Source of the DNA: Polytrichum commune
Taxonomy: Eukaryota > Streptophyta > Polytrichopsida > Polytrichales > Polytrichaceae
Assembly (NCBI GenBank): GCA_950295325.1
Contig: OX485806.1
Location: 47,301,169-47,365,168 of the forward strand
Length of the DNA: 64,000 nucleotides
Reading direction: 5' to 3'
Below the pieces are notes generated by a model. It worked only from the letters and a program-made list of their open reading frames with translations, had not been told where the DNA came from and did no database searches. Numbering within the stretch: position 1 is the first letter of the stretch; each line of letters starts with the position of its first letter. Below are positions 1 through 64,000 of the stretch, in pieces. Position numbers and translations under genes: made by a program.

Positions 1-1
1 G

Positions 2-1360
2 GAAGCACCTCCCTCGTCACCCGGAAGCCCGCCACCAACCGTCTCGAGGCCACTCTCTCCCCCTCCCCCGCACCAACATCCGGAAGCCGGACCCAGCCGG
101 GAGACCCCATGGCGAAATGTGGACCTATCCGCTTGGGACTTCCCGGAGAATCCATTCAAGCGGTTCCAGGAGGGGATGGAGGACCTCAAGACCCAGTACT
201 ACCGACTGGAGCACATCGTCAAGGGGGCGAACCATGCTCTGGACGACTGCGGACCCGGAAACATTCTCCGGGAATTGGCAAAGAGGGCGGACCGGAAGGA
301 GCTGGAGCAGGCCAAGACGGAGAACGCCCACCTCACCGCACAGGTAGCGGCTATGACCCAGGAGCTGAGTCAGAAGAGTGAGGAGATCCGGAAGTACCAT
401 GCGGAGCAGGCAGTGCTCTTCAGCCGGATCCGGGAGCTGGTGGGTCATCCGGCGGAGATCGTGAACAAGGCACATCTCTACGACCGGATGATGGAGTCCG
501 GAGAACCGGCTTCCGCCAGGCAGACCCTCCCCATCCTCGTGAAGTATTCACGGACGATGAAGGATCTCCTGGCGGAAATCCAGAGGGTGGTCCCGCCAAG
601 CGGAACACCGCGGAGGGTGCTCTATCCGGGTCCGCCAGGGTCACCAACCGGAACCCTCTACGGGGTGGTTGGTGAAGTAGCCCTGGTTCAGAATCCGCCG
701 GCCTCTGCAGGACCCAGCCAGCAAGGAGGCGGCTCTCGGCCTGGTAATTCCGGAGGGGCTCCGGAAAGGGTCCATTCTCCCCAGGTGAGGCGGAAGAGCA
801 CCGGGTCGGTCCGATCCGGAAGGGGCCAGTCCCCTGTGCCGCGGAACTCAGATAGGTCCCGGACTCCGGATAGGTCCCGGACTCCGGATAGGGCTCGGAC
901 GCCGATCCGGCACCAGACTTCCGATCGGGAGGCCACTCCGAGTAGGGGCAAGGCTCCTATGACCCACGCCTCGCCATCGTCTCCACGGGACTGCCAAGTG
1001 GTGAGTCCATTTCCTCCGCCACACTCGAGAGCGGCCTCCAACAGGGATCCGCGGACGGCTTCACTCTCGGGTGGACGGAATCCGGAGCAGGGCACCGGAA
1101 GCGATCCTTCTCCAGTCCGAAGCATCCGGATGGGGACAGCTTCCGGAACCCCAAGGACAGTCTCCGGGACACCAGGGACCGCTACCCCACGGACCGAGAG
1201 GGCAGCGGATTCGGAGGATGAGGTTGCTCCGTCTCCGAACATGAGGAGGATGCTCACGCGGCTGCAGAAGGCGTCGCCGGCCGGGGGCTCATCCGCCGTC
1301 AGCGGATTAGGGAGTCACTCAAAGGAGGGATCGGCTCCGAAGAAGCACCGGTCTTCTTAA
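2..1360 (+). CDS. C-terminal part of a Gag-like, coiled-coil retroelement protein (family A)
   Basis: The frame is open from base 2 to the TAA at 1358-1360, so the protein starts outside the window and the internal ATG and GTG codons near 117-119 need not be its start. A proline-rich stretch leads into a segment beginning DLSAWDFPENPFKRF. After it comes a heptad-rich helical region rich in Glu, Lys and Leu (about residues 55-130 counted from 119), likely a coiled coil. The C-terminal half is low-complexity Ser/Pro/Arg with a tandem RSRTPD repeat at about 850-900. No zinc knuckle, protease or polymerase motif is visible. The family is not recognised with certainty. A Gag-like role is inferred from the composition and from the LTR-like sequence that follows. 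Codon use is dominated by CCGGA-containing words, unlike the rest of the window. Confidence 0.55.
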   Translation, partial: EAPPSSPGSPPPTVSRPLSPPPPHQHPEAGPSRETPWRNVDLSAWDFPENPFKRFQEGMEDLKTQYYRLEHIVKGANHALDDCGPGNILRELAKRADRKELEQAKTENAHLTAQVAAMTQELSQKSEEIRKYHAEQAVLFSRIRELVGHPAEIVNKAHLYDRMMESGEPASARQTLPILVKYSRTMKDLLAEIQRVVPPSGTPRRVLYPGPPGSPTGTLYGVVGEVALVQNPPASAGPSQQGGGSRPGNSGGAPERVHSPQVRRKSTGSVRSGRGQSPVPRNSDRSRTPDRSRTPDRARTPIRHQTSDREATPSRGKAPMTHASPSSPRDCQVVSPFPPPHSRAASNRDPRTASLSGGRNPEQGTGSDPSPVRSIRMGTASGTPRTVSGTPGTATPRTERAADSEDEVAPSPNMRRMLTRLQKASPAGGSSAVSGLGSHSKEGSAPKKHRSS

Positions 1361-1454
1361 TTAGGGGAGTGGCTAGATTGGTTAGGCAGAAGGGAGGTAG
1401 GCAGGTAGGACTTAGGAGTTTTTGAAGACGATTAATAAAATTTTCCTTTGGTAG

Positions 1455-2746
1455 TGTCAGCGGAAAACCCGGATCTGGATCCGAGAAATCCGGGAGACCG
1501 GGGGTAGTTAGGGTTTTCTTGAGCGGCGGCCGCTTGGGCCGCCGCCCTCAGTTTAGGGATTTTTGAGCCTCTACTTAAGGCTGAATAAGGAGCTTGAGGG
1601 GGGTTCCTTCTCCATTGTTGTATTGTGGTTACTCCTACCCTGAATAAATGGCTTTGCTTCTCACCCCTTTACTTCTCTTGATTGATGTGTGTGTGAATGA
1701 CCCGGAGATCGTTAGTGGAAGAGAAAGGGAGGGCATGAGGGATAGGAGTTCCGGATAGGACATGAGAGAGGAGACCCGGATCAGATCCGGTTACCGCCTT
1801 GTAGATCCTCTCTGAGTGTAGTGGGAGGGAAACCTCACTAATCCGGTAGGTTGGGTAACGTCTAGGTGGGATAGCCGCTGGGAAGATTGGGTGAGATCCG
1901 GAAGGAATCCGGACTTACGCCAATCTGATCTTCTGAAGAGGTCCCACCGTCCTTAGACGGACCTGTCCGGATTAGTGGTACGGATCGCCTAGTTATCTCA
2001 GATTGAGTAGAATCCAAGGTAAAGGTAGCCGGACAGATCCGACGGACGGAGAAGGAGAGGTCCGGATCAGTAAGGATTCCGATAGGAGGCCACCTCCGGA
2101 GTGCAGTAGGAAGAGATCCTCATTGTTCCGAATGCCTGGGTAACGTCCATGTGAGATAGCCGTCGTTAGGACTGGGCAAGATCCGGAAGGTGCCGGACTT
2201 ACGCCATCCGACCTTCTGAAGAGGTCTCACAGTCTTTGGACGGGGTAATCCGGAAAGTGGTACGGGTCACCTACTCATCCCGTCGAGTTAGATCTCCGGT
2301 TGGAATCCGGACTCCTCTGGCCACTATGGTCCCAAGAAACAATCCAGATCTCTCTGCGTGACCTGCCAGGACGGACCTGATCAATCCGGATTGGTTGTGA
2401 GGGAGTTCTCGGATTCTAACCTTATCAAGGACGTCTTCACCGGAAGAAACCAATTATTCTAGAGCGTAGACGTAAAGGGGTGGGTAAGTATTATAAAGAG
2501 GACCTAGAAATAACATCCGGAGAGGTACCCTCCGGAAAAAAAGCTAAGAATGTCCCCAAAGACCAAATATCCGGAAATTAGGATTTCCGGAAATTTGGCT
2601 AAGGAAGAAGAAATAAGCAGGTACGGAGAGTTTTAGACCTTCTACACTTCACAGAATCCCTGGACGATACTAGGGTCATCCGGACAACCCGGATTAGGCA
2701 CTTAAAACCGCCAATCCGGACATTTTGGTGTTCGCGTGTCCCCACA
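1455..2746 (+). mobile_element. Putative 3' LTR of CCGG-rich retroelement A
   Basis: The segment starts TGTCAGC and ends CCCCACA (TG..CA). Its right end coincides exactly with the point where a minus-strand gypsy RNase H sequence resumes at 2747, which supports a true element boundary of about 1292 bp. It contains a polyadenylation-like AATAAA at 1643-1648. By hand I count about 28 CCGG tetranucleotides. A purine-rich stretch lies at about 1385-1410, somewhat far upstream for a polypurine tract. The left flank and partner LTR lie outside the window, so no target duplication can be checked. The left boundary is the weaker call. Confidence 0.5.
1801..2280 (+). repeat. Two diverged tandem units (period about 288 bp) inside LTR A
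   Basis: The block around 1851-1990 (GGGTAACGTC, then GATAGCCG, then GATCCGGAAGG, CCGGACTTACGCCA, TTCTGAAGAGGT and TAGACGG) recurs at about 2138-2275 in the same order with point differences. The two units lie head to tail. They probably arose by an internal tandem duplication of the LTR. Confidence 0.7.
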
Positions 2747-3862
2747 GATCCATCTAGCCAACCTACCATTCAACTCGGCCTTGTTGACTAAGAACTTGAT
2801 CGCCATGTGATCGACAAAGAAAACCACCAAATTACACATAAGGTAATGGCGGAATTTCTTAATCGAGAAGACCATGGCCAAGCATTCCCTCTCCGTTGTA
2901 GAATAGTTTCTCTCTGCAAGGGTTAACTATCGGCTTGCATAAGCTACAGGTTGATCCTTCCATTTTTTTCCTGTCGCTTGACATAATGCACTACCTACAA
3001 CTACTGAGCTAGCATCACAAAACACGTGAAATGGTTTTTCCCAATCCAGTGGCACCAACACCGGATAGGTACTGAGTTTCGACCTCAACTCTTCACATGG
3101 CCTTTGGCATGCATCTGTCCACTCAAACTTACAATCCTTCTTAAGCAATTGCGTGATAGGTACAACAATCTTCGCATAATCCGGTATCAACTCTCTATAC
3201 CAACCTACATGTCCTAACAACTTGGCTATGCCCTTGGCATTGGTTGGAGTGGCCAACTCATCTATGACTGCTATCTTTCGGGATCCGGTTCCCTGTCTTT
3301 CTCACTCACCACATAGCCTAGCAGAACGCCTTTCTGAACTCCCAAAAATGTCTTGTCTGGGTTCAAAGCCAACTACATCTGTCTATATCTAATCAAAGTC
3401 TCTCTCACACATCCTAAATGTTGACTAGAATTTGACTGAGTGCTAAAATCATCAATGAAGATTGTCATGGATTTGTACAACAAGTCGGTGAAGATGTACA
3501 TGACCAGCCTTTGAAACGTGGCTGGAGCATTACACAATTCAAATGGCATGACCACCCACACAAACGTGCCCCAAAGAATGGTAAAGGCCGTTTTGTGAAC
3601 ATCTTGTAGTGCTATAGCGATCTGGTTATAACCCGCATAGCCATCCATGAAAATATAGCAAGTATGCCCCCCTATCTCCTCTAAAAGGAGAGTGATGAAA
3701 CGTAAATTAAAAATGATCCTTTTATGTACAAGCATTCAATTTCTTATAATCCACACACACCCTCAACTTCCCATTCTTCTTCTTGACCAACACCATCGGA
3801 GACACCCAATCCGTGATTTCTACAGGCTTTATAAAACCAACCCTCAACAACCTTTCTAATAC
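2747..3862 (-). pseudogene. GypB-1: Ty3/gypsy reverse transcriptase/RNase H fragment
   Basis: Read on the minus strand from 3862 down, this encodes gypsy RT palm and fingers (TDWVSPMVLVKKKNGKLRVC, VDYKKLNACT, the catalytic FIDDF version of YxDD at about 3455) and the start of RNase H (FHVFCDAS at about 3010). The sequence closely parallels GypB-2 at 27240-28360. It lacks protease and Gag upstream and integrase downstream. The frame is broken several times, including a TAG at 3373-3375. Both ends are sharp: at 2747 it is cut by element A and at 3862 it abuts GypA sequence. It is a dead fragment; the family assignment is secure. Confidence 0.85.
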
Positions 3863-4218
3863 TGTCCAGATGGTAGAGAAGTCAAGGCTGGTCTCAAGCA
3901 TGCCATGTACTAACCGCGTTGACACTGATCACATAAGAGCATAGTAACCGCTCCTTTCTTCTCTCCACATACAAAACATGAAAGACCCTCTAGCACGACA
4001 GCCAGTTCAGGATGAACTGTACCTTCAATAGGTAGATGACATGGGGCACAGTTTTTGGAATGCTCGCGACATTCCTTGCCATCCTTGCCTTCCAACAACA
4101 ACAAATCACTTCGCAACACGTCTTTCACCCAAAGGATATTGCGCCCCGCCCTGATATCCAATGTCATAGGCGCCTCACGTTGGAGATAAACATAATTCCC
4201 TTGTTGGAATGTCCGCAA
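3863..4218 (-). pseudogene. GypA-1 post-integrase tail with truncated PHD finger
   Basis: The tail continues the polyprotein after integrase: a short beta-rich segment (GNYVYLQREAPMTLD), a spacer with NCAPCHLP, then CFVCGEKKGAVTMLLCDQC, which supplies the first four Cys ligands of a PHD-type zinc finger. Next is a TAG where Trp is expected, then YMACLRP, so the usual His ligand has become Tyr. The last Cys pair is missing because the sequence breaks at 3863 into GypB-1. In chromatin proteins PHD fingers usually read histone tails. Here one occupies the place of the chromodomain found in chromoviral integrases. Confidence 0.7.
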
Positions 4219-4224
4219 CTGAGA

Positions 4225-5842
4225 TCAGTAAGCACCACTGTGAATGCGTGCATAACGCAATGTGTCATGGTGTTGAGCAATGGACAAATTCTCCATGGCC
4301 ATAGGCATGGCCTTTTGGAAGAATTGAGCCCGCTCCTGCAAACACTCTGCCCAAATGTTTGGGTCATCCAAGTCCACAACAGGAGCTAGTTTTTCCTGAA
4401 TGGAACTCGGGAGTATAGGCTCACGTCCATACAACAACTTATACGGGCTGTAGGACGCCAAAGAAGCATGCCTACTAAATTGATAGCCCATAGAAATCCA
4501 AGGCAATATGAGGTCCCAATCCCGATGGCTTCCCCGAAGTAATCCATACTTCGTCAAGCCACGCTTAATTGTCTGAACAACCCGTTCAGCCAAGCCATCT
4601 GCCTCCGGATGATCCCGAGAGGTGGTGCGGTGATCTATGAGCGCCTTAGTGCACAACTCCTCAAAAACACCGAGGAACTCCCTCCCGTGGTCCATCAATA
4701 CCTCGGCCGGTACTCCAAAACGTGCCAACACACGATCCCAAAAAGGCGGCCGCGGCCAACTCTGCAGAGTTTTGGGGTAAAGCAACAAGCTCCATCCACT
4801 TGCTAAAATGCTCCACCATCACCAAAATGTACTTTGCTCCACATGGTGTAACCGCCAACGGTCCTGCAAAGTCCAGCGACCAACGGTAGCCCAATCCCAT
4901 GATAGGCAAGGGTTGTAATTGAGGTGACAAGGTGTTAAAACCAAACCTGATCCGATCACAAACTTCACACCTCCCAACATAAACAGCTACCTGTTGATAC
5001 ATGCCAGTCCACCAATATTGGCCACGCAACATCGAATGTGTCTTGCGTATGCCAAAATGCCCAAGTTCCCCGTGCACTTGTCGCACCAAGGAGGCCCTCT
5101 GATCCGGCCTAGGGACAATGCACCTTGTTCCATCCGACCACAATCGAAATAACAAACCGTTCTCCCAACGGAACTTTGTTATTCGATGTCCAATCCTATT
5201 CCTTTCCATTGCCGATGTCGACGAAGGAAAGGTCCCTTGCTGAAGCTTATGCAATACAGGAAGATCCTCCCATATATCTGCAATAGCTTGAGGTCGATCA
5301 GTCTCATCATCCGAGCCCTGTATCGGAACCTCAACAGCCGCACCAAAAAATAAAGTGAGGTAAGCAGCCGCGTGCCAACCTGGAACCACCTCTCGATCAC
5401 AATCTCCATGCCACTTGGCCCTAGTCAAGTCCTCATCTGAAGGACTTGGATTGTTTGAGAGTCCATCTGCATCCAAGTTGGTAATCCCAGCACGATGCAC
5501 CACCTCAAAGTCGTACACCTGGAGCAATAAAACCCACTTGCCGAGCTTGCTAGTAAGTTTATCCGACTCCATGAGCCACTGTAATGGCTGATGGTCAGTC
5601 ACCAAAGTAAAGTGTTGACCATAAAAATATGGCTGGAAATGAGCAATAGCCCACACCGCCACGAATGTTTCTCCCTCATAAGATGAATAATTGGCTTCCG
5701 CCGTATTGTTGCTTCGCGACGCATAAGCAACAACATGCTCCTGGCCAAAGTCATCATTTTGAGTGAGAACTGCTTCCAAACCCAATGAGCTCCAGTCCAT
5801 ATGCAACTGGAAAGATTTGGAAACATCAGGACGTTGAAGCAC
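4225..5842 (-). pseudogene. GypA-1 RNase H and integrase
   Basis: A long frame (5842-4661) holds the end of RT and RNase H (SYEGETFVAVWAIAHF, TDHQPLQWLM) followed by the integrase HHCC zinc domain (HGELGHFGIRKTH, CEVCD) and the first catalytic Asp (WSLDFAGP). It then shifts frame near 4737, where an extra C is present relative to GypA-2. The second frame (4788-4225) carries the rest of the integrase core: the second Asp in VLMDHGREF, the catalytic Glu in HPEADGLAERVVQ, and the C-terminal LLYGREPILP. The three acidic residues are present, but the frameshift inactivates the copy. Confidence 0.85.
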
Positions 5843-5919
5843 TGGAGCTGTACCCAGTTTCTACTTCAATATCTCAAATGCATGTTTGTTGCTCACGACC
5901 CCAAGTCCAAAGTTGGTCC

Positions 5920-6894
5920 TTACTCGTGAGAATGATGAGCAGTTTGGCAATCAAGCTCAAGATCTTGACGAATCTCCGGTAGTAATTCGCTAAGCCCAAG
6001 AAAACACGAAGTCTTGGCACATCGACCGGTGCCGGAACCTCCTGGAACAATCATATGCCCCAGATATGCCAGCCGGTCATGGAAAAACTTGCACTTGCCG
6101 TGGTGCAAGCGCAATCCCCACCGCTACAACCGTTCAAAAACGGCTTGCAGATGCCTCACATGCTCTTGTGGTGTGCTGCTGAAGATGATCACATCGTCTA
6201 TGTAACACCGAGCAAAGGGCAAGCCAAAGAGGACCTGGTCCATCACCCTTTGGAACTCAGCAGGTGCATTCTTGAGGCCAAATGGAAGAAACTTCCAATG
6301 GTAAAGTTGATCCTTCCCATCTTGATCAACTCCCCAGAATGCCGTATTCATCCGGTCTCCCACAAGTAATGGGAGCTGGTGATAGCCGGATCTTAAATCC
6401 AACGTGCTAAAGACTTGAGCAAATCCGAGGGCATCAAACAACTCCTCTGGGATTGGCATGGGATACCAATCCGACTTGGTCTTCCGGTTAACTGGACGGT
6501 AATCCCCGCACATCCGCTTCTCCGTCCAATTGCCAAAGATATCCTTCTTCGATGGCATAACCGTAGCACAAGCATACTCCCCGTTGGACAGTTCGATTAA
6601 CCTTGCTGCCAAGAGCTCTTGGCAACCCACCTGAACGCCAATCCGCTCGGAAACACTGAGCCTTTAAGGTCTCCAAAAAATGGGATGGTCGTCCTCCAAC
6701 TGAATGTGGATGGGTTTTCTTTTATAACCTTCAAGATCTTGAAGGCTAAAAGAAAAACACCTACGGTACGTGCGAATAAATGCTCGTACTTTCCGTGCCT
6801 CAGCACCAGTGAAATGAGGGCCCAATTCCAATGGCCAATCATCAAACTCTGTGGTCTCCCTCTCCACTAGAAGAGAGCCACCTGGTGCTGGCAC
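5920..6894 (-). pseudogene. GypA-1 reverse transcriptase
   Basis: Reading down the minus strand, the start of the RT region (LVERETTEFDDWPLELGP, about 6870) leads to the fingers/palm motifs MCGDYRPVNRKTK, LDLRSGYHQ and FGLKNAPAEFQRVMD and the catalytic YIDD (RCYIDDVIIFS at about 6190). A TAA near 6664 replaces a Tyr codon seen in GypA-2, and the frame shifts again after 6124 (HHGKCKFFHDRLAYLGHMIV lies in another frame). The polymerase catalytic pair is intact, but the frame is broken. Confidence 0.85.
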
Positions 6895-7189
6895 GGACTC
6901 TAACTGCTAATGAGAGGAGGGGGCATTAACCATGCCCCCAACCTCCGTGCTAGTACTAGAGTCTAGCATTTCTTCATCACCACCAATATGTGATGATGAA
7001 GCCACCATCAAAGGTGAAGAAGCCAAAGCAGTATAAACTCATTGAGCTCGGAGCTCCTCCATCACCTGCTGATCGAATCGAAAAATTCGTTCGGCTTCTC
7101 CAACCATGACCTCAATTTCTTCCTCCATGGATGTGGACCGCTATGCCCCCTGACCAGAATCCTCTGCCCCCAGAGACAACAACTGGTCA

Positions 7190-8170
7190 CCATGATGCCG
7201 TTGCAATGCAAGGCATAAACCAACAGTCCACACCATGGTATGAAGATCCATGGCTTGGCCCAACACGAAGCGTCGTTGACCCTCAGAAAGGCCAGGAGCT
7301 GCAGTGGTGCCAGTGCGGAATCCCATGGCCCGCTTTCGTTCGTCAGCCAATGGTTCGGTGTGGATTTTGGTGTTAGCATCCCACACCATACCCAGCCCTC
7401 GATCGCGGAAGGCGAATGACTGTGGAAACGTCATAAACGTGGGAAATGCCCGCTGTGGTGCCACCACTTTGTTGACCAATGCCAACGGGGGTAAATCATC
7501 TCAAACAACCGGCAAAGAGGTCTAGTTTGGATCCAAGATGTCATCCACCTTTTGATCAAAAGGTGGAGGCACTGCAGAAAATGCTACAGCTAAGGTAGAT
7601 GACGATGTGAGGTTGGTCCAAATCCACCGAGGCCGGTGGGCATAAGAACCAATGCTCACGGCATCCACAAAAATGGGGTCTCCAAGGTGTTGACAAACAT
7701 AATGACCTCCTTCCAATACCTTGTCCCGAGAGTCTCCCAACAAAGGTACATTCTCGAAGATATACCCTGGAGGGGAAGGTTGGTGGGTAACCACCACTGC
7801 ATAAGCCGGATGAGGTCCCAGAAAATGCTAGACCTTGGATCCTCTAAACCTCGGCCTGTTCTAGCACGTGAGTGGCCTTGGCATGGCCAACCCGCAACCA
7901 CCATATCCACCGGACCCAAGTGTTGTAAGTCGGCCTCACTGATGAGTGTAACATCACGAGGGAGACGTGAAAAACACCCACGAATGGCACTCGGGTGTAA
8001 CTGCTGGGGGTACAATACCATCATGTGAAGATGGTGACAAGCCACACGGGTGGACACCTAAGAGTTGTCCACATAGACATATTGTTTGGCCGTGAGGCCA
8101 ACCTCCAATACGGCTGCTAATCATGTGCCGATGCCCCCAAACAACTCCACCAAAGTAATCCCAGTGTTTG
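7190..8170 (-). pseudogene. GypA-1 DNA cytosine-5 methyltransferase domain
   Basis: The domain lies between protease and RT. Motif I is ITLVELFGGIGT (about 8165-8121), the SAM-binding loop. Motif IV is VVAGWPCQGHSRAR, with the catalytic Cys codon at 7881-7883, followed by GRGLEDPRS. Motif VI is IFENVPLLGDS and a motif VIII-like segment is YAHRPRWIWTNL. Near the end are ADERKRAMGF and RRFVLGQAMDL (motifs IX-X). The order I-IV-VI-VIII-IX-X is collinear as in DNMT3-type enzymes, not permuted as in plant DRM. A TGA after GGIGT, a TAG just downstream and a frameshift near 7795 disable it. Known role of the family: transfer of methyl from SAM to cytosine C5. Its use in retrotransposition is inference. 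Confidence 0.85.
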
Positions 8171-9671
8171 GAGGGCGCCACAAAATAGGACGTGCCAACG
8201 TGGACGGAGTATCCGGTATAAATGGTGTGGTAAAACCGAGAGAGAGGACAATGTCCTCACACCTTCGGAATAAGCCGGCGGAATCACGCCACGGTGGTAA
8301 AGGGTCCTTGGGGTGGCATATCAAGGCATTCTTAGGTGCCATCTCTCGTGGGTCTTCAACACTCCCCATGAATGCCAGTGACTCCTCCAACAATGCGGAA
8401 CCATAATGCAAAGTATCCACAATAGCGCCACATCCAAAGACCATGGATAATGGTGCTATGGTCGCGGCCGCTGCGAATGCCACAGGAATAAGCTCCCTGC
8501 GGCCGTCCCCAGCTGACCAACCTGGTCGGATCCACGCCTCCTCAGTCCAGTTGTCCAAACCAAAGCCAAAAGGGTAAAATGCTTGCTGACCAACTAAAAT
8601 GTCAGAGTTGGTCGCATCCGTCACTGCATACCTAAGAAGAAGAAGAGCAGGTGGATCTCCAGGTTTCACTCGGAAGCTAAGCTGTAATAGCCCCCGTGTA
8701 TAACCTGTGGCCCGCTCCACGTGACCAACGGATGTGACAATGGTGAATGGACAGGGAGCCAACTCCTCGGCCGCCAATCCCAAGTCCTAGGCAAGCCTCT
8801 TGCTGATCATAACTGGTTGTGCCCCTGAATCCATCATCACACAACGGGGAGCAACTCGAGTGGCATTGCCCTCAGTCCGACTGACCACCAAAATGTCGGT
8901 ATCATTCACCATACGCATGACACCGGGTTGAATGCCGCGGTGCTCATGTGGAGGTCTAGCAACTACATCATACACATAAGCTGCTCCCGCAGATTGTGGT
9001 GAGTCATAAGACGTGGTCGGCTCCCTGTCATCTAAGGTGTGTGCGTCAAAAGATGCAATGGTCTCTACGGCAAACTTTGCTTGCCGTTTGGCCACTTCAT
9101 CGGGGTCTTCAGAAGCAAGGATGTCCGTGGTGGCTTGGGCCACGGTCAGAGAAGGTGAGGATGCCTTCCCTTCCAAAATCCTACCTGCTAAGTGGAAAAC
9201 CTTAGCAGGTTGGAACTCTGGCGATGACCACTCCATTACCGTGAACAAAGGGGTGTGCAACACTTTGGACATTGCCCCGAGCTCGTAAGCTATCCACAGA
9301 CTTCCTTGTGGTCGAGGGCATGGCTCGTGACACGGATTGAGCCCGTGTCACCGCTGCGGAACTCAACATTTCTCCCGAGGCTCCGAACATATAATAATTC
9401 GGAGTGGAAGAACTAGCCTTAGCGGCGGAGGAGGATGGTGAGTCTAAGATTTGGCCGGATGACGCTAAACTTTTGAACCTCTCCTCCAATGCTCCAATCT
9501 TCGCCTCCAACGTCTTCTCCCGATCAAAAGAAGGACGTTTCTCTGGAGGGAGAATGAAGCAGTTCTCCACCGTGTGATTGTTCCGCCCACAATGGGAACA
9601 CGTCAACTGCTTGGATAAATGTTTACCCGCCCCCTTCGTCAAATCCTTCGCGGGAACAAATGGTTTCCACT
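8121..9671 (-). pseudogene. GypA-1 Gag C-terminus, aspartic protease and linker
   Basis: The 5' frame (9642-9202) holds one CCHC knuckle, CSHCGRNNHTVENC, followed by a Ser-rich tail with a short helical segment (EAKIGALEERFKSL). A shifted frame (9272-8121) holds the retropepsin-like active site CVMMDSGAQPVMI and, later, ATNSDILVGQQ, the second half of the protease fold. These are followed by a linker of about 130 residues that runs straight into methyltransferase motif I. A TAG at 8787 sits where GypA-2 has CAG. The first CCHC knuckle is missing because the copy is interrupted at 9672. Confidence 0.75.
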
Positions 9672-10394
9672 TGTGAGCCCAAATTAGGTGGCCACATGTG
9701 GTTTTAAGCCGTGGAGTTTTTAAAACTTGGGTTTGGAATTCCTTTTAATTATTCAAAACATAAAAAGAGTGGTACATTGAAATTTAATTTAGATTAAGCG
9801 TTAGGCTAGATTGTTAGAAGTTAGTGCTAAAAGTGTGAAGTTGAGATTTTACAAATTAGTTAGTTGGATCAATAGGATTTAGGCCTTAAGGCTTTACGTG
9901 CTGGGTCAATTGTATTAGAATGGGCATTGTTAGTGTTCATATTAGGGGGGGGGGGCACTGTACCCTAGCAATTTACGGATCCAGGGGCCGGGATTTTCTG
10001 GTATGCTCGGGAGGCTGGTTTTTTACTCTCTCTGGAAGGAGCTATGTGGAGGGGCGCCACTGCAAGAGGTCGGGAGATGGTTGCATATTCACAGTGCAGG
10101 GAAGGTTACATAGGGGGGATAGGCTGAGACGGAAGCAATGTGGCTAATCGACGGCCTAGAGTGCTGGTTCGGTGAGCTCGGAACCAGAAATGGGGAAGGG
10201 GATTTACTCGATTGCCGCTCGGACATAGAAACATGAGAATGCGTGCAAAAGAAATTGAATCGACTGAGAATGGTTTGGCTGCCGAGGGTGCAAAAAAATC
10301 TCTGAGGGCTGGCGGCCACAATGTGGGAAGCATTCTGGGTAGTTGCCTAAGAATTACTTCGGAAATCAGGAACAGGGGAAGGCGGTAAGGAGTT
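9672..10394 (+). mobile_element. Left part of a GypB-family LTR interrupting GypA-1
   Basis: It begins TGTGAGCCCAAA like three other LTRs of this family in the window, and shares the CATAAAAAGAGTG block about 100 bp in. A run of 11 G lies at 9945-9955. The left end falls exactly where the GypA-1 Gag frame stops. The matching right part appears to be 21342-22115, beyond GypA-2. Together they make about 1.5 kb, the usual length of this LTR family here. Confidence 0.7.
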
Positions 10395-12217
10395 TGTCGT
10401 GTAAATACCGATCGTGTGTCACTGCAGCTCGAATACCAACCACCACTAACAAACAACACTAAAACATTGCAAGGTCACACATGAACAACACATCTCGACA
10501 GAAGAGGAAGAGAGTAGAACACTCATAAGAGCTCTAAATCTCTCTTCAAATGCATACAATTAGTCAAGCCATCTCTCACTCCACCAAAGGAGAATCCAAG
10601 AGTGTAAGTAGAGGAAGAAGAACTCAAGATTTATTGCAAAATCATGCAATCTATACCTCACATAAGCTCTCTCCACACACTAACTCACAAGACTTGTGTG
10701 AGGCCAAACCTACCACCCTTAAGCGTCCTAGTCCGGGTAATAGGTTTGGAGATCACATGTGTAACATAACAACTTGTGGTAACATGGGATGTACATTCTA
10801 CCTTGATGAGTTTCTAACTTAATTCAAATCATGACATTTTATTAGTGTGAACCTTGTGGATAGACACATCCTTGGCTTTTTCCAGAGTCCACCCCACTGC
10901 CTTTGCCACGCATGCCTTCAATGATTTCCCCTTTGCAACTTTGGTTCTGGCTATCGATTTTTCACTGGTGCATAAACCTCGTTGAGGCTATAATGTGTTG
11001 ATTCCATGAGGCTCATAAGTTTTAATACAAGTGTTGAAAAACACTTATATAACTTAACATTACCTCATTTTCCACAAGTCCCTCACAAATCCTTCCCAAT
11101 TTCATATCATAATGCAACCACTAAACCAACTAGCCTAACTCTCTAGCCTAACTAATTAGTCTAATTAACCATCCTCACTAACTAGTAATAACTTAGCTTG
11201 TCGATCTAGCTTAGATTCGGGAGTGTACAACTAGTTGGAACTAGATTCCTCCTTAACCCATTCGCTAAATCTAACTGGCTCTACTTAACCCAGCCGCTAG
11301 GCCTAACTAGCCTCCCTCTTCCACCCAGCCGCTAAGCCTAACTGCCTCCAACTTCAAACCAGCAGCTAGCCTAAGTGGCCTCCCCCTTAAAGCCTACAAG
11401 GTTGAATGCTTTAAATCTAACATGAATCTAGATGCTACAATTTTAAATGTCATAATTCTAAACACTATAAATTTAAATGATATAAGTGTAAATTCTATAA
11501 GTTGAACACAACGAGCTAAGCTCTAAATGCCTCAAACCAAAGACTACTCCTAACAAGTATCAACTAACTTCAAGGCTAATTAGTCTTGGTTCTTCACCTT
11601 GAGACCTTGCACACACACGTGCTTCTTTCTTGCTTCCCACACATCCACACTCATAACACGTGGGGTGCCAAGGAGCACCAAAAAAAAAAAAAAAAAAAAA
11701 AAAAGTGAGGATTATATAGTGCGGTGAAAGGGAGTAGGTGAGCACCCCCAAGGCTCAAGATAAACCTTTTGATCATTTCCTACTTTGTAGGCTCTCATCC
11801 TATCATTTAAGCCTTCAACTCTTAAACCAACAACATAGATCCTAATTCAAACATTTAACTCAAGGAGCCACCCTTGGTTCACCACACACTATGCTCACCT
11901 AATTAAGGAACTTTCTTCACACCGCTAAACTTCTAATCAACCTAAGGTCTAAACATAACTTCACTCAAGCCTCACTCTTTTTATATTTTTGTGAATAATC
12001 ATAAAACATAAAAACATAACTTCTAATAGTTTCAAAGGGTTAAGAACACATGTGGGCACCATTTTGGGCTCACAACTTGACTTGGCAAAAATGCCAAGCC
12101 AAGGAGGAGCTCCTCACTTAGGAGCCTCACTTTCCAAAACTAAGGTTCATCCATCCAACTCTAAATGGATGAAGCCCAACGGATAAGGTGCGGCTGCCGA
12201 CATCGCATACCATGACA
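10395..12217 (-). mobile_element. GypA-type LTR hosting a nested solo LTR
   Basis: On the minus strand it starts TGTCATGGTATGCG at 12217 and ends ACACGACA at 10395, giving TGTC..GACA termini. About 340 bp (10499-10696 plus 12075-12217) match the starts of the GypA LTRs at 21341, 25479 and 60174. The remaining 1.38 kb is a nested solo LTR with its own target duplication. It lies directly 3' of GypA-2 and is probably that element's 3' LTR, but it is much shorter than the presumed 5' LTR and no target duplication was found. Confidence 0.5.
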
Positions 12218-12322
12218 GCTGTCGTGTAAATACCGATCGTGTGTCACTTCAGCTCGAGTACCAACCACCACTAACAAACAACACTAAAACATAGCAAGGT
12301 CACACATGAACAACACATCTCG
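10396..12322 (+). repeat. 102-bp direct duplication bracketing the GypA-type LTR
   Basis: Segments 10396-10497 and 12221-12322, both starting GTCGTGTAAATACCG and ending ACACATCTCG, differ at only about three positions and lie in the same orientation on the two sides of the LTR and its nested insertion. This is too long for an LTR-element target duplication. It may be the end of a neighbouring LTR or a small tandem duplication. Confidence 0.75.
10697..12074 (-). mobile_element. Solo LTR of the GypB family, TSD acttg
   Basis: The 1378-bp segment has ends TGTGAGG..GGGCTCACA and is flanked by the perfect 5-bp duplication acttg (10692-10696 and 12075-12079). The empty site is preserved in the sister LTR near 21193-21210 (aagacttgacttggc). 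It contains no coding sequence and a 24-bp A run near 11680, so it is a solo LTR left by recombination. Confidence 0.88.
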
Positions 12323-12599
12323 TCATGCCCCCCTTAGCTGACTATGGAGTCCCGCCAAGCAGCTAGGACCCAGTCAATCCAAGGGTATGAATAATGAAAG
12401 ATTGCTCCGCAACCAACTAATGTATCGAACGTCATTCCAAGGACCTGTAGGCTGGGTGCAATGTGAGCCCCATCCTTAATCGCCTCTGATGGTTGGCCAT
12501 CAGATTCCACAGAATTAATTTCACCGCCTTATGTCGATTGCGTTTATAAGCCATAAATCCTCATCTTTCATTTGGGCAGGCACAAGATGATGAAAACTA

Positions 12600-12990
12600 C
12601 ACATGATCATTAAGGACGATTGGTGGAAGTACCAAGTACCGAAGATCCTCGATAGTGAGGACAACTCCACTGTCCAGATGGTAGAGAAGTCAAGGGTGGC
12701 CTCAAGCATGCCATGAGCCAACCACGTTGACACTGATCACACAAGAGCATAGTAGCCGCTCCTTTCTTCTCTCCACACACAAAACATGGAAGATCCACTG
12801 GCACGACGGCCAGTTCATGATGAACTGTATCCTTAATGGATAGATGACATGGGGCATAGTTTTTGGAATGTTCGCGACATTCCCTGCCATCTTTGCCTTC
12901 CAACAACAACAAATCACTTTGCAGCACGTCTTTCACCCGAAGGATATTGCGCCCCACCTTGACATCCAATGTCGTAGGCGCCTCACGTTG
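12600..12990 (-). pseudogene. GypA-2 C-terminal PHD zinc finger
   Basis: After integrase and a spacer with NYAPCHLS, the frame 12969-12610 reads CFVCGEKKGAATMLLCDQC, then QRGWLMACLRPPLTSLPSG and QWSCPHY. Spacing matches the Cys4-His-Cys3 pattern of PHD fingers: CxxC, 11 residues, CxxC, 4 residues, His position, two residues, Cys, then a final CPxC pair. Two ligands are lost, His to Leu and the last Cys to Tyr, so this copy would not fold normally. The GPPL-like loop and conserved Trp make a PHD origin clear. PHD domains bind histone H3 tails in other proteins; targeting of integration is inference. Confidence 0.75.
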
Positions 12991-13158
12991 GAGATAAACA
13001 TAATTCCCCTATTGGAATCTCTGCAACTGAGGTCGGTAAGCACCACTGCGAATGCATGCATAACGCAATGTGTTACGGTGCTAAGCAATGAACAAATTCT
13101 CTATGGCCATAGGCATGGCCCTCTAGAAGAATTGAGCCCGCTCCTGCAAACATTGTGC

Positions 13159-14178
13159 CTAAATGTTTGGGTCATCCAAGTCCACAACATGAGCTAATTT
13201 TTCCCGAATAGAACTTGGGAGTATAGGCTCACGTCCATACAACAACTGATACGGGCTGTAGGATGCCAAAGAGGCCTGCCTACTAAATCGATAGCCCATA
13301 GCAATCCAAGGCAACATAAGGTCCCAATCCCGGTGGCTTCCCCGAAGTAATCCATACTTCCTCAAGCCACGCTTGGTTGTCTGAACAACCCGTTCAGCCA
13401 AGCCATCTGCCTCCGGATGATCCCGAGAGGTGGTGCGGTGATCTATGAGCGCCTTAGTGCATAACTCCTCAAAAGCACCAAGGAACTCCCTCCTTTGGTT
13501 CGTCAACACCTCAGCCGGTGCTCCAAAACGTGCCAACACACGATCCAAAAAGGCGGCCGCGGCCAACTCTGCAGAGTTTTGGGGTAAAGCAACAAGCTCG
13601 ATCCACTTGCTAAAATGCTCCACCATCACCAAAATGTACTTTGCTCCACATGGTGTAACCGCCAACAGCCCTGCAAAGTCCAACGACCAACGGTAGCCCA
13701 ATCCCATGATAGGTAAGGGTTGTAACTGAGGTGACAAGGTGTTAAAGCTAGACCTGACCCGGTCACAAACTTCACACCTCCCGACATAGGCAGCCACCTG
13801 CTGATACGTGCCAGTCCACCAATATTGGCCACGCAACATCGAATGTGTCTTGCGTATGCCAAAATGCCCAAGTTCCTCGTGCACTTGTCGCACCAAAGAG
13901 GCCCTCTGATCCTGCCTACGAACAATACGCCTTGTCCCATCCGGCCACAATCGAAATAACAAACCGTTCTCCCAATGGAACCTTGTTATTTGATGTCCAA
14001 TCCTGTCCCTTTCTATTACCGATGTAGACAAAGGAAAGGTACCCTGTTGAAGCTTATGCAATACAGGAAGATCCTCCCATATATCTACAATAGCTTGAGG
14101 CCGATCAGTCTCATCATCTGAGCCATGTATCGGAATCTCAACAGATGCACCAGAAAATAAAGTGAGGTAGGCAGCCAC
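13159..14178 (-). CDS. GypA-2 integrase
   Basis: This 339-codon open frame is the longest intact piece of integrase in the family here. The zinc-binding HHCC module (HEELGHFGIRKTH, CEVCD) is followed by the core with first Asp in WSLDFAG and Glu in HPEADGLAERVVQT. The second catalytic Asp is replaced by Asn (VLTNQRREF; the other two copies have VLMD), a change expected to abolish strand transfer. The C-terminal part keeps YQLLYGREPILP. It is part of the polyprotein: the same strand continues from RNase H above and into the PHD tail below. Confidence 0.85.
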   Translation of the reverse strand: MAAYLTLFSGASVEIPIHGSDDETDRPQAIVDIWEDLPVLHKLQQGTFPLSTSVIERDRIGHQITRFHWENGLLFRLWPDGTRRIVRRQDQRASLVRQVHEELGHFGIRKTHSMLRGQYWWTGTYQQVAAYVGRCEVCDRVRSSFNTLSPQLQPLPIMGLGYRWSLDFAGLLAVTPCGAKYILVMVEHFSKWIELVALPQNSAELAAAAFLDRVLARFGAPAEVLTNQRREFLGAFEELCTKALIDHRTTSRDHPEADGLAERVVQTTKRGLRKYGLLRGSHRDWDLMLPWIAMGYRFSRQASLASYSPYQLLYGREPILPSSIREKLAHVVDLDDPNI

Positions 14179-14199
14179 GTGCCAACCTGGAACCGCCTC

Positions 14200-14750
14200 T
14201 CAATCACAATCTCCATGCCACCTGGCCCCGGTCAAGTCTTCATCTGAAGGACTTGGATTGCGTGAGAGTCCATTTGCATCCATGTTGGTAATCCCAGCAC
14301 GGTGTACCACCTCAAAGTCATACTCTTGGAGCAACAAAACCCACTTGGCAAGCTTGCCAGTAAGCTTATCCGACTCCATGAGCCACCGTAACGGCTGATG
14401 GTCACTCACTAAACTAAAGTGCCGACCAATGAGCAATAGCCCATACTACCGCCAATGCTTCTCCCTCGTAGGATGAATAATTAGCCTCCGCCGTGTTATT
14501 GCTTCGCAAAGCGTAAGCAACAACATACTCCCGGCCAAAATCATCCTTATGAGTGAGAACTGCTCCCAAACCCAATGAACTCCAATCCGTATGCAACTGG
14601 AAGGATTTGGAAACATCCAGACATCGAAGCACTGAAGCCGCACCCAGTTTCTGCTTCAATGTCTCAAATGCTTGTTGCTGCTCACGACCCCAAGTCCAAG
14701 GTTGGTCCTTGCTCGTGAGAATGGTAAGAGGCTTGACGATCAAGCTAAAG
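14200..14750 (-). pseudogene. GypA-2 RNase H
   Basis: Two frames, 14743-14414 and 14436-14200, encode the gypsy RNase H: HTDWSSLGLGAVLT (catalytic Asp region), SYEGEALAVVWAIAH and SDHQPLRWLM. Compared with GypA-1 and GypA-3, about 20 bp around 14430 are missing (the FxPYxYGQ segment), and this breaks the frame. Confidence 0.8.
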
Positions 14751-14761
14751 TTCTTGACGAA

Positions 14762-15724
14762 TCAACAATAGTAATTCGCCAAGCCCAAGAAAGCACGAAG
14801 TCTCGGCACATCGACCAATGCCGGGATATTCTGCAAGGCGTCCACCTTAGCTTGTTGCACCCCAAGACCTCCTGGAATAATCATATGACCTAGATATGCT
14901 ACTCGGTCATGGAAAAACTTGCACTTGCCATGGTGCAAGCGCAATCCCCACCGCCGTAATCGCTCAAAAATGGCTTAAAGATGTTTTACATGTTCCTGTG
15001 GTGTTTTGCTGAAAATGATTACGTCATCAATATAACACCGAGCAAAAGGCAAGCCAAAGAGAACTTGGTCCATCACTCTCTGAAACTCAACATGCGCATT
15101 CTTGAGGCAAAATGGAAGAAACTTCCAATGGTATAGTTGATCCTTCCCATCATGATTAACTCCCCAAAATGCAGTCTTCACCCGATCTCACGTAAGTAAT
15201 GGGAGTTGGTGATATCCAGATCTCAAGTCCAAGGTGCTAAAGACCCGAGAAAATCCGATGGCATCGAGCAACTCCTCCGGGATTGGCATGGGATACCGAT
15301 CCGACTTGGTCTTCCGATTAACTGGATGGTAATCCCCACACATCCGTTTCTCCGTCCAATTGCCAAAGATATCCTTCTTTGATGGCATAACCGTAGCACA
15401 AGCATACACCCCGTTGGAAAATTCGATTAGCCCTGCTGCCAAGAGCTCTCGGCAACGAGCCTGAATGCCAATTCGCTCGGAAACACTGAGCCTGTAAGGT
15501 CTCCGAAAAATGGGATGATTGTCCTCCAACTGAATGTGAATGGGTTTTCCTTTATAACCTTCAAGATCCTGAAGGCTAAAAGCAAAACATCTACGGTACG
15601 AGCGAATAAATACTCGTACCTTCCGTGCCTCATCACCAGTGAGACGAGGGCCTAATTCAAGTGGCCAATCATCAAACTCTATAGTCTCCCTCTCCACCAA
15701 AAGAGAACCACCTGATGCTGGCAC
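14762..15724 (-). pseudogene. GypA-2 reverse transcriptase
   Basis: The frame 15724-15188 starts at the end of the linker and carries DDWPLELGPRLTGDEARKV, YKGKPIHIQLEDNHPIF, RMCGDYHPVNRKTK and LDLRSGYHQ. The next frame, 15181-14975, holds FCLKNAHVEFQRVMDQV and the catalytic YIDD (RCYIDDVIIFSK). A third, 14944-14762, carries the thumb segment HHGKCKFFHDRVAYLGHMII. The gaps between frames are small indels or stops. The polymerase catalytic aspartates are preserved. Confidence 0.85.
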
Positions 15725-15736
15725 AGACTCTAATTG

Positions 15737-17035
15737 CTACTGAGAGGAGGGAGCATTGACCATGCCCCCAATCTCGGTGCTAGTACTAGAGTCTAGCATT
15801 TCTTCATCACCACCAATATGTGATGATGAAGCCACCACCGGAGGCGAAAAAACCGAAGCAGTGTACAAATGTTGAGCTCGAAACTCCTCCATCACATGTT
15901 GCTCGAATTGAAAAATTCGTTCGGCTTCTCCAACCATGGCATGAATTCCCTCCTCCATGGATGTGGACTGTTGTGCCCCCTGACCAGAGTCCTCTGCCCC
16001 CAGAGACAACACTTGGTCACCACGATGCCTTTGCAATGAAAGGCATAAAGCAACAGTCCACACCATGGTATGAAGATCCATGGCGTGGCCCAACACGAAA
16101 CGTCGTTGGCCCTCAGAAAGGTTGGGAGCTGCGGTGGTGCCAGTGTGGAATCCCATAGCACGCTCCCGTTCGTCAGCCATTGGTTCGGTGTGGGTTTTGG
16201 TGTGAACATCCCACACCATACCCGGCCCCTATCGCGGAAAGTGAATGACTGTGGAAACGTCATAAATGTGGGAAATGCCCGCTGTGGTGCCCCCATTTTG
16301 TTGACCAATGCCAACGGGGGTAAATCATCTCGAACAACCGGCAAAAAATTCCGGTTTGGATCCAAGATATCATCCACCTTTTGATCAAAAGGTGGAGGCA
16401 CTGCAGAAAATGCTGCAGCTAAAGTAGATGACGGTGCGAGGTTGGTCCAAATCCACCGAGGCCGGTGGGCATAAGAACCAATGCTCGTGGCATCCACAAA
16501 AATGGGATCTCCAAGGTGTTGACGAACATAATAATCGCCTTCCAACACCTTGTCCCAAGAGTCTCCCAACAAAGGTACATTCTCGAAAATATACCCTGGA
16601 GGGAAAGGTTGGTGGGAAAACCACCACTACATGAGGCGGATGAGGTCCCAAAATATAGTAGACCTGGGATCCTCTAGTCCTCCGCCTGCTCCAGCACGTG
16701 AATGGCCCAGGCATGGTCATCCTGCAATCACCATATCCACTGGACCCAAGTGTCGTAAGTCGGCCTCACTGATGAGTGTGACATCACGAGGGAGACGTGA
16801 AAAACACCCATGAATGGCAGTCGGGTGTAACTGCTGAGGATACAACACCATCAACTGGTGAAGATGATGACGAGGCACACGGGTAAACACTTGAGAGTTG
16901 TCCATATAGACATATCGCTTGACTGTAAGGCCAGCCTCCAATACGGCTGGTAATCCTGTGCCAATGCCCCCAAACAACTCCACCAAAGTAATCCCAGTGT
17001 TTGGAGGGCGCCACAAAATGGGGCGTGCCAATGTG
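15737..17035 (-). pseudogene. GypA-2 DNA cytosine-5 methyltransferase domain
   Basis: Motif I (TLVELFGGIGTG) and the following YVYMDNS lie in one open frame with the protease. The motif IV region reads MVIAG, then TGA where Trp stands in the other copies, then PCLGHS, with the catalytic Cys codon at 16711-16713. The Gln after Cys has become Leu. The frame 16572-15892 contains LGDSWDKVLEG and SYAHRPRWIWTNL (motif VIII-like). A 1-bp deletion near 16233 moves the last part (MADERERAMGF, RRFVLGHAMDL, motifs IX-X) to the frame ending at 15737. Beyond lies a linker of about 90 residues to RT. The catalytic core is collinear with DNMT3-type enzymes. Confidence 0.85.
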
Positions 17036-17904
17036 GATAGACTGTCCGATATGACTGGTGTGGTAGAACTGAGAGAGTGGAGCATGTCCTCACACTGTTG
17101 GAACACGTTGGAGGAATCACGCCACGGAGGTAGAGGGTCCTTAGGATGGCGTACCAAGGTATGCGTAGGTGCCATCTCTCGTGGGTCTTTAACATCCCCC
17201 ATGAATGCCAATGACTCTTCCAATAATGCGGATCCATAAGGCAATGTATCCACAATAGCACTGCATCCAAAAACCATGGATAATGGTTCAATGGTGGTGG
17301 CCGCTGCAAAGGCCACATGAATAAGTTCCCTACGGCTGTCCCCAGCTGACCAACCTGGTCGGATCCACGCCTCCTCAGACCAGTTGTCCAAACCAAAACC
17401 GAGGGGGTAAAGTGCTTGCTGACCAACTAAAATGTCATAGTTGGTCGCATCCGTCACCGCACACCTGAGAAGAAGAGGTGCAGGTGAATCTCCAGGCTTC
17501 ACTTGGAAGCTAAGCTGTAATGGCTCCCGAGTATAACCAGTGGCCCGTTCCACGTGGCCAATAGATGTGACGATGGTAAATGGGCATGGAGCCAAGTCGT
17601 CGGTTGTCAACCGCAATGCCTGCGCCAACTTTTTGCCGATCATAACAGGTTGTGCTCCTGAATCCATCATCACACACTGTGGAGCAACTCGAATAGGGTT
17701 GCCATTAGCCCGACTGACCATCAAAATGCTAGAATCATTGACCATCCGTACAACGCCAGGTCGAATGCCTCGACGCTCGCGAGCGGGTCGAGCAGCTACA
17801 TCTGAAAGATAAGCTACACCTGCGGAGGCTGGTGAATCATAAAATGAGGTGGGCTCTTGGCCATCTAAGGTGTGTGCCACTCCCGCTAAGGTGATGATGA
17901 CCAT
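16717..17904 (-). CDS. GypA-2 protease-methyltransferase fusion frame (395 codons)
   Basis: A single uninterrupted frame carries the aspartic-protease active site (CVMMDSGAQPVMIGKKLAQ), the second protease half (ATNYDILVGQQALYPLGFGL), a linker with PREMAPTHTLV and PLPPWRD, then methyltransferase motif I (ITLVELFGGIGTG) and the segment up to MVIAG. This is the clearest proof that the methyltransferase belongs to the retroelement polyprotein between protease and RT. The frame ends at a TGA in motif IV where the other copies have TGG. Residue spacing to motif IV (about 80) fits C5-methyltransferases. Confidence 0.88.
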   Translation of the reverse strand: MVIITLAGVAHTLDGQEPTSFYDSPASAGVAYLSDVAARPARERRGIRPGVVRMVNDSSILMVSRANGNPIRVAPQCVMMDSGAQPVMIGKKLAQALRLTTDDLAPCPFTIVTSIGHVERATGYTREPLQLSFQVKPGDSPAPLLLRCAVTDATNYDILVGQQALYPLGFGLDNWSEEAWIRPGWSAGDSRRELIHVAFAAATTIEPLSMVFGCSAIVDTLPYGSALLEESLAFMGDVKDPREMAPTHTLVRHPKDPLPPWRDSSNVFQQCEDMLHSLSSTTPVISDSLSTLARPILWRPPNTGITLVELFGGIGTGLPAVLEAGLTVKRYVYMDNSQVFTRVPRHHLHQLMVLYPQQLHPTAIHGCFSRLPRDVTLISEADLRHLGPVDMVIAG

Positions 17905-18062
17905 TCCATCGCTGTGAACAAAGGGGTGTGCAACACTTTGGATGCCAAAGTGTGCACCACATCAGTCACCGGATTTGAAGCCTCCAAGCTCGAATGACGA
18001 GCACTAATAGATTCGGAAGCATCAACCAATCCAAAAGACAATGGCAGACGTGCATGGCCAAT

Positions 18063-19400
18063 CTAATCCGCGGGACCATTGTCCCGAACACGTAAGCTGT
18101 CCACAGACTCCCCTGTGGTCGGAGGCGTGCCTCGTGACACCATTTGAGCACGTGTCACCGCCGCGGAACTCACCACTTGTCCTGAAGCTCCGAACATAAA
18201 ATAATCTGGAGTGGATGAACTAGCCTTAGTGCCAGAGGTAGAGGGTGAGTCCAAAATTTGGCTGGATGATGCCAAAGTTTTGAACCTCTCCTCCAACACA
18301 CCAATCTTCGCCTCCAACGTCATTTCCCGTTCGGAAGAAGGACGTTTCTCTGGATGGAGAGCAAAGCAGCTCTCCACTGCGTGATTGTTCCGCCCACAAT
18401 GGGAACACTTCAACTGTTTGGGTAACTGATTACCCGCCCCCTTCGCCAAGCCCTTAGCGGGAACAAGTGGTTTCCGCTTCGGAGCAGTGACGGTCTGGGC
18501 TTGCCTTTGCTTCGAAGGACAATCCTTCTTAGCATGGCCCGCCTGCCCACAAGACCAACAATGCAAGGTCTTGTCCACCTCTGCCTCCGCCAACCCCGCA
18601 GCCGCAACCGGAATCTTCCGAGATTTGCTAGAATCCACTAGCATGGACACCAAATCAGTGGCGCCGTGCTGACACAAAGCACGATCACACTGCTCAACAA
18701 TGGCAAAAACTTCCACAAGTGTCGCTCGGCCACCATGATCCATGATGATCCTGGGCAAAGCCAAATCAATGAGGCGTTTATCAATCTTTGACAAAAACAC
18801 CTTTACCAACTGGGTCTCGGCGAAAACACCTCCAGATTCCCTGGCAAACCTCGCCAACCTCGTGTACATGGTACGAGGTGTGTTATCTTTCTCGCGTCCA
18901 TATTCCTCCTCCAAATGGAGTTGGAATTCCTGCAGAGGATCAAAATCCGGCGGAGCTCCTAAAAAAGCTAATGCCGCCTGGGTAGCCTGGGCATAACGTG
19001 ACAGTGGAAGTATGAGGCTCGAAGTACTTGCTGCAGCGGGAGCAGGACCCGTAGCCCTCGGCTCACCATGAGGAGCTCCCTTCACATCCACCATAGAACC
19101 TCCCTCCGGTACCTTTGACTTAACCTCAGGAATGGCCATCAAACTGGAAGTTGCGCCTTCCTTCAATGCGGACACCAACTCAACCCGAGTCTCCCAGTAC
19201 CGCTCCACTTGGCATCCGTCCATTGCTCATAGATCTGGAGAGCTTCGTGTTCCAAATGCTGTGGTAGAAGCTCGAACGCATACCAATCGTTGAAGTTGGT
19301 ATTGCGTTGACGCTTCTCCCTCATCCGTGTTTTGAATCGAATTTTCCAATATTGCAGGGAAATGGTCCCCGCTCAACCAGAAAATCGGTCCCGGATGGCG
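18063..19400 (-). pseudogene. GypA-2 Gag polyprotein
   Basis: The main frame, 19223-18063 (386 codons), contains a capsid-like retrotransposon Gag segment (EYGREKDNTPRTMYTRLARF, FAETQLVKVFLSKID) and two CCHC zinc knuckles, CWSCGQAGHAKKDC and CSHCGRNNHAVESC, followed by a short helix (EAKIGVLEERFKTL). The N terminus (EKRQRNTNFNDWYAFELLP) lies in another frame above 19223, so a frameshift separates it. Gag packages the element RNA; the knuckles bind nucleic acid. No chromodomain or other domain is seen in Gag. Confidence 0.85.
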
Positions 19401-19609
19401 CCTTGCGTCTTCTCCTTCATCTCGTCAAAGGATCCCACCTAAAGGACGTGAGACCGAGTGGCAGTCCCCCACGCCAAAATAGGCTGAAAAGCCTCGTCGG
19501 GTGCTACCACGGGTTCACTGTCCAAAAGGTCCGAAGATCGACCTTGAGATGATGCCGGAGACGGAGAACGATAATGTTGGCTCCGAGTTGTAACCATAAA
19601 CCCACAATG

Positions 19610-21341
19610 GATTGGTCACTGGAGCCAACAACCTAAACTAATATGGTATTAGGGTAAAGGCAACCTGCCCCTGCAACCACCACCAAATCTTATGGTCTGC
19701 TGGTCATCAATCCAGCCTCACCATAAGAGAATACAAGCACCGCCCACTTGGTGCACATACAAGGGTCTCGTCGGTCATTACTCCGACCTCACCCCCACAA
19801 TACCCTATCACAAACTAGGACAACACAAAAATGGGACAATGTTGGAAAACTTCAACACAACAGCCCGCCACGGGAGAAGGTACCACAACAAAATACAAGG
19901 AACAATGCAATAACAACACTGAATCCTCTTCCCCAAAACAACACTTAAACATAAATTGAAAGCGACCGCGACCAACCGGCACCCGCCTGCGGTTGGTGGT
20001 CAAAATGAGGAGCCCTTGTTGCTTAAGAAAAAGAAATGCTACCTATGCACATCTCTCATCTTCCCACCACAACCTAAGAATCCCTCATCACAAGAATGTT
20101 GGGAATATGTGTTGACAAACACAATTCGACCTTAATAATAATTTATTTTAGGCCGAACGGAATTCCACATGCTACCCAATTCCCAATGGCATTCCCCTCG
20201 GAAATTTCGTACAACACAACCTCCAAATAAGAAATCCCAAATGTTTTTTTTTAATATTTCAGAAGAGCTTAGGTTTTTTTCCTTGTGTCCTTGATTAATG
20301 AGCCCAAGAAATTAACCTCATAGAGAGAAGAGAAAAATTAGAAGTTGAAAGAAAACATGAAATAAATAAATAATTAAATCCGGTTTTTATTAATTAATAT
20401 ATTAATTAATTAAAACAAAATAAAACAAAATAAAAATCTACCTCCGTTAGCAGCGGAATTGGGTAATGTGCGCGCCTGCTACCTTCCTTGGATGTGGTAG
20501 CCGCTAAGGCTCTATCTCCGGAATCATTTCTCAGGCTCCCTCTTCTGGCCTGCTGCCTGCCTGCCATGGCCTGCAGTCTACATGCTCTGGCCTACTGCTG
20601 CCGCGAGCCGCTAGGCACGGCAGCAGGTCCGACAGCAGCAACTGTAGCAGGGACAACAGCAACAGCGACAACAAATACCGTTTTTTTTTTTTTTTTTTTT
20701 GGGTCAAAAACTTGATCCCTTTTGAGGATCAAGAATGCCCCCACAACTTTCACTTCACAAATTCATGCTTATGGGCAACTCATGGCAAGAAATTTCGTGT
20801 AGTATTTAGAGATTTCTCACCACAGTTCAAAATGATGTGTAAACTCCACAAGCACATTTTTTTCTTCTTGTTGCTCCGCTAATCCGCGATGTTTGTCGTT
20901 TTCCACTCCACAATCCCGCCATCACTTGTCCTCATACTCTTTTCTTGAGTGTTACAACTCAAGATTTGAAGAAAAAAAAAAAAGGAGTCATGCATTCTTG
21001 CCAAGTGAGAAGGAAGAGAGTAGAACACTCATAAGAGCTCTAAATCTCTCTTCAAATGCATACAATTAGTCAAGCTATCTCTCACTCCACCAAGGGAGAA
21101 TCCAAGAGTGTAAGTAGAAGGAGAAGAACTCAAGATTTATTGCAAAATCATGCAATCTACACCTCACACAAACTCTCTCCACACACTAACTCACAAGACT
21201 TGACTTGGCAAGAATGCCAAGCCAAGGAAGAGGCTCCTCACTTAGGAGCCTCATTTTTCAAAACTAAGGTTCATCCATCCAACTCTAAATGGATGAAGCC
21301 CAACGGATAAGGTGCGGCCGCCGACGCCGCATACCGTGACA
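19610..21341 (-). mobile_element. GypA-2 5' LTR and leader (left limit uncertain)
   Basis: It starts TGTCACGGTATGCGG at 21341. The first 340 bp match the LTR starts at 12217, 25479 and 60174. The inner part (20085-20160) matches the same position of the GypA-1 5' block (23640-23740), and both lead into a shared leader before Gag. The middle (20160-20830) differs between the two copies. I could not place the 3' end of the LTR or a primer-binding site with confidence. A run of about 20 T lies at 20682-20701. Confidence 0.55.
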
Positions 21342-22115
21342 AGTATGAAGGTAAGGATGCCGAAGCATGCATTCTTGAGTAGTCACCGAACTCGCTCAAA
21401 CCAGGGCAGCAAATGCTGGGCGCAGCTCAATTCCACGCAAAAATTCGGGAAGAAAAATGAGTTGCTAGGGTGGTATTTGCGAGCTAGCAGACTAATGCCG
21501 AGTCAAGGGCACTGCAACATTGGCACAGGTTGATATCCTCGAGTCTGGGGAGGGGGAACCAGGCGGCGGTGGCCAAAAGAGGTGTCTGGAACGAGGAGTG
21601 CGGGTGTACCAGGTAGGCAGCAACTGTTGGGAGCAGCCGCAGAGGTAAGGAATTCCCAGCGGGTGCAAAGCAGTCCGCCTTAAGGGGCCAGGGCAGTAAG
21701 CTGCTAGGCTGGACTTGGTGGAGATGGTGAGGAGGGAGTGAGGCGGTGCTCAACTGTCACCATGGAAGTGGTTAGAAGGATCCAGGCAGCAAGGGATCTA
21801 AGCTAAGGATTAAAATTCAGCATTGGCCTTGAGGAATATTGTTAGGATTATGCCTTGGTTGAAGGCCGTAGTTTTAGGACAGTGAGTGGATAACTCAACA
21901 AATGAATTGTGTGGCCATGACTCCAAGAGAGTAAAGTATTTCTAAATACTGGGCATGTGTGTTCTTGAATAAAATTTGAGTGTGGGCATGACATTGTGGG
22001 ATATGGGGGCAATCCCTTCCTGATTAAGTTTTGTCAGTCATGTAGATGTGAGTTGTAAACCACCACCCGGACTACAACGCATAAGGGGTGGGGGTTAAGG
22101 GTTGATATAAATGGT
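21342..22115 (+). mobile_element. Right part of the GypB-family LTR split by GypA-2
   Basis: The end of this stretch (CCCGGACTACAACGCATAAG, then GGTGGGGGTT) matches the 3' ends of the GypB-family LTRs at 33020-33080 and 35030-35071. AGTATTTCTAAATACT and GAATAAA-like signals are also shared. With 9672-10394 it makes a 1.5-kb LTR. A TGGTGCGTCCGCCGGGAG motif follows at about 22110, a possible primer-binding site, which would make this a 5' LTR whose element was otherwise deleted; I did not recognise the tRNA. Confidence 0.6.
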
Positions 22116-22139
22116 GCGTCCGCCGGGAGCGAAGCGGGA

Positions 22140-22896
22140 TTACGAGGTCGAGACTTGGAGGCATGAATCACACTGCTCCACAATGGCGAATGCCTCTACG
22201 AGTGTCGCCCGACGACCAAAGTCCATGATGATCATGGACAACGCCAAATCAAGGAAGGGTTTGTCAATCTTTAACAAAAACACCTTCACCACTTGACTTT
22301 CCGCAAACACACCTCCAGATTCTCTAGCAAACCTCGCCAACCTCGTATACATGGTACGAGGTGCATCGTCCTTCTCCCGTCTAAAATCTTGTATCCGCTG
22401 CATCTGGTCCCGACGGAAACCTTCGTATTCCTCATGGAAATGCAGTTCAAATGCCCACAACGGCTCAAAAACTCGCGGAGCCCCTAAAGAGGCTAAAGCC
22501 GCCTGGGTAGCCTGGGTAGCCTGGGCATAACAGGAGAATGGGAGAATGGGAGAATGGGCTCGACGTACTCGCCACAGCGGGAGTAGAATCCTTATTCTTG
22601 GGTTCACCAAGAGAAACTCCCTCCTCATCCACTACATATACTCCCTCCGGCACCTTCGACTTAACCTCAGGGACGGCCATGAAACTGGAAGCTACGCCTT
22701 CCTTCAATGCGGATACCAACTCAACCCGAGTCTCCCAGTACCGCTCCATCTGGCGTAGTTCCATCCAATGAGCCTCCGTCCACTGTTCATAAGTCTGGAG
22801 GGCCTCGTGCTCCAAGTGTTGGGGCAGTAGCTCGAATGCATACCAGTCATTGAAATTGGTATTTCGTTGACGCTTCTCCCTCATCCATGTCTTCAA
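22140..22896 (-). pseudogene. GypA-1 Gag N-terminal part
   Basis: Frames 22896-22465 and 22628-22140 encode the Gag N terminus (EKRQRNTNFNDWYAFELLPQ, YWETRVELVSALKEG) and the capsid-like part (FHEEYEGFRRDQMQRIQDF, APRTMYTRLARFARESGG, IVEQCD). They overlap in different frames because of an indel near 22545, where the short repeat gagaatggg is present three times. The last residues after EQCD are foreign. Compared with GypA-2 it has an extra FRRDQMQRIQDF segment, which GypA-2 has lost. Confidence 0.8.
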
Positions 22897-23789
22897 CCAA
22901 ATTTTCCAATCTTGCAGGGAAATGGTCCCCGCTTGACCATAAAATCAGTCCCGGATGCCGCCTCACGTCTCCTCCTTCATCTCGTCAAAAGATCCCACCC
23001 AAAGGACGTGAGACCGAGTAGCAGTACCCCACGCCGAAGTAGGCTGAAAAGCCTCGTCGGGTGCTACCACTGGTTCAACGTCCAAGAGGACCGAGGATCA
23101 ACCTTCCGATGATGCCGGAGACGGAAACGATAATATTGGCTCTGAGTTGTAACCATAAACCCGCAATGGGTTCGGTCACTGGGGCCAACAACCTAAACTA
23201 ATGTAGTGTCAAGGTAAAGGGTCAAAAAGTGAAAGGCAACCTGCACCTGCAAACACCACCAAATTTATGGTCAATTGGTCATCAATCTAGCCTCACCATA
23301 AGGAAATACAAGCACCGCCCACTTGGTGCACACACAAGGGTCCTGTTGGTCATTACTCCGACCTCACCCCCACAATATCCTATCACAAGCTAAGACAACA
23401 CAAAAATGGGACAATGTTGGAATACTCCAGCACTACAGTCCGCCACAAGGGAAGGTACCAAAACAAAATACAAAGAACAATGCAATAACAACACTGGATC
23501 CTCTTCCCCAAAACAACACTTAAGCAAAAATTGAAAGCGACCGCAACCAACTAGCACCCGCCTGCAGTTGGTGGTCAAAATGAAGAGCCCCTGTTGCTTA
23601 GGAAATGGAAATGCCACCTATACACATCTCTCCTCTCTCCACTACTACCTAAGAATCCATCCTTATAAAAATGTCGGGAATATGTGTTGACAAACACAAT
23701 TCGATCCTAATAATAATTTATTTTAGGTCGAATGAACATTCCACCGAATCTCCAATGTGTCGTATTACTACATATTGTTATGTCATGTA

Positions 23790-24000
23790 CACCACCATAT
23801 ATATGGCACCATATACTACTATGTATAATATATTGTACTATATTGTATACTACACTGTATTGTACCGTACTGTATTATACTGTATATTGTACAATATATT
23901 ATATACCATATGATATCGTATGTTGTAATGTATTGTATATTCTATTCTATATTTTCCGTACATACTATGTATTGTACGTATGTATTATATCATACATCCA
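23790..24000. repeat. TATTGTAC-like AT-rich simple repeat
   Basis: About 200 bp of degenerate TATTGTAC/TACTGTAT words lie within the GypA-1 LTR, in a part not shared with the GypA-2 LTR. Open frames here are by-products of the repeat. Confidence 0.8.
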
Positions 24001-24002
24001 AT

Positions 24003-24145
24003 CATAATCCTAGTTACACATACACGGTCATTAAGGGTGATCACATGCATAGTCATCACATAAAGGTGATCATATGCACGGTCATCACATACACGGTCAC
24101 TTAAGGGTGATCATATGCATGGTCATCACATACACGGTCATATCC
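24003..24145. repeat. Minisatellite of GGTCATCACATA / AGGGTGATCATATGCA words
   Basis: The words ACACGGTCAT, AGGGTGATCA and CATATGCA alternate four to five times over about 140 bp inside the variable middle of the GypA-1 LTR. Confidence 0.75.
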
Positions 24146-24751
24146 TCATCAACTAAAGTCAAATATATAAAAGTCCACTCTTTCTCTCCGGATTGAAATT
24201 GAAATTGAAATTTTCTATCAACGTTTGAAATATATAAGCAACAAAAGTCAGAAAACAAAGCTCCATAAAATTGAACAAACTCCGGAGAATAATTTCAAGC
24301 TCCACGTCCACCAATTTAATTGTCAAGCTCCAAGTGGGTTTTTTTTCTTGGACTTCAACATAATTCAAAGTGATGTGTAAACTTCACAAGTAAACATCTT
24401 TCTTCTTTTTGCTCCGCAAATCCGCGGTGTTCTCGCTCCGGAACTTCACAACTTTGTAACTTCTTGTCTTCACGCCCTCTCGCGCGTTACATCTCAAGAG
24501 TGAAGAAGAAAACATAAAAAGTGAAACACATTCTTGCCAAGTGAGAAGGAAGAAAGTCAAACACTTATAAGAGCTCTAAATCTCTCTTCAAATGCACACA
24601 ATGAGTCAAGCTATCTTTCACTCCACCACGGGAGAATCCAAGAGTGTAAGTAGGGGGAAAAGAACTCGAGATTTATTGCAACAATATGCAATCTTCACCT
24701 CACACAAGCTCTCTCCACACACTCACTCACAAAATTTGATTTGGCAAGAAT

Positions 24752-25345
24752 CAAGGTTGTCTATTGTGTCGTGACGGAGGCTAATATCAGCATAATGTCG
24801 TGCCGTCACGACACGTATCCGTCACGACATTATGCCGGATGATGTCTTTATCCTGAAGGACTTGAATTTTACCGAATTTTGTGTGTAATTACATTACCCC
24901 ATTTCGGACACGTAGGATGTAAGATGTCCACGTGTGATGACATGTCAGCAAAGTAGAGGTAAAATGGGGGAAAATTTACTAGCGCCCGTCCGCCCCGTTC
25001 CCCCCCCCCGGTCCGTCCCCGTCCGCTCCATTCCCCCCCTCGTCCGCCCCGTTCCCCCCGTACGCCCACCCCCACCCCCGTCCGCCCCACACCCTCCTTA
25101 GTCATATTTTACTACTTTGATTTTAACAAAATGATAAACAGAATGGCAAAATGGTTTACCTGGCGCTAGGCATATCCACGTCCACGTCGGCCTTTTCTGC
25201 CACATAGGACGCCACCTTGGCAAGGTGAGTATTTTACCCACCCTACTAGCTTCCCCCTAGGTTGACCCTACGTGGACCCTATTGTGTCGTGATGGAGGGG
25301 TCCGTCACGACACGACACGTCATGACGTCGGGATAGACAACCCTG
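24752..25345. mobile_element. hAT-like MITE, 594 bp, TSD gcaagaat
   Basis: Terminal inverted repeats are CAAGGTTGTCTAT at 24752-24764 and ATAGACAACCCTG at 25333-25345 (one mismatch). They are flanked by a perfect 8-bp duplication, gcaagaat, at 24744-24751 and 25346-25353. The CARGG start and 8-bp duplication are hallmarks of hAT elements. Subterminal GTCGTGACG words in both orientations near each end resemble hAT transposase-binding repeats. There is no transposase, so it is non-autonomous. The undisturbed LTR sequence is seen at 21208-21222. Confidence 0.88.
24982..25095. repeat. C-rich tract inside the MITE
   Basis: About 110 bp are made of CCGTCC, CCGTTCCCCCC and CGCCCC words with nearly no A on the plus strand. 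The complement is a G-rich tract with many runs of three or more G. Open frames across it are compositional artefacts. Confidence 0.7.
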
Positions 25346-26039
25346 GCAAGAATGCCAAGCCAAAGAAGAAGCTCCTCACTTAGGAGCCTTCCTCTCCACA
25401 AATAAAATTCATCCATCCAAATCTAAATGGATGAAACCCAACGGATAAGGTGTGGCCGCCGACACCGCATACCGTGACAACTGAGGGTGAATGCGGCGAC
25501 CGAGGTGACTCCCCTAGTATCCCCTTCCCCTCGATTACCCCAATCGATCCCGAGTTGGCTTTTCATTGGCGTCTTTGTCCCAGCTCTGGTGGAACATATT
25601 GATGCTCATGGACTTGAATGCTTCCTGAAGCCTCATCCAAGCTCGCGATCCTCCCACTGGGTCAAATCCAAGTAGCTTCGCGCTTAATCCGGTGTCAGCA
25701 CCGAGATCTCTCCCCTCTCTCTTCGATTGAAACTCATGGGAGCCAGCGCCACACATACCCTTTGTTCTACCCCTGCTTAAGCGGCAAGGCCACTTACCAA
25801 AGATTGGCCCAGTGATTTACTCCTCCCTCGCTGTTGATCGTTTTTCCTAGCGAAGAACGATGAGGCAGAAACCTTGAGCCAGGAGGAATTCATGCCTTCA
25901 TTGCCATCCGATAGGCCCTAACTCCCGTTCTCTTGTAGTTCCTATTTCTCTAGAGATTCACTGTGTTCACTCCACCTTGTTACCTTGCATCGTTAGCGCA
26001 CCAGCTCCCCTTGTTTCCCACCGATCTGCATCCCACTAG

Positions 26040-26692
26040 CACACCCTTTTCTGGTCATGGTGGTGGATAAAGTAGTGCCCAATGTACTGGTTGATGAAGG
26101 GAGTGGGCTAAACATTTTACCAGAGCACACTATGAAGAGGTTGGGCATTAGCCTAACAGGTCCATCACCTTTCATTATCAATATGGCAAATTAGAGTCCG
26201 GCGGTACCTTTGGGAATAATTAAGGATTGTAGAATTAGTACAAGGGGAGAGGAATATGTTGTCATTTTTCATGTCATCAAGATGCATTCCGACAAGGATA
26301 CCTTTCCCATTTTGTTGGGTAGGCTCTGGCTGAGAATGGCAGATGCCATAGTGGATTGGGGAGGAGCTAAGCCATCCATCACCTATGGTCCTAAGGATAA
26401 TAGAGTCAAGGTATCTATAGGGTCACTAGGTGGCTGGGTGAGGAAAGACATTGCTACATCTTCGGATGAAGAAGAGGATGATAAGAAGAGTGAGACATTA
26501 GTGGGAGTGGTTCAGTCAGGTAGTCAAGGAGCTGCGATAGACGCAAGAGTGGGTCATCTAGGTCCTAGTTTTTATCATTGGAATGACAATGGTGAATATG
26601 CTAAGTGGTTAAAAGATTATCCGAAGTTGGTGTGTGATGTGATGGTGACCTCTCACCATGAATACTTGAGAGATGATATGGATATCTCATAG
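26040..26692 (+). pseudogene. GypB-2 aspartic protease region
   Basis: From about 26055 the frame reads VMVVDKVVPNVLVDEGSGLN, then ILPEHTMKRLG, a retropepsin-like active site in the form LVDEGSG with altered spacing. A TAG near 26192 interrupts it. It continues as an open frame to 26692 with LLGRLWLRMADAIVDWG, which is the conserved second half of gypsy proteases, and an acidic Ser/Asp/Glu stretch. The following 26693-27033 is a further polyprotein spacer with stops. Confidence 0.65.
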
Positions 26693-27033
26693 ACGGAAGA
26701 ATATTCGTTGTTGGAGTCATGTGAGGTGCTTACGGAAGAGGAGTGGTTACAAGGAGGATTGACTCCATAGGTAGATGGGATAGAAGAACGTGCTGTGAAT
26801 TTAGTGCACATAGATGGGACTCATAATGACGAGACATTGCTTGAGGCTGCAAAGTTGGAGGAGCCCTTGCACTTCAAGACCACATCGACATGCATTCTAG
26901 TGGATCAAGATGTTAAAGATTATCCTAAGGTTCCTCCAGATTGGTATAGAAACACGACGGAACAAACCCATGTGTCTGAGGCGGACTGGAAGTATGTGGA
27001 GGTGAAAACTAGGAATAGGAAGGTAGGCAGATG

Positions 27034-27735
27034 AAGATGGGGTCTAAGTTGGAAGAAAATGAAATCAGGGAGTATAGTGAATTAGTGGATGAGTTCAGTG
27101 AGACATTTGCATAGTCATATGACGAGCTTAGAGGCATACCTTGGGAGATGGTGGAGCACCACATTTCTTTGATTCCATGTGCTAGACCAATTAGACAAAA
27201 GGAGAGAAGGATGAACCCACAGTTGCAGTTGTTAGTGAGGGCAGAGTTGGAGAGGTTGTTGAAGGCAAGATTTATAAAGCTTGTAGAGCTCACGGATTGG
27301 ATATCTCCCATGGTGTTGGTGAAGAAAAAGAATGGGAAGTTGAGAATGTGCGTGGATTATAGAAAGCTAAATGCTTGCACACAGAAAGACCATTTTCCAT
27401 TACCATTCATCACGCTACTTTTAGAAGAAGTAGGTGGATATGCTCGCTACACCTTTATGGATGGTTATGTGGGGTATAACCAGATTTCTATAGCGTTACA
27501 AAATATTCATAAGACAGCTTTCACCACACCTTAGGGTACATACATGTGGGTGGTCATGCCATTTGGCTTGTATAATGCTCCAGCCAAGTTCCAGAGACTG
27601 ATCATGTACATTTTCACCGACTTATTGTACAAATTCATGACAATGTTCGTAGATGATTTTAGCTCTTAGTCTAGTTCTAGTCAACACTTAAAGTGTGTGA
27701 GAGAGGCTTTAATTATATGTAGGAAAATGTAGTTG
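27034..27735 (+). pseudogene. GypB-2 reverse transcriptase
   Basis: The frame 27148-27534 carries LTDWISPMVLVKKKNGKLRM, CVDYRKLNACTQKDHFPLPF and YTFMDGYVGYNQI. After a TAG at 27532-27534 it continues with VVMPFGLYNAPAKFQRLIM and the catalytic FVDDF at about 27650. Two further TAG codons follow, at about 27668 and 27730-27732. The first two TAGs correspond to Trp and Gln in GypB-1. The third is shared with GypB-1. Confidence 0.85.
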
Positions 27736-29760
27736 GCTTTGAATCCGGACAAAACCTTTTTAGGAGTGCAGAGAGGAGTGTTGTTAGGCTATTTGATGAG
27801 TGAGAAAGGAAGAGAGCCGGACCTGGAAAAAATAGCAGTCATAGATGAGTTGGCTACGCTGACTAATGCTAAGGGCATAACCAAGTTGTTGGGACATGTA
27901 GGGTGGTATAGAGAGCTGATTCCGGATCATGCAAAGATTGTTGTACCTATCATGCAACTGCTTAAGAAGAATTGTAAGTTTGAGTGGACAGAGGCATGCC
28001 AACAGGCATTCGAAGAGTTGAGGTCAAAGCTTAGCACCTACCCGGTGTTGAGGCCACCAGATTGGGAAAAACCATTTCATGTGTTTTGTGATGCTAGTGC
28101 GGTGGCTGTAGGTAGTGCATTGTGTCAGTCGACGGGAGACAAAGGGAAGGATCAATCTGTGGCTTATGTGAGCCAACAGTTAATCCCTGCAGAGAAAAAT
28201 TATTCTACCACTGAAAGGGAGTGTTTGGCCATGGTTTTCTCAATTAAAAAATTCCGCCATTACCTCATGTGTGACCCAGTGGTTTTCTTCGTCGATCACA
28301 TGACAATTAAGTTTTTAGTCAACAAGGCGGAGTTGAGTGGAAGGTTGGCTAGGTGGGTCCTACTATTGGAAGAGTTCGACTACACTCTGGAGTATAAGCC
28401 TGGGCGTATGCACTTGCAAGCGGACCACTTATCAAAGTTGTCCGATGAGGTTGGATCCAGTCCAGTTGACGATAGCTTGAGCGATGACAATTTTTTTCTG
28501 GTAACCGCTAAGGCGGATTGGTATTTAGGCATTGTCGAATTCTTAACAACTCAACAGTTAACGGGAGACTGGACGAAGGAGAATAGGAAGAAGGTTAGAG
28601 TCAATAGCAAGCACTGCGTGGTGATAGGGCATAGATTATTCAGGAGAGGGATTGATGGCCTATTGAGACCTTGTGTGTCAGAGTTAGAGGTGCCCTCCAT
28701 CTTGGCCGCATGCCATGACAGTGCATGTGGAGGACACTTCACGGGATTACTCACAGGCCAAAACATACTCAGAGCTGGTTACTTCTGGCCCGATCTGTTC
28801 AAGGACGCTAAGGAATACGTCAAGAAATGTGATGCATGTCAGAGGTACGCAAGCAATGACCTCCGCATAGAGATGTCATTTCATGTGTCTTTACCTCTAA
28901 TTCCCTTTGAAAAATGGGGGATCAATTATGTTGGAGAGGTTCACCCCCATTCCTCAAAAGGCATGGCTTACATTGTGGTTGCTACTGAACACTTGACCAA
29001 GTGGGCGGAAGCCAAGGCTGTCAAAACAAACACGACTGCACATGCAGCCACATTCATGTACGAGAACATCATCTCAAGGTTTGGTTGCCCTAAATTTTTG
29101 GTTAGTGATAGGGGAACTCACTTCCTGAATTCTTTAATTCAAGAGATGACAGATAGGTTGAATATAGATCATAGGAAAACAACTCTTTACCATCCGCAGA
29201 CCAATGGTCAAACGGAGCGTGTTAATGGGACATTGGTGAATATCCTTCGCAAGACGATTCACAACTCTAAGAGGGATTGGGATGTCAAGTTAACCGCGGC
29301 ATTGTGGGCTTATCGAACGACCTTTAAGGTGACTACGCAAGCAACACCATTCTCATTGGTATACGGATTGGAAGCCATTTTTCCCTTTGAGGTGGAGTCA
29401 TTAAGAGTTGCCGTGGATTCGCGTCTAACTGATAGTCAGTCACCGAGGAATCGACTGACAACGCTTGAAGAGCTTGATGAGAGGAGAAGGATGAGCGCTC
29501 AGCACATTGAAGCCATCCAAAGGCGAAAAAATATCACCTTCGACAAGCGACACAAAACAAGAACATTGAGGCCATGTATGATGGTGTTGCTTCAAGATGT
29601 TAGGAAACTTGAATTCCCGGGTAAGTTTGATGCCATGTGGTTGGGCCCATACCTCATTCGTGAGGCATTCCCAAACAACTCGTTGCAATTGGAGACATTG
29701 AACGGGGAGAGTTTCCCAACTCACACATCCGGCAGTCGATGCAAGGAGTACAGAGCTTGA
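27733..29760 (+). CDS. GypB-2 RNase H and integrase frame (675 codons)
   Basis: This is the longest intact coding frame in the window. It starts in the RT thumb (ALNPDKTFLGVQRGVLLGYL), then RNase H (FHVFCDASAVAVGSALCQ, TERECLAMVFSIKKFRHYL, DHMTIKFLV), then integrase. The integrase has a His/Cys zinc domain (HDSACGGHFTG, CDACQR), the core with the second Asp in LVSDRGTHF and Glu in HPQTNGQTERVNG, and a C-terminal region (RRKNITFDKRH, LGPYLIREAF). The first catalytic Asp is changed to Asn (WGINYVGE; GAT to AAT would explain it), so the enzyme is probably dead. There is no chromodomain signature. Translation would depend on upstream frames that are broken. Confidence 0.88.
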   Translation: MALNPDKTFLGVQRGVLLGYLMSEKGREPDLEKIAVIDELATLTNAKGITKLLGHVGWYRELIPDHAKIVVPIMQLLKKNCKFEWTEACQQAFEELRSKLSTYPVLRPPDWEKPFHVFCDASAVAVGSALCQSTGDKGKDQSVAYVSQQLIPAEKNYSTTERECLAMVFSIKKFRHYLMCDPVVFFVDHMTIKFLVNKAELSGRLARWVLLLEEFDYTLEYKPGRMHLQADHLSKLSDEVGSSPVDDSLSDDNFFLVTAKADWYLGIVEFLTTQQLTGDWTKENRKKVRVNSKHCVVIGHRLFRRGIDGLLRPCVSELEVPSILAACHDSACGGHFTGLLTGQNILRAGYFWPDLFKDAKEYVKKCDACQRYASNDLRIEMSFHVSLPLIPFEKWGINYVGEVHPHSSKGMAYIVVATEHLTKWAEAKAVKTNTTAHAATFMYENIISRFGCPKFLVSDRGTHFLNSLIQEMTDRLNIDHRKTTLYHPQTNGQTERVNGTLVNILRKTIHNSKRDWDVKLTAALWAYRTTFKVTTQATPFSLVYGLEAIFPFEVESLRVAVDSRLTDSQSPRNRLTTLEELDERRRMSAQHIEAIQRRKNITFDKRHKTRTLRPCMMVLLQDVRKLEFPGKFDAMWLGPYLIREAFPNNSLQLETLNGESFPTHTSGSRCKEYRA

Positions 29761-30898
29761 AGCGACAACTTGCCTACAGAGCAAGAGATTTTGGATCCAT
29801 CCCCTGATGGACGCCAGTTATATAAGCCCAATTCAATGCTCACAATTCAAATTAACTTAAAATCAATTCTGAACAATTGGATTGACATTTAGTTGAGTTG
29901 TTTTAACGATTAATAGGGTTAGAGTGGTTTAAGTTTAGTTTCAATTGAATTATTGTACGAGCGCAATTGTTATCAAAAAGGAAAAAAACCAAAATAGAGT
30001 GCGGTTGTTTTAATGCTTGTTTAAGTGGTAAAGATTAAGAAGGGCTTAGGCATGGGTTAATTGTTCGTTTTAGGCTTTTGTTGTGTTAGTTTTAGTAGTG
30101 GAATTTAAGGAAAAAGGACCGGGCATGAGCCTAGCGAGACACAGGTCAACTAAAAAGCTGTTAGGTTTCGACGGGGGGGGGGTTTCCAAACTTGAAGGCG
30201 GTGTTGAGAACTCTCTCTCACTGAAGTTGGCGGCTAAGGGGCCAGAGCGGAGCTTTGGGGAGAAGCAGGGAAGTCGGCGACAGATGAGAATAAGCTCAAA
30301 CTGATACCAGCAAGGGGCGGACGTGTGGCACCAAGGAGTGGGAAGAATGCCCGACGAGGCTGCCCCAGGGGAAAAAGGTGGCTGCATTGTGTGCAATGCT
30401 GCGAATTCAGTCAGGCAGCATGGTAGGGAAGTAGCACTAAGCAGAGGGAAGCAAATAGAGCGGTGCGTCCATCAAGCAACAATTTTTGTGAGGTGATGGT
30501 GAGGTGGATGCGGAGGGTGGCTTCCTTGTGCTAGGCAGAAGGCTGGTGATGCAAGTGGCATTGACGATTTAGTTCGAGGTCACTGGAAACAGGGGCATTG
30601 TGGGGTAGAACAGCGCATTCGGGGCCGGTTGTGATATCAGATTGTAGGCTCAAAACGTTGACTAATGCCGACAGGGAAAGGTTAATGAATCCTTCGAAGG
30701 GAAGGTAATGCAAAGGATCCACTGAGACGAATCCAAGGTGAGTCTCTCAACCGACTCCAATCTCGGCGGTCTGCATCATGGAACCAGGTGGCTACTGCCT
30801 CAGAGGGGGGGGGGGAATGTTACAAAGTCTCACACCTCGCATTGGAACAGGGTAAACCCTGTGGCCACTGGAGCCAGCAATTGGGAACTGTAGAAGGC

Positions 30899-33080
30899 TG
30901 TGAGCCCAAAAGGGTGCCCACATTTAGTCTTAGACCCTTGAAACGTTAGTTGATGCACTTTGAAGTAGCATGTTACTTCACAAAAATATAAAAAGAGTGA
31001 AATGTTAGTCTTAGAAGTACCATGTTGTAAGAGGCTAGGATGTGAGTTGTTATTGTGTTTTTACCTTCGGAAGGATTTGAGTGAATGAGGATAGGTAAGG
31101 AGAACTTGGATTGAGTAGTTAGTGAGTAGGCTAGTACAAATGGATGGAGACAACCAAAGTGACTCAAGAGGCAAGTGCATTCGAATTGGGATGAATGGAG
31201 GATCACATGGAGCGCACAAGTGGACCACCTCATCATGGCCACTTAATGGGGAAGGCCCAAGGAAGAATGCAAGGTGGAGGATAAGCAAATTCTCAAAGCA
31301 CCAATCAAATCACGAGTTAAGCATCGTGGTTTGAATTAAGTGGTGAGCGACGATTTGGGAAAGTAAGGGGAGAAAATTATGGCGGCGGAAAGCGAAGGAG
31401 GCTAAGTTTGGGTTGAAGCATCCCAAGTTTGGTAAAGTGTGGTAGGTAGAAAGCCAAGGCTAGTTAAATGTTCGAATTAGGATCCTTGTTGATCATTTGA
31501 GGGAGGAAGACTTAGAAGATAGGATTGGCGCCTACTAAGTAGGAGGAAATCTCAAGGGCTTATCGTGAGCCTTGAGGGTGCTCACCCCCTCAAGCTTACT
31601 ATATAATCCCTCATTCTTCCCTCACTCATCCTCTCTTTCCTTTGTGCTCCAAGGCACCCCACGAGTTATAAGTGTGGGTGTGGGAAGCCATATTGGAGCA
31701 CATGTGTGTGCTTAGTTTTTAGTTTGAGAGCCAAGGCTTGTTAGCCTTGAAGAGGGCTTGACCTCTTGGTAGAATTAGTGTTGACGTGAAGGATTTTAAA
31801 GTTAATTCATGATTCCAATTTGTGGTACTTAAAGTTCATGTTTTGAATACACGTGGTTGCAAGTTCCATGTTTAAGAGTTGAGCACTTGATGTTGTGATG
31901 AGTGCAAAAATATACTTGTGTGGATTAGTTAGTCTTAGTGAAGTTAGGAAATTCTCTCTCCCCCTCTCCTCTCTAGGATTTTAGGATTTTAAGATTAGAG
32001 AAGAATTGTGTGATTAGAAAGGGGTTGTTAGTAGAATTAGGGAAATTAGGTAGGAAGATTAGTTAAGGGCTTGAATAATTAGTGAGGTAGTTGGGGATTA
32101 CAACTACAAAGTTGTGGGTTTATGAAGGAGCTGGGTTTATGAAGGAGCTGGGTTTGTTTAGTTAGAAAGAAAAGAGCTGGGTTTATGAAGGACCTGGGTT
32201 TGTTTAGTTAGAAGCTAAGGAGCTGGGTTTATGAAGGAGCTGGGTTTGTTTAGTTAGAAGCTAAGAAGCTGGGTTTATGAAGGAGCTGGGTTCATGAAGG
32301 AGCTGGGTTTATGAAGGAGCTGGGTTTATGAAGGAGCTAGGTTTATGTAATTAGAAAGTAAAGAGATGGATTCATGAAGGAGCTTAGTAGATAGCCTACC
32401 TAATTAGCTCATAGACAAGTAGTTAGTTACATTATGCTAGTTAGTGTTATGTGTGGCTTTCACAAGTAAATGTATTTGAGATTGACTATAGAGAATAGTG
32501 TTTTTTTTTACACTTGCATCCTCTCTTTAAAAATAAACCACGTGCACAACTTAATGGAGAATGTGGAGCACTCTCGCGATGGCAAGACAAAGGAAGCAAA
32601 GACCAAAGGTGCGAGGGAGAGATTGACATAAGTCACATAAGTATTTCTTAATACTTAAAGGCTTATGTACGGTATGGAGACACCAAGTGAGACCTCTTAT
32701 AGTAGCGATACGGAATACACAAGTGATAGTTCAAGTGGTAGTATAGAGTCAACGGCACGGACTCCATTTAGGAGAGGGATATCCTTAAGGGCTTGTGTAG
32801 CTAAAGCAGCCGGATGGACGTTAGAAGCAAACAAAGACAAAATAGCACCCGAGCATAAGGAGGTTAAAATAACATAGTTAACTTGTGCATTCTCCACATA
32901 CGTATTGAAATCGTACATTGAGTTGTTAAAAGTGAAATTCCAGTTAAATCCAAGACCACTTGAAGGGTGAACCTTGCACTATGGACTCATCCAAGTCCAA
33001 ATCCAATACCGCGGAGGAATGTGAGCCCAAACCCACTACTCGGACTACGGACGCTTAAGGGTGGGGGGTTTGGCCTCACA
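30899..33080 (+). mobile_element. Solo LTR of the GypB family, 2182 bp, TSD aaggc
   Basis: Ends are TGTGAGCCC..GGCCTCACA, flanked by the 5-bp duplication aaggc (30894-30898 and 33081-33085). It is longer than its relatives mainly because of an internal minisatellite at 32110-32400. It shares TATAAAAAGAGTG near the 5' end and AGTATTTCTTAATACT near the R region with other copies. No coding sequence. Confidence 0.88.
32110..32400 (+). repeat. Minisatellite GGGTTTATGAAGGAGCTG
   Basis: The 18-bp word GGGTTTATGAAGGAGCTG (variants with GTTTGTTTAGTTAGAAGC between) is repeated about ten times within the solo LTR. Confidence 0.85.
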
Positions 33081-33267
33081 AAGGCTGACGGGAGGTGACG
33101 GGCTGCTACTGTGCTGCAGAGGGGAGGATCCAGCAGGCACCGAGACCACATTAGAGACTATTACCTCGGCTTAGAAGATATTGGGTTGGGACTGGGCACT
33201 TAAGGGGCTGAGGTATCTAGTATTGCGAGTAGGTTTGATGAATATGGATGTGTAAGCCAAGGGTGAA

Positions 33268-34801
33268 TGTCAGCCTCAAATCCCCACCCTTGTGCGTCGT
33301 GGTCCTGGTGGGAACATGAGGCTCACATGCAGCTTACTGGAATGATCTTCCTTAACTCTACTCCCTTGTTCTCCCTCCACTCAAGTAGTAAACGTGAAAT
33401 GCCAATCCTTTTTATTGAAAATTAGGGTTTGCCACATGTTCATGAACACATGTCATCCTTTCTTATGGAAATCCATTCCATGTTTCATGATGGCACATAA
33501 AGCCTCACTACCTAATGAAACTCCCTACTTCTAAAAGAGGTCACTTCTGACCGAGACCTCTTACTGGTCCTACTCACTAATCCTAATCCCTAATTACCCC
33601 CTGGCTTCTGAGCACTAATAACCCTCAATGCCTCCAACTCCACGCCCTGGACCAACAACCGGTACTCAGACCCCACCCAGCTGTATAAGGTTTCACCGAG
33701 CTCCCCTGTTCAACTGCACCCCCAGCACAGTCGTTCCCTCCTAATCCAGGGCATTCCCAGCTCACCGTGGCAGGCTGCCCACAATGCCTCCACCTCTGTC
33801 TCAGGTCCCCTCTCTGGGACTGTTGTTACTTCACTTCCTAGGCACCCACCCCATAACCATTGTTGAGTAGTTAGCGGCGGTTGCAACCAGCACCCTTGCC
33901 TCAAATTTATCTGTCTTCAACCTCCTGCATTGCCTATCCAATAAATCTGCAGGCATGACCTTAGTTGTAGGAATTCCTCCCAACAAAATCACCCTTGAAG
34001 CAACCAACATCAGGTGTCTGGCAAGACATTCGATATTGCCGCAGCTCAACCTCAGTTTTTGGTGAGGACTCCTTCCCCTTTATCAACGCCCAACCATTCA
34101 ACGGCCTCGCAGAGATTTTGCAATTGCAGCCCCAGTCTCTCCCTTCACGCACTGAGTCTGGCATCTTATGTCGTCCCCTCCTGGCTCTGCACCCAGTTTC
34201 CTTTTTCCCTTCTTGCTATCCTTGGAGGAGACTGGAGCTTGAATGCCTCCATCTCCCATTCCTAGCCCCCTAGCTGCAGTCACCGCATTCTCAATTTGTG
34301 TTTGTGCTAGCGGCATCATTCCATCCCTAGGCGCAACCATAAAACCATCTCTAGCCGCCGCCCTCCTTCTGTGTATTTTTCGGTGTCGTGCAGAGAGAGA
34401 AAAACCTCTCCTGGAATCTGAACCAAGTTCGAAGCCCCTGGATCTGATCCCAGGCCGAGGCCCCTGGATTTCCGACGAAATCCCCACTCAGGGCAGCCCC
34501 CCCCCCCTTAATCCACATGGTGACAGCCGAAAATGAACAAAGAAAATGCCTTAAGCCGCCACTACCCTACCCAGAGCACTATCCTATAATGTCAAAATCC
34601 TAATCACTCAACACCCTAAGCCTCAAGTTAATTCTTAATGCCTTAAGCTAACACACTAGCACATTGGACTAAAGCCTAATCCACCTTAGAACTTGAGGTT
34701 ACACTCTTTTTATGTTTTACAATAATCATTAAAAAACCAATTCAAAGTTTTAAACATTCCTAAACTTAAAAACACATGTAGGCACCAACTTTGGGCTCAC
34801 A
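33268..34801 (-). mobile_element. Solo LTR of the GypB family, 1534 bp, TSD gtgaa
   Basis: Ends on the plus strand are TGTCAGCC..GGGCTCACA, flanked by gtgaa (33263-33267 and 34802-34806). On the minus strand it begins TGTGAGCCCAAA at 34801. It is inserted into the GypB-2 3' LTR. Open frames inside (33995-34536 and the complement) are not supported by any motif. Confidence 0.85.
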
Positions 34802-35279
34802 GTGAATTTGGGTTACTTGAGCCATTAGAATATTGCTCGAAGTTGTTTGAGTAATGCATTGTTAGGCTTGTTGATTAGAATCATGAGAACATGGAGTATT
34901 TCTAAATACTTCAACCTCGTGCCAATTGAATAAAGTGTGTGCCCTTTGACGTTGACACCATGGTGCATTGGAAGCCGATTCACAAATGTTGAGTGAGGTA
35001 AATTAATCACATGTGAGCCCTGGGCTCTCACCCAGACTACAACGCACAAGGGTGGGGGTTTAGGACTGACACACCACAAGAACCAAAGCAAGACAATGAT
35101 TGGAGAGGTCCTTTATACCTTTATCATTTTAAATGTAAAGAGCTTCAAGCTTAAACTTTCTCCATAACTATGCAAAGTAGAGGCAAAGCAATTCTTAGCA
35201 TAAACACCATCGAAGCAACATGTTGTGATTGAGATACATCTTATTGTTTGAGAAATGCTATGTATAGGACTAATGATGT

Positions 35280-35530
35280 GAAAATAGTCTTATAAATGGA
35301 AGAAAAAAAATTGTATAAGAATTGATTATAGAAACTCATATAATGTGAGAATAATCATATAAATGGAAGAAAGGCAATTGTGTAAGAATTGATCGTAAAA
35401 ACTCACATGAGGTGAGAATAGTTGTATAAGTGGAAGAAAAATAAATTGTGTGTGAATTAACTATAGAAACTCACATGAGGTGAGAATAGTTATACAAATG
35501 GAAGAAAAATACTTGTGTGAGGGAATTGAT
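35280..35530 (+). repeat. Tandem repeat, about 67-bp unit, four copies
   Basis: The block GTGAGAATAGTTATATAAATGGAAGAAA..TTGTGTAAG recurs with spacing of 67, 67 and 68 bp (TGGAAG at 35297, 35364, 35431 and 35499). Confidence 0.85.
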
Positions 35531-35689
35531 TGTAGAATTACAAAGCAAGTGAGCGACAATAAATAATTAAAATTTTTTTGTGAGAATAAAAATGGTGACA
35601 CATGTGAGAGTGATACCAATTGGAAATTTTAGAGGTGAGAGAAAATTAACTTTGACATATCAAGAAAAAAAAATGACAACTTAAGAATA

Positions 35690-35935
35690 TTGGAGACACT
35701 TAGTATACTGGAGTTACTTGGTTCTATAACAACAACAAAGACACTTAATATACTAGAGTTATTTGGTTCTACAATTACAATAAAGATGCTTAGTCCACTA
35801 GAGCTACTTGGTTCTACTACAAAAAAAACATTTAGCCTACTAAAGCTATTTGGTCTACAAAAACAAATAACCACTTAGCCTACTAAAGTTACTTGGTCCA
35901 CAACAACAAAATAAACTTACTATACTAAAATTATA
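35690..35935 (+). repeat. Tandem repeat, about 45-bp unit, five imperfect copies
   Basis: The words CACTTAGTATACTAGAGTTA and CTTGGTTCTACAA recur at about 35700, 35745, 35800, 35835 and 35875. The open frames on both strands here are repeat by-products. Confidence 0.75.
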
Positions 35936-36124
35936 CGGCAATGACATTGGTTAATGAGTTATTGGATCTACAACGACAATCAAAGGTACTTAAGATTTCA
36001 AAGAGGTAGAAAATAAAACTTGAGCTACAATGAAAATTTCAACACAATTGGAAAAAATCTAGCAATTCAATAGAAGATCACTTCTATCACTACAAAAAAA
36101 CTCCAAAGAATAAAAGTTGAGACA

Positions 36125-36396
36125 TGTGGAAGGTAGAGCATTAGATTGCCCATAGTCAATAGAAATATAAATGAAGAGGCATGAGAGAAAATAAGGTCAG
36201 AATAAGTTTAGCATGCTAGTCCGAAGAGGGATAAGAGTTGTCCCATATTATTTGTCTGAACCAATGAATAGAAAAATAACAATCAAAGGCAAAACAAGGA
36301 AAGCATAAGATTATCTCACTCCAAACATTGTTCATATGCCTTTGTATAAGTATCTATACTTGTGCAATCTTGACTCCTATTAATTCCAATAGGATA
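36125..36396 (+). mobile_element. Copia-family LTR, apparently solo
   Basis: This 272-bp stretch (TGTGGAAGGTAGAGCATTAG .. AATTCCAATAGGATA) matches the LTR behind the copia fragment at 46055-46317 along its whole length. No copia coding sequence adjoins it. A target duplication was not found. Confidence 0.7.
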
Positions 36397-36861
36397 TGGG
36401 CCCACCATGCAAATGAAGAGCTTAGAGATTTGATTGCATTTAAGTTTGCGGAGTGGATCTTGAGGAGTTTGCGCTTTGGAGTGTTGGAGGTGTTCGAGGG
36501 CGTAATTTGCTGTTGTAGTTATTTCTTTGCTTTTGTTTTTTGCTTGAATGTAACACTATATTCGTTAATTGGAGAATTTTTGTTGATTTTGAGACTATTT
36601 AAGGACGTGGCTTTCACATTTGTAGGAAGGAAAACACTACAAATATGCTATGTTCCCAATTTTGGAAACAAATAAGAGACTCAAATGCATGGAACTACAC
36701 ATATAAAAATAAGAAAATGGGATATATGAAAACATTTGCATATGGAAAATCAATATCATATTCATTGAATAGGGTTGAAGTACAAAATGCAAGTGGAATA
36801 TCCAGTATTAGGCCAAAGTCCTAGAAACATAATTCCACAACTACATGTATGTTAATATAGC

Positions 36862-37203
36862 CTATACGTTTGGATCACGACTCACTACTTTTGTTTTTGC
36901 AATACTATTATTATCATTTATGGCCGTTTCATGGTATTTTGCTTTAATGGCCTCCATGGCTCTAAAGATCTTGGTTCCGCGGCTGTAACCTTGTTTATTC
37001 ACTGGCCCCGAATATGTGCCATTTTCCCATATTTGCTGACCCCCTACCGAATAAGTGGAATACGAATGCGTTTGGGAAACCAAACGTCTTGCACTCTTCG
37101 GTAGGGCCAAACAACGATCAAACTCGCAAGAAGCAGTCTTCAGTGTTCGCCTATCCAATGACGAAGTTGAGGATGAACGGCCCACATTCATGTATATTGG
37201 GGT
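36862..37203 (-). pseudogene. Exon 6 of the FCP1-like gene, probable last exon
   Basis: An acceptor TGTTTTAG precedes 37203. The segment reads TPIYMNVGRSSSTSSLDRRT, then SYSTYSVGGQQIWENGTYSG and KIFRAMEAIKAKYHET, to a TAG at 36862-36864. No domain is recognised. The region is free of internal stops. Confidence 0.4.
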
Positions 37204-37305
37204 CTAAAACAATGACCATAAATATATATAATGACGTGGGTTAGTATAAGTTACGGATGGAAGTATGAAAAACCCAAGAATATGAAATGCACTAATACAC
37301 GGAAA

Positions 37306-37718
37306 TCATGAAGGAAAAACTTGAGAATGCCAATAGTTGGGCACCTTGGCCTGCGGGGCGGTGGTTTGAGCTTCGGGGACATCGAGGGGGGTAGACACAA
37401 GCACAACATGGACGTTCGTAAACGCCGGGACATCAATTTGGGGTTCATCCATGCAAAGGCGTCTGGTCGACCGCGGGTTTCGAACGTGCTTCTCATTGCG
37501 GAGGGGAGATGGAGATGGAGATGGAGCGTAATTGAGTTTTGCAACCTTTGGAGGAGGGCTATCGACAACTCCGTCTTCAAACCCCGAGTCTTTGGAGTAA
37601 TCAACAGCAGAGGCGGCATCGACAACTGAAAATTGAAATAGTGAAGGCATTGAAATGTCGGTCACACCAATGGAAGGGGAGTTGGGGCCCGACTTAGATG
37701 CACACATGCCATTGACGA
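37306..37718 (-). pseudogene. Exon 5 of the FCP1-like gene, Ser/Pro-rich tail
   Basis: An open segment with SLVNGMCASKSGPNSPSIGV, DSPPPKVAKLNYAPSPSPSP and APQAKVPNYWHSQ. A likely donor GTTTTT follows the CAA at about 37321. The acceptor side is only tentative. Assignment to the gene rests on strand, spacing and similar low-complexity composition. Confidence 0.45.
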
Positions 37719-37869
37719 GACTTTAGGATGCTTGGTGAGGCAACTAAGACACAAAAATACATTTACAAAATAAGGGGAGAAATGTTAGATATAAACATGG
37801 AGAGTCCAAGTACAAACCCAAAAATTAGTTCTCATATTAATTTATTGAGTTTGGCATATCCGTACAACC

Positions 37870-38598
37870 TCCTAAATTCCTCATCTCTTGGGCCTAGAGG
37901 CCTATTGCCAATGGGGTTGGAGAGGACAAAACCGGGACACTTCCGGGGTGATAGGCAAGCCTCCTAATGTAGGGTCCTAGTTCATTATCTAGAAAGTTGT
38001 CATTTCTATCACTCTCCCAAGGATCCGGGAATATGCAACTGCCCGGGGGATTGAAAATACTCTTTGCCGGGCTGTCGTCAATGAGGAGTGTGTTCTCCGG
38101 GGTGGGCCAACAACCGGGGGGCACCCCCTCCAGCATAGGGACGCCCACCCAGAGGTTCTTCCTCAGTATCTTTAGGAATTGAGGCCCACGGCCTCCTCCA
38201 ACCTTGGGTACAATCTTGCCACTACGGTCATAAAGGTCATCGCAATGTTCTTGACCGAGAAGCAAGCATGGCATTGCGAGTTCTCGGAAAAGAAAACCGA
38301 CGATGGCCTTCGTGTTGTCCATGAGCATAGAGCTCTAGATGATGACATGGGCCAAGCCAAGGACCTCACGAAGGAAGCACCTCAACCTGGGCCGGGCCCG
38401 TACAACCTTCTTGTTAATGAGAGTATTGAACTGTCCGCCGTAATCCATGTCTTGTGGACTACGGAAGGGACCCTTGGACGCACTATTGGAGATATGTGTG
38501 GAATGACAAAGCACCCCATTGAGGTCAAATATTATGAACGGTTTCCTCATGGGCCGGCTTGGTCTTTCAGCGGGGTTGCGACATATCTCCAATGGACC
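37870..38598 (-). pseudogene. Exon 4 of the FCP1-like gene, FCP1/NIF phosphatase domain
   Basis: After a CACAG acceptor the exon reads into KPFIIFDLNGVLCHST, the HAD motif I in its FCP1/NIF form (DxNG replacing DxDGT), then RARPRLRCFLREVL, HVII followed by TAG at the expected conserved Trp, and SSMLMDNTKAIVG. Downstream ENTLLIDDSPAKSIFNPPGS, then CIFPDPW, gives the DD motif and its loop, typical of CTD-phosphatase-like proteins. Such enzymes remove phosphate from Ser/Thr, often on RNA polymerase II CTD. In this copy the TAG at 38335 and another at 37894 truncate the domain. The donor of this exon is uncertain (near 37870). Confidence 0.75.
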
Positions 38599-38889
38599 CT
38601 GTGATGGAACATACTATCTAGGTGAATGGTGCTACCCAGGAAAACCAATTGACAAACATGCACAAACTCAACAAACAAATATAAGGCAAAAAAATCCGAA
38701 CTATCCAGTTCAAAAAATGTGTATTAATGTGCTTGGTCATATACATTTCGAGAATAATTTACATTGTCACAAAAGGTCTCCCCTAAAATTATTTGAATCT
38801 ATGCTGGCAAAATTGCATCCACCCGTCGGGCGAAGTCGAGCATCGAACTCGACAATATACACACGCCACGAAGTTGGCAGACAAGGAAG

Positions 38890-39022
38890 TTTCGGACGCG
38901 CATCTGTAACGTGGGAGGCAAGCTCAAAGGTGGATTACCTCTTCAACGGCGAGGCCCTCGCCAACAGTGCCTCCCTCACCAGGCCCCATTGTGGGCACAG
39001 GTTCCGGACGCGCGTCTGCAAA
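38890..39022. repeat. Palindrome copies in intron 3 and in exon 3
   Basis: One diverged copy (38890-38910) is in intron 38938-38599. Another (39002-39022) lies in the coding end of exon 3, where it reads as FADARPEP. Confidence 0.75.
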
Positions 39023-40354
39023 AGTGTGCAAGCTATCCTCCACCACCAAGGCGTCTCCAGCCGCTTGCGACCCCTGGGTATCGACATAAGGTTGATCCTC
39101 ATCTGTGGCGTCTTGGCTGCCCCGCATATCTTCATCTTCTTGGCTGCCAATGGTTGTGTTGTCTTCAATGGAGCCTCTCTCATGGACACCTGCCGTATAA
39201 CGTGCCGGTGTCTCCTCCTCTCGTATCGTATGAAAGGAGGGCTCTGGGGTGGCGGCAACCTGGGGAGAGGGCGGGACATACAACACGGGGGCTGGATAAG
39301 CATGCTCAGGTATATACACCGCATGGCTACTAGACGGAGGCCGCATGAGAGTGGGGGGCATTGACATGCTGGCATCGGGAGCTGCATACACTACTGGGGG
39401 TCTTGCTTGCAAGCTCTGCATCAGGCTCATAAATTGTTGGCTCTGGGCCAAGAATTGTTGATTTTGAGCCATGAGATCGGCGTGCCTTCGAGCAGACTCC
39501 AACCTAGCCTCCTCCATCTCAGCTTGGATGGCGGCCATCTTTTTGGCGTGCTCCTCGTTAGCTTCTTGAAGCCGTTGGTCAAGCTCTTCCTTCATTCTCT
39601 TCTCCAGTTTCTCGTCCAATTCGGCCACAGACATCGGCTCTTTCTTCACCTTGCCAGGTTCAGAAAGCAAGGCAAAGATGGCATTGTACATCCTAACCTC
39701 ATCCTCGTCTTCATCAGAGAGTTCCAAGACGGCGCCTTTAGGGTACTCGTTGTAAGGAGTTTTGTTCCTCTATCGACGACTCTCACGGTATGAGGCGATA
39801 CCCGGCCTCAAAATCAACTCTAGCACATCTCTACCCTCCATAGGTGGTAGCTTTGCCTGTTCAGACCCCCCTCCATATGAGGTTGTACATTCGGCTTCTG
39901 TCGCAAGGTCCACATCCTTCTCAGCCATAAGCCCTGCAGCACGCGATGGACCCGCAGTGGAAGGAAACCCAACTCGAGAAGTGGGAGTCCCAAAGGGTGA
40001 GAGAATAGAGGTATGATGGACCCTTATTGGAGTGAAGTCTGCATACGCCTCCTTTGTATCCATGTGGTCTTCGCCCAGGAGAAATTGATGTGGATGAATA
40101 TGATCACGAACAAGGCCGAGTACGTGTTCTTGTCTGGCGGGCTGCTCTCTTGGGGAGATGGGATCTTGGTCTTCGTCACTGTCCCACTCTGTTGCAGGAG
40201 TTCCCTCTTCTCTAGAGGCAAGAGGCACCACATGATGGGGGGTAAGGACATCAATGATGTCTTCGATATCCATTTTGGAGGCAATAACCCTATGAGTATT
40301 CGCGTCATCAATGTCGCGAGCCTCCACAAACGAATTTACCTGCAACCCAAACAT
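38939..40354 (-). pseudogene. Exon 3 of the FCP1-like gene, acidic and coiled-coil region
   Basis: It begins after a GGCGCAG acceptor with ATGTTTGGG, in phase with exon 2 (MFGLQVNSFVEARDI). The middle is acidic (TEWDSDEDQDP, ELSDEDEDEVRMYN). A strongly heptad-like stretch follows (AELDEKLEKRMKEELDQRL, KKMAAIQAEMEEARLESARR), predicting a coiled coil, then a Pro-rich region and a Ser/Asp/Glu-rich tail. TAG at 39770 interrupts it between SRR and RNKTPYNEYP. One palindromic repeat copy (39002-39022) lies in coding sequence here. The exon ends GTTGAAGAG before donor GTAATC at 38938. Confidence 0.6.
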
Positions 40355-40449
40355 CTGCGCCAAAACAAGAAAATTATAGTCCTTGAATTGTGGAAGCAAA
40401 TATAAATGAAGGCAAATATCAGGACAAATATAAACATGAAGCAAAGTAA

Positions 40450-40519
40450 TTTACGGACGCGCGGCCGTAAATTTACACAGCAAATTTGTTGGGCAATGTT
40501 ACGGACGCGCGGCCATAAA
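40450..40519. repeat. Two palindrome copies in intron 2
   Basis: Copies at 40450-40471 and 40499-40519 (core ACGGACGCGCGGCC) lie inside the 211-bp intron 40565-40355. Confidence 0.85.
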
Positions 40520-40565
40520 GTTCAATTTAGATGAAGCATGGAAAGAGGTGCATACAAATACTTAC

Positions 40566-41873
40566 CAATGCCGCATAAACAAATTTGGTGCCTCCAAAGA
40601 CGTTGTAAACTGTTTCATTCATTACAGTCACAGCCTTCAAGACTCCAATATAAAAATCCATTCGGAGCTCGTACGCTGGGCAGATTGCATACATACACTC
40701 CGCCACAAGCTCCTTGGGGTGTGGTGGTGGCAACGAGTATACATTCTTGAACACGTTCTGTGCTTTGATAGGCATCCGCCCACTTGGTGAAGACTTATGT
40801 GTCAAGAAATAAAGTGCCAAAGCCCCGACCTGCTTCACCCCCCTTGCCTTTTCAATAACACTGATCCCTTCCGTCTTAGCGGGGATGTATATGCTGTGGT
40901 AAAGATCGTATATGCTGTGGTTCATCGTCGAGGTGTATAGCTGGACCACCAATGTGGACCTCTCTTGATCTACGATCTACAGCCACACATTTGGCTCGAA
41001 GAGGGCAAGCGACCGATAGCTCTTGAAGGCCTTGAAGAAGTTGTCATAGAAAACGGTCCCGCCAGCGTTTTGTCTCCAAGGTCCAGGAAATGCACGGAAA
41101 TCAAATATTGCAAACGGACAACCCCGGGGATCATTTCTCACAGAGGCTCTTGAAGCATGGGTGTCCCATGTGCCAAACTTCAAGGCCAATGTCACTGTGC
41201 AAAATCTTGCGACCCCTCCGAATTTTGCTTTCTTTTTTCTGTCGAGGAAATGCACGTACAACGATGTCTCTCTTTCGTTGATAAAACCTTTCTTCTCGTT
41301 CCTCCTAGATCTTTGGGCTAGGAAGGGAGATGCCCTTCTTATCAATGCTTGCATAGAGACCCCATTGATGTGGTATTCATCCTTGAGCGTCCTCCAATTT
41401 TCCCACATTATCTCACCATCTGTATTAGTGAGGTTGTGAGAGGGCAACAATTTGTTTATCTCCCTTATAGCCATGGTCTTCTTCTTCCTGTATTCGCATC
41501 ATTCTTTAATGTGGTACGTAGAAAGCTTTATGTGCTTCGGCCGCTTCAGGAAGATTTTGGGGTAGGGCAGTGTCCTCCTCGGAGTCTCCAAAAGGATGTG
41601 TTGTGCCGTTCTGTACAACTCGGAGTTGAGCAATTCTTGAAGGGGATAAAAGAACTCTCTCAGGATAGGTGACACCTTAACCTTCGAGTCGCTCTTGTAC
41701 GTGTTCTCTACATCCGGGTTGACAAGGTCTCCATTGTTGTGGGCATCGAAGAGGCGTAACCAAATTGCCCATGTCTCTTCTGTGGCAGTGATGAGCTCAA
41801 GTTCCCCCTTCAGCTCATGCACTGTCTTCATGTCAATGCTGGAGAACTTTGTCAAGATGGCATTGCTGAATGT
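40566..41873 (-). pseudogene. Exon 2 of the FCP1-like gene, unassigned region
   Basis: The exon starts after a TTGCAG acceptor in phase 0 (TFSNAILTKFSSID) and ends GCGGCATTG before donor GTAAGT at 40565. It contains ATEETWAIWLRLFDAHNNGD, RRTLPYPKIFLKRP, ETSLYVHFLDRKKKAKFGG and KAQNVFKNVYSLPPPHP. A TGA at 41499 and a TAG at 40977 are the only breaks in about 435 codons, so the reading frame was clearly selected once. No known domain is recognised. Confidence 0.6.
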
Positions 41874-41950
41874 CTGCAATTTCATGCATTACAAGAAATC
41901 AGCAGAGTTTAAATTGAAGGAATTAAAGAATTGGAGGGAGAAGGAAGAGG

Positions 41951-41972
41951 TTTACGAACGCGCGCCCGTAAA
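41951..41972. repeat. Palindrome copy in intron 1
   Basis: TTTACGAACGC/GCGCCCGTAAA lies inside the 116-bp intron 41989-41874, about 17 bp from the donor. Confidence 0.85.
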
Positions 41973-41989
41973 ATTATACAGAGACATAC

Positions 41990-43280
41990 CTGCCATTTGA
42001 GATTTTTGATGACTGCATTCTCCCTCTCTTTTGGGGGACAATCGTGCTCCACCCACAAGGTCCTTCCAGCCACGATGTTGGTTGCCAATGAAGCCTCGAA
42101 CTGCCTCACTTTATTCCCTTGGTTCATGAAGGCAGATATTGCAATGAGCTGGTTCGAGTCCTTGGAATGGACAACGAATGCCTCCTAGTATCGGATTGTC
42201 TCTTTCAAAGGGTTTTTCCACTCATCGTCCTCGAGGAGAGTTTTTGCAACCATTACACTATGTTGGCCGTCGATTATGTAGAACTCTCTATCTTTGAGAA
42301 TTGGCCAATTTTGCGTTGTGACTTCAACCACAAGATCCTTTGGTGTCTTACATATCGTTTGCCTATCAAATTTGGGGTTGTTCATAATGTTGTTCATTTG
42401 CCACCATACCCCACTCTCTTTTTTGGCACGAGTTTTCATACTCTCCGTCCCCTTGTGGCATTTGTAGACATTTACATCAAACGTGAAATACATGCCAAGT
42501 GGCCAGCAACCCTTTGTCTTCTCGTCGAACTCTTGGAAAATCATTGTGGATAGTTCGGCGTCAGGGCATTGTCCTTTCTTCAAGAGTGGTGCGATAGTAA
42601 GAATAGAGCTCACATCTGGACCCTCTGTTAGCCCAGACGATTCCATCTGTGAGTGGGAGCGTTTACTGGCCTGCTTGCTCCCTCTTGATGCTCCACTCTG
42701 TGAGGGTCTGGAGGTTTCTGGCACGTGTTTAGGAACATGCTTAGGTCGTTCAGGAACAACTTTTTTTTTTCTCTTTTCCTTTCTTGGCCTCCAGTAAGGC
42801 CCCATTTACTCTTGTCACATTGTTCAAGAGATGTCCAAGCCATTTACCCGTCCAGGGTGCATTGCATGCATAGTCTTGGAATTCAGTCTGTAGATTGAAG
42901 CAAGACGCATCTGGGCTGGCATTTTCACATTCATTTTTGTTGAACGGATGGTACAACTCGTGCAAAATGAATGTGATCCTATTATTTTTCTTTTCAAGGT
43001 CAATGACAACATAATCACCTTGGGCTACCGCACACTTTACTGTCCACATTTTAACCTTAACCCACTTTTCAGATTCATCTATATCTGCTTTTATTTGATA
43101 GGCAAATCTAAGGAAAAATATTTATTTTCCATCTTTTTCTACAATAACTGTCCAGTTATCTACAATGTCATTGCGTGGCTTGTAATGGTCGTTGTGGCTG
43201 ATATCTTTGATTGCGTCTGGAAGCAGAGGATGGAGAAGCTCTGCAAACATATCAATTGCAGGTTTTTTTGTAGATTCCAT
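41990..43280 (-). pseudogene. Exon 1 of the FCP1-like gene, DGQH-containing region
   Basis: The exon opens with ATG at 43280 directly after a TTTGCAG acceptor (MESTKKPAIDMFAELLHPLL). It contains WVKVKMWTVKCAVAQGDYVV, a Lys-rich linker (EAKKGKEKKK), then REFYIIDGQHSVMVAKTLLE at about 42250. The DGQH signature recalls the ParB/DGQHR fold seen in nucleases and DNA-binding proteins; this is only a motif-level resemblance. A 10-T run at 42761-42770 shifts the frame (nine would keep it open). TAA at 43122 and TAG at 42185 interrupt it. The exon ends AAATGGCAG before donor GTATGT at 41989. Confidence 0.55.
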
Positions 43281-43335
43281 CTGCAAATGTAAAATATACA
43301 AGTCAGTATTAAGGTCAAGGGATGTAGAGCCTATC

Positions 43336-43716
43336 TTACGAACGCGCGGTCGTAAACCTTTGCGTACCCTCTCTTATAGAATGTGGTTTCTACACATGTA
43401 TTATATTATCTTTAGTTTACGGACGCGCGTCCATAAACCCTACACATGTATTATGTTATAAGATTGTCATGTTTTCTCTGCCTAGTTTACGGACGCGTCT
43501 CCGTAAACTCTGCACATATATTATGTATGAGATTCCTTTTACTTAGATATCTCAAGTTTACGGACGTGCGTCCGTAAACTTCTCATACATGTTAGGTCAC
43601 AGAAATGTTTTTTAAATATCTCTACAATTTACAGACGTGCGTCCGTAAACTGTTCACACATAGTGTGATGCTTATTGCCAGAGTTTTCTGAAGTTTACGG
43701 ACGCGCGTCCATAAAC
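43336..43716. repeat. Six-copy tandem array built on a 22-bp palindrome
   Basis: Copies start at 43336, 43416, 43486, 43557, 43628 and 43694, so the period is about 70 bp. The core is TTTACGGACGC followed by its own reverse complement, with one or two changes per copy. The spacers share CACATGTATTATG-like words. The array lies in the putative 5' leader intron of the FCP1-like gene. Confidence 0.9.
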
Positions 43717-43950
43717 TCCAATCCATTTTTTAATTATTGTGAATTTAATTACTTCGCAAAATTGCGATTAATGTGTTTTTGGATATTGTTCCGAAATTTT
43801 CGGAATGAATTTTTTGGTGCGTTCCATTCATGTGTAATGTTCATCTTAGCTTGAAATGCAACATGGATTTGCAATTGCAATAGCAGATTCTACACTCCAA
43901 ACGAAGAAGAATGTACCATTTCAGAAATGCAATGTTCTAGAAACACTTAC

Positions 43951-44400
43951 CTTTGTACAATGTTTGCTCCTAAATCAAAGCTGCAACTAGGACAGACTGC
44001 AAATTAACAATAAAATTGAAGTTAAAAACCTATGGTAATGCAATGTGCACATTCAAGAATCAACTAAACTGTGTGTTGCTCCTAAAATGCATCAAACCCA
44101 CAAAAAAACCCTATTACAAAGATTGAACTGGATTGAACATGGACATCAGATTGAAGTGAACAAAGCAAAACATGTGATTTCTTACAACTTGGACAAAGTG
44201 AATTGAAGTGAAGTGAAGACAATTACAAACTGAAGGGAGAAGCACTCTGAAACAACTGAAACTACTCCAACCCTAAAACCCTTGCAACAACTGAAACTAC
44301 TCCAATAATGTCCTAATGAAACTACAAGCAAAAAACTACTCAATTTCTGATGGTACTTGCAATTGTGAGTGCAACAAAACATTGCATACTCACATTTCGT
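43951..44400 (-). other. Possible non-coding 5' exons of the FCP1-like gene
   Basis: A 46-nt segment, 43996-43951, lies between a TTTGCAG acceptor and a GTAAGTG donor. Further upstream a donor CAAGTT|GTAAGAAA lies at about 44186. Both are on the gene's strand. They would make a spliced 5' leader whose last intron (43950-43281) holds the palindrome array. There is no transcript evidence. Confidence 0.4.
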
Positions 44401-44403
44401 CAC

Positions 44404-45566
44404 ATATATTATCTTAGAAACCCTAAACCATCTACATAGCTTGCACCTTTACAATCCTCCTCTTGTGCATCAAAACATACACTCAAATCACCTAATAAGC
44501 ACCTGGAACAACACATCTTGGAGTGAGGGAAAGAAAAAAACACCTGCCTAGAGCTCCTGGCGCTCTTATGGAACTAAGACACGAAGCAACAAAGCAAGAG
44601 CAAGAAAGAGGAGAAAGAGGAGAAACAACAAGTAAGAGGAGAAGGAGGAGAAGGAGGAGAAAGCCCATGGTTCACAAGGTCATGGAATTGCCCACCCTCA
44701 CCTGGTGATTCTCCTCTCATTAAGTTTACATAAAATCCAATATTCGTTGAGGAATCCTAGTTTCATCAGACCATAGACTTGCGAATCCCTGGCATTGATT
44801 ATGACAATAATCTCCAATTCTACAGTTCGAGCAGACTCCTAACAGAGAATATCTCCTTTTCTCCTCTCAGAGGAAATCATCTTCTTGCAATTAGTGCTCC
44901 AATCAAACTTATAAACACCAATTCATTCCAAAATAGGTTATTTCCCAAATACATTGTTGAGTCATAAACTGATCCTCAATTACACCCACAGAAATTACTT
45001 ATCTCATTTGACAACATCCATAACACTTCTCTCAGAACTGAGACTTACATGAGCTTTGCATTTTATAATAATCAATCAGACCATTGACTGACAATCTAGA
45101 GACTATAGACTTGGAAAATCCAGACTTTGCTTCAACTGCAATCACATAGATTATCACTCTGATTAATATTGATTTACAATTTCAATCACACACAGATTAA
45201 TACACATATTATCCAATGAGGTTCTCCAGTACATTCACCCTGGAGTTACTCAATTTACTCTCGAATCTCTCACTTTTACAAAGGCATCTGTCAATTCTTA
45301 AAGTTTTGCTTTCAAAATATATGGCTTTCACTTATGGGCTATTCCATCCTCCTCTCTCATTCTGTCTGGCCTTTTATATGCCCTAGCCTTCTAGGTTGTG
45401 ACTCCTCCTATCAGACCATAGCCTTTCCAATTCACCCTTCTTCAAATCTCCTAGACTATGGCCCGTTCTTGACACACCAAAATGGGATAACTACTTCTGT
45501 TTTACCCCTATTTACATTTTTCTTCCGTTTGGCTGTGAAAAAACAAAAAATTGGTTCCACAAGGAA
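44404..45566. other. Intergenic stretch without recognised genes
   Basis: AT- and TC-rich sequence with a purine-rich (AGGAG)n-like tract at about 44590-44665 and several copies of the word TCAGACCATA. Short open frames show no motif. Confidence 0.6.
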
Positions 45567-46054
45567 ATTGTGTTAAGTTTTTGCAATGCGAATTGGGTGG
45601 AAGATGCAAACGACCGGCAATCCACCACTGGGTACGTGTTTGTTGTTGGCGTTAGAGACACTTTGTGGAAATGCAAGAAACAAGCAACCATTGCATTGTC
45701 TAAGACAGAGACAGAATACATGGCTACTAACCATTGTATTAAGGAAGCGGTTTGGCTAAGGCAAATTTTGGCGGATGTGGGATATGTGCAAGAAAAACCG
45801 ACATCCATCATGTGTGACAATTAAGGATGCATGGCATTTGCGAAGAATCCCACACACCATTCTTGCACCAAACATATCGATATACACTATCATTTCATTA
45901 GAGAGAAACTAGAAAACTAAGAGATGTGTTTAGAATATTGTCAACCGGAGGATGTGATAGCTGACGTGCTAATCAAACCACTTGCAAAGGATAGGCATCA
46001 AACATTAACAAAGGCAATGGATTTAGAAGCCTTTGACTACTTGCAAAGTAGGAG
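45567..46054 (+). pseudogene. Ty1/copia RNase H fragment
   Basis: The frame reads FCNANWVEDANDRQSTTGYV, then KKQATIALSKTETEYMA and KEAVWLRQILADVGY: the copia RNase H with the catalytic Asp of the usual CDADWA word changed to Asn. After a TAA at about 45823 it continues HIDIHYHFIREKLEN, stop, CLEYCQPEDVIADVLIKPL, the typical copia polyprotein end. Upstream parts are absent. Both stops can be explained by single C-to-T changes. Confidence 0.85.
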
Positions 46055-46317
46055 TGTAGAGGGTGGAGCATTAGATTGCTTGTAGTCAATTAAAATATAA
46101 AATAAGAGGCATGAGAAAAAAAATAAGGTTAGAATGCTAGTCCAAAGAGGGATAAAAGTTATCCCATATTGTTTGTATGAACCAAAAAAAAGAAGATAAA
46201 TTATGAAAGGCAAAGCAAGGAGAGCATGAGATCATCTTACTTCAAGCATTGTTCATATGCCTTTGTATAGATGTCTATGCTTGTGCAAACTTATCTCCTG
46301 TTGAATCCAATAAGACA
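46055..46317 (+). mobile_element. Copia 3' LTR, 263 bp
   Basis: TGTAGAGGGTGGAGCATTAG .. ATCCAATAAGACA follows the copia polyprotein end directly and matches the LTR at 36125-36396. It has TG..CA ends. Confidence 0.75.
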
Positions 46318-49300
46318 ACTACGGCATATGAAAAAGATTATTACTTGCGAAGAGAGATGGATACAACCTAAACATTTAAGGCTAAACAAGGATTACCGGA
46401 AGAGATATCATAATTTATTTATTGAAAATAAATAAAATAAAAAACAACAACAACAACAAAGATCCTAATGAGTGTTTGGCAATTAATATTAGGAACTTCT
46501 ATTGATAATAACCTAAGGTAGAGGAACTTCTAAAAGATGACTCAATGGTTGTGATAAGAAGAATAAGACCATCAACAAACAAAAGAAGCCATTAATGAAA
46601 GTTGGAAAGAAGATAATAAGTGATCAACAAGAAGATTAGGCAATTTAATCGTTTTAATTTGGACGACGCTCTAAGTCACTACAAAGCAATTAACCCTAAA
46701 ATCAAATGGAGGTAGTTGAGTTCTATAGCAAAACTTGAGCCGTAAAACAAAAAGTGGTGAAACACCTAAATGAAAAGGAGCGAAATCAATCAAACCATGG
46801 GATTCCTCAAGAATTCCTACACATGAAAGGAAATATTCAAAGAACACATGCACATGTTTCATGGTTGCATTCCATGTTTCACAATGGAGAATGACCAAAA
46901 CCCGGTTGGGTTTCTTTCTTCGCCGCAACCTTGCCCAACTTCCTCTTCCATTGAGCAACCAAAAATAATGCCAAGAGAGAAAACAAAATGAAAGAGTAGG
47001 AAAAATTGAAAGAAAAGAAAGGCTATGCTCAAATTGCCATAGGTTCATCACTCATTTGTCTGAAACCATACATTGAGCAGGGCATACTAAGCAATAAAAT
47101 GCCGACACTACGAGTAGGATAATTACATTCAAGGATGTGGTTCAACTGCAAGAAGCTTTGCCTTGAACAATAAAAATGTAAAATATCAAATTTTGGAACA
47201 TAATTCTAAGTTGAAAAAGAGAAGTTGAAAAAACAACCAAGTTTCATATCTTAGAGAAAAGGGCAAAAGGACATGAGTGCAAACCCTAAACGATCAAACA
47301 AAAACCTTACAACCATTGGAACAATAACAATAAAAACATCAATGTGAGACTTACAAGTCCGTGAAGACAAAAAGAGGAGGCTAGTGCTCCAGAGTCCAAA
47401 CTGTCCAATGTTGATTCCCTCATCAGTACCACAAATGATTGTAGATGCAATGATCTCAAAGATGCATCGAAAATGTCCGAACCCTAACGTCAAGTTCTTT
47501 GTGTTAGGGCAACTCTAGACGCCTAACTCCTTCTTTCCTCGTTGAATGATGGCAACCCATTCAATATTTTCATGTACACTTGGGCAACATGGAGAAGTTG
47601 CCTCACATTGCCTCGCAATGAATGAGGTGAATCTCAAGGTGATGATGAGAATCCATGATAGAATATCCAACTTTATAGGTTGTGTAAAGAACCTATAGAA
47701 TATGGAATCATAGTATGTCCATGTCCCATCATGTCATACCCATGGGTCATGCATGACATAATTCTAGTACATACATGTGGCTCTTGGTATGTTCCAAGAT
47801 CCTACCTTGTACCTTAGGGACATCTTTGATCTTGCAACCAGCACAAACACATTCGTGTTGTGAGTGAGGGTCTCGTATGCTTGCTCACGGGTGTCATATA
47901 ATGTGAAGGCAATATACAACATCACGCACAAAAATAGTATGCAACAATGATTGCACTTGGGAATCTCCAACTACTCATTATTTCATTTCTAGTTATGGGT
48001 AAGGTATCAATTCAAAGCAATCAAGAATCAAATCCAAAGAGCGTAAACTCTTTGGACCTTTGATGTTACATAACATGGGATGGCATCCACAATCTTATCC
48101 CCAATGTTTTCAATGTGGTTTCCTCACTAATAGTGTGGCCACCATGATCAATTTAGTGAAAAGTCGTCATCATGAAAAAAATCTGTCTACCAACAACCAA
48201 CTTAGGGCATATGGTAATCAAGACTTACGTGTAATACCAGGTTCGACACCCTCTCTAGTGACCACCAATGATTGCAAGACAATTAGTGTGTGTCAACAAT
48301 AAATAGTGTGGGCCACAAATCACATATTTAGTGCAGTGGACTGGCTACAAACATGTCAGCTAAATTCAAGTTTGACCAACCAATGGCCCCTAGGACCTCC
48401 TCAAGCCCAAGATTTCAATGACTTTGGGTGAAGGGTTCACCAAGGCACAACTGTAGGGGCAAACTTGTTTCCCATGATTTTTCTGCATTGTGTGAATCAC
48501 CAAAGAGAACACCCACATCCAAGGTGCGAGACACCGGCTCTTGATCAATGAAATTCCCACCCTCTAGAATAGTAATATCACCTCCAAAACTGGAATATAA
48601 AATACTCATCATAATGCATTCTAATATTTTACATACTCTATTACTCATCATAATCTTCCAAAGTCTTCTATGATCCTCAAGCCATTGCATAGATTATGAG
48701 AATTCAGCTGCAGAATTACAGAATCTAAACAAGTCACAAAATCATCGAATGCATATTGACAAAGGCTTAGGCAATCTGTCAATTAATAAACCTTTAAAAA
48801 TTACCGAGAGCTCTACATCTTAAGCTTCTCGTAACACTCATCTCATAAAGACTAAGAAAAATATGTTTGCTGTTCCCACTAGAATGTTAAATCAATACCT
48901 GTAGAAGAGAATGTGCAGAAGGACATTCATATCTACCACCCTTGAGTTACTGACATTCTACAATATAGCCCACACAGTTTTGATGTACTGCACCAACACA
49001 ATTGGCACCCTTGGGTAATAAAAAAGCTTTCCTTGGAGCCAGGACTACAGTAGTCACTGCGCATATGATGCCCCTTTGAAATAATGAGATGGGGGATTGC
49101 AGCAAGCTTGTTCCAGAAAGTGTGGCACTTGATCTTTGAGGAGATTAACACCTCAAAACTGAACCAGTAGGATCTTGTGCAGCATGGCTCTCCTCCTAAC
49201 AAAACAACAAAAGGAAGAAAAAGTCTGATGACATGACAGGTACCTGGTACCAACAAGTGATAATGTTCAACAACAGACAAATGTCGACATGTAGGGTGAA

Positions 49301-49803
49301 TCTGACTGAGCAACTCTGAACCATGTCAGAGAAAGATTACCTACATCTACAGAAACTGCGGCCATGCAATCAGCTAATTGACCAGTTCAGTCCAGACACA
49401 AACTATTGCCACAAATTTAAGAAGGTGACATTAAACAATCAGACTGCGTATATTATCAATACCACTATCATAATCTAAACTCATAATGCAAATTTACACT
49501 GCAAGGTGCATCTAAACGTAGCAGTGAAGTACATACAGAGATTTCTATCAAAAACTACAGATGCTTTCTCAGTAGAATTGAGCATAGAGCTCGACAGAGG
49601 GATCATCTTTTCAGGAGATCCTGTGCAGCCTCTATGAAGAGATTATGTTAAAATCAATAACCTGTTAATAAGATTGTGCATAGCAAACCAAAGAGAAGAA
49701 TGAAGTGCAAAACTGCTCTATCAAAATCTATGAGGTTCGATGTAAGGAACGCATTCAATCAAGGTGCAGAGAATCTTTGCAAAAACTCAAATATCAGGGA
49801 AGG
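46318..49803. other. AT-rich stretch without recognised genes
   Basis: No frame in either strand shows a known motif or consistent splicing. The segment at about 46625-46715 is shared in inverted orientation with 61415-61500. Exons extending the BCL7-like gene below 49804 cannot be excluded. Confidence 0.5.
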
Positions 49804-52800
49804 TCAAGCATTGGCAGCTACAAAGTATGGAATGTAAGCATGGCTGTATCTAGTATTCATCAAGGCAACCAAATCTTGTGAAGAAGTGTTCACCTGCATC
49901 TCAGCAAGTGCCTCCCTACTTCCTTGGACCTTATCACTCTCTCCGCAGCCATCACCAGGTTCAAAAACATCTAGAGTTTCTTCATTACCCACATCACCAG
50001 CTCCTCCTGCTGAAGCTGTTGCATCCTACATGCATAAAAATTCTCCTAGTCATTGACAAACTTGACCCATTGCACCTATTCTGGCTACCACCACAACTAA
50101 TAAAATCAAAGATGCCACCTGAGACAAAGGTTGCAAAATTGGAGCAAAGAAAACAGTTCACCCTAAACACAACGGACAAAATGCACATGATTGCAACAGA
50201 TTCATGCAGAATTTGCAGTTCATGTGACATTTGCAAAACGCATTTCTCAGGCATTGAATCAAGCACTTGTGCTGAAGGAAAATAACTGCCATCTTTAATT
50301 ACAGACTGAATATGAAGGCTAATTAGCAAAAGATGGACAACCTAATACAAGTCCTCAGGTTGAGACAGCAGGATGACAGCCACCTAAATCCCACATTTGC
50401 TCTTTAAAGCCCTCAAATGAAACATTCAAAGTATCCATGATTCATGCACAAGCTTTAAACCAGACTTTATACTAAGAATTTGCATCTGTACATTTTTCTT
50501 CTACCTGTGCACTAGCTAAAAGTGCCAAGATTATGAATTCCTCACATTTGAACTTAGTAGGAATCTACAAGACGATATTCCCCTTCTAGATATTTCCAGC
50601 TTAAAATCTGACCTATGAGTACTTTGATCACTTTTGACCAAAATCAAGAAGCTGCCAGTGTTGGTTTTCCAATCTTCTTGGCCATTAAGGTATCAGCCTT
50701 GATCCAAATAAAATAATAACCCACCCTTAAATGTGTCTGGAGAACATGTCATTACTTACACCTGAGGTTCAATGCAGCTACAAGATACCAGTGAAACTAA
50801 CTGCTACTGGCTCAAGGTATTTTCAGTATTTTACATTTGCAACACTAGAAATTGAAACTTTGTTTATGACATTGTATTGTAAATCAAATCCAGAGAGTTG
50901 GCACTCTCTTGAAACTAAGCAAACTCCTTGGAAGCACTTTCAACTTTAAACAGATACATTCATCAACATTCAAGACTATGTAGCCTTCGTGTAGAATTGT
51001 GTAGCACGCTTAGCATTAGACTTATAAGTGTCAAGTGAGGACAATCTAGTAGTGACCACATATAGGCATTACATAAGGTCACTACAAGATTGTGTAATGA
51101 TGTTAAAAAATCTGATAGGAGGAGTCAAGACTTGTAACTTAATCTCCAAATACGCAACATTTGTTAGTGAATCTCTTATGCAGCATACATAATGATGATA
51201 GTGTTAGGTATATGAAGTTACAACACATAAGACGTAATCTCCAATTCCTACAAGTTCTGTAACTTTCATGCAATTTACATCAAATTTTGAGACACAATAA
51301 GGTCCAAGCCAGATTTTAACTCCCTGGATGTCCTCTATGAAACTTAACCTATTTCGTTCTCTTTCGAATTGCAATCCGAATTTCCACAGCTTTTGTTTTT
51401 CCACTGCGAAGAATTGGTGATCTTGTTTTTTCGAACATATTAGCATGGATATGATAGCTGTTGTACAAGAGTCTTTAGCACAAAACAAATCATAGGTAAC
51501 TGCATATGCCAACTGTGCTACAAGACATCAAAGACTTTATTAAATATACCATATTGAGAAGAATACCTGAGGAAGTGATGCCTCGGGTTCACCTGTCAAA
51601 GCATAGGCAACTTGTCCTTCTTGTTCCAACTTTGCAAGAGTTCCAGTTTCCTCAGCTGCTTTCCGAGCTTCTTCTTCCCTGTCTTGCAAAACTACTGCCA
51701 CCTGACAAGAAAAATTATACTGTTTGTGTCCAATGCATGCTGCAGAACCAAGGCAACGGAACAGCAATGATGTGATGCTTTTACCAACGACAGTAACCTT
51801 ACAGGTTGCAACAACCCATCAAAATTTAGAAAAGCCTACCAAAACATTGATTCATTCCATAGTATTGATTGCCAATAAAAAAAATTGATTTTGATAACAT
51901 GAATTTAGATACTCTTCAAATGAGTGTACGTACAGGGGGAACATTCGCTTCACAAAAACCATAACCTACATACCACTTCCCACAATGACTTCAGAAATAG
52001 TGCCATAACTCTCAAGGACAAAAATTTCTCCCTGCACACAGGATGCATCAGCTGATAGAAGTGAGAATCTCAAAATAGGTGGGGAGCAAACTTACAGGCA
52101 TAAATCGTAGGGTTTTTGTTGGTGCTGACTCCTCTGGAGTTGACTCTTTTGGGCCTATTCCACCAGAAAGAAACCACAAATCAGGAATAGACTACGTCAA
52201 ACATTTGCCTTTACTCAAGTCCTTTATTTGTAGTAATCAAGAGCTTTGCTATTGCTGATACCAACATAACTTACGGTAAGTCTTTCAACTTCGTGAACCT
52301 GTCCTTAAGCACTGGCAAATACCTGTTGGATGTTCAAAAATAACCTGATTCTAAGTTATAAACTGTAGATTCATGATAGCTAATGCCATGTAAGAAGTTA
52401 AGGAACTCCTTCATCCTCAGCTTGGGATAACACCATGCCTTGGATGAAAGCTAGTCGCATCTGTTCTTGCCAAGATACAGAGGGGGAAAAACTCCTTTGA
52501 TTTAGGTGCCACCCTTTGCCAACGCAACTCGAACATAGTAGCGAGTAAGGTCTTTAGAAGCTCGCTTATAAGGTTAAATTGGAGAAATCGGTGGCATTGG
52601 CAACGAAATGCTGAAGAAAGAAACCAAAATGAGAGCATCCACCATTGGTTGTCGGCAAGGTGATAGGAGTCCATTTGTAAAGAAGCACTCGAGAGGCAGC
52701 GCCCGCTGGAGATGGAGAAGAGACAACAGGTGTCCACGACTTATGCCATCGCCTCACTCTTCCTTGAAACACTGACGCCGGTCCGTGCCGCGTTGATGAC

Positions 52801-52838
52801 CTGCTTCCCATCCTCGTGCTCCCTAAACCCCCTTCCAT
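49804..52838 (-). CDS. BCL7-like SWI/SNF chromatin-remodelling subunit (four exons)
   Basis: Minus-strand exons: 52838-52643, 52154-52096, 51701-51567 and 50025-49804. All junctions have GT..AG and compatible phases (1, 0, 0). The N terminus (ATG at 52838) carries the BCL7 signature GRVRRWHKSWTPVVSS .. VLLYKWTPI, as in animal BCL7 and plant BCL7-type proteins. Exon 2 adds PTKTLRFMP, exon 3 VAVVLQDREEEARKAAEETG, exon 4 an acidic tail (GNEETLDVFEPGDG). The product is about 205 residues without any premature stop. The family is known as accessory subunits of SWI/SNF remodelers in the nucleus. The last exon may instead be spliced at 49893 (GTGAAC), with a different end. It is the only host gene here that looks intact. 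Confidence 0.75.
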
Positions 52839-55037
52839 CTTCCCAAACCCTTAAGCTCTGATGCCTTGCAAATTAAATACGACTCTGCTGTGCCGATGTT
52901 GTCGACAGGAAAGCAAGCCTGCAACATCGTATCTTAACAATTTAGAATACCACTTAAGTATCTGCACTCGAGGTCACACGACTCTACTTGACTGAACTCC
53001 TTTTTTGAAACATTAGTGAAAATGAGGCCAAAAGTACTCAAAATTCAATAGGCCTCTGAAATGCGTACCCAAACCTGCAGGGGAGCATTAGTTGAAATGA
53101 CCACTGTGCGCATCACCTTCTCGCAGCAGAACAATATCAGCACCCGATTGCACCATTTGTCACAAATGTCGGAGTCGACGGTGGCCACGACGAATCACAC
53201 AACCGGCAAAGGCTGGCGACGGCCACGGTACCAACTTTATGATCGAAGGGTTCCTTGCCATCAGTGTGTATGTTTGACAAAGTTTTTGCAAGTATTTCAC
53301 TTTTGACACGCAAAAACTTGGGGAAAAAAAATGCACGTCAATTGACGCACAGTTTAGAAGTTGACACAAGCTGTGACTTGTGAAGAAGAAAAAACACATG
53401 TCAATTGACACGCTAAAAATTGAAATGACGAGTACTATTAGGCAATTCAGGTACTATAAATTACAGCTCAAGTATTCAAAAAACATAACCCATAATAGTA
53501 GGAGAATTTCCTACACTCACTCGCATACTTAAGTTCAACGTTGTTCTTGTAATTTCTTTTGTAACTGGGAAGGTTCTACAGTTGAGACGGTGATCAGAGA
53601 GGTGGTGAAGGCTAAGTACAAGGCTAACATGACCATTGTTCCGAGTCTCTTGCAGATGTATCTCAACACCTACTTTGTGCAAGTATGTGAATGAATTATT
53701 TGCCCCAACAGATCTCGAAGAATGATGCTATGGTTGGTTAAATATTGTGTTCATTCTAAGGCGTCTCAACTTCACACTAAGATGGATTGAGGTAGATTTT
53801 GCATATTGCAGAGATCCCCTTCAATTTGAATTTAATGTACAACGTACAATTCACAATGCATAAATTGAAGTTGGATTGGAAGTAGTATTATTGTTGGATC
53901 TGTGATTTGAATGTCATCAGTTGTGGCAACCCTCACTAGCTCCCCCTAATTAACTTGCTCATTTTTTTCAATTCTAGCAAGGGTCGCGAGCGCTAACCCT
54001 TCGCATTCCACCATACTAATGATTAGCTCTCTATACCGCGGAATTTAGTTTATAAGAGGGGTACCAACCCTCCTACTTTGCTTTTTGGACTCACCCCTTA
54101 ATCGGTAACCAATTCTTAGATGTGGACTTCCATCCATGGAAGTCCAATCTTATAATGATCATCGCGTTGCCCGAACAACCCGAACCATACTAGGCAACTA
54201 TGTCCTCACATTTGGCCAATGCCCATGTAGGCCGTGCCGTTCAGCCTCGGGTGGTTAGGCCACAACACCTCACTCATATAAGTCTCTAGAACTTTTGGCA
54301 GGGCCCCTATCCCACCGTCAAGAAACCTTTTGTTTCTCTACCAAGAGTTGGAGCCAAGTAGACATTTGCCCTTAGCCTCTGGGGCTAGAAGCCCCTAGCA
54401 GCTTCAGAACCCCATAACTTCCTTATGTGATCTCTGATGCTAACAAACGACCACTCCATCTCCATTTACGTTTTACGTAGATGTCGTTGGATTCTTTACA
54501 TGCCCCATTTAGGCATGTATTGAAGAAATCATTCTTGTTCAAACCTTGGCAGTCCCGGGAGCCACTCCCAGGCCACTGTTGTGTCAGGGCTCTATCGCAG
54601 GACAACACCCCACTCAAATTGCCATATCTCCTAGCTCACACTTCCAATTAAGATGTTTTTGAGCATTCTAAAATTCACATGACATAAGCTACTCATAGCT
54701 GATGGTTTTACCCTCATGCCTTCTAAACTCCATGGATGGGAGGCGTTTCCAACGCCCAGGGCCTTCACCCACACTAAGATCACTTGGGCCCTCTCACCAA
54801 CAACACCACAAGTCCCGGGTGTCACTCTAGGGTTTCCCTTGTGCCCATGGTGTTTTAGGCACTCCTCATGAAGAAGTGCATGACATCAGCGATCACAAGT
54901 CCTTAAAGTTCATCATGTATTCTAGGCCATCGGTATATAATCCATTATGACCAATTGCATCGCTTACATGTGTGATAGATACTTTTGTATGGCCTTAGTT
55001 ACTTGAATTGAAGTTTTAAAAATAAGAGGAGATCTAT
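52839..55037. other. Intergenic stretch upstream of the BCL7-like gene
   Basis: GC is higher at about 53060-53240, consistent with a promoter or 5' leader. A motif GTCAATTGAC occurs twice near 53335 and 53400. The C/T-rich region 53930-54870 has short internal similarities (AGTCCCGGGNNNCACTC at about 54551 and 54812). No gene is recognised. Confidence 0.5.
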
Positions 55038-55045
55038 AGTGCTTT

Positions 55046-55459
55046 CACGGGGGGTGTACTTCATTGTCAAGTTGAACACCACGTGCGATAAAACAAAATC
55101 TATTTTTCACATAAAGCATCACCAAAATGGTTCCAAAGTTTATGATTTTTTTTTCATGAGTAGATATACATAGTATCTATTACATAGTAAAAATTGGTAA
55201 CCAAATTTGATGATTTGTTTTTTTATAAAACATACCGTTTCTAACTAGAATGACGCAACATTGAACTAAACAAATTACTATAAAAAATGAAGATGACTAG
55301 AAATTTCAAAAAAAATATACAAAAGATATTATCAATGATTATGTGTATGTAGAAAAAATATCATAATTTTAAAAATTATCTATAGCATGTAATATAGGGT
55401 AGCAAAATTTTATCGCACGTGGTTATGAAATGTAAGGGGGTGTGACCCCCCCCCCCGTG
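55046..55459. mobile_element. hAT-like MITE, 414 bp, TSD agtgcttt
   Basis: Inverted ends CACGGGGGG..CCCCCCGTG are flanked by a perfect 8-bp duplication, agtgcttt (55038-55045 and 55460-55467). A second inverted block, ACCACGTGCGATAAAA, lies about 40 bp inside each end. The 8-bp duplication and the CACGG start fit hAT-type elements. It is AT-rich and non-coding between. Confidence 0.85.
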
Positions 55460-55889
55460 AGTGCTTTGTTTGATTGAATATTGGAAAAATTAATCGTCTC
55501 AACTCAAGATGATTTGATTTTTGAGGTCTTGCATAGGAAAAAAATCCCTTTCAATTGAGTTTAATATACAATGTGATATTCTCATTGATTAAATGCAATG
55601 CTTGAATTGACGTAAGATTGGAATCAGTGGTGTTGTTGAGTATGTAAAATTCTCATTGATTAAATGCAATGATTGAATTGACGTTAGATTGAAATCGATA
55701 TTGTTGTTGAATCTATGAGTGGAATGTTACCAGCGTTCATAATGCCTTAAAGTTCCCTTAATTTGTCCCGATATCTAGAATAATGGTAGATATTCCACTC
55801 TCACCAATGGTACCATCTACATTCCTTCTAGATACTATGTTTTGGTCAGTTCTCACCTAGTTCAATTTCCAGTCATTTAAATTGATTAA

Positions 55890-57000
55890 CCTCAAGCCAC
55901 GTTTGGTTGTCTAAACAACCCGTTCAGCCAAGCCATCCGCCTCCGGACGATCCCGAAAGGTGTTGCGGTGATCTTTGATTGCCTTAGTACACAATTCCTC
56001 AAAAACACCGAGGAACTCCCTCCCTTGGTCCATCAATACCTCAGCCGGTGCTCCAAAATGTGCCAACACACGATCCAAAAAGGTGGTCGCAGCCAACTCT
56101 GCAGAGTTTTGGGGTAAGGCAACATGCTCAATCCACTTGCTAAAATGCTCCACCATCACCAACACGTACTTTGCTCCACGTGGCGTGACGACCAACGGTC
56201 TCGCAAAATCCAGCGACCAACGGTAGCCCTATCCCATGATAGGTAAGGGTTATAACTGAGGTGACAAGGTGTTAAAACTAGACATGACCCGGTCACAAAC
56301 TTCACACCTCCCAATATAAGCAGTTACCTATTGATACATGCCAGTCCACCAATATTGGCCACGCAACATCGAATGTGTTATGCATATGTTAAAATGGCCA
56401 AGTTCCTCATGCACTTGTCGCACCAAGGAAGCCCTTTGATCCGGTCTAGGGACAATACGCCTTGTCCCATCCGACCACAATTGAAATAACAAATCATTCT
56501 CCCAACGGAACCTTGTTATTCGATGTCCAATCCTATCCCTTTCCATTGCCAATGTAGACGAAGGAAAGGTCCCGTGCTGAAGCTTATGTAATACGGGAAG
56601 ATCCTCCCATATATCCGTAATAGTTTGAGGTCGATCAGTCTCATCATCCGAGCCCTGTATCGGAACCTCAATCGCCGCACCAGAAAATAAAGTGAGATAA
56701 GCAACCGCGTGCCAACTTGGAACCGCCTCTCGATCACAATCTCCATGCCACATGGTCCCGGTTAAGTCCTCATCCGAAAGACTTGAATTGCGTGAGACTC
56801 CATCTGCATCCAGATTGGTAATCTCAACACGATGCACACCTCAAAATCATATTCTTGGAGCAACAAAGCCCATTTGGCGAGCTTGCCAATATGCTTATCC
56901 GACTCCATGAGCCACCGTAATGGCTGATGGTCAATCACTAAAGTAAAGTGTTGACCATAAAGATATGGCCGGAAATGAGCAATAGCCCACACCGCCACGA
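55890..57000 (-). pseudogene. GypA-3 RNase H end and integrase N-terminal part
   Basis: Frames 56998-56762, 56837-56328 and 56195-55911 carry DHQPLRWLMESDKH, the linker SDDETDRPQTITDIWEDLPV, the zinc domain (HEELGHFNICITHSM, with the second His region altered) and the core VMVEHFSKWIEHVALPQ, VLMDQGREF and RPEADGLAERVV. The usual HPEAD is RPEAD. The region around the first catalytic Asp is out of frame. The copy ends right after the catalytic Glu region. Confidence 0.8.
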
Positions 57001-57221
57001 ATGTTTCTCCCTCATAAGATGAATAATTGGCCTCCGTCGTATTGTTACTACGCGATGCATAAGCAACAACATACTCCTGGCCAAAAAGTCATCATTTTGA
57101 GTGAAAACTGCTTCAAACCCAATGAGCTCCAGTCCATATGCAACTGGAAAAATTTATAGACATTTGGACGTCGAAGCATTAGAGCCGTACTTAGTCTCTC
57201 CTTCAACGTTTCAAATGCATC

Positions 57222-58270
57222 TTATTGTTCACGACCCCAAATCCAAGGTTGGTCCTTGCTCGAGAGAATGGTGAGAGGCTTGGCGATCAAGCTAAAGTTC
57301 TTGATGAAGCGTCGATAGTAATTTGCCAAACCCAAGAAAGTACAAAGTCTCCGCACATCGACTGGTGTCGGGATCTTTTGCAAGGCATCCACCTTAGCTT
57401 GTTGCATCCCAAGACCTCCTGGAATAATCATATCACCTAGGTATGCCAGTCGGTCATGAAAAAACTTTCACTTGCCATAGTGTAAGCGTAATCCCCACCG
57501 CTGCAAGCGTTAAAAAACGGCTTGCATGTGCCTAACATGCTCATGTGGTGTCCTGCTCAAGATTATCATGTCATTAATATAACACCGAGCAAATGGCAAG
57601 CCAGAGAGGACTTGGTCCATCACTTTCTGAAACTCAGCAGCTGCATTCTTGAGGCCAAATGGAAGAAACTTCCAATGGTAGAGTTGATCCTTCCCATCTT
57701 GATCAACTCCCCAGAATGCAGTCTTCACCCGGTCTCCCACAAGTAATGGGAGTTGGTGATAGCCAGATCTCAAGTCCAAGGTGCTAAAGACTCAAGCAAA
57801 TCCGAGGGCATCGAACAACTCCTCCGGGATTGGCATGGGATACTAATCCGACTTGGTCTTCTGGTTAACCAGATGGTAATCCCCGCACATCCGCTTCTCC
57901 TTCCAATTGCCAAAGATATCATTCTTTGATGGCATAACCGTAGCACAAGTATTCTCCCCATTGGAGAGTTCGATTAGCCTTACTGCCAAGAGCTCTGGGC
58001 AACGAGCCTGAACGCCAATCCGCTCGGAAACACTAAGCCTATAAGGTCTCCAAAATGGGATGGTCGTCCTCTAATTGAATGTGGATGGGTTTTCCTTTAT
58101 AACCTTCAAGATCTTCAAGGCTAAAAGCAAAACACCTACGGTACGAGCGAATAAACGCTCGTACTTTCCGTGCCTCAACACCAATGAGATGAGGGCCTAA
58201 ATACAATGGTCAATCATCAAAAATTTTAGTCTTCCTTTCCACCAGAGGAGAGCCACCTAGTGTTGGCACG
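57222..58270 (-). pseudogene. GypA-3 reverse transcriptase
   Basis: RT segments occur in several frames: MCGDYHLVN-type sequence near 57880, LRSGYHQLPLLVGDRVKT and FGLKNAAAEFQKVMDQV at 57779-57600, then RCYINDMIILS. The catalytic YIDD is altered to YIND (Asp to Asn). The thumb region (57431-57222, VDALQKIPTPVDVRRLCTF) continues into RNase H. Confidence 0.8.
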
Positions 58271-58599
58271 GACTCTAACTGCTACTGAGAGGAGGGGGCA
58301 TTAACCATGCCCCCAACCTCCATGCTAGCAATAGAATCCATCCCCTCTTCATCACCACCAATATGTGATGATGAAGCCACCACCGGAGGTGAAGAAACCA
58401 AAGCAGTATAAACATGTTGAGCTCGAAGATCCTCTATCACCTGCTGCTCGAATCGAAAGATTCGTTCGGCTTCTCCAACCATGACCTCAATTCCTTCCTC
58501 CATGGATGTAGATTGTTTTGTCCCCTGACCATAATCCTCTGCCCCCAGAGATAATAATTGGTCACCATGATGTCGTTGCAAGGCATAAACCAACAGTCC

Positions 58600-59560
58600 A
58601 CACCATGGTATGAAGATCCATGGTTTGGCCCAACACAAAGCGTCGTTGGCCCTCAGAAAGGCCAAGAGTTGCGGCGGTACTAGTGCGGAATCCCATGGCA
58701 CGTTCCATTTCGTCAACTAAACGTTCGGTGTGGGTTTTGGTGTTAGCATCCCACACCATACCCGGCCCCTGATCGCGGAAGGCGAATGACTATGGAAACG
58801 TCATAAAGGTAGGAAAGACCCTCCGTGGTGCCCCCACTTTGTTGACCAATGCCAACGGGGGTAAATCATCTCGCACAACCGGCAAAGAGGTCCAGTTTGG
58901 ATCCAAGATGTCATCCCTTTTTTATCAAAAGGTGGAAGCACTGCAAAAAATGCTGCAGCTAAAGTAGATGACAGTGCGAGGTTGGTCCAAATCCATCGAG
59001 GCCGGTGGGCATGAGAACCAATGCTCGCGGCATCCACAAAAATGGGATCTCCAAGGTGTTGATGAACATAAATACCGCCTTTCAACACCTTGTCCCGAGA
59101 GTCTCCCAACAAAGGTACATGCTCAAATAGATACCATGGAGGGGAAGGTTGGTGGGAAAACCAACACTGCATGAGGCGGATGAGGTCCCAAAATATACTA
59201 GACCTAGGATCCTCAGGACCTCAGCATGCTCCAACACGTGAATGGCCCTGGCATGGCCATCCCGCAATCACCAGATCAATGAGGCCCAACCTTCGCAAGT
59301 CTTCCTCGTTGATAAGTGTAACATCACGAGGAAGACGTCCAAAGCACCCACGGATGGCAGTCGGATGAAGTTGATGTGGGTACAACACCAGCAACTGATG
59401 TAAATGGTGATGCGTCACACAAATCGAGATAGAACTGTTGTCGACATAGATATATTGTCGAACGGTGAGGCCAACTTCCAACACGGCCGCCAATCCCATC
59501 CCAATGCCCCCAAACAGTTCCACCAAAATAAACCCCGCGTCTGACGGCCGTCATAAAATG
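58600..59560 (-). pseudogene. GypA-3 DNA cytosine-5 methyltransferase domain
   Basis: Motif I reads MVELFGGIGMGLAAVLEVGL, followed by YIYVDNS. Motif IV is LVIAGWPCQGHSRVGAC, with the catalytic Cys codon at 59251-59253, then a TGA where GypA-1 has CGA (GRGLEDPRS). Further down are LFEHVPLLGDSRDKVLKGG (motif VI ENV altered to EHV) and HAHRPRWIWTNL. Motifs IX-X (VDEMERAMGF, RRFVLGQTMDL) are in the frame 58759-58562. The core signature motif IV is intact in sequence although the frame is broken. Confidence 0.85.
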
Positions 59561-59835
59561 GGATGTGTCAATGCCGATGGGGCATCCGGTATGACCGATG
59601 TCCTAGGAGTGAGAGAGAGGACAATGTCCTCACACCTCCGGAATAGCTTAGCGGAATCGCGCCAAGGAGAAAGGGGATCCTTAGGATGGAGCACCAATGC
59701 ACCCTTAGGTGCTATATCCCGTTGATCGTCTGTACTCCCCATGAATGCTAATGATTCCTCCAACAATGTGGAACCATAAGGTAAGGTGTCCACAATAGCA
59801 CCACATTCATAAACCATGGATAATGGTGCTATGGC

Positions 59836-60174
59836 CAAGTGAGAATAAATGAGTCAAACACTTATAAGAGCTCTAAATCTCTCTTCAAATGTACACAATG
59901 AGTCAAGTTATCTCTCACTCCACAACGGGAGAATCCAAGAGTGTAAGTAAGGGGAGAAGAACTCAAGATTTATTGCAAAACCATATAATCTTCACCTCAC
60001 ACAAGCTCTCTTCATACACTCACTCACAAGACTTGACTTGACAAAAATGCCAAGCCAAAGAGAAGGCTCCTCACTTAGGAATCTTCCTCTCCACAACTAA
60101 GATTCATCCATCCAAATCTAAATGGATGAAACTCAATGGATAAGGTGTGGTCACCGACGCCGCATACCGTGACA
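59836..60174 (-). mobile_element. GypA LTR start fragment joined to GypA-3
   Basis: It starts TGTCACGGTATGCGG at 60174 and matches about 340 bp of the LTR starts at 12217, 21341 and 25479, then breaks into the GypA-3 linker at 59835. Confidence 0.8.
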
Positions 60175-63100
60175 AATGCTTTTCATGATGAAGCTATATG
60201 GTTTCATTTTTAACCCATACAAGTGTATCTTTGCACTTTGCATTGTTGTTTAGAATTCACATGTTTGGGATTTTTTGTTCTTATTCATTCTATATTTACC
60301 ACGTTAACTTCAAATTGTCACATCTTAGCATATAGATATCTAATCTTTGTCTTTGAATTATATTCAGGTCATCATATAAAATTGCAGTATTTTTATCATT
60401 TTTTGTTCTTTTTTTTGCATATGTCTTAAACTTTTCAATTTTACTCTAAGCTCAACTATAGTCTACACCATTTCTCATCCTTCATATTTCATCCACTTAT
60501 TGCTTGCATTCTCATTTTGCCAAACATTATTCATTTTATTTATTAAACCTCACTCACACACATTTTTTTATTTTTTTTTACATACATCCACATGCACATC
60601 TATATACAATCAAATTTTGGCATAATCACATTGCACTACTCATATTCAAAAAGATATATTTCATTATCATGGGTGATAATATGAGTTTGCACACTACATT
60701 GCCTCACATTTAGTCCTTTCGCAAGTGATAATGCTATCACTTATCTTTAGCACTATACCAAAATTAAAATTAACAAGTTGTAATTATATGTTTAGCATGT
60801 CTTTCTATATTACCTATAGCATTTTTTGTTTGCAGCCAATTGCTAGAAAACATTCTTTGAAAATGGCATGGTTGTCATCTTAGGCAAAAATCTCTTGATA
60901 ATCATCTTTGATAAATGGCTATAATTTTTTCTACATGCCCATTGCTTGCTATTAATGCAGACAACCCATGCTCATCTCACTATAGCATTTTAATAGTATT
61001 TTAAGTGCAAGAAATAAAAAATAAAATTTTCATTTGATATGTAGCCTAAAATTATAATCTACACGTTCATTGAAATTTAATGGCTATATGGAAAGGTAAA
61101 AGGTTGCAAAAATGTGTAACCTTATTGGGAATCAAGAATATATTATGAAGTTCTCATATGGGACTTATTACCATGAACATTAAATCCATAAATCGGATAT
61201 TTTTGAAGGTTTGAAATAAATTATGCCCATAGTTTGGGATGTTAAGTTAGTGAACGCAAAGAACATCGGGAACATTATGAAATAAAAACATAACATTTTG
61301 CGTTGAATTCTTTTGTGATAAATATATGTTTTCATATTTAAATTAATCAATAAATCTTATTCAAAACATGCATAAAATGGAATATTCAAAAACAAAAAAT
61401 TACATTACTAGATTTTATAGAGCTCAACTACCTCCGGTTGTTTCTAGGGTTGACCGTATTGTAGTGACTTAGAACGTCGTCCGGATTAAGATGATTAATC
61501 TACCTAATTTTGTAATCATTTGTTGTTGTCTTCCATTGCTTCCACATATGGTTTCTTTTGCTACATTGATAGATGTCTTAGATCCTCTTTTAGAAACTCC
61601 TATTCCTTGTGTTCATCATGATGGATTTTTACGTTTAACATAAAAAAAAATTGTTGTGATGAACTCTTCCCTTGGTGATATTTCTTCAAGTAATCACGTC
61701 CAACCAAATATTACACCTAATCATTAAACTTGGTCGTATTTAACTTTCTACAAATATTGGGTTCTTTATGTGCCATAGTGTTACATCTTAGCATTAATCT
61801 AGATCTTGATAATTTCTCATTGTGTATTTGTAATGTTGCATCTCTTAATGTACCGCAATTCTCTTTTAAATCTAGGTGTTACTTCTTATTTTTGATAAAA
61901 ATCATGTTAATTTCTCTTTGTGCATCATAGTATTCTACCTTTTCATGTGCCACAATTGTTTTTTTTTCCTTTTTTGAGACTTCTTTGTAGTAATAGGAGT
62001 ATTATCTTACTCTATGACTTATTTTTTTCAATTTGTATCGGATATCCATACTTTTAATTCAAGTGTTACTTCAATCCTTTTGTTATAGGAACCAAGTAAC
62101 TAAATAACTTCAAATAATTTTGTTTGTCGTTGTAAACCCATGTAGTTTTAGTAATCTAAGTATTTATTATCATTGTAGAATTAGGTGAATAATTTGTAAT
62201 TCAAATTCCTATATCCATATAGATATCAAGTTTTAGGTGTCAAATCTCCAAGTGATAAGTTATCTTTCGCCAAATAATTCAATAGCCAAATAACAATTTT
62301 TTTTCCCAAGTAGCTAAGTGGCCAAGTAGCAAGTTTTCTCCTCTCTTCCAAATAACTAAGTACCAAAGTAACCAAGTTGTCAAGTAACCACGTAGTCATG
62401 TAACTAAGTGGCCAAATCACTAAATAACCAAGTAACCAAGTAACCAACTAGCCAACTAGCCAAGTGATCCAAGGAATTTATTTATAAGTATCCAAAAACC
62501 AAGTAGTCAAGTAATCCAAGTGAGTTTTTAAAAATAACCAAATAACCAAGTATTCCAAGTAACTTTTCTTTAAATAACCAAATTAACCAAGTAGTCAAGT
62601 ACACCAAGTAATGATTTTACAAGTAGCCAAGTAACCAAGTGGCAAAATAATTATGTAAGCGGATAACCAAGTGATCAAGTAATTATTTTATTGGTAACCA
62701 AGTAATGAAATAACAAAATAATTTTTTTCAATTTTTTTTTCTTTTGATTATCATTTCTATCCGCTTATTTGTAATTAATCTTGACGACATTTCCTTCCGA
62801 AATAACATAGGGGGCGATCAATTTAATAACACCAAAGTTGTTGTTGAACATTCTCTTACCATGTAGGGAAGATTTTTTTTCCACAAGGATAACAAAACTT
62901 GTATTAAAAAAATTTCAATTCTTGAAGAGGAATTTGTGCTTCATTCTCTTGGAACTTATGGTTTATTCTTAATTTCTCAAGCCTTCTTTATAAAATAGTT
63001 GTTTCTTTTAATAACTTTCTAATACATTACAATATTGTCAATGCGGAATTACAATTATATGAGCTTTAGTTTGTTTAGCGCATTCATAGTTATTGGCAAT

Positions 63101-64000
63101 TTAATTTTATAAATATTCATAATATATCTTAAATTTATCTAAAAATATTTACATCCTATTTTAATATATTAAATATTTTTTCATTTTTGTCAATTATTGT
63201 TTTTATACATTATGTGATAGCTTAAGTTGGATTCTTGGTTAGAGTGTCAAAGATATCATAGTAGCATTTTTTCTCACATTTATAGGGTAATAATAAAAGT
63301 AGGATAATGATGATTTCCAATTATCCTTCAGTGAAGGTTCAAATATTTTTTACATTATTCTCATTTTGTTTAGAATAATTAAGTTATGATTATTTGACTC
63401 CTTAGATATTGTGGGATTGTTCACATCATTTTGATTAAGTGATAGTCACTTCTATTGGAAATAGTTGAAAACATATTTATAATTTAATTGTTTTGATTTT
63501 TAATGACATGTCAAAATATCAAGTATTTTTTAAGTTAAAAAACTTATGGTAATGAAAACAAATATGATAAATAGGTGAGAGATAAGCGTAAGAGGTAAGT
63601 GGTTTGCTATGTGGCTAACTAATTCCAAGTATCCTTTTAATTTTAAATATTTTTCTAAAGGCGAATGTGGCCCACTAACTATGCAAGTGGCTTACCAATT
63701 AATTGGTGGAGTTTCTAGCCATTCAAGGATCCACAATTGAGTGATGGCTATATTGATCAAGATAAGCCCTAGGTTGGTGAAGTCTCAATACCTTCGTGGT
63801 ACCCGAATTGATGACCGGTCGAAACCTAGGTCGATGGTCGGTCGATATCCAGGTTAATGATGTGATATATGTGGCCCATGGATTTTAATTATCTACTTTC
63901 TCCTTGTGCAATCGGTGTTGGATCCCCTTGTTTGTAACCACATTGGACATCTTCAACTATCATATGTCTTTTGTGTTGGCCACATTTTGTAACAAAATGT
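60175..64000. other. AT-rich stretch without recognised genes
   Basis: No frame shows a known domain. The segment 61415-61500 is shared in inverted orientation with 46625-46715. Confidence 0.6.
62230..62720. repeat. Degenerate CCAAGTAA minisatellite
   Basis: Words such as AACCAAGT, AGCCAAGT and GATCAAGTAA recur every 8-20 bp over about 490 bp. The open frame on the complement (rich in WLL, YLV) is a product of the repeat. Confidence 0.8.

Follow-up and report, generated by a model that had tools for sequence, protein, structure and literature searches.

A moss Ty3/gypsy-type retrotransposon family carries a DNMT3-type cytosine methyltransferase upstream of a putative leaky stop codon

The window analyzed here, a stretch of 64,000 nucleotides from the moss Polytrichum commune, contains three copies of a retrotransposon family, GypA, all read from the minus strand. 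One GRAS gene, judged on the best 120 of 439 matches, narrows the predicted "streptophyte-like" host to a moss. The main copy, GypA-2, has the following features.

10395–21341, minus strand: GypA-2 as a whole, organized A1-coding-B1-GC-A2-B2, starting TGTCACGG and ending TTTACACGACA, decayed
21000–21341, minus strand: A1, the left terminal repeat, matching 12069–12217 (92.8%) and 10505–10696 (96.4%)
17892–19600, minus strand: gag part of ORF1, with zinc knuckles at about 18504–18572 and at 18333–18419
17359–17694, minus strand: aspartic protease, DSGAQPVMIG, 70% to the ORF1 protease of an open-frame relative
15974–17034, minus strand: cytosine-C5 methyltransferase, DNMT3-type by profile and predicted fold, broken by a stop at 16717–16719 before Pro-Cys and a frame break near 16225
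16711–16713, minus strand: catalytic Cys codon
15731–15739, minus strand: ORF1/ORF2 junction UAG-CAA-UUA, a putative leaky-stop context
14879–15355, minus strand: reverse transcriptase (RT)
14320–14692, minus strand: RNase H, with a frame break inside
13414–13911, minus strand: integrase, with H2C2 at 13750–13911 and the DDE core at 13414–13695
12649–12792, minus strand: PHD finger, 3′ of the integrase (PF00628 at 2.4e-10 on a relative)
12220–12322, minus strand: B1 repeat, joined to A2 by GC (GACA-GC-TGTC within 12214–12225)
10505–12217, minus strand: A2 repeat, in two parts (12069–12217 and 10505–10696)
10395–10497, minus strand: B2 repeat, 97.1% to B1, the right end of the element

The two other copies are broken.

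3859–9612, minus strand: GypA-1, with the second zinc knuckle, protease (8526–8858), methyltransferase (7198–8162, Cys codon 7881–7883), UAG-CAG-UUA (6901–6909), RT (6049–6525), RNase H, integrase and the start of the PHD finger (3859–3990)
55863–59943, minus strand: GypA-3, with methyltransferase (58577–59535, Cys codon 59251–59253), UAG-CAG-UUA (58276–58284), RT, RNase H and integrase

The original prediction had ended the element at 12220, but what ends there is B1, the first of the 3′ repeats; because A2 and B2 lie beyond it, GypA-2 spans 21341 to 10395. A foreign insertion of 1.37 kb (10697–12068) splits A2, and the flanking 4-mers, TACT and AACT, are identical at three of four bases. The Cys codons predicted in the three copies (7881–7883, 16711–16713 and 59251–59253) are all TGC when read from the minus strand and belong to AGWPCQ-like motifs. 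The predicted position of the methyltransferase, between protease and RT, holds for GypA-1 and GypA-2 but not for GypA-3, where gag and protease were not found by tblastn and similarity to ORF1 begins at residue 826, past the protease (two of three copies). Likewise, the 395 codons said to run on from the protease in GypA-2 exist as an ORF (16717–17904) reaching just before motif IV, but this frame ends in a stop that had gone unmentioned (16717–16719), which replaces the Trp directly before Pro-Cys. Each of the three methyltransferases is interrupted by stops or frame breaks. By Pfam, the GypA-2 ORF at 18063–19223 matched zf-CCHC at 0.0009, just under that family's own cut-off.

The protease-methyltransferase ORF of GypA-2, whose frame stops before motif IV, gave no Pfam match at 0.001, whereas the open ORF1 of a relative matched PF00145 at 8.9e-12, and the same relative carries RVT_1, RNase H, H2C2, rve and PHD. 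With the domain present in scores of copies, the prediction of a Ty3/gypsy family with its own cytosine-5 methyltransferase is borne out. Genome-wide searches returned at least 123 matches to PF00145 (123 scored of 353 candidates) and at least 106 to the window ORF; these copy numbers are lower bounds because the searches score the best candidates only. All eight PF00145 loci that were fetched (L001–L008) are GypA-type, as judged by the ORF1/ORF2 junction. From protease to motif III, 86 of the 106 listed ORF matches align in one piece, and 43 of these 86 lack an internal stop (hand count). Among four loci selected for long frames, ORF1 of 1386 codons (stop to stop) is open in L010, L011 and L012 and broken in L009, while ORF2, in frame after the UAG, runs uninterrupted over 1047 codons in L011 and over no fewer than 1011 in L010, up to the end of the stretch fetched; L009 and L012 have it broken. 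The domains stand in Ty3/gypsy order (gag with zinc knuckle, aspartic protease, RT-RNase H-integrase); the protease is weak by Pfam (PF13650 at 0.0014, under its own cut-off), but its DSGAQ motif shows the same D, G, A and Q in every one of the 13 rows of alignment A1. GypA is almost certainly a Ty3/gypsy-type element from a moss lineage, of the kind represented by KnitGypsy-Dnmt3 of Klebsormidium nitens.

Copies without the domain were not seen in searches starting from PF00145 and from the protease-methyltransferase ORF; this census began from the methyltransferase side, and relatives lacking the enzyme may exist. Annotated proteins from Marchantia, Riccia, Sphagnum and Closterium, as well as from unnamed sequences, have the domain beside protease, gag or RT; the named matches listed, one list being the best 120 of 144, include none from Klebsormidium. 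A scan of IMG/VR with alignment A1 gave 12 pattern stretches and no relative.

By profile and predicted fold, the enzyme is DNMT3-type, in keeping with the predicted likeness to published algal retrotransposon methyltransferases. A profile of nine retroelement domains, compared with 59 PDB sequences (none of them named as DNMT1 or CMT), scored DNMT3A at 3.3e-20 and DNMT3B at 7e-19, against 2.7e-9 for HaeIII, 2.9e-9 for DRM, 4e-8 for HhaI and 1.3e-5 at best for DNMT2. Foldseek with the predicted model (pLDDT 75.7, pTM 0.82) gave 192 matches at E ≤ 0.001, and the 50 shown are all DNMT3A, 3B or 3C entries. Motifs I, IV (PC), VI (ENV), VIII and X occur in canonical order; without the DRM rearrangement, and with the profile favoring DNMT3, a DRM-type enzyme was rejected. 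Methyltransferases of different subfamilies are about 60–64% identical. Summed dN/dS of the methyltransferase is 0.23 in subfamily A (five open copies), and in the young open copies of subfamily B pN/pS is 0.60 for the methyltransferase versus 0.14 for RT plus RNase H, these being pairwise sums uncorrected for shared ancestry of the copies; the subfamily B enzyme may now be only weakly needed, or fast-changing. Every comparison yielding a value gave a methyltransferase ratio below 1. In the 15 of 16 open B copies that passed a script filter, WPCQ is unchanged, motif I is changed in two, motif VI in one and motif X in one.

The stop between the two frames is conserved. Gag, protease and methyltransferase lie upstream of an in-frame UAG, and RT, RNase H, integrase and PHD finger downstream. 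All 51 distinct copies that were read have UAG at the junction, and all but one have UAG-CAR-YYA. The copies comprise 23 from one set and 28 further ones from 30 loci of a second set, which were picked by similarity to a 301-base query spanning the junction, a choice that favors agreement. In the 50 copies that have it, CAR-YYA survives a codon switch from Leu to Ser (UUA/UCA), and it is shared across the subfamilies with 60–64% identical methyltransferases. Of the 30 loci, 10 have open frames on either side of the UAG that reach as far as the locus extends. CAR YYA is essential for readthrough in TMV, for which 32% readthrough in plants is reported, and tobamovirus replicases use the same UAG plus CAR-YYA consensus to separate a plentiful product from the one that includes the polymerase (PMC2754532); in GypA, where readthrough is predicted from sequence, the stop instead divides gag-protease-methyltransferase from RT-integrase, in a retrotransposon. 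The GypA UAG is probably read through.

Repeat order was A1-coding-B1-GC-A2-B2 in four of four copies, with ends TGTC...GACA, and all four had 4-bp target duplications (TTAT, GAAG, TAGC and TCAT). With repeats split in this way, a plain two-LTR element ending at 12220 was rejected. A search for the 12-nucleotide initiator-Met tRNA primer site near the 5′ ends of the four copies gave no match with fewer than 4 mismatches. Because of this and the split repeats, GypA is classed as Ty3/gypsy by its domains and not by its termini. A DIRS element was also rejected: rve and H2C2 were found, no tyrosine recombinase family was listed, and target duplications of 4 bp are present, a feature that DIRS/PAT tyrosine-recombinase elements are not known to have.

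KnitGypsy-Dnmt3, compared here by its published description, shares with GypA the Ty3/gypsy domains, a DNMT3-type enzyme without rearranged motifs, the repeat order A-coding-B-A-B, multiple intronless copies and purifying selection, seen here in subfamily A (PMC5890265). Its repeat order was taken from the legend of Fig. 4c, the A-coding-B-A-B formula itself being written out for DIRS in that of Fig. 1e (PMC5890265). Its host is a charophyte alga rather than a moss, and its enzyme is placed in the Pol polyprotein ORF, whereas that of GypA lies on the Gag side of the in-frame UAG-CAR-YYA; GypA also has a PHD finger after the integrase, and a word search of the main text on KnitGypsy found no mention of PHD (PMC5890265). 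No methylation by the KnitGypsy enzyme could be detected in yeast, a result its authors call inconclusive (PMC5890265). CG methylation in yeast is described for enzymes of a related class carried by DIRS elements (PMC5890265). SymbioDIRS-Dnmt3 of dinoflagellates likewise combines a retrotransposon-borne DNMT3 with split direct repeats, but is described as using a tyrosine recombinase (PMC5890265), where GypA encodes an H2C2/DDE integrase and is flanked by target duplications of 4 bp. Chlamydomonas REM1, considered as possible kin, was unsupported in that role; PMC2774666 describes a chromovirus with a truncated integrase in reverse frame.

From this anatomy we infer a working for the element, to which as a whole we give a probability of about 60%. 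Ribosomes would mostly stop at the UAG, yielding a Gag-protease-methyltransferase product, and occasional readthrough would add RT, RNase H, integrase and PHD finger; from its position upstream of the leaky stop, the methyltransferase would therefore be made at a Gag-like rather than a Pol-like level and would enter the particle. RNA running from A1 to B2 would be copied, with the B1-GC-A2 junction, in which both element ends are joined, supplying the termini that the RNA misses. The integrase would insert the cDNA with a 4-bp target duplication, the PHD finger may help to choose the chromatin, and the enzyme would methylate CG in double-stranded cDNA, either ahead of insertion or during it, and a new copy would thus arrive marked. 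For cDNA as the substrate, taken by itself, we would accept slightly less than even odds. More speculative still is the reading that bryophyte Gypsy elements possess an epigenetic kit in which a Gag-side DNMT3, packaged at a structural and not an enzymatic dose, methylates the cDNA and the integrase PHD finger reads histone marks for site choice. Were it true, the element would itself determine how the DNA of each new copy is methylated and at which chromatin address it lands, and land plants, beyond algae and dinoflagellates, would host such elements.

Other explanations bear on separate steps of this working. ORF2 could be expressed by reinitiation, splicing or a second transcript, with the UAG not read through: start codons lie close 3′ of the stop (an ATG at codon 14 of ORF2 in L011, and in GypA-2 a GTG a few codons past it). 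Reinitiation, however, needs neither the shared frame nor the UAG in 51 of 51 copies nor the CAR-YYA in 50 of 51, and we consider these routes unlikely. That the methyltransferase gene fell by chance into one copy and was carried along as a functionless, decayed fossil would suit the broken state of all three window copies; we reject it as extremely improbable, since scores of copies have the domain at the same place, young copies have open frames, dN/dS or pN/pS is below 1 wherever obtained, and the same neighborhood of protease, gag or RT recurs in the liverwort, peat moss, Closterium and unnamed proteins.

The substrate of the enzyme admits two further readings. It might work in trans, not mainly on its own cDNA, and target the host genome or competing elements, whether to impose methylation on the host, to disturb it there or to silence the rivals. 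Isolated DNMT3 domains of dinoflagellate retrotransposons, when tested in yeast, do methylate DNA, both chromosomal and plasmid (PMC5890265), and a product upstream of a leaky stop would be abundant; but a particle-bound Gag fusion would mainly meet its own nucleic acid, the K. nitens methylome is land-plant-like according to its authors (PMC5890265), and nothing in the window speaks for trans action, which we regard as improbable. Alternatively, the domain may methylate RNA (the genomic RNA of the element, or tRNA) or be kept mainly as a structural or nucleic-acid-binding part, which would fit its place right after gag and protease and the weak constraint in young copies (pN/pS 0.60), and RNA methylation was raised for LINE enzymes by the 2018 authors (PMC5890265). 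The CpG observed/expected ratio fits this as well: it is 0.65–0.69 in these elements, 0.51 in another gypsy and 0.50 in a 25 kb stretch of the window, and because the elements have more CpG than either of these, any heavy CG self-methylation has not depleted them further. Similarity to DNMT3 far above that to DNMT2, and retention of WPCQ in all 15 open B copies, argue against an RNA or structural role, which we think rather unlikely.

DNA methylation is how hosts silence retrotransposons, and retrotransposons that carry a methyltransferase look self-defeating. What a transposon gains from methylating DNA becomes testable with a moss that has many copies, some of them young and open-framed, because some mosses are genetically tractable; the putative leaky stop and the PHD finger offer two concrete handles, on dose and on targeting, and annotated relatives are at hand in Closterium and in two species each of liverwort and peat moss. 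Methyltransferase-carrying retrotransposons have been described in dinoflagellates and a charophyte alga (PMC5890265), and a 2019 opinion paper held transposons encoding DNA methylases to be absent from land plants such as tracheophytes (PMC6338049). In the open-licence literature searched, the titles and abstract openings listed describe none from a moss or liverwort, and the listings and passages seen report neither a conserved leaky stop nor a PHD finger in such elements. The acquisition of a nucleic-acid-modifying enzyme by a plant Gypsy lineage has a parallel in an orchid Gypsy with an m6A demethylase domain; there the enzyme is an AlkB-type RNA demethylase encoded in an additional ORF, whereas GypA carries a DNMT3-type domain (PMC9289625).

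By its anatomy, GypA, a Ty3/gypsy-type family with a DNMT3-type cytosine-C5 methyltransferase, is securely placed as an element like KnitGypsy-Dnmt3 of Klebsormidium, with which it was compared by published description (de Mendoza et al., 2018, PMC5890265). The catalytic Cys codons predicted for the three window copies GypA-1, GypA-2 and GypA-3 were found on the minus strand (7881–7883, 16711–16713 and 59251–59253), with AGWPCQ-like sequence around each. All three copies are damaged, GypA-1 and GypA-3 by stops and frame breaks. The 395 codons described as uninterrupted in GypA-2 are present, but the frame is not intact: it ends directly before Pro-Cys at a stop (16717–16719) where relatives carry Trp. 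The order protease, methyltransferase, RT, claimed for every copy, is visible in two of the three, since similarity of GypA-3 to the open-frame ORF1 begins at residue 826, beyond the protease.

Terminal repeats (A1, A2, B1, B2) were read in four copies, all of which have the order A1, coding region, B1, GC, A2, B2, with the 5′ repeat A1 recurring as A2 near the 3′ end between two B repeats (105–107 bp, four copies). The GC spacer was seen in GypA-2 and in two copies elsewhere in the assembly, L014 and L016. Elements start with TGTC and end with GACA, target-site 4-mers are duplicated outside (TTAT, GAAG, TAGC and TCAT in four copies), and the B1/A2 junction, GACA-GC-TGTC, joins both element termini with two added bases. 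A1 and A2 are 98.4–99.6% identical, and the insertions are therefore recent. The 4-bp target duplications point to integrase-type insertion despite the DIRS-like repeats. For KnitGypsy-Dnmt3, the relevant section of de Mendoza et al. (PMC5890265) reports the same repeat order and Gypsy domains. Because the repeat plan of the younger copies is also found in GypA-2, the true element spans 10395–21341, and the boundary placed at 12220 in the original prediction was moved accordingly. The 4-mers flanking GypA-2 are TACT and AACT.

Features of GypA-2 and of a fourth, partial GypA copy
21000–21341, minus strand, A1 of GypA-2
12649–12792, minus strand, PHD finger of GypA-2, after the integrase
12220–12322, minus strand, B1 of GypA-2
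12069–12217 and 10505–10696, minus strand, A2 of GypA-2, split by a 1.37-kb insertion
10395–10497, minus strand, B2 of GypA-2
22158–23082 (gag) and 24355–25483 (A-type repeats), minus strand, fourth partial copy, gag and A-type repeats only

The PHD finger of GypA-1 is present and shortened. Within the insertion in A2 of GypA-2 (10697–12068), 11568–11860 matches 31462–31752 in inverted orientation at 73%.

Four further copies, L009–L012, were picked for long frames from the 408-Mb assembly (64 contigs, of which seven are chromosome-sized and the eighth is 0.147 Mb). In L010, L011 and L012, ORF1 (gag, zinc knuckles, protease and methyltransferase) is open for exactly 1386 codons stop to stop, followed by one UAG and, in-frame, ORF2 (RT, RNase H, integrase and PHD finger). 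The ORF2 frame has 1047 open codons in L011 and at least 1011 in L010, to the end of the stretch examined, and is broken in L012; both frames are broken in L009. Pfam matches in L011 were PF00145 (8.9e-12) and a weak protease match in ORF1, and RVT_1, RNase H, H2C2, rve and PHD (2.4e-10) in ORF2.

The ORF1 stop was UAG in 23 of 23 distinct copies (6 type B copies and 17 type A copies, the latter with the three window copies among them), and it was followed by CAR-YYA in 22, the exception being L022 (CAUUUA); L026, where an indel shifts the scripted reading by one base, was counted as a fit from its actual letters, TAG CAA TTA. All 30 type B loci read TAG CAATCA (two are duplicate copies already counted), for a combined 51/51 distinct copies with UAG and 50/51 with CAR-YYA. 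The hexamer differs among copies (CAA/CAG, UUA/UCA) without leaving the consensus, including cases in which the encoded residue differs. According to the passages of PMC2754532 on this site, TMV readthrough requires CAR YYA 3′ of UAG, and the TMV site gave 32% in a plant reporter. In the window the nine-base pattern occurred 8 times versus 3.7 expected (8 or more in 3 of 100 shuffles), so the pattern on its own is weak evidence and its constant position carries the argument. From these sequences, readthrough of the UAG is likely; if it works, the methyltransferase would be produced along with Gag, in excess of RT.

A profile built from nine retroelement methyltransferase domains and searched against PDB matched DNMT3A (3.3e-20) and DNMT3B (7e-19), and more weakly HaeIII (2.7e-9), DRM (2.9e-9), HhaI (4e-8) and DNMT2 (1.3e-5 at best). 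An AlphaFold model of the methyltransferase (pLDDT 75.7, pTM 0.82) has five low-confidence stretches, including residues 111–127, from the catalytic Cys onward, and the last 14 residues. When it was used in Foldseek, the best 50 of 192 matches (E ≤ 0.001) were all DNMT3A, 3B or 3C entries, some of them complexes with DNMT3L. A DRM-like enzyme was ruled out because the methyltransferase motifs lie in canonical order.

Among five open methyltransferase domains of subfamily A, dN/dS was 0.18–0.40 per pair and 0.23 summed; for three copies of subfamily B it was 0.42. Between A and B the ratio was 0.09–0.16; a dS of about 1.9 or more puts synonymous sites close to saturation, and one pair gave no value. 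When more young B copies were included (16 for ORF1, 15 for ORF2), pN/pS was 0.60 in the methyltransferase, 0.61 in the region preceding it and 0.44 in the ORF1 tail, versus 0.14 in both RT and RNase H; the first 60 codons of ORF2 gave 1.04 from very few changes. By these values the enzyme has been retained over the longer term, yet is now clearly under less constraint than RT. WPCQ was intact in all 15 B copies read, and changes were found in motif I (two copies), motif VI (one) and motif X (one). Identity between A and B is about 55–60% in the protease region, 60–64% in the methyltransferase and 80–89% in RT; the far greater divergence of ORF1 could reflect its fast evolution or recombination between lineages.

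Searching the genome with PF00145 yielded 123 matches, with 123 of 353 candidates scored, and searching with the protease-methyltransferase ORF of the window yielded 106, with 105 of 641 scored; both counts are lower bounds. By their ORF1/ORF2 junction, eight of eight inspected PF00145 matches (L001–L008) were GypA-type; host genes may be among the remainder. By hand count, 86 of the 106 were a single alignment from residue ≤18 to ≥385, protease through motif III, and 43 of these 86 had no internal stop.

A first protein search returned 22 relatives: 14 ORF1-like proteins (1228–1451 residues, 49–71% identity), three Marchantia polymorpha proteins (37–41%), one 2352-residue single-ORF Gypsy carrying a methyltransferase (34%), two proteins with RT, integrase and PHD (35–38%) and two shorter proteins. 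A profile search returned 144, the best 120 of which include Sphagnum troendelagicum, S. jensenii, Marchantia, Riccia sorocarpa and Closterium. One retrotransposon methyltransferase, P0025, is filed under a ‘Candidatus Obscuribacterales’ MAG and is probably plant DNA binned in error; domains of this sort may get miscounted as bacterial methylases. In a 55-row tree, both moss subfamilies fell within one clade of 24 (support 95/93), and Marchantia, Sphagnum and three further rows formed a separate, fully supported group; with an arbitrary root and a very long branch for the DNMT3A piece, the tree is uninformative on origin. Some relatives (P0021, P0023 and others) have WECQ rather than WPCQ at the catalytic motif: among 141 matched proteins it was readable in 90, and 12 of these carried Glu (9 AGWECQ, 2 AGFECQ, 1 GGWECQ). 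In P0023 the methyltransferase occupies another position, between RNase H and integrase.

Methylation of an element's own cDNA is an idea put forward for the DIRS enzymes in the pertinent part of de Mendoza et al. (PMC5890265) and is our best guess for the GypA enzyme; that part also reports no methylation by the KnitGypsy enzyme in yeast, a result its authors deem inconclusive. CpG observed/expected was 0.65–0.69 in the elements versus 0.50–0.51 around them, and with no CpG loss of this kind, heavy CG methylation over the long term, in excess of that in the surroundings, is not supported. A Gypsy element with DNMT3 and split repeats is a known kind. As far as our literature searches reach, the following are new: occurrence in a moss, in many young copies; placement of the methyltransferase before a conserved UAG-CAR-YYA, on its Gag side; presence of a PHD finger; and 4-bp target duplications alongside DIRS-like repeats.

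A second Ty3/gypsy family in the window (26210–29760, plus strand; 2750–3867, minus strand) has about 29% identity to GypA-type ORF2, and comparison with GypA-type proteins gave no methyltransferase match in it. A fragment of this family adjoins the PHD end of GypA-1 in opposite orientation. One GRAS gene gives good support for a moss as the host; assignment to Polytrichales (n = 7) is a guess. GRAS genes, which are numerous in land plants, gave 70 matches in the assembly (67 candidates scored). For one 671-codon GRAS frame, among the best 120 of 439 matches, other named species cover at most 68%, and those with at least 97% coverage were from the mosses Ceratodon purpureus (50% and 48%) and Physcomitrium patens (47%), the rest being further proteins, two of them at 99% and 93%.
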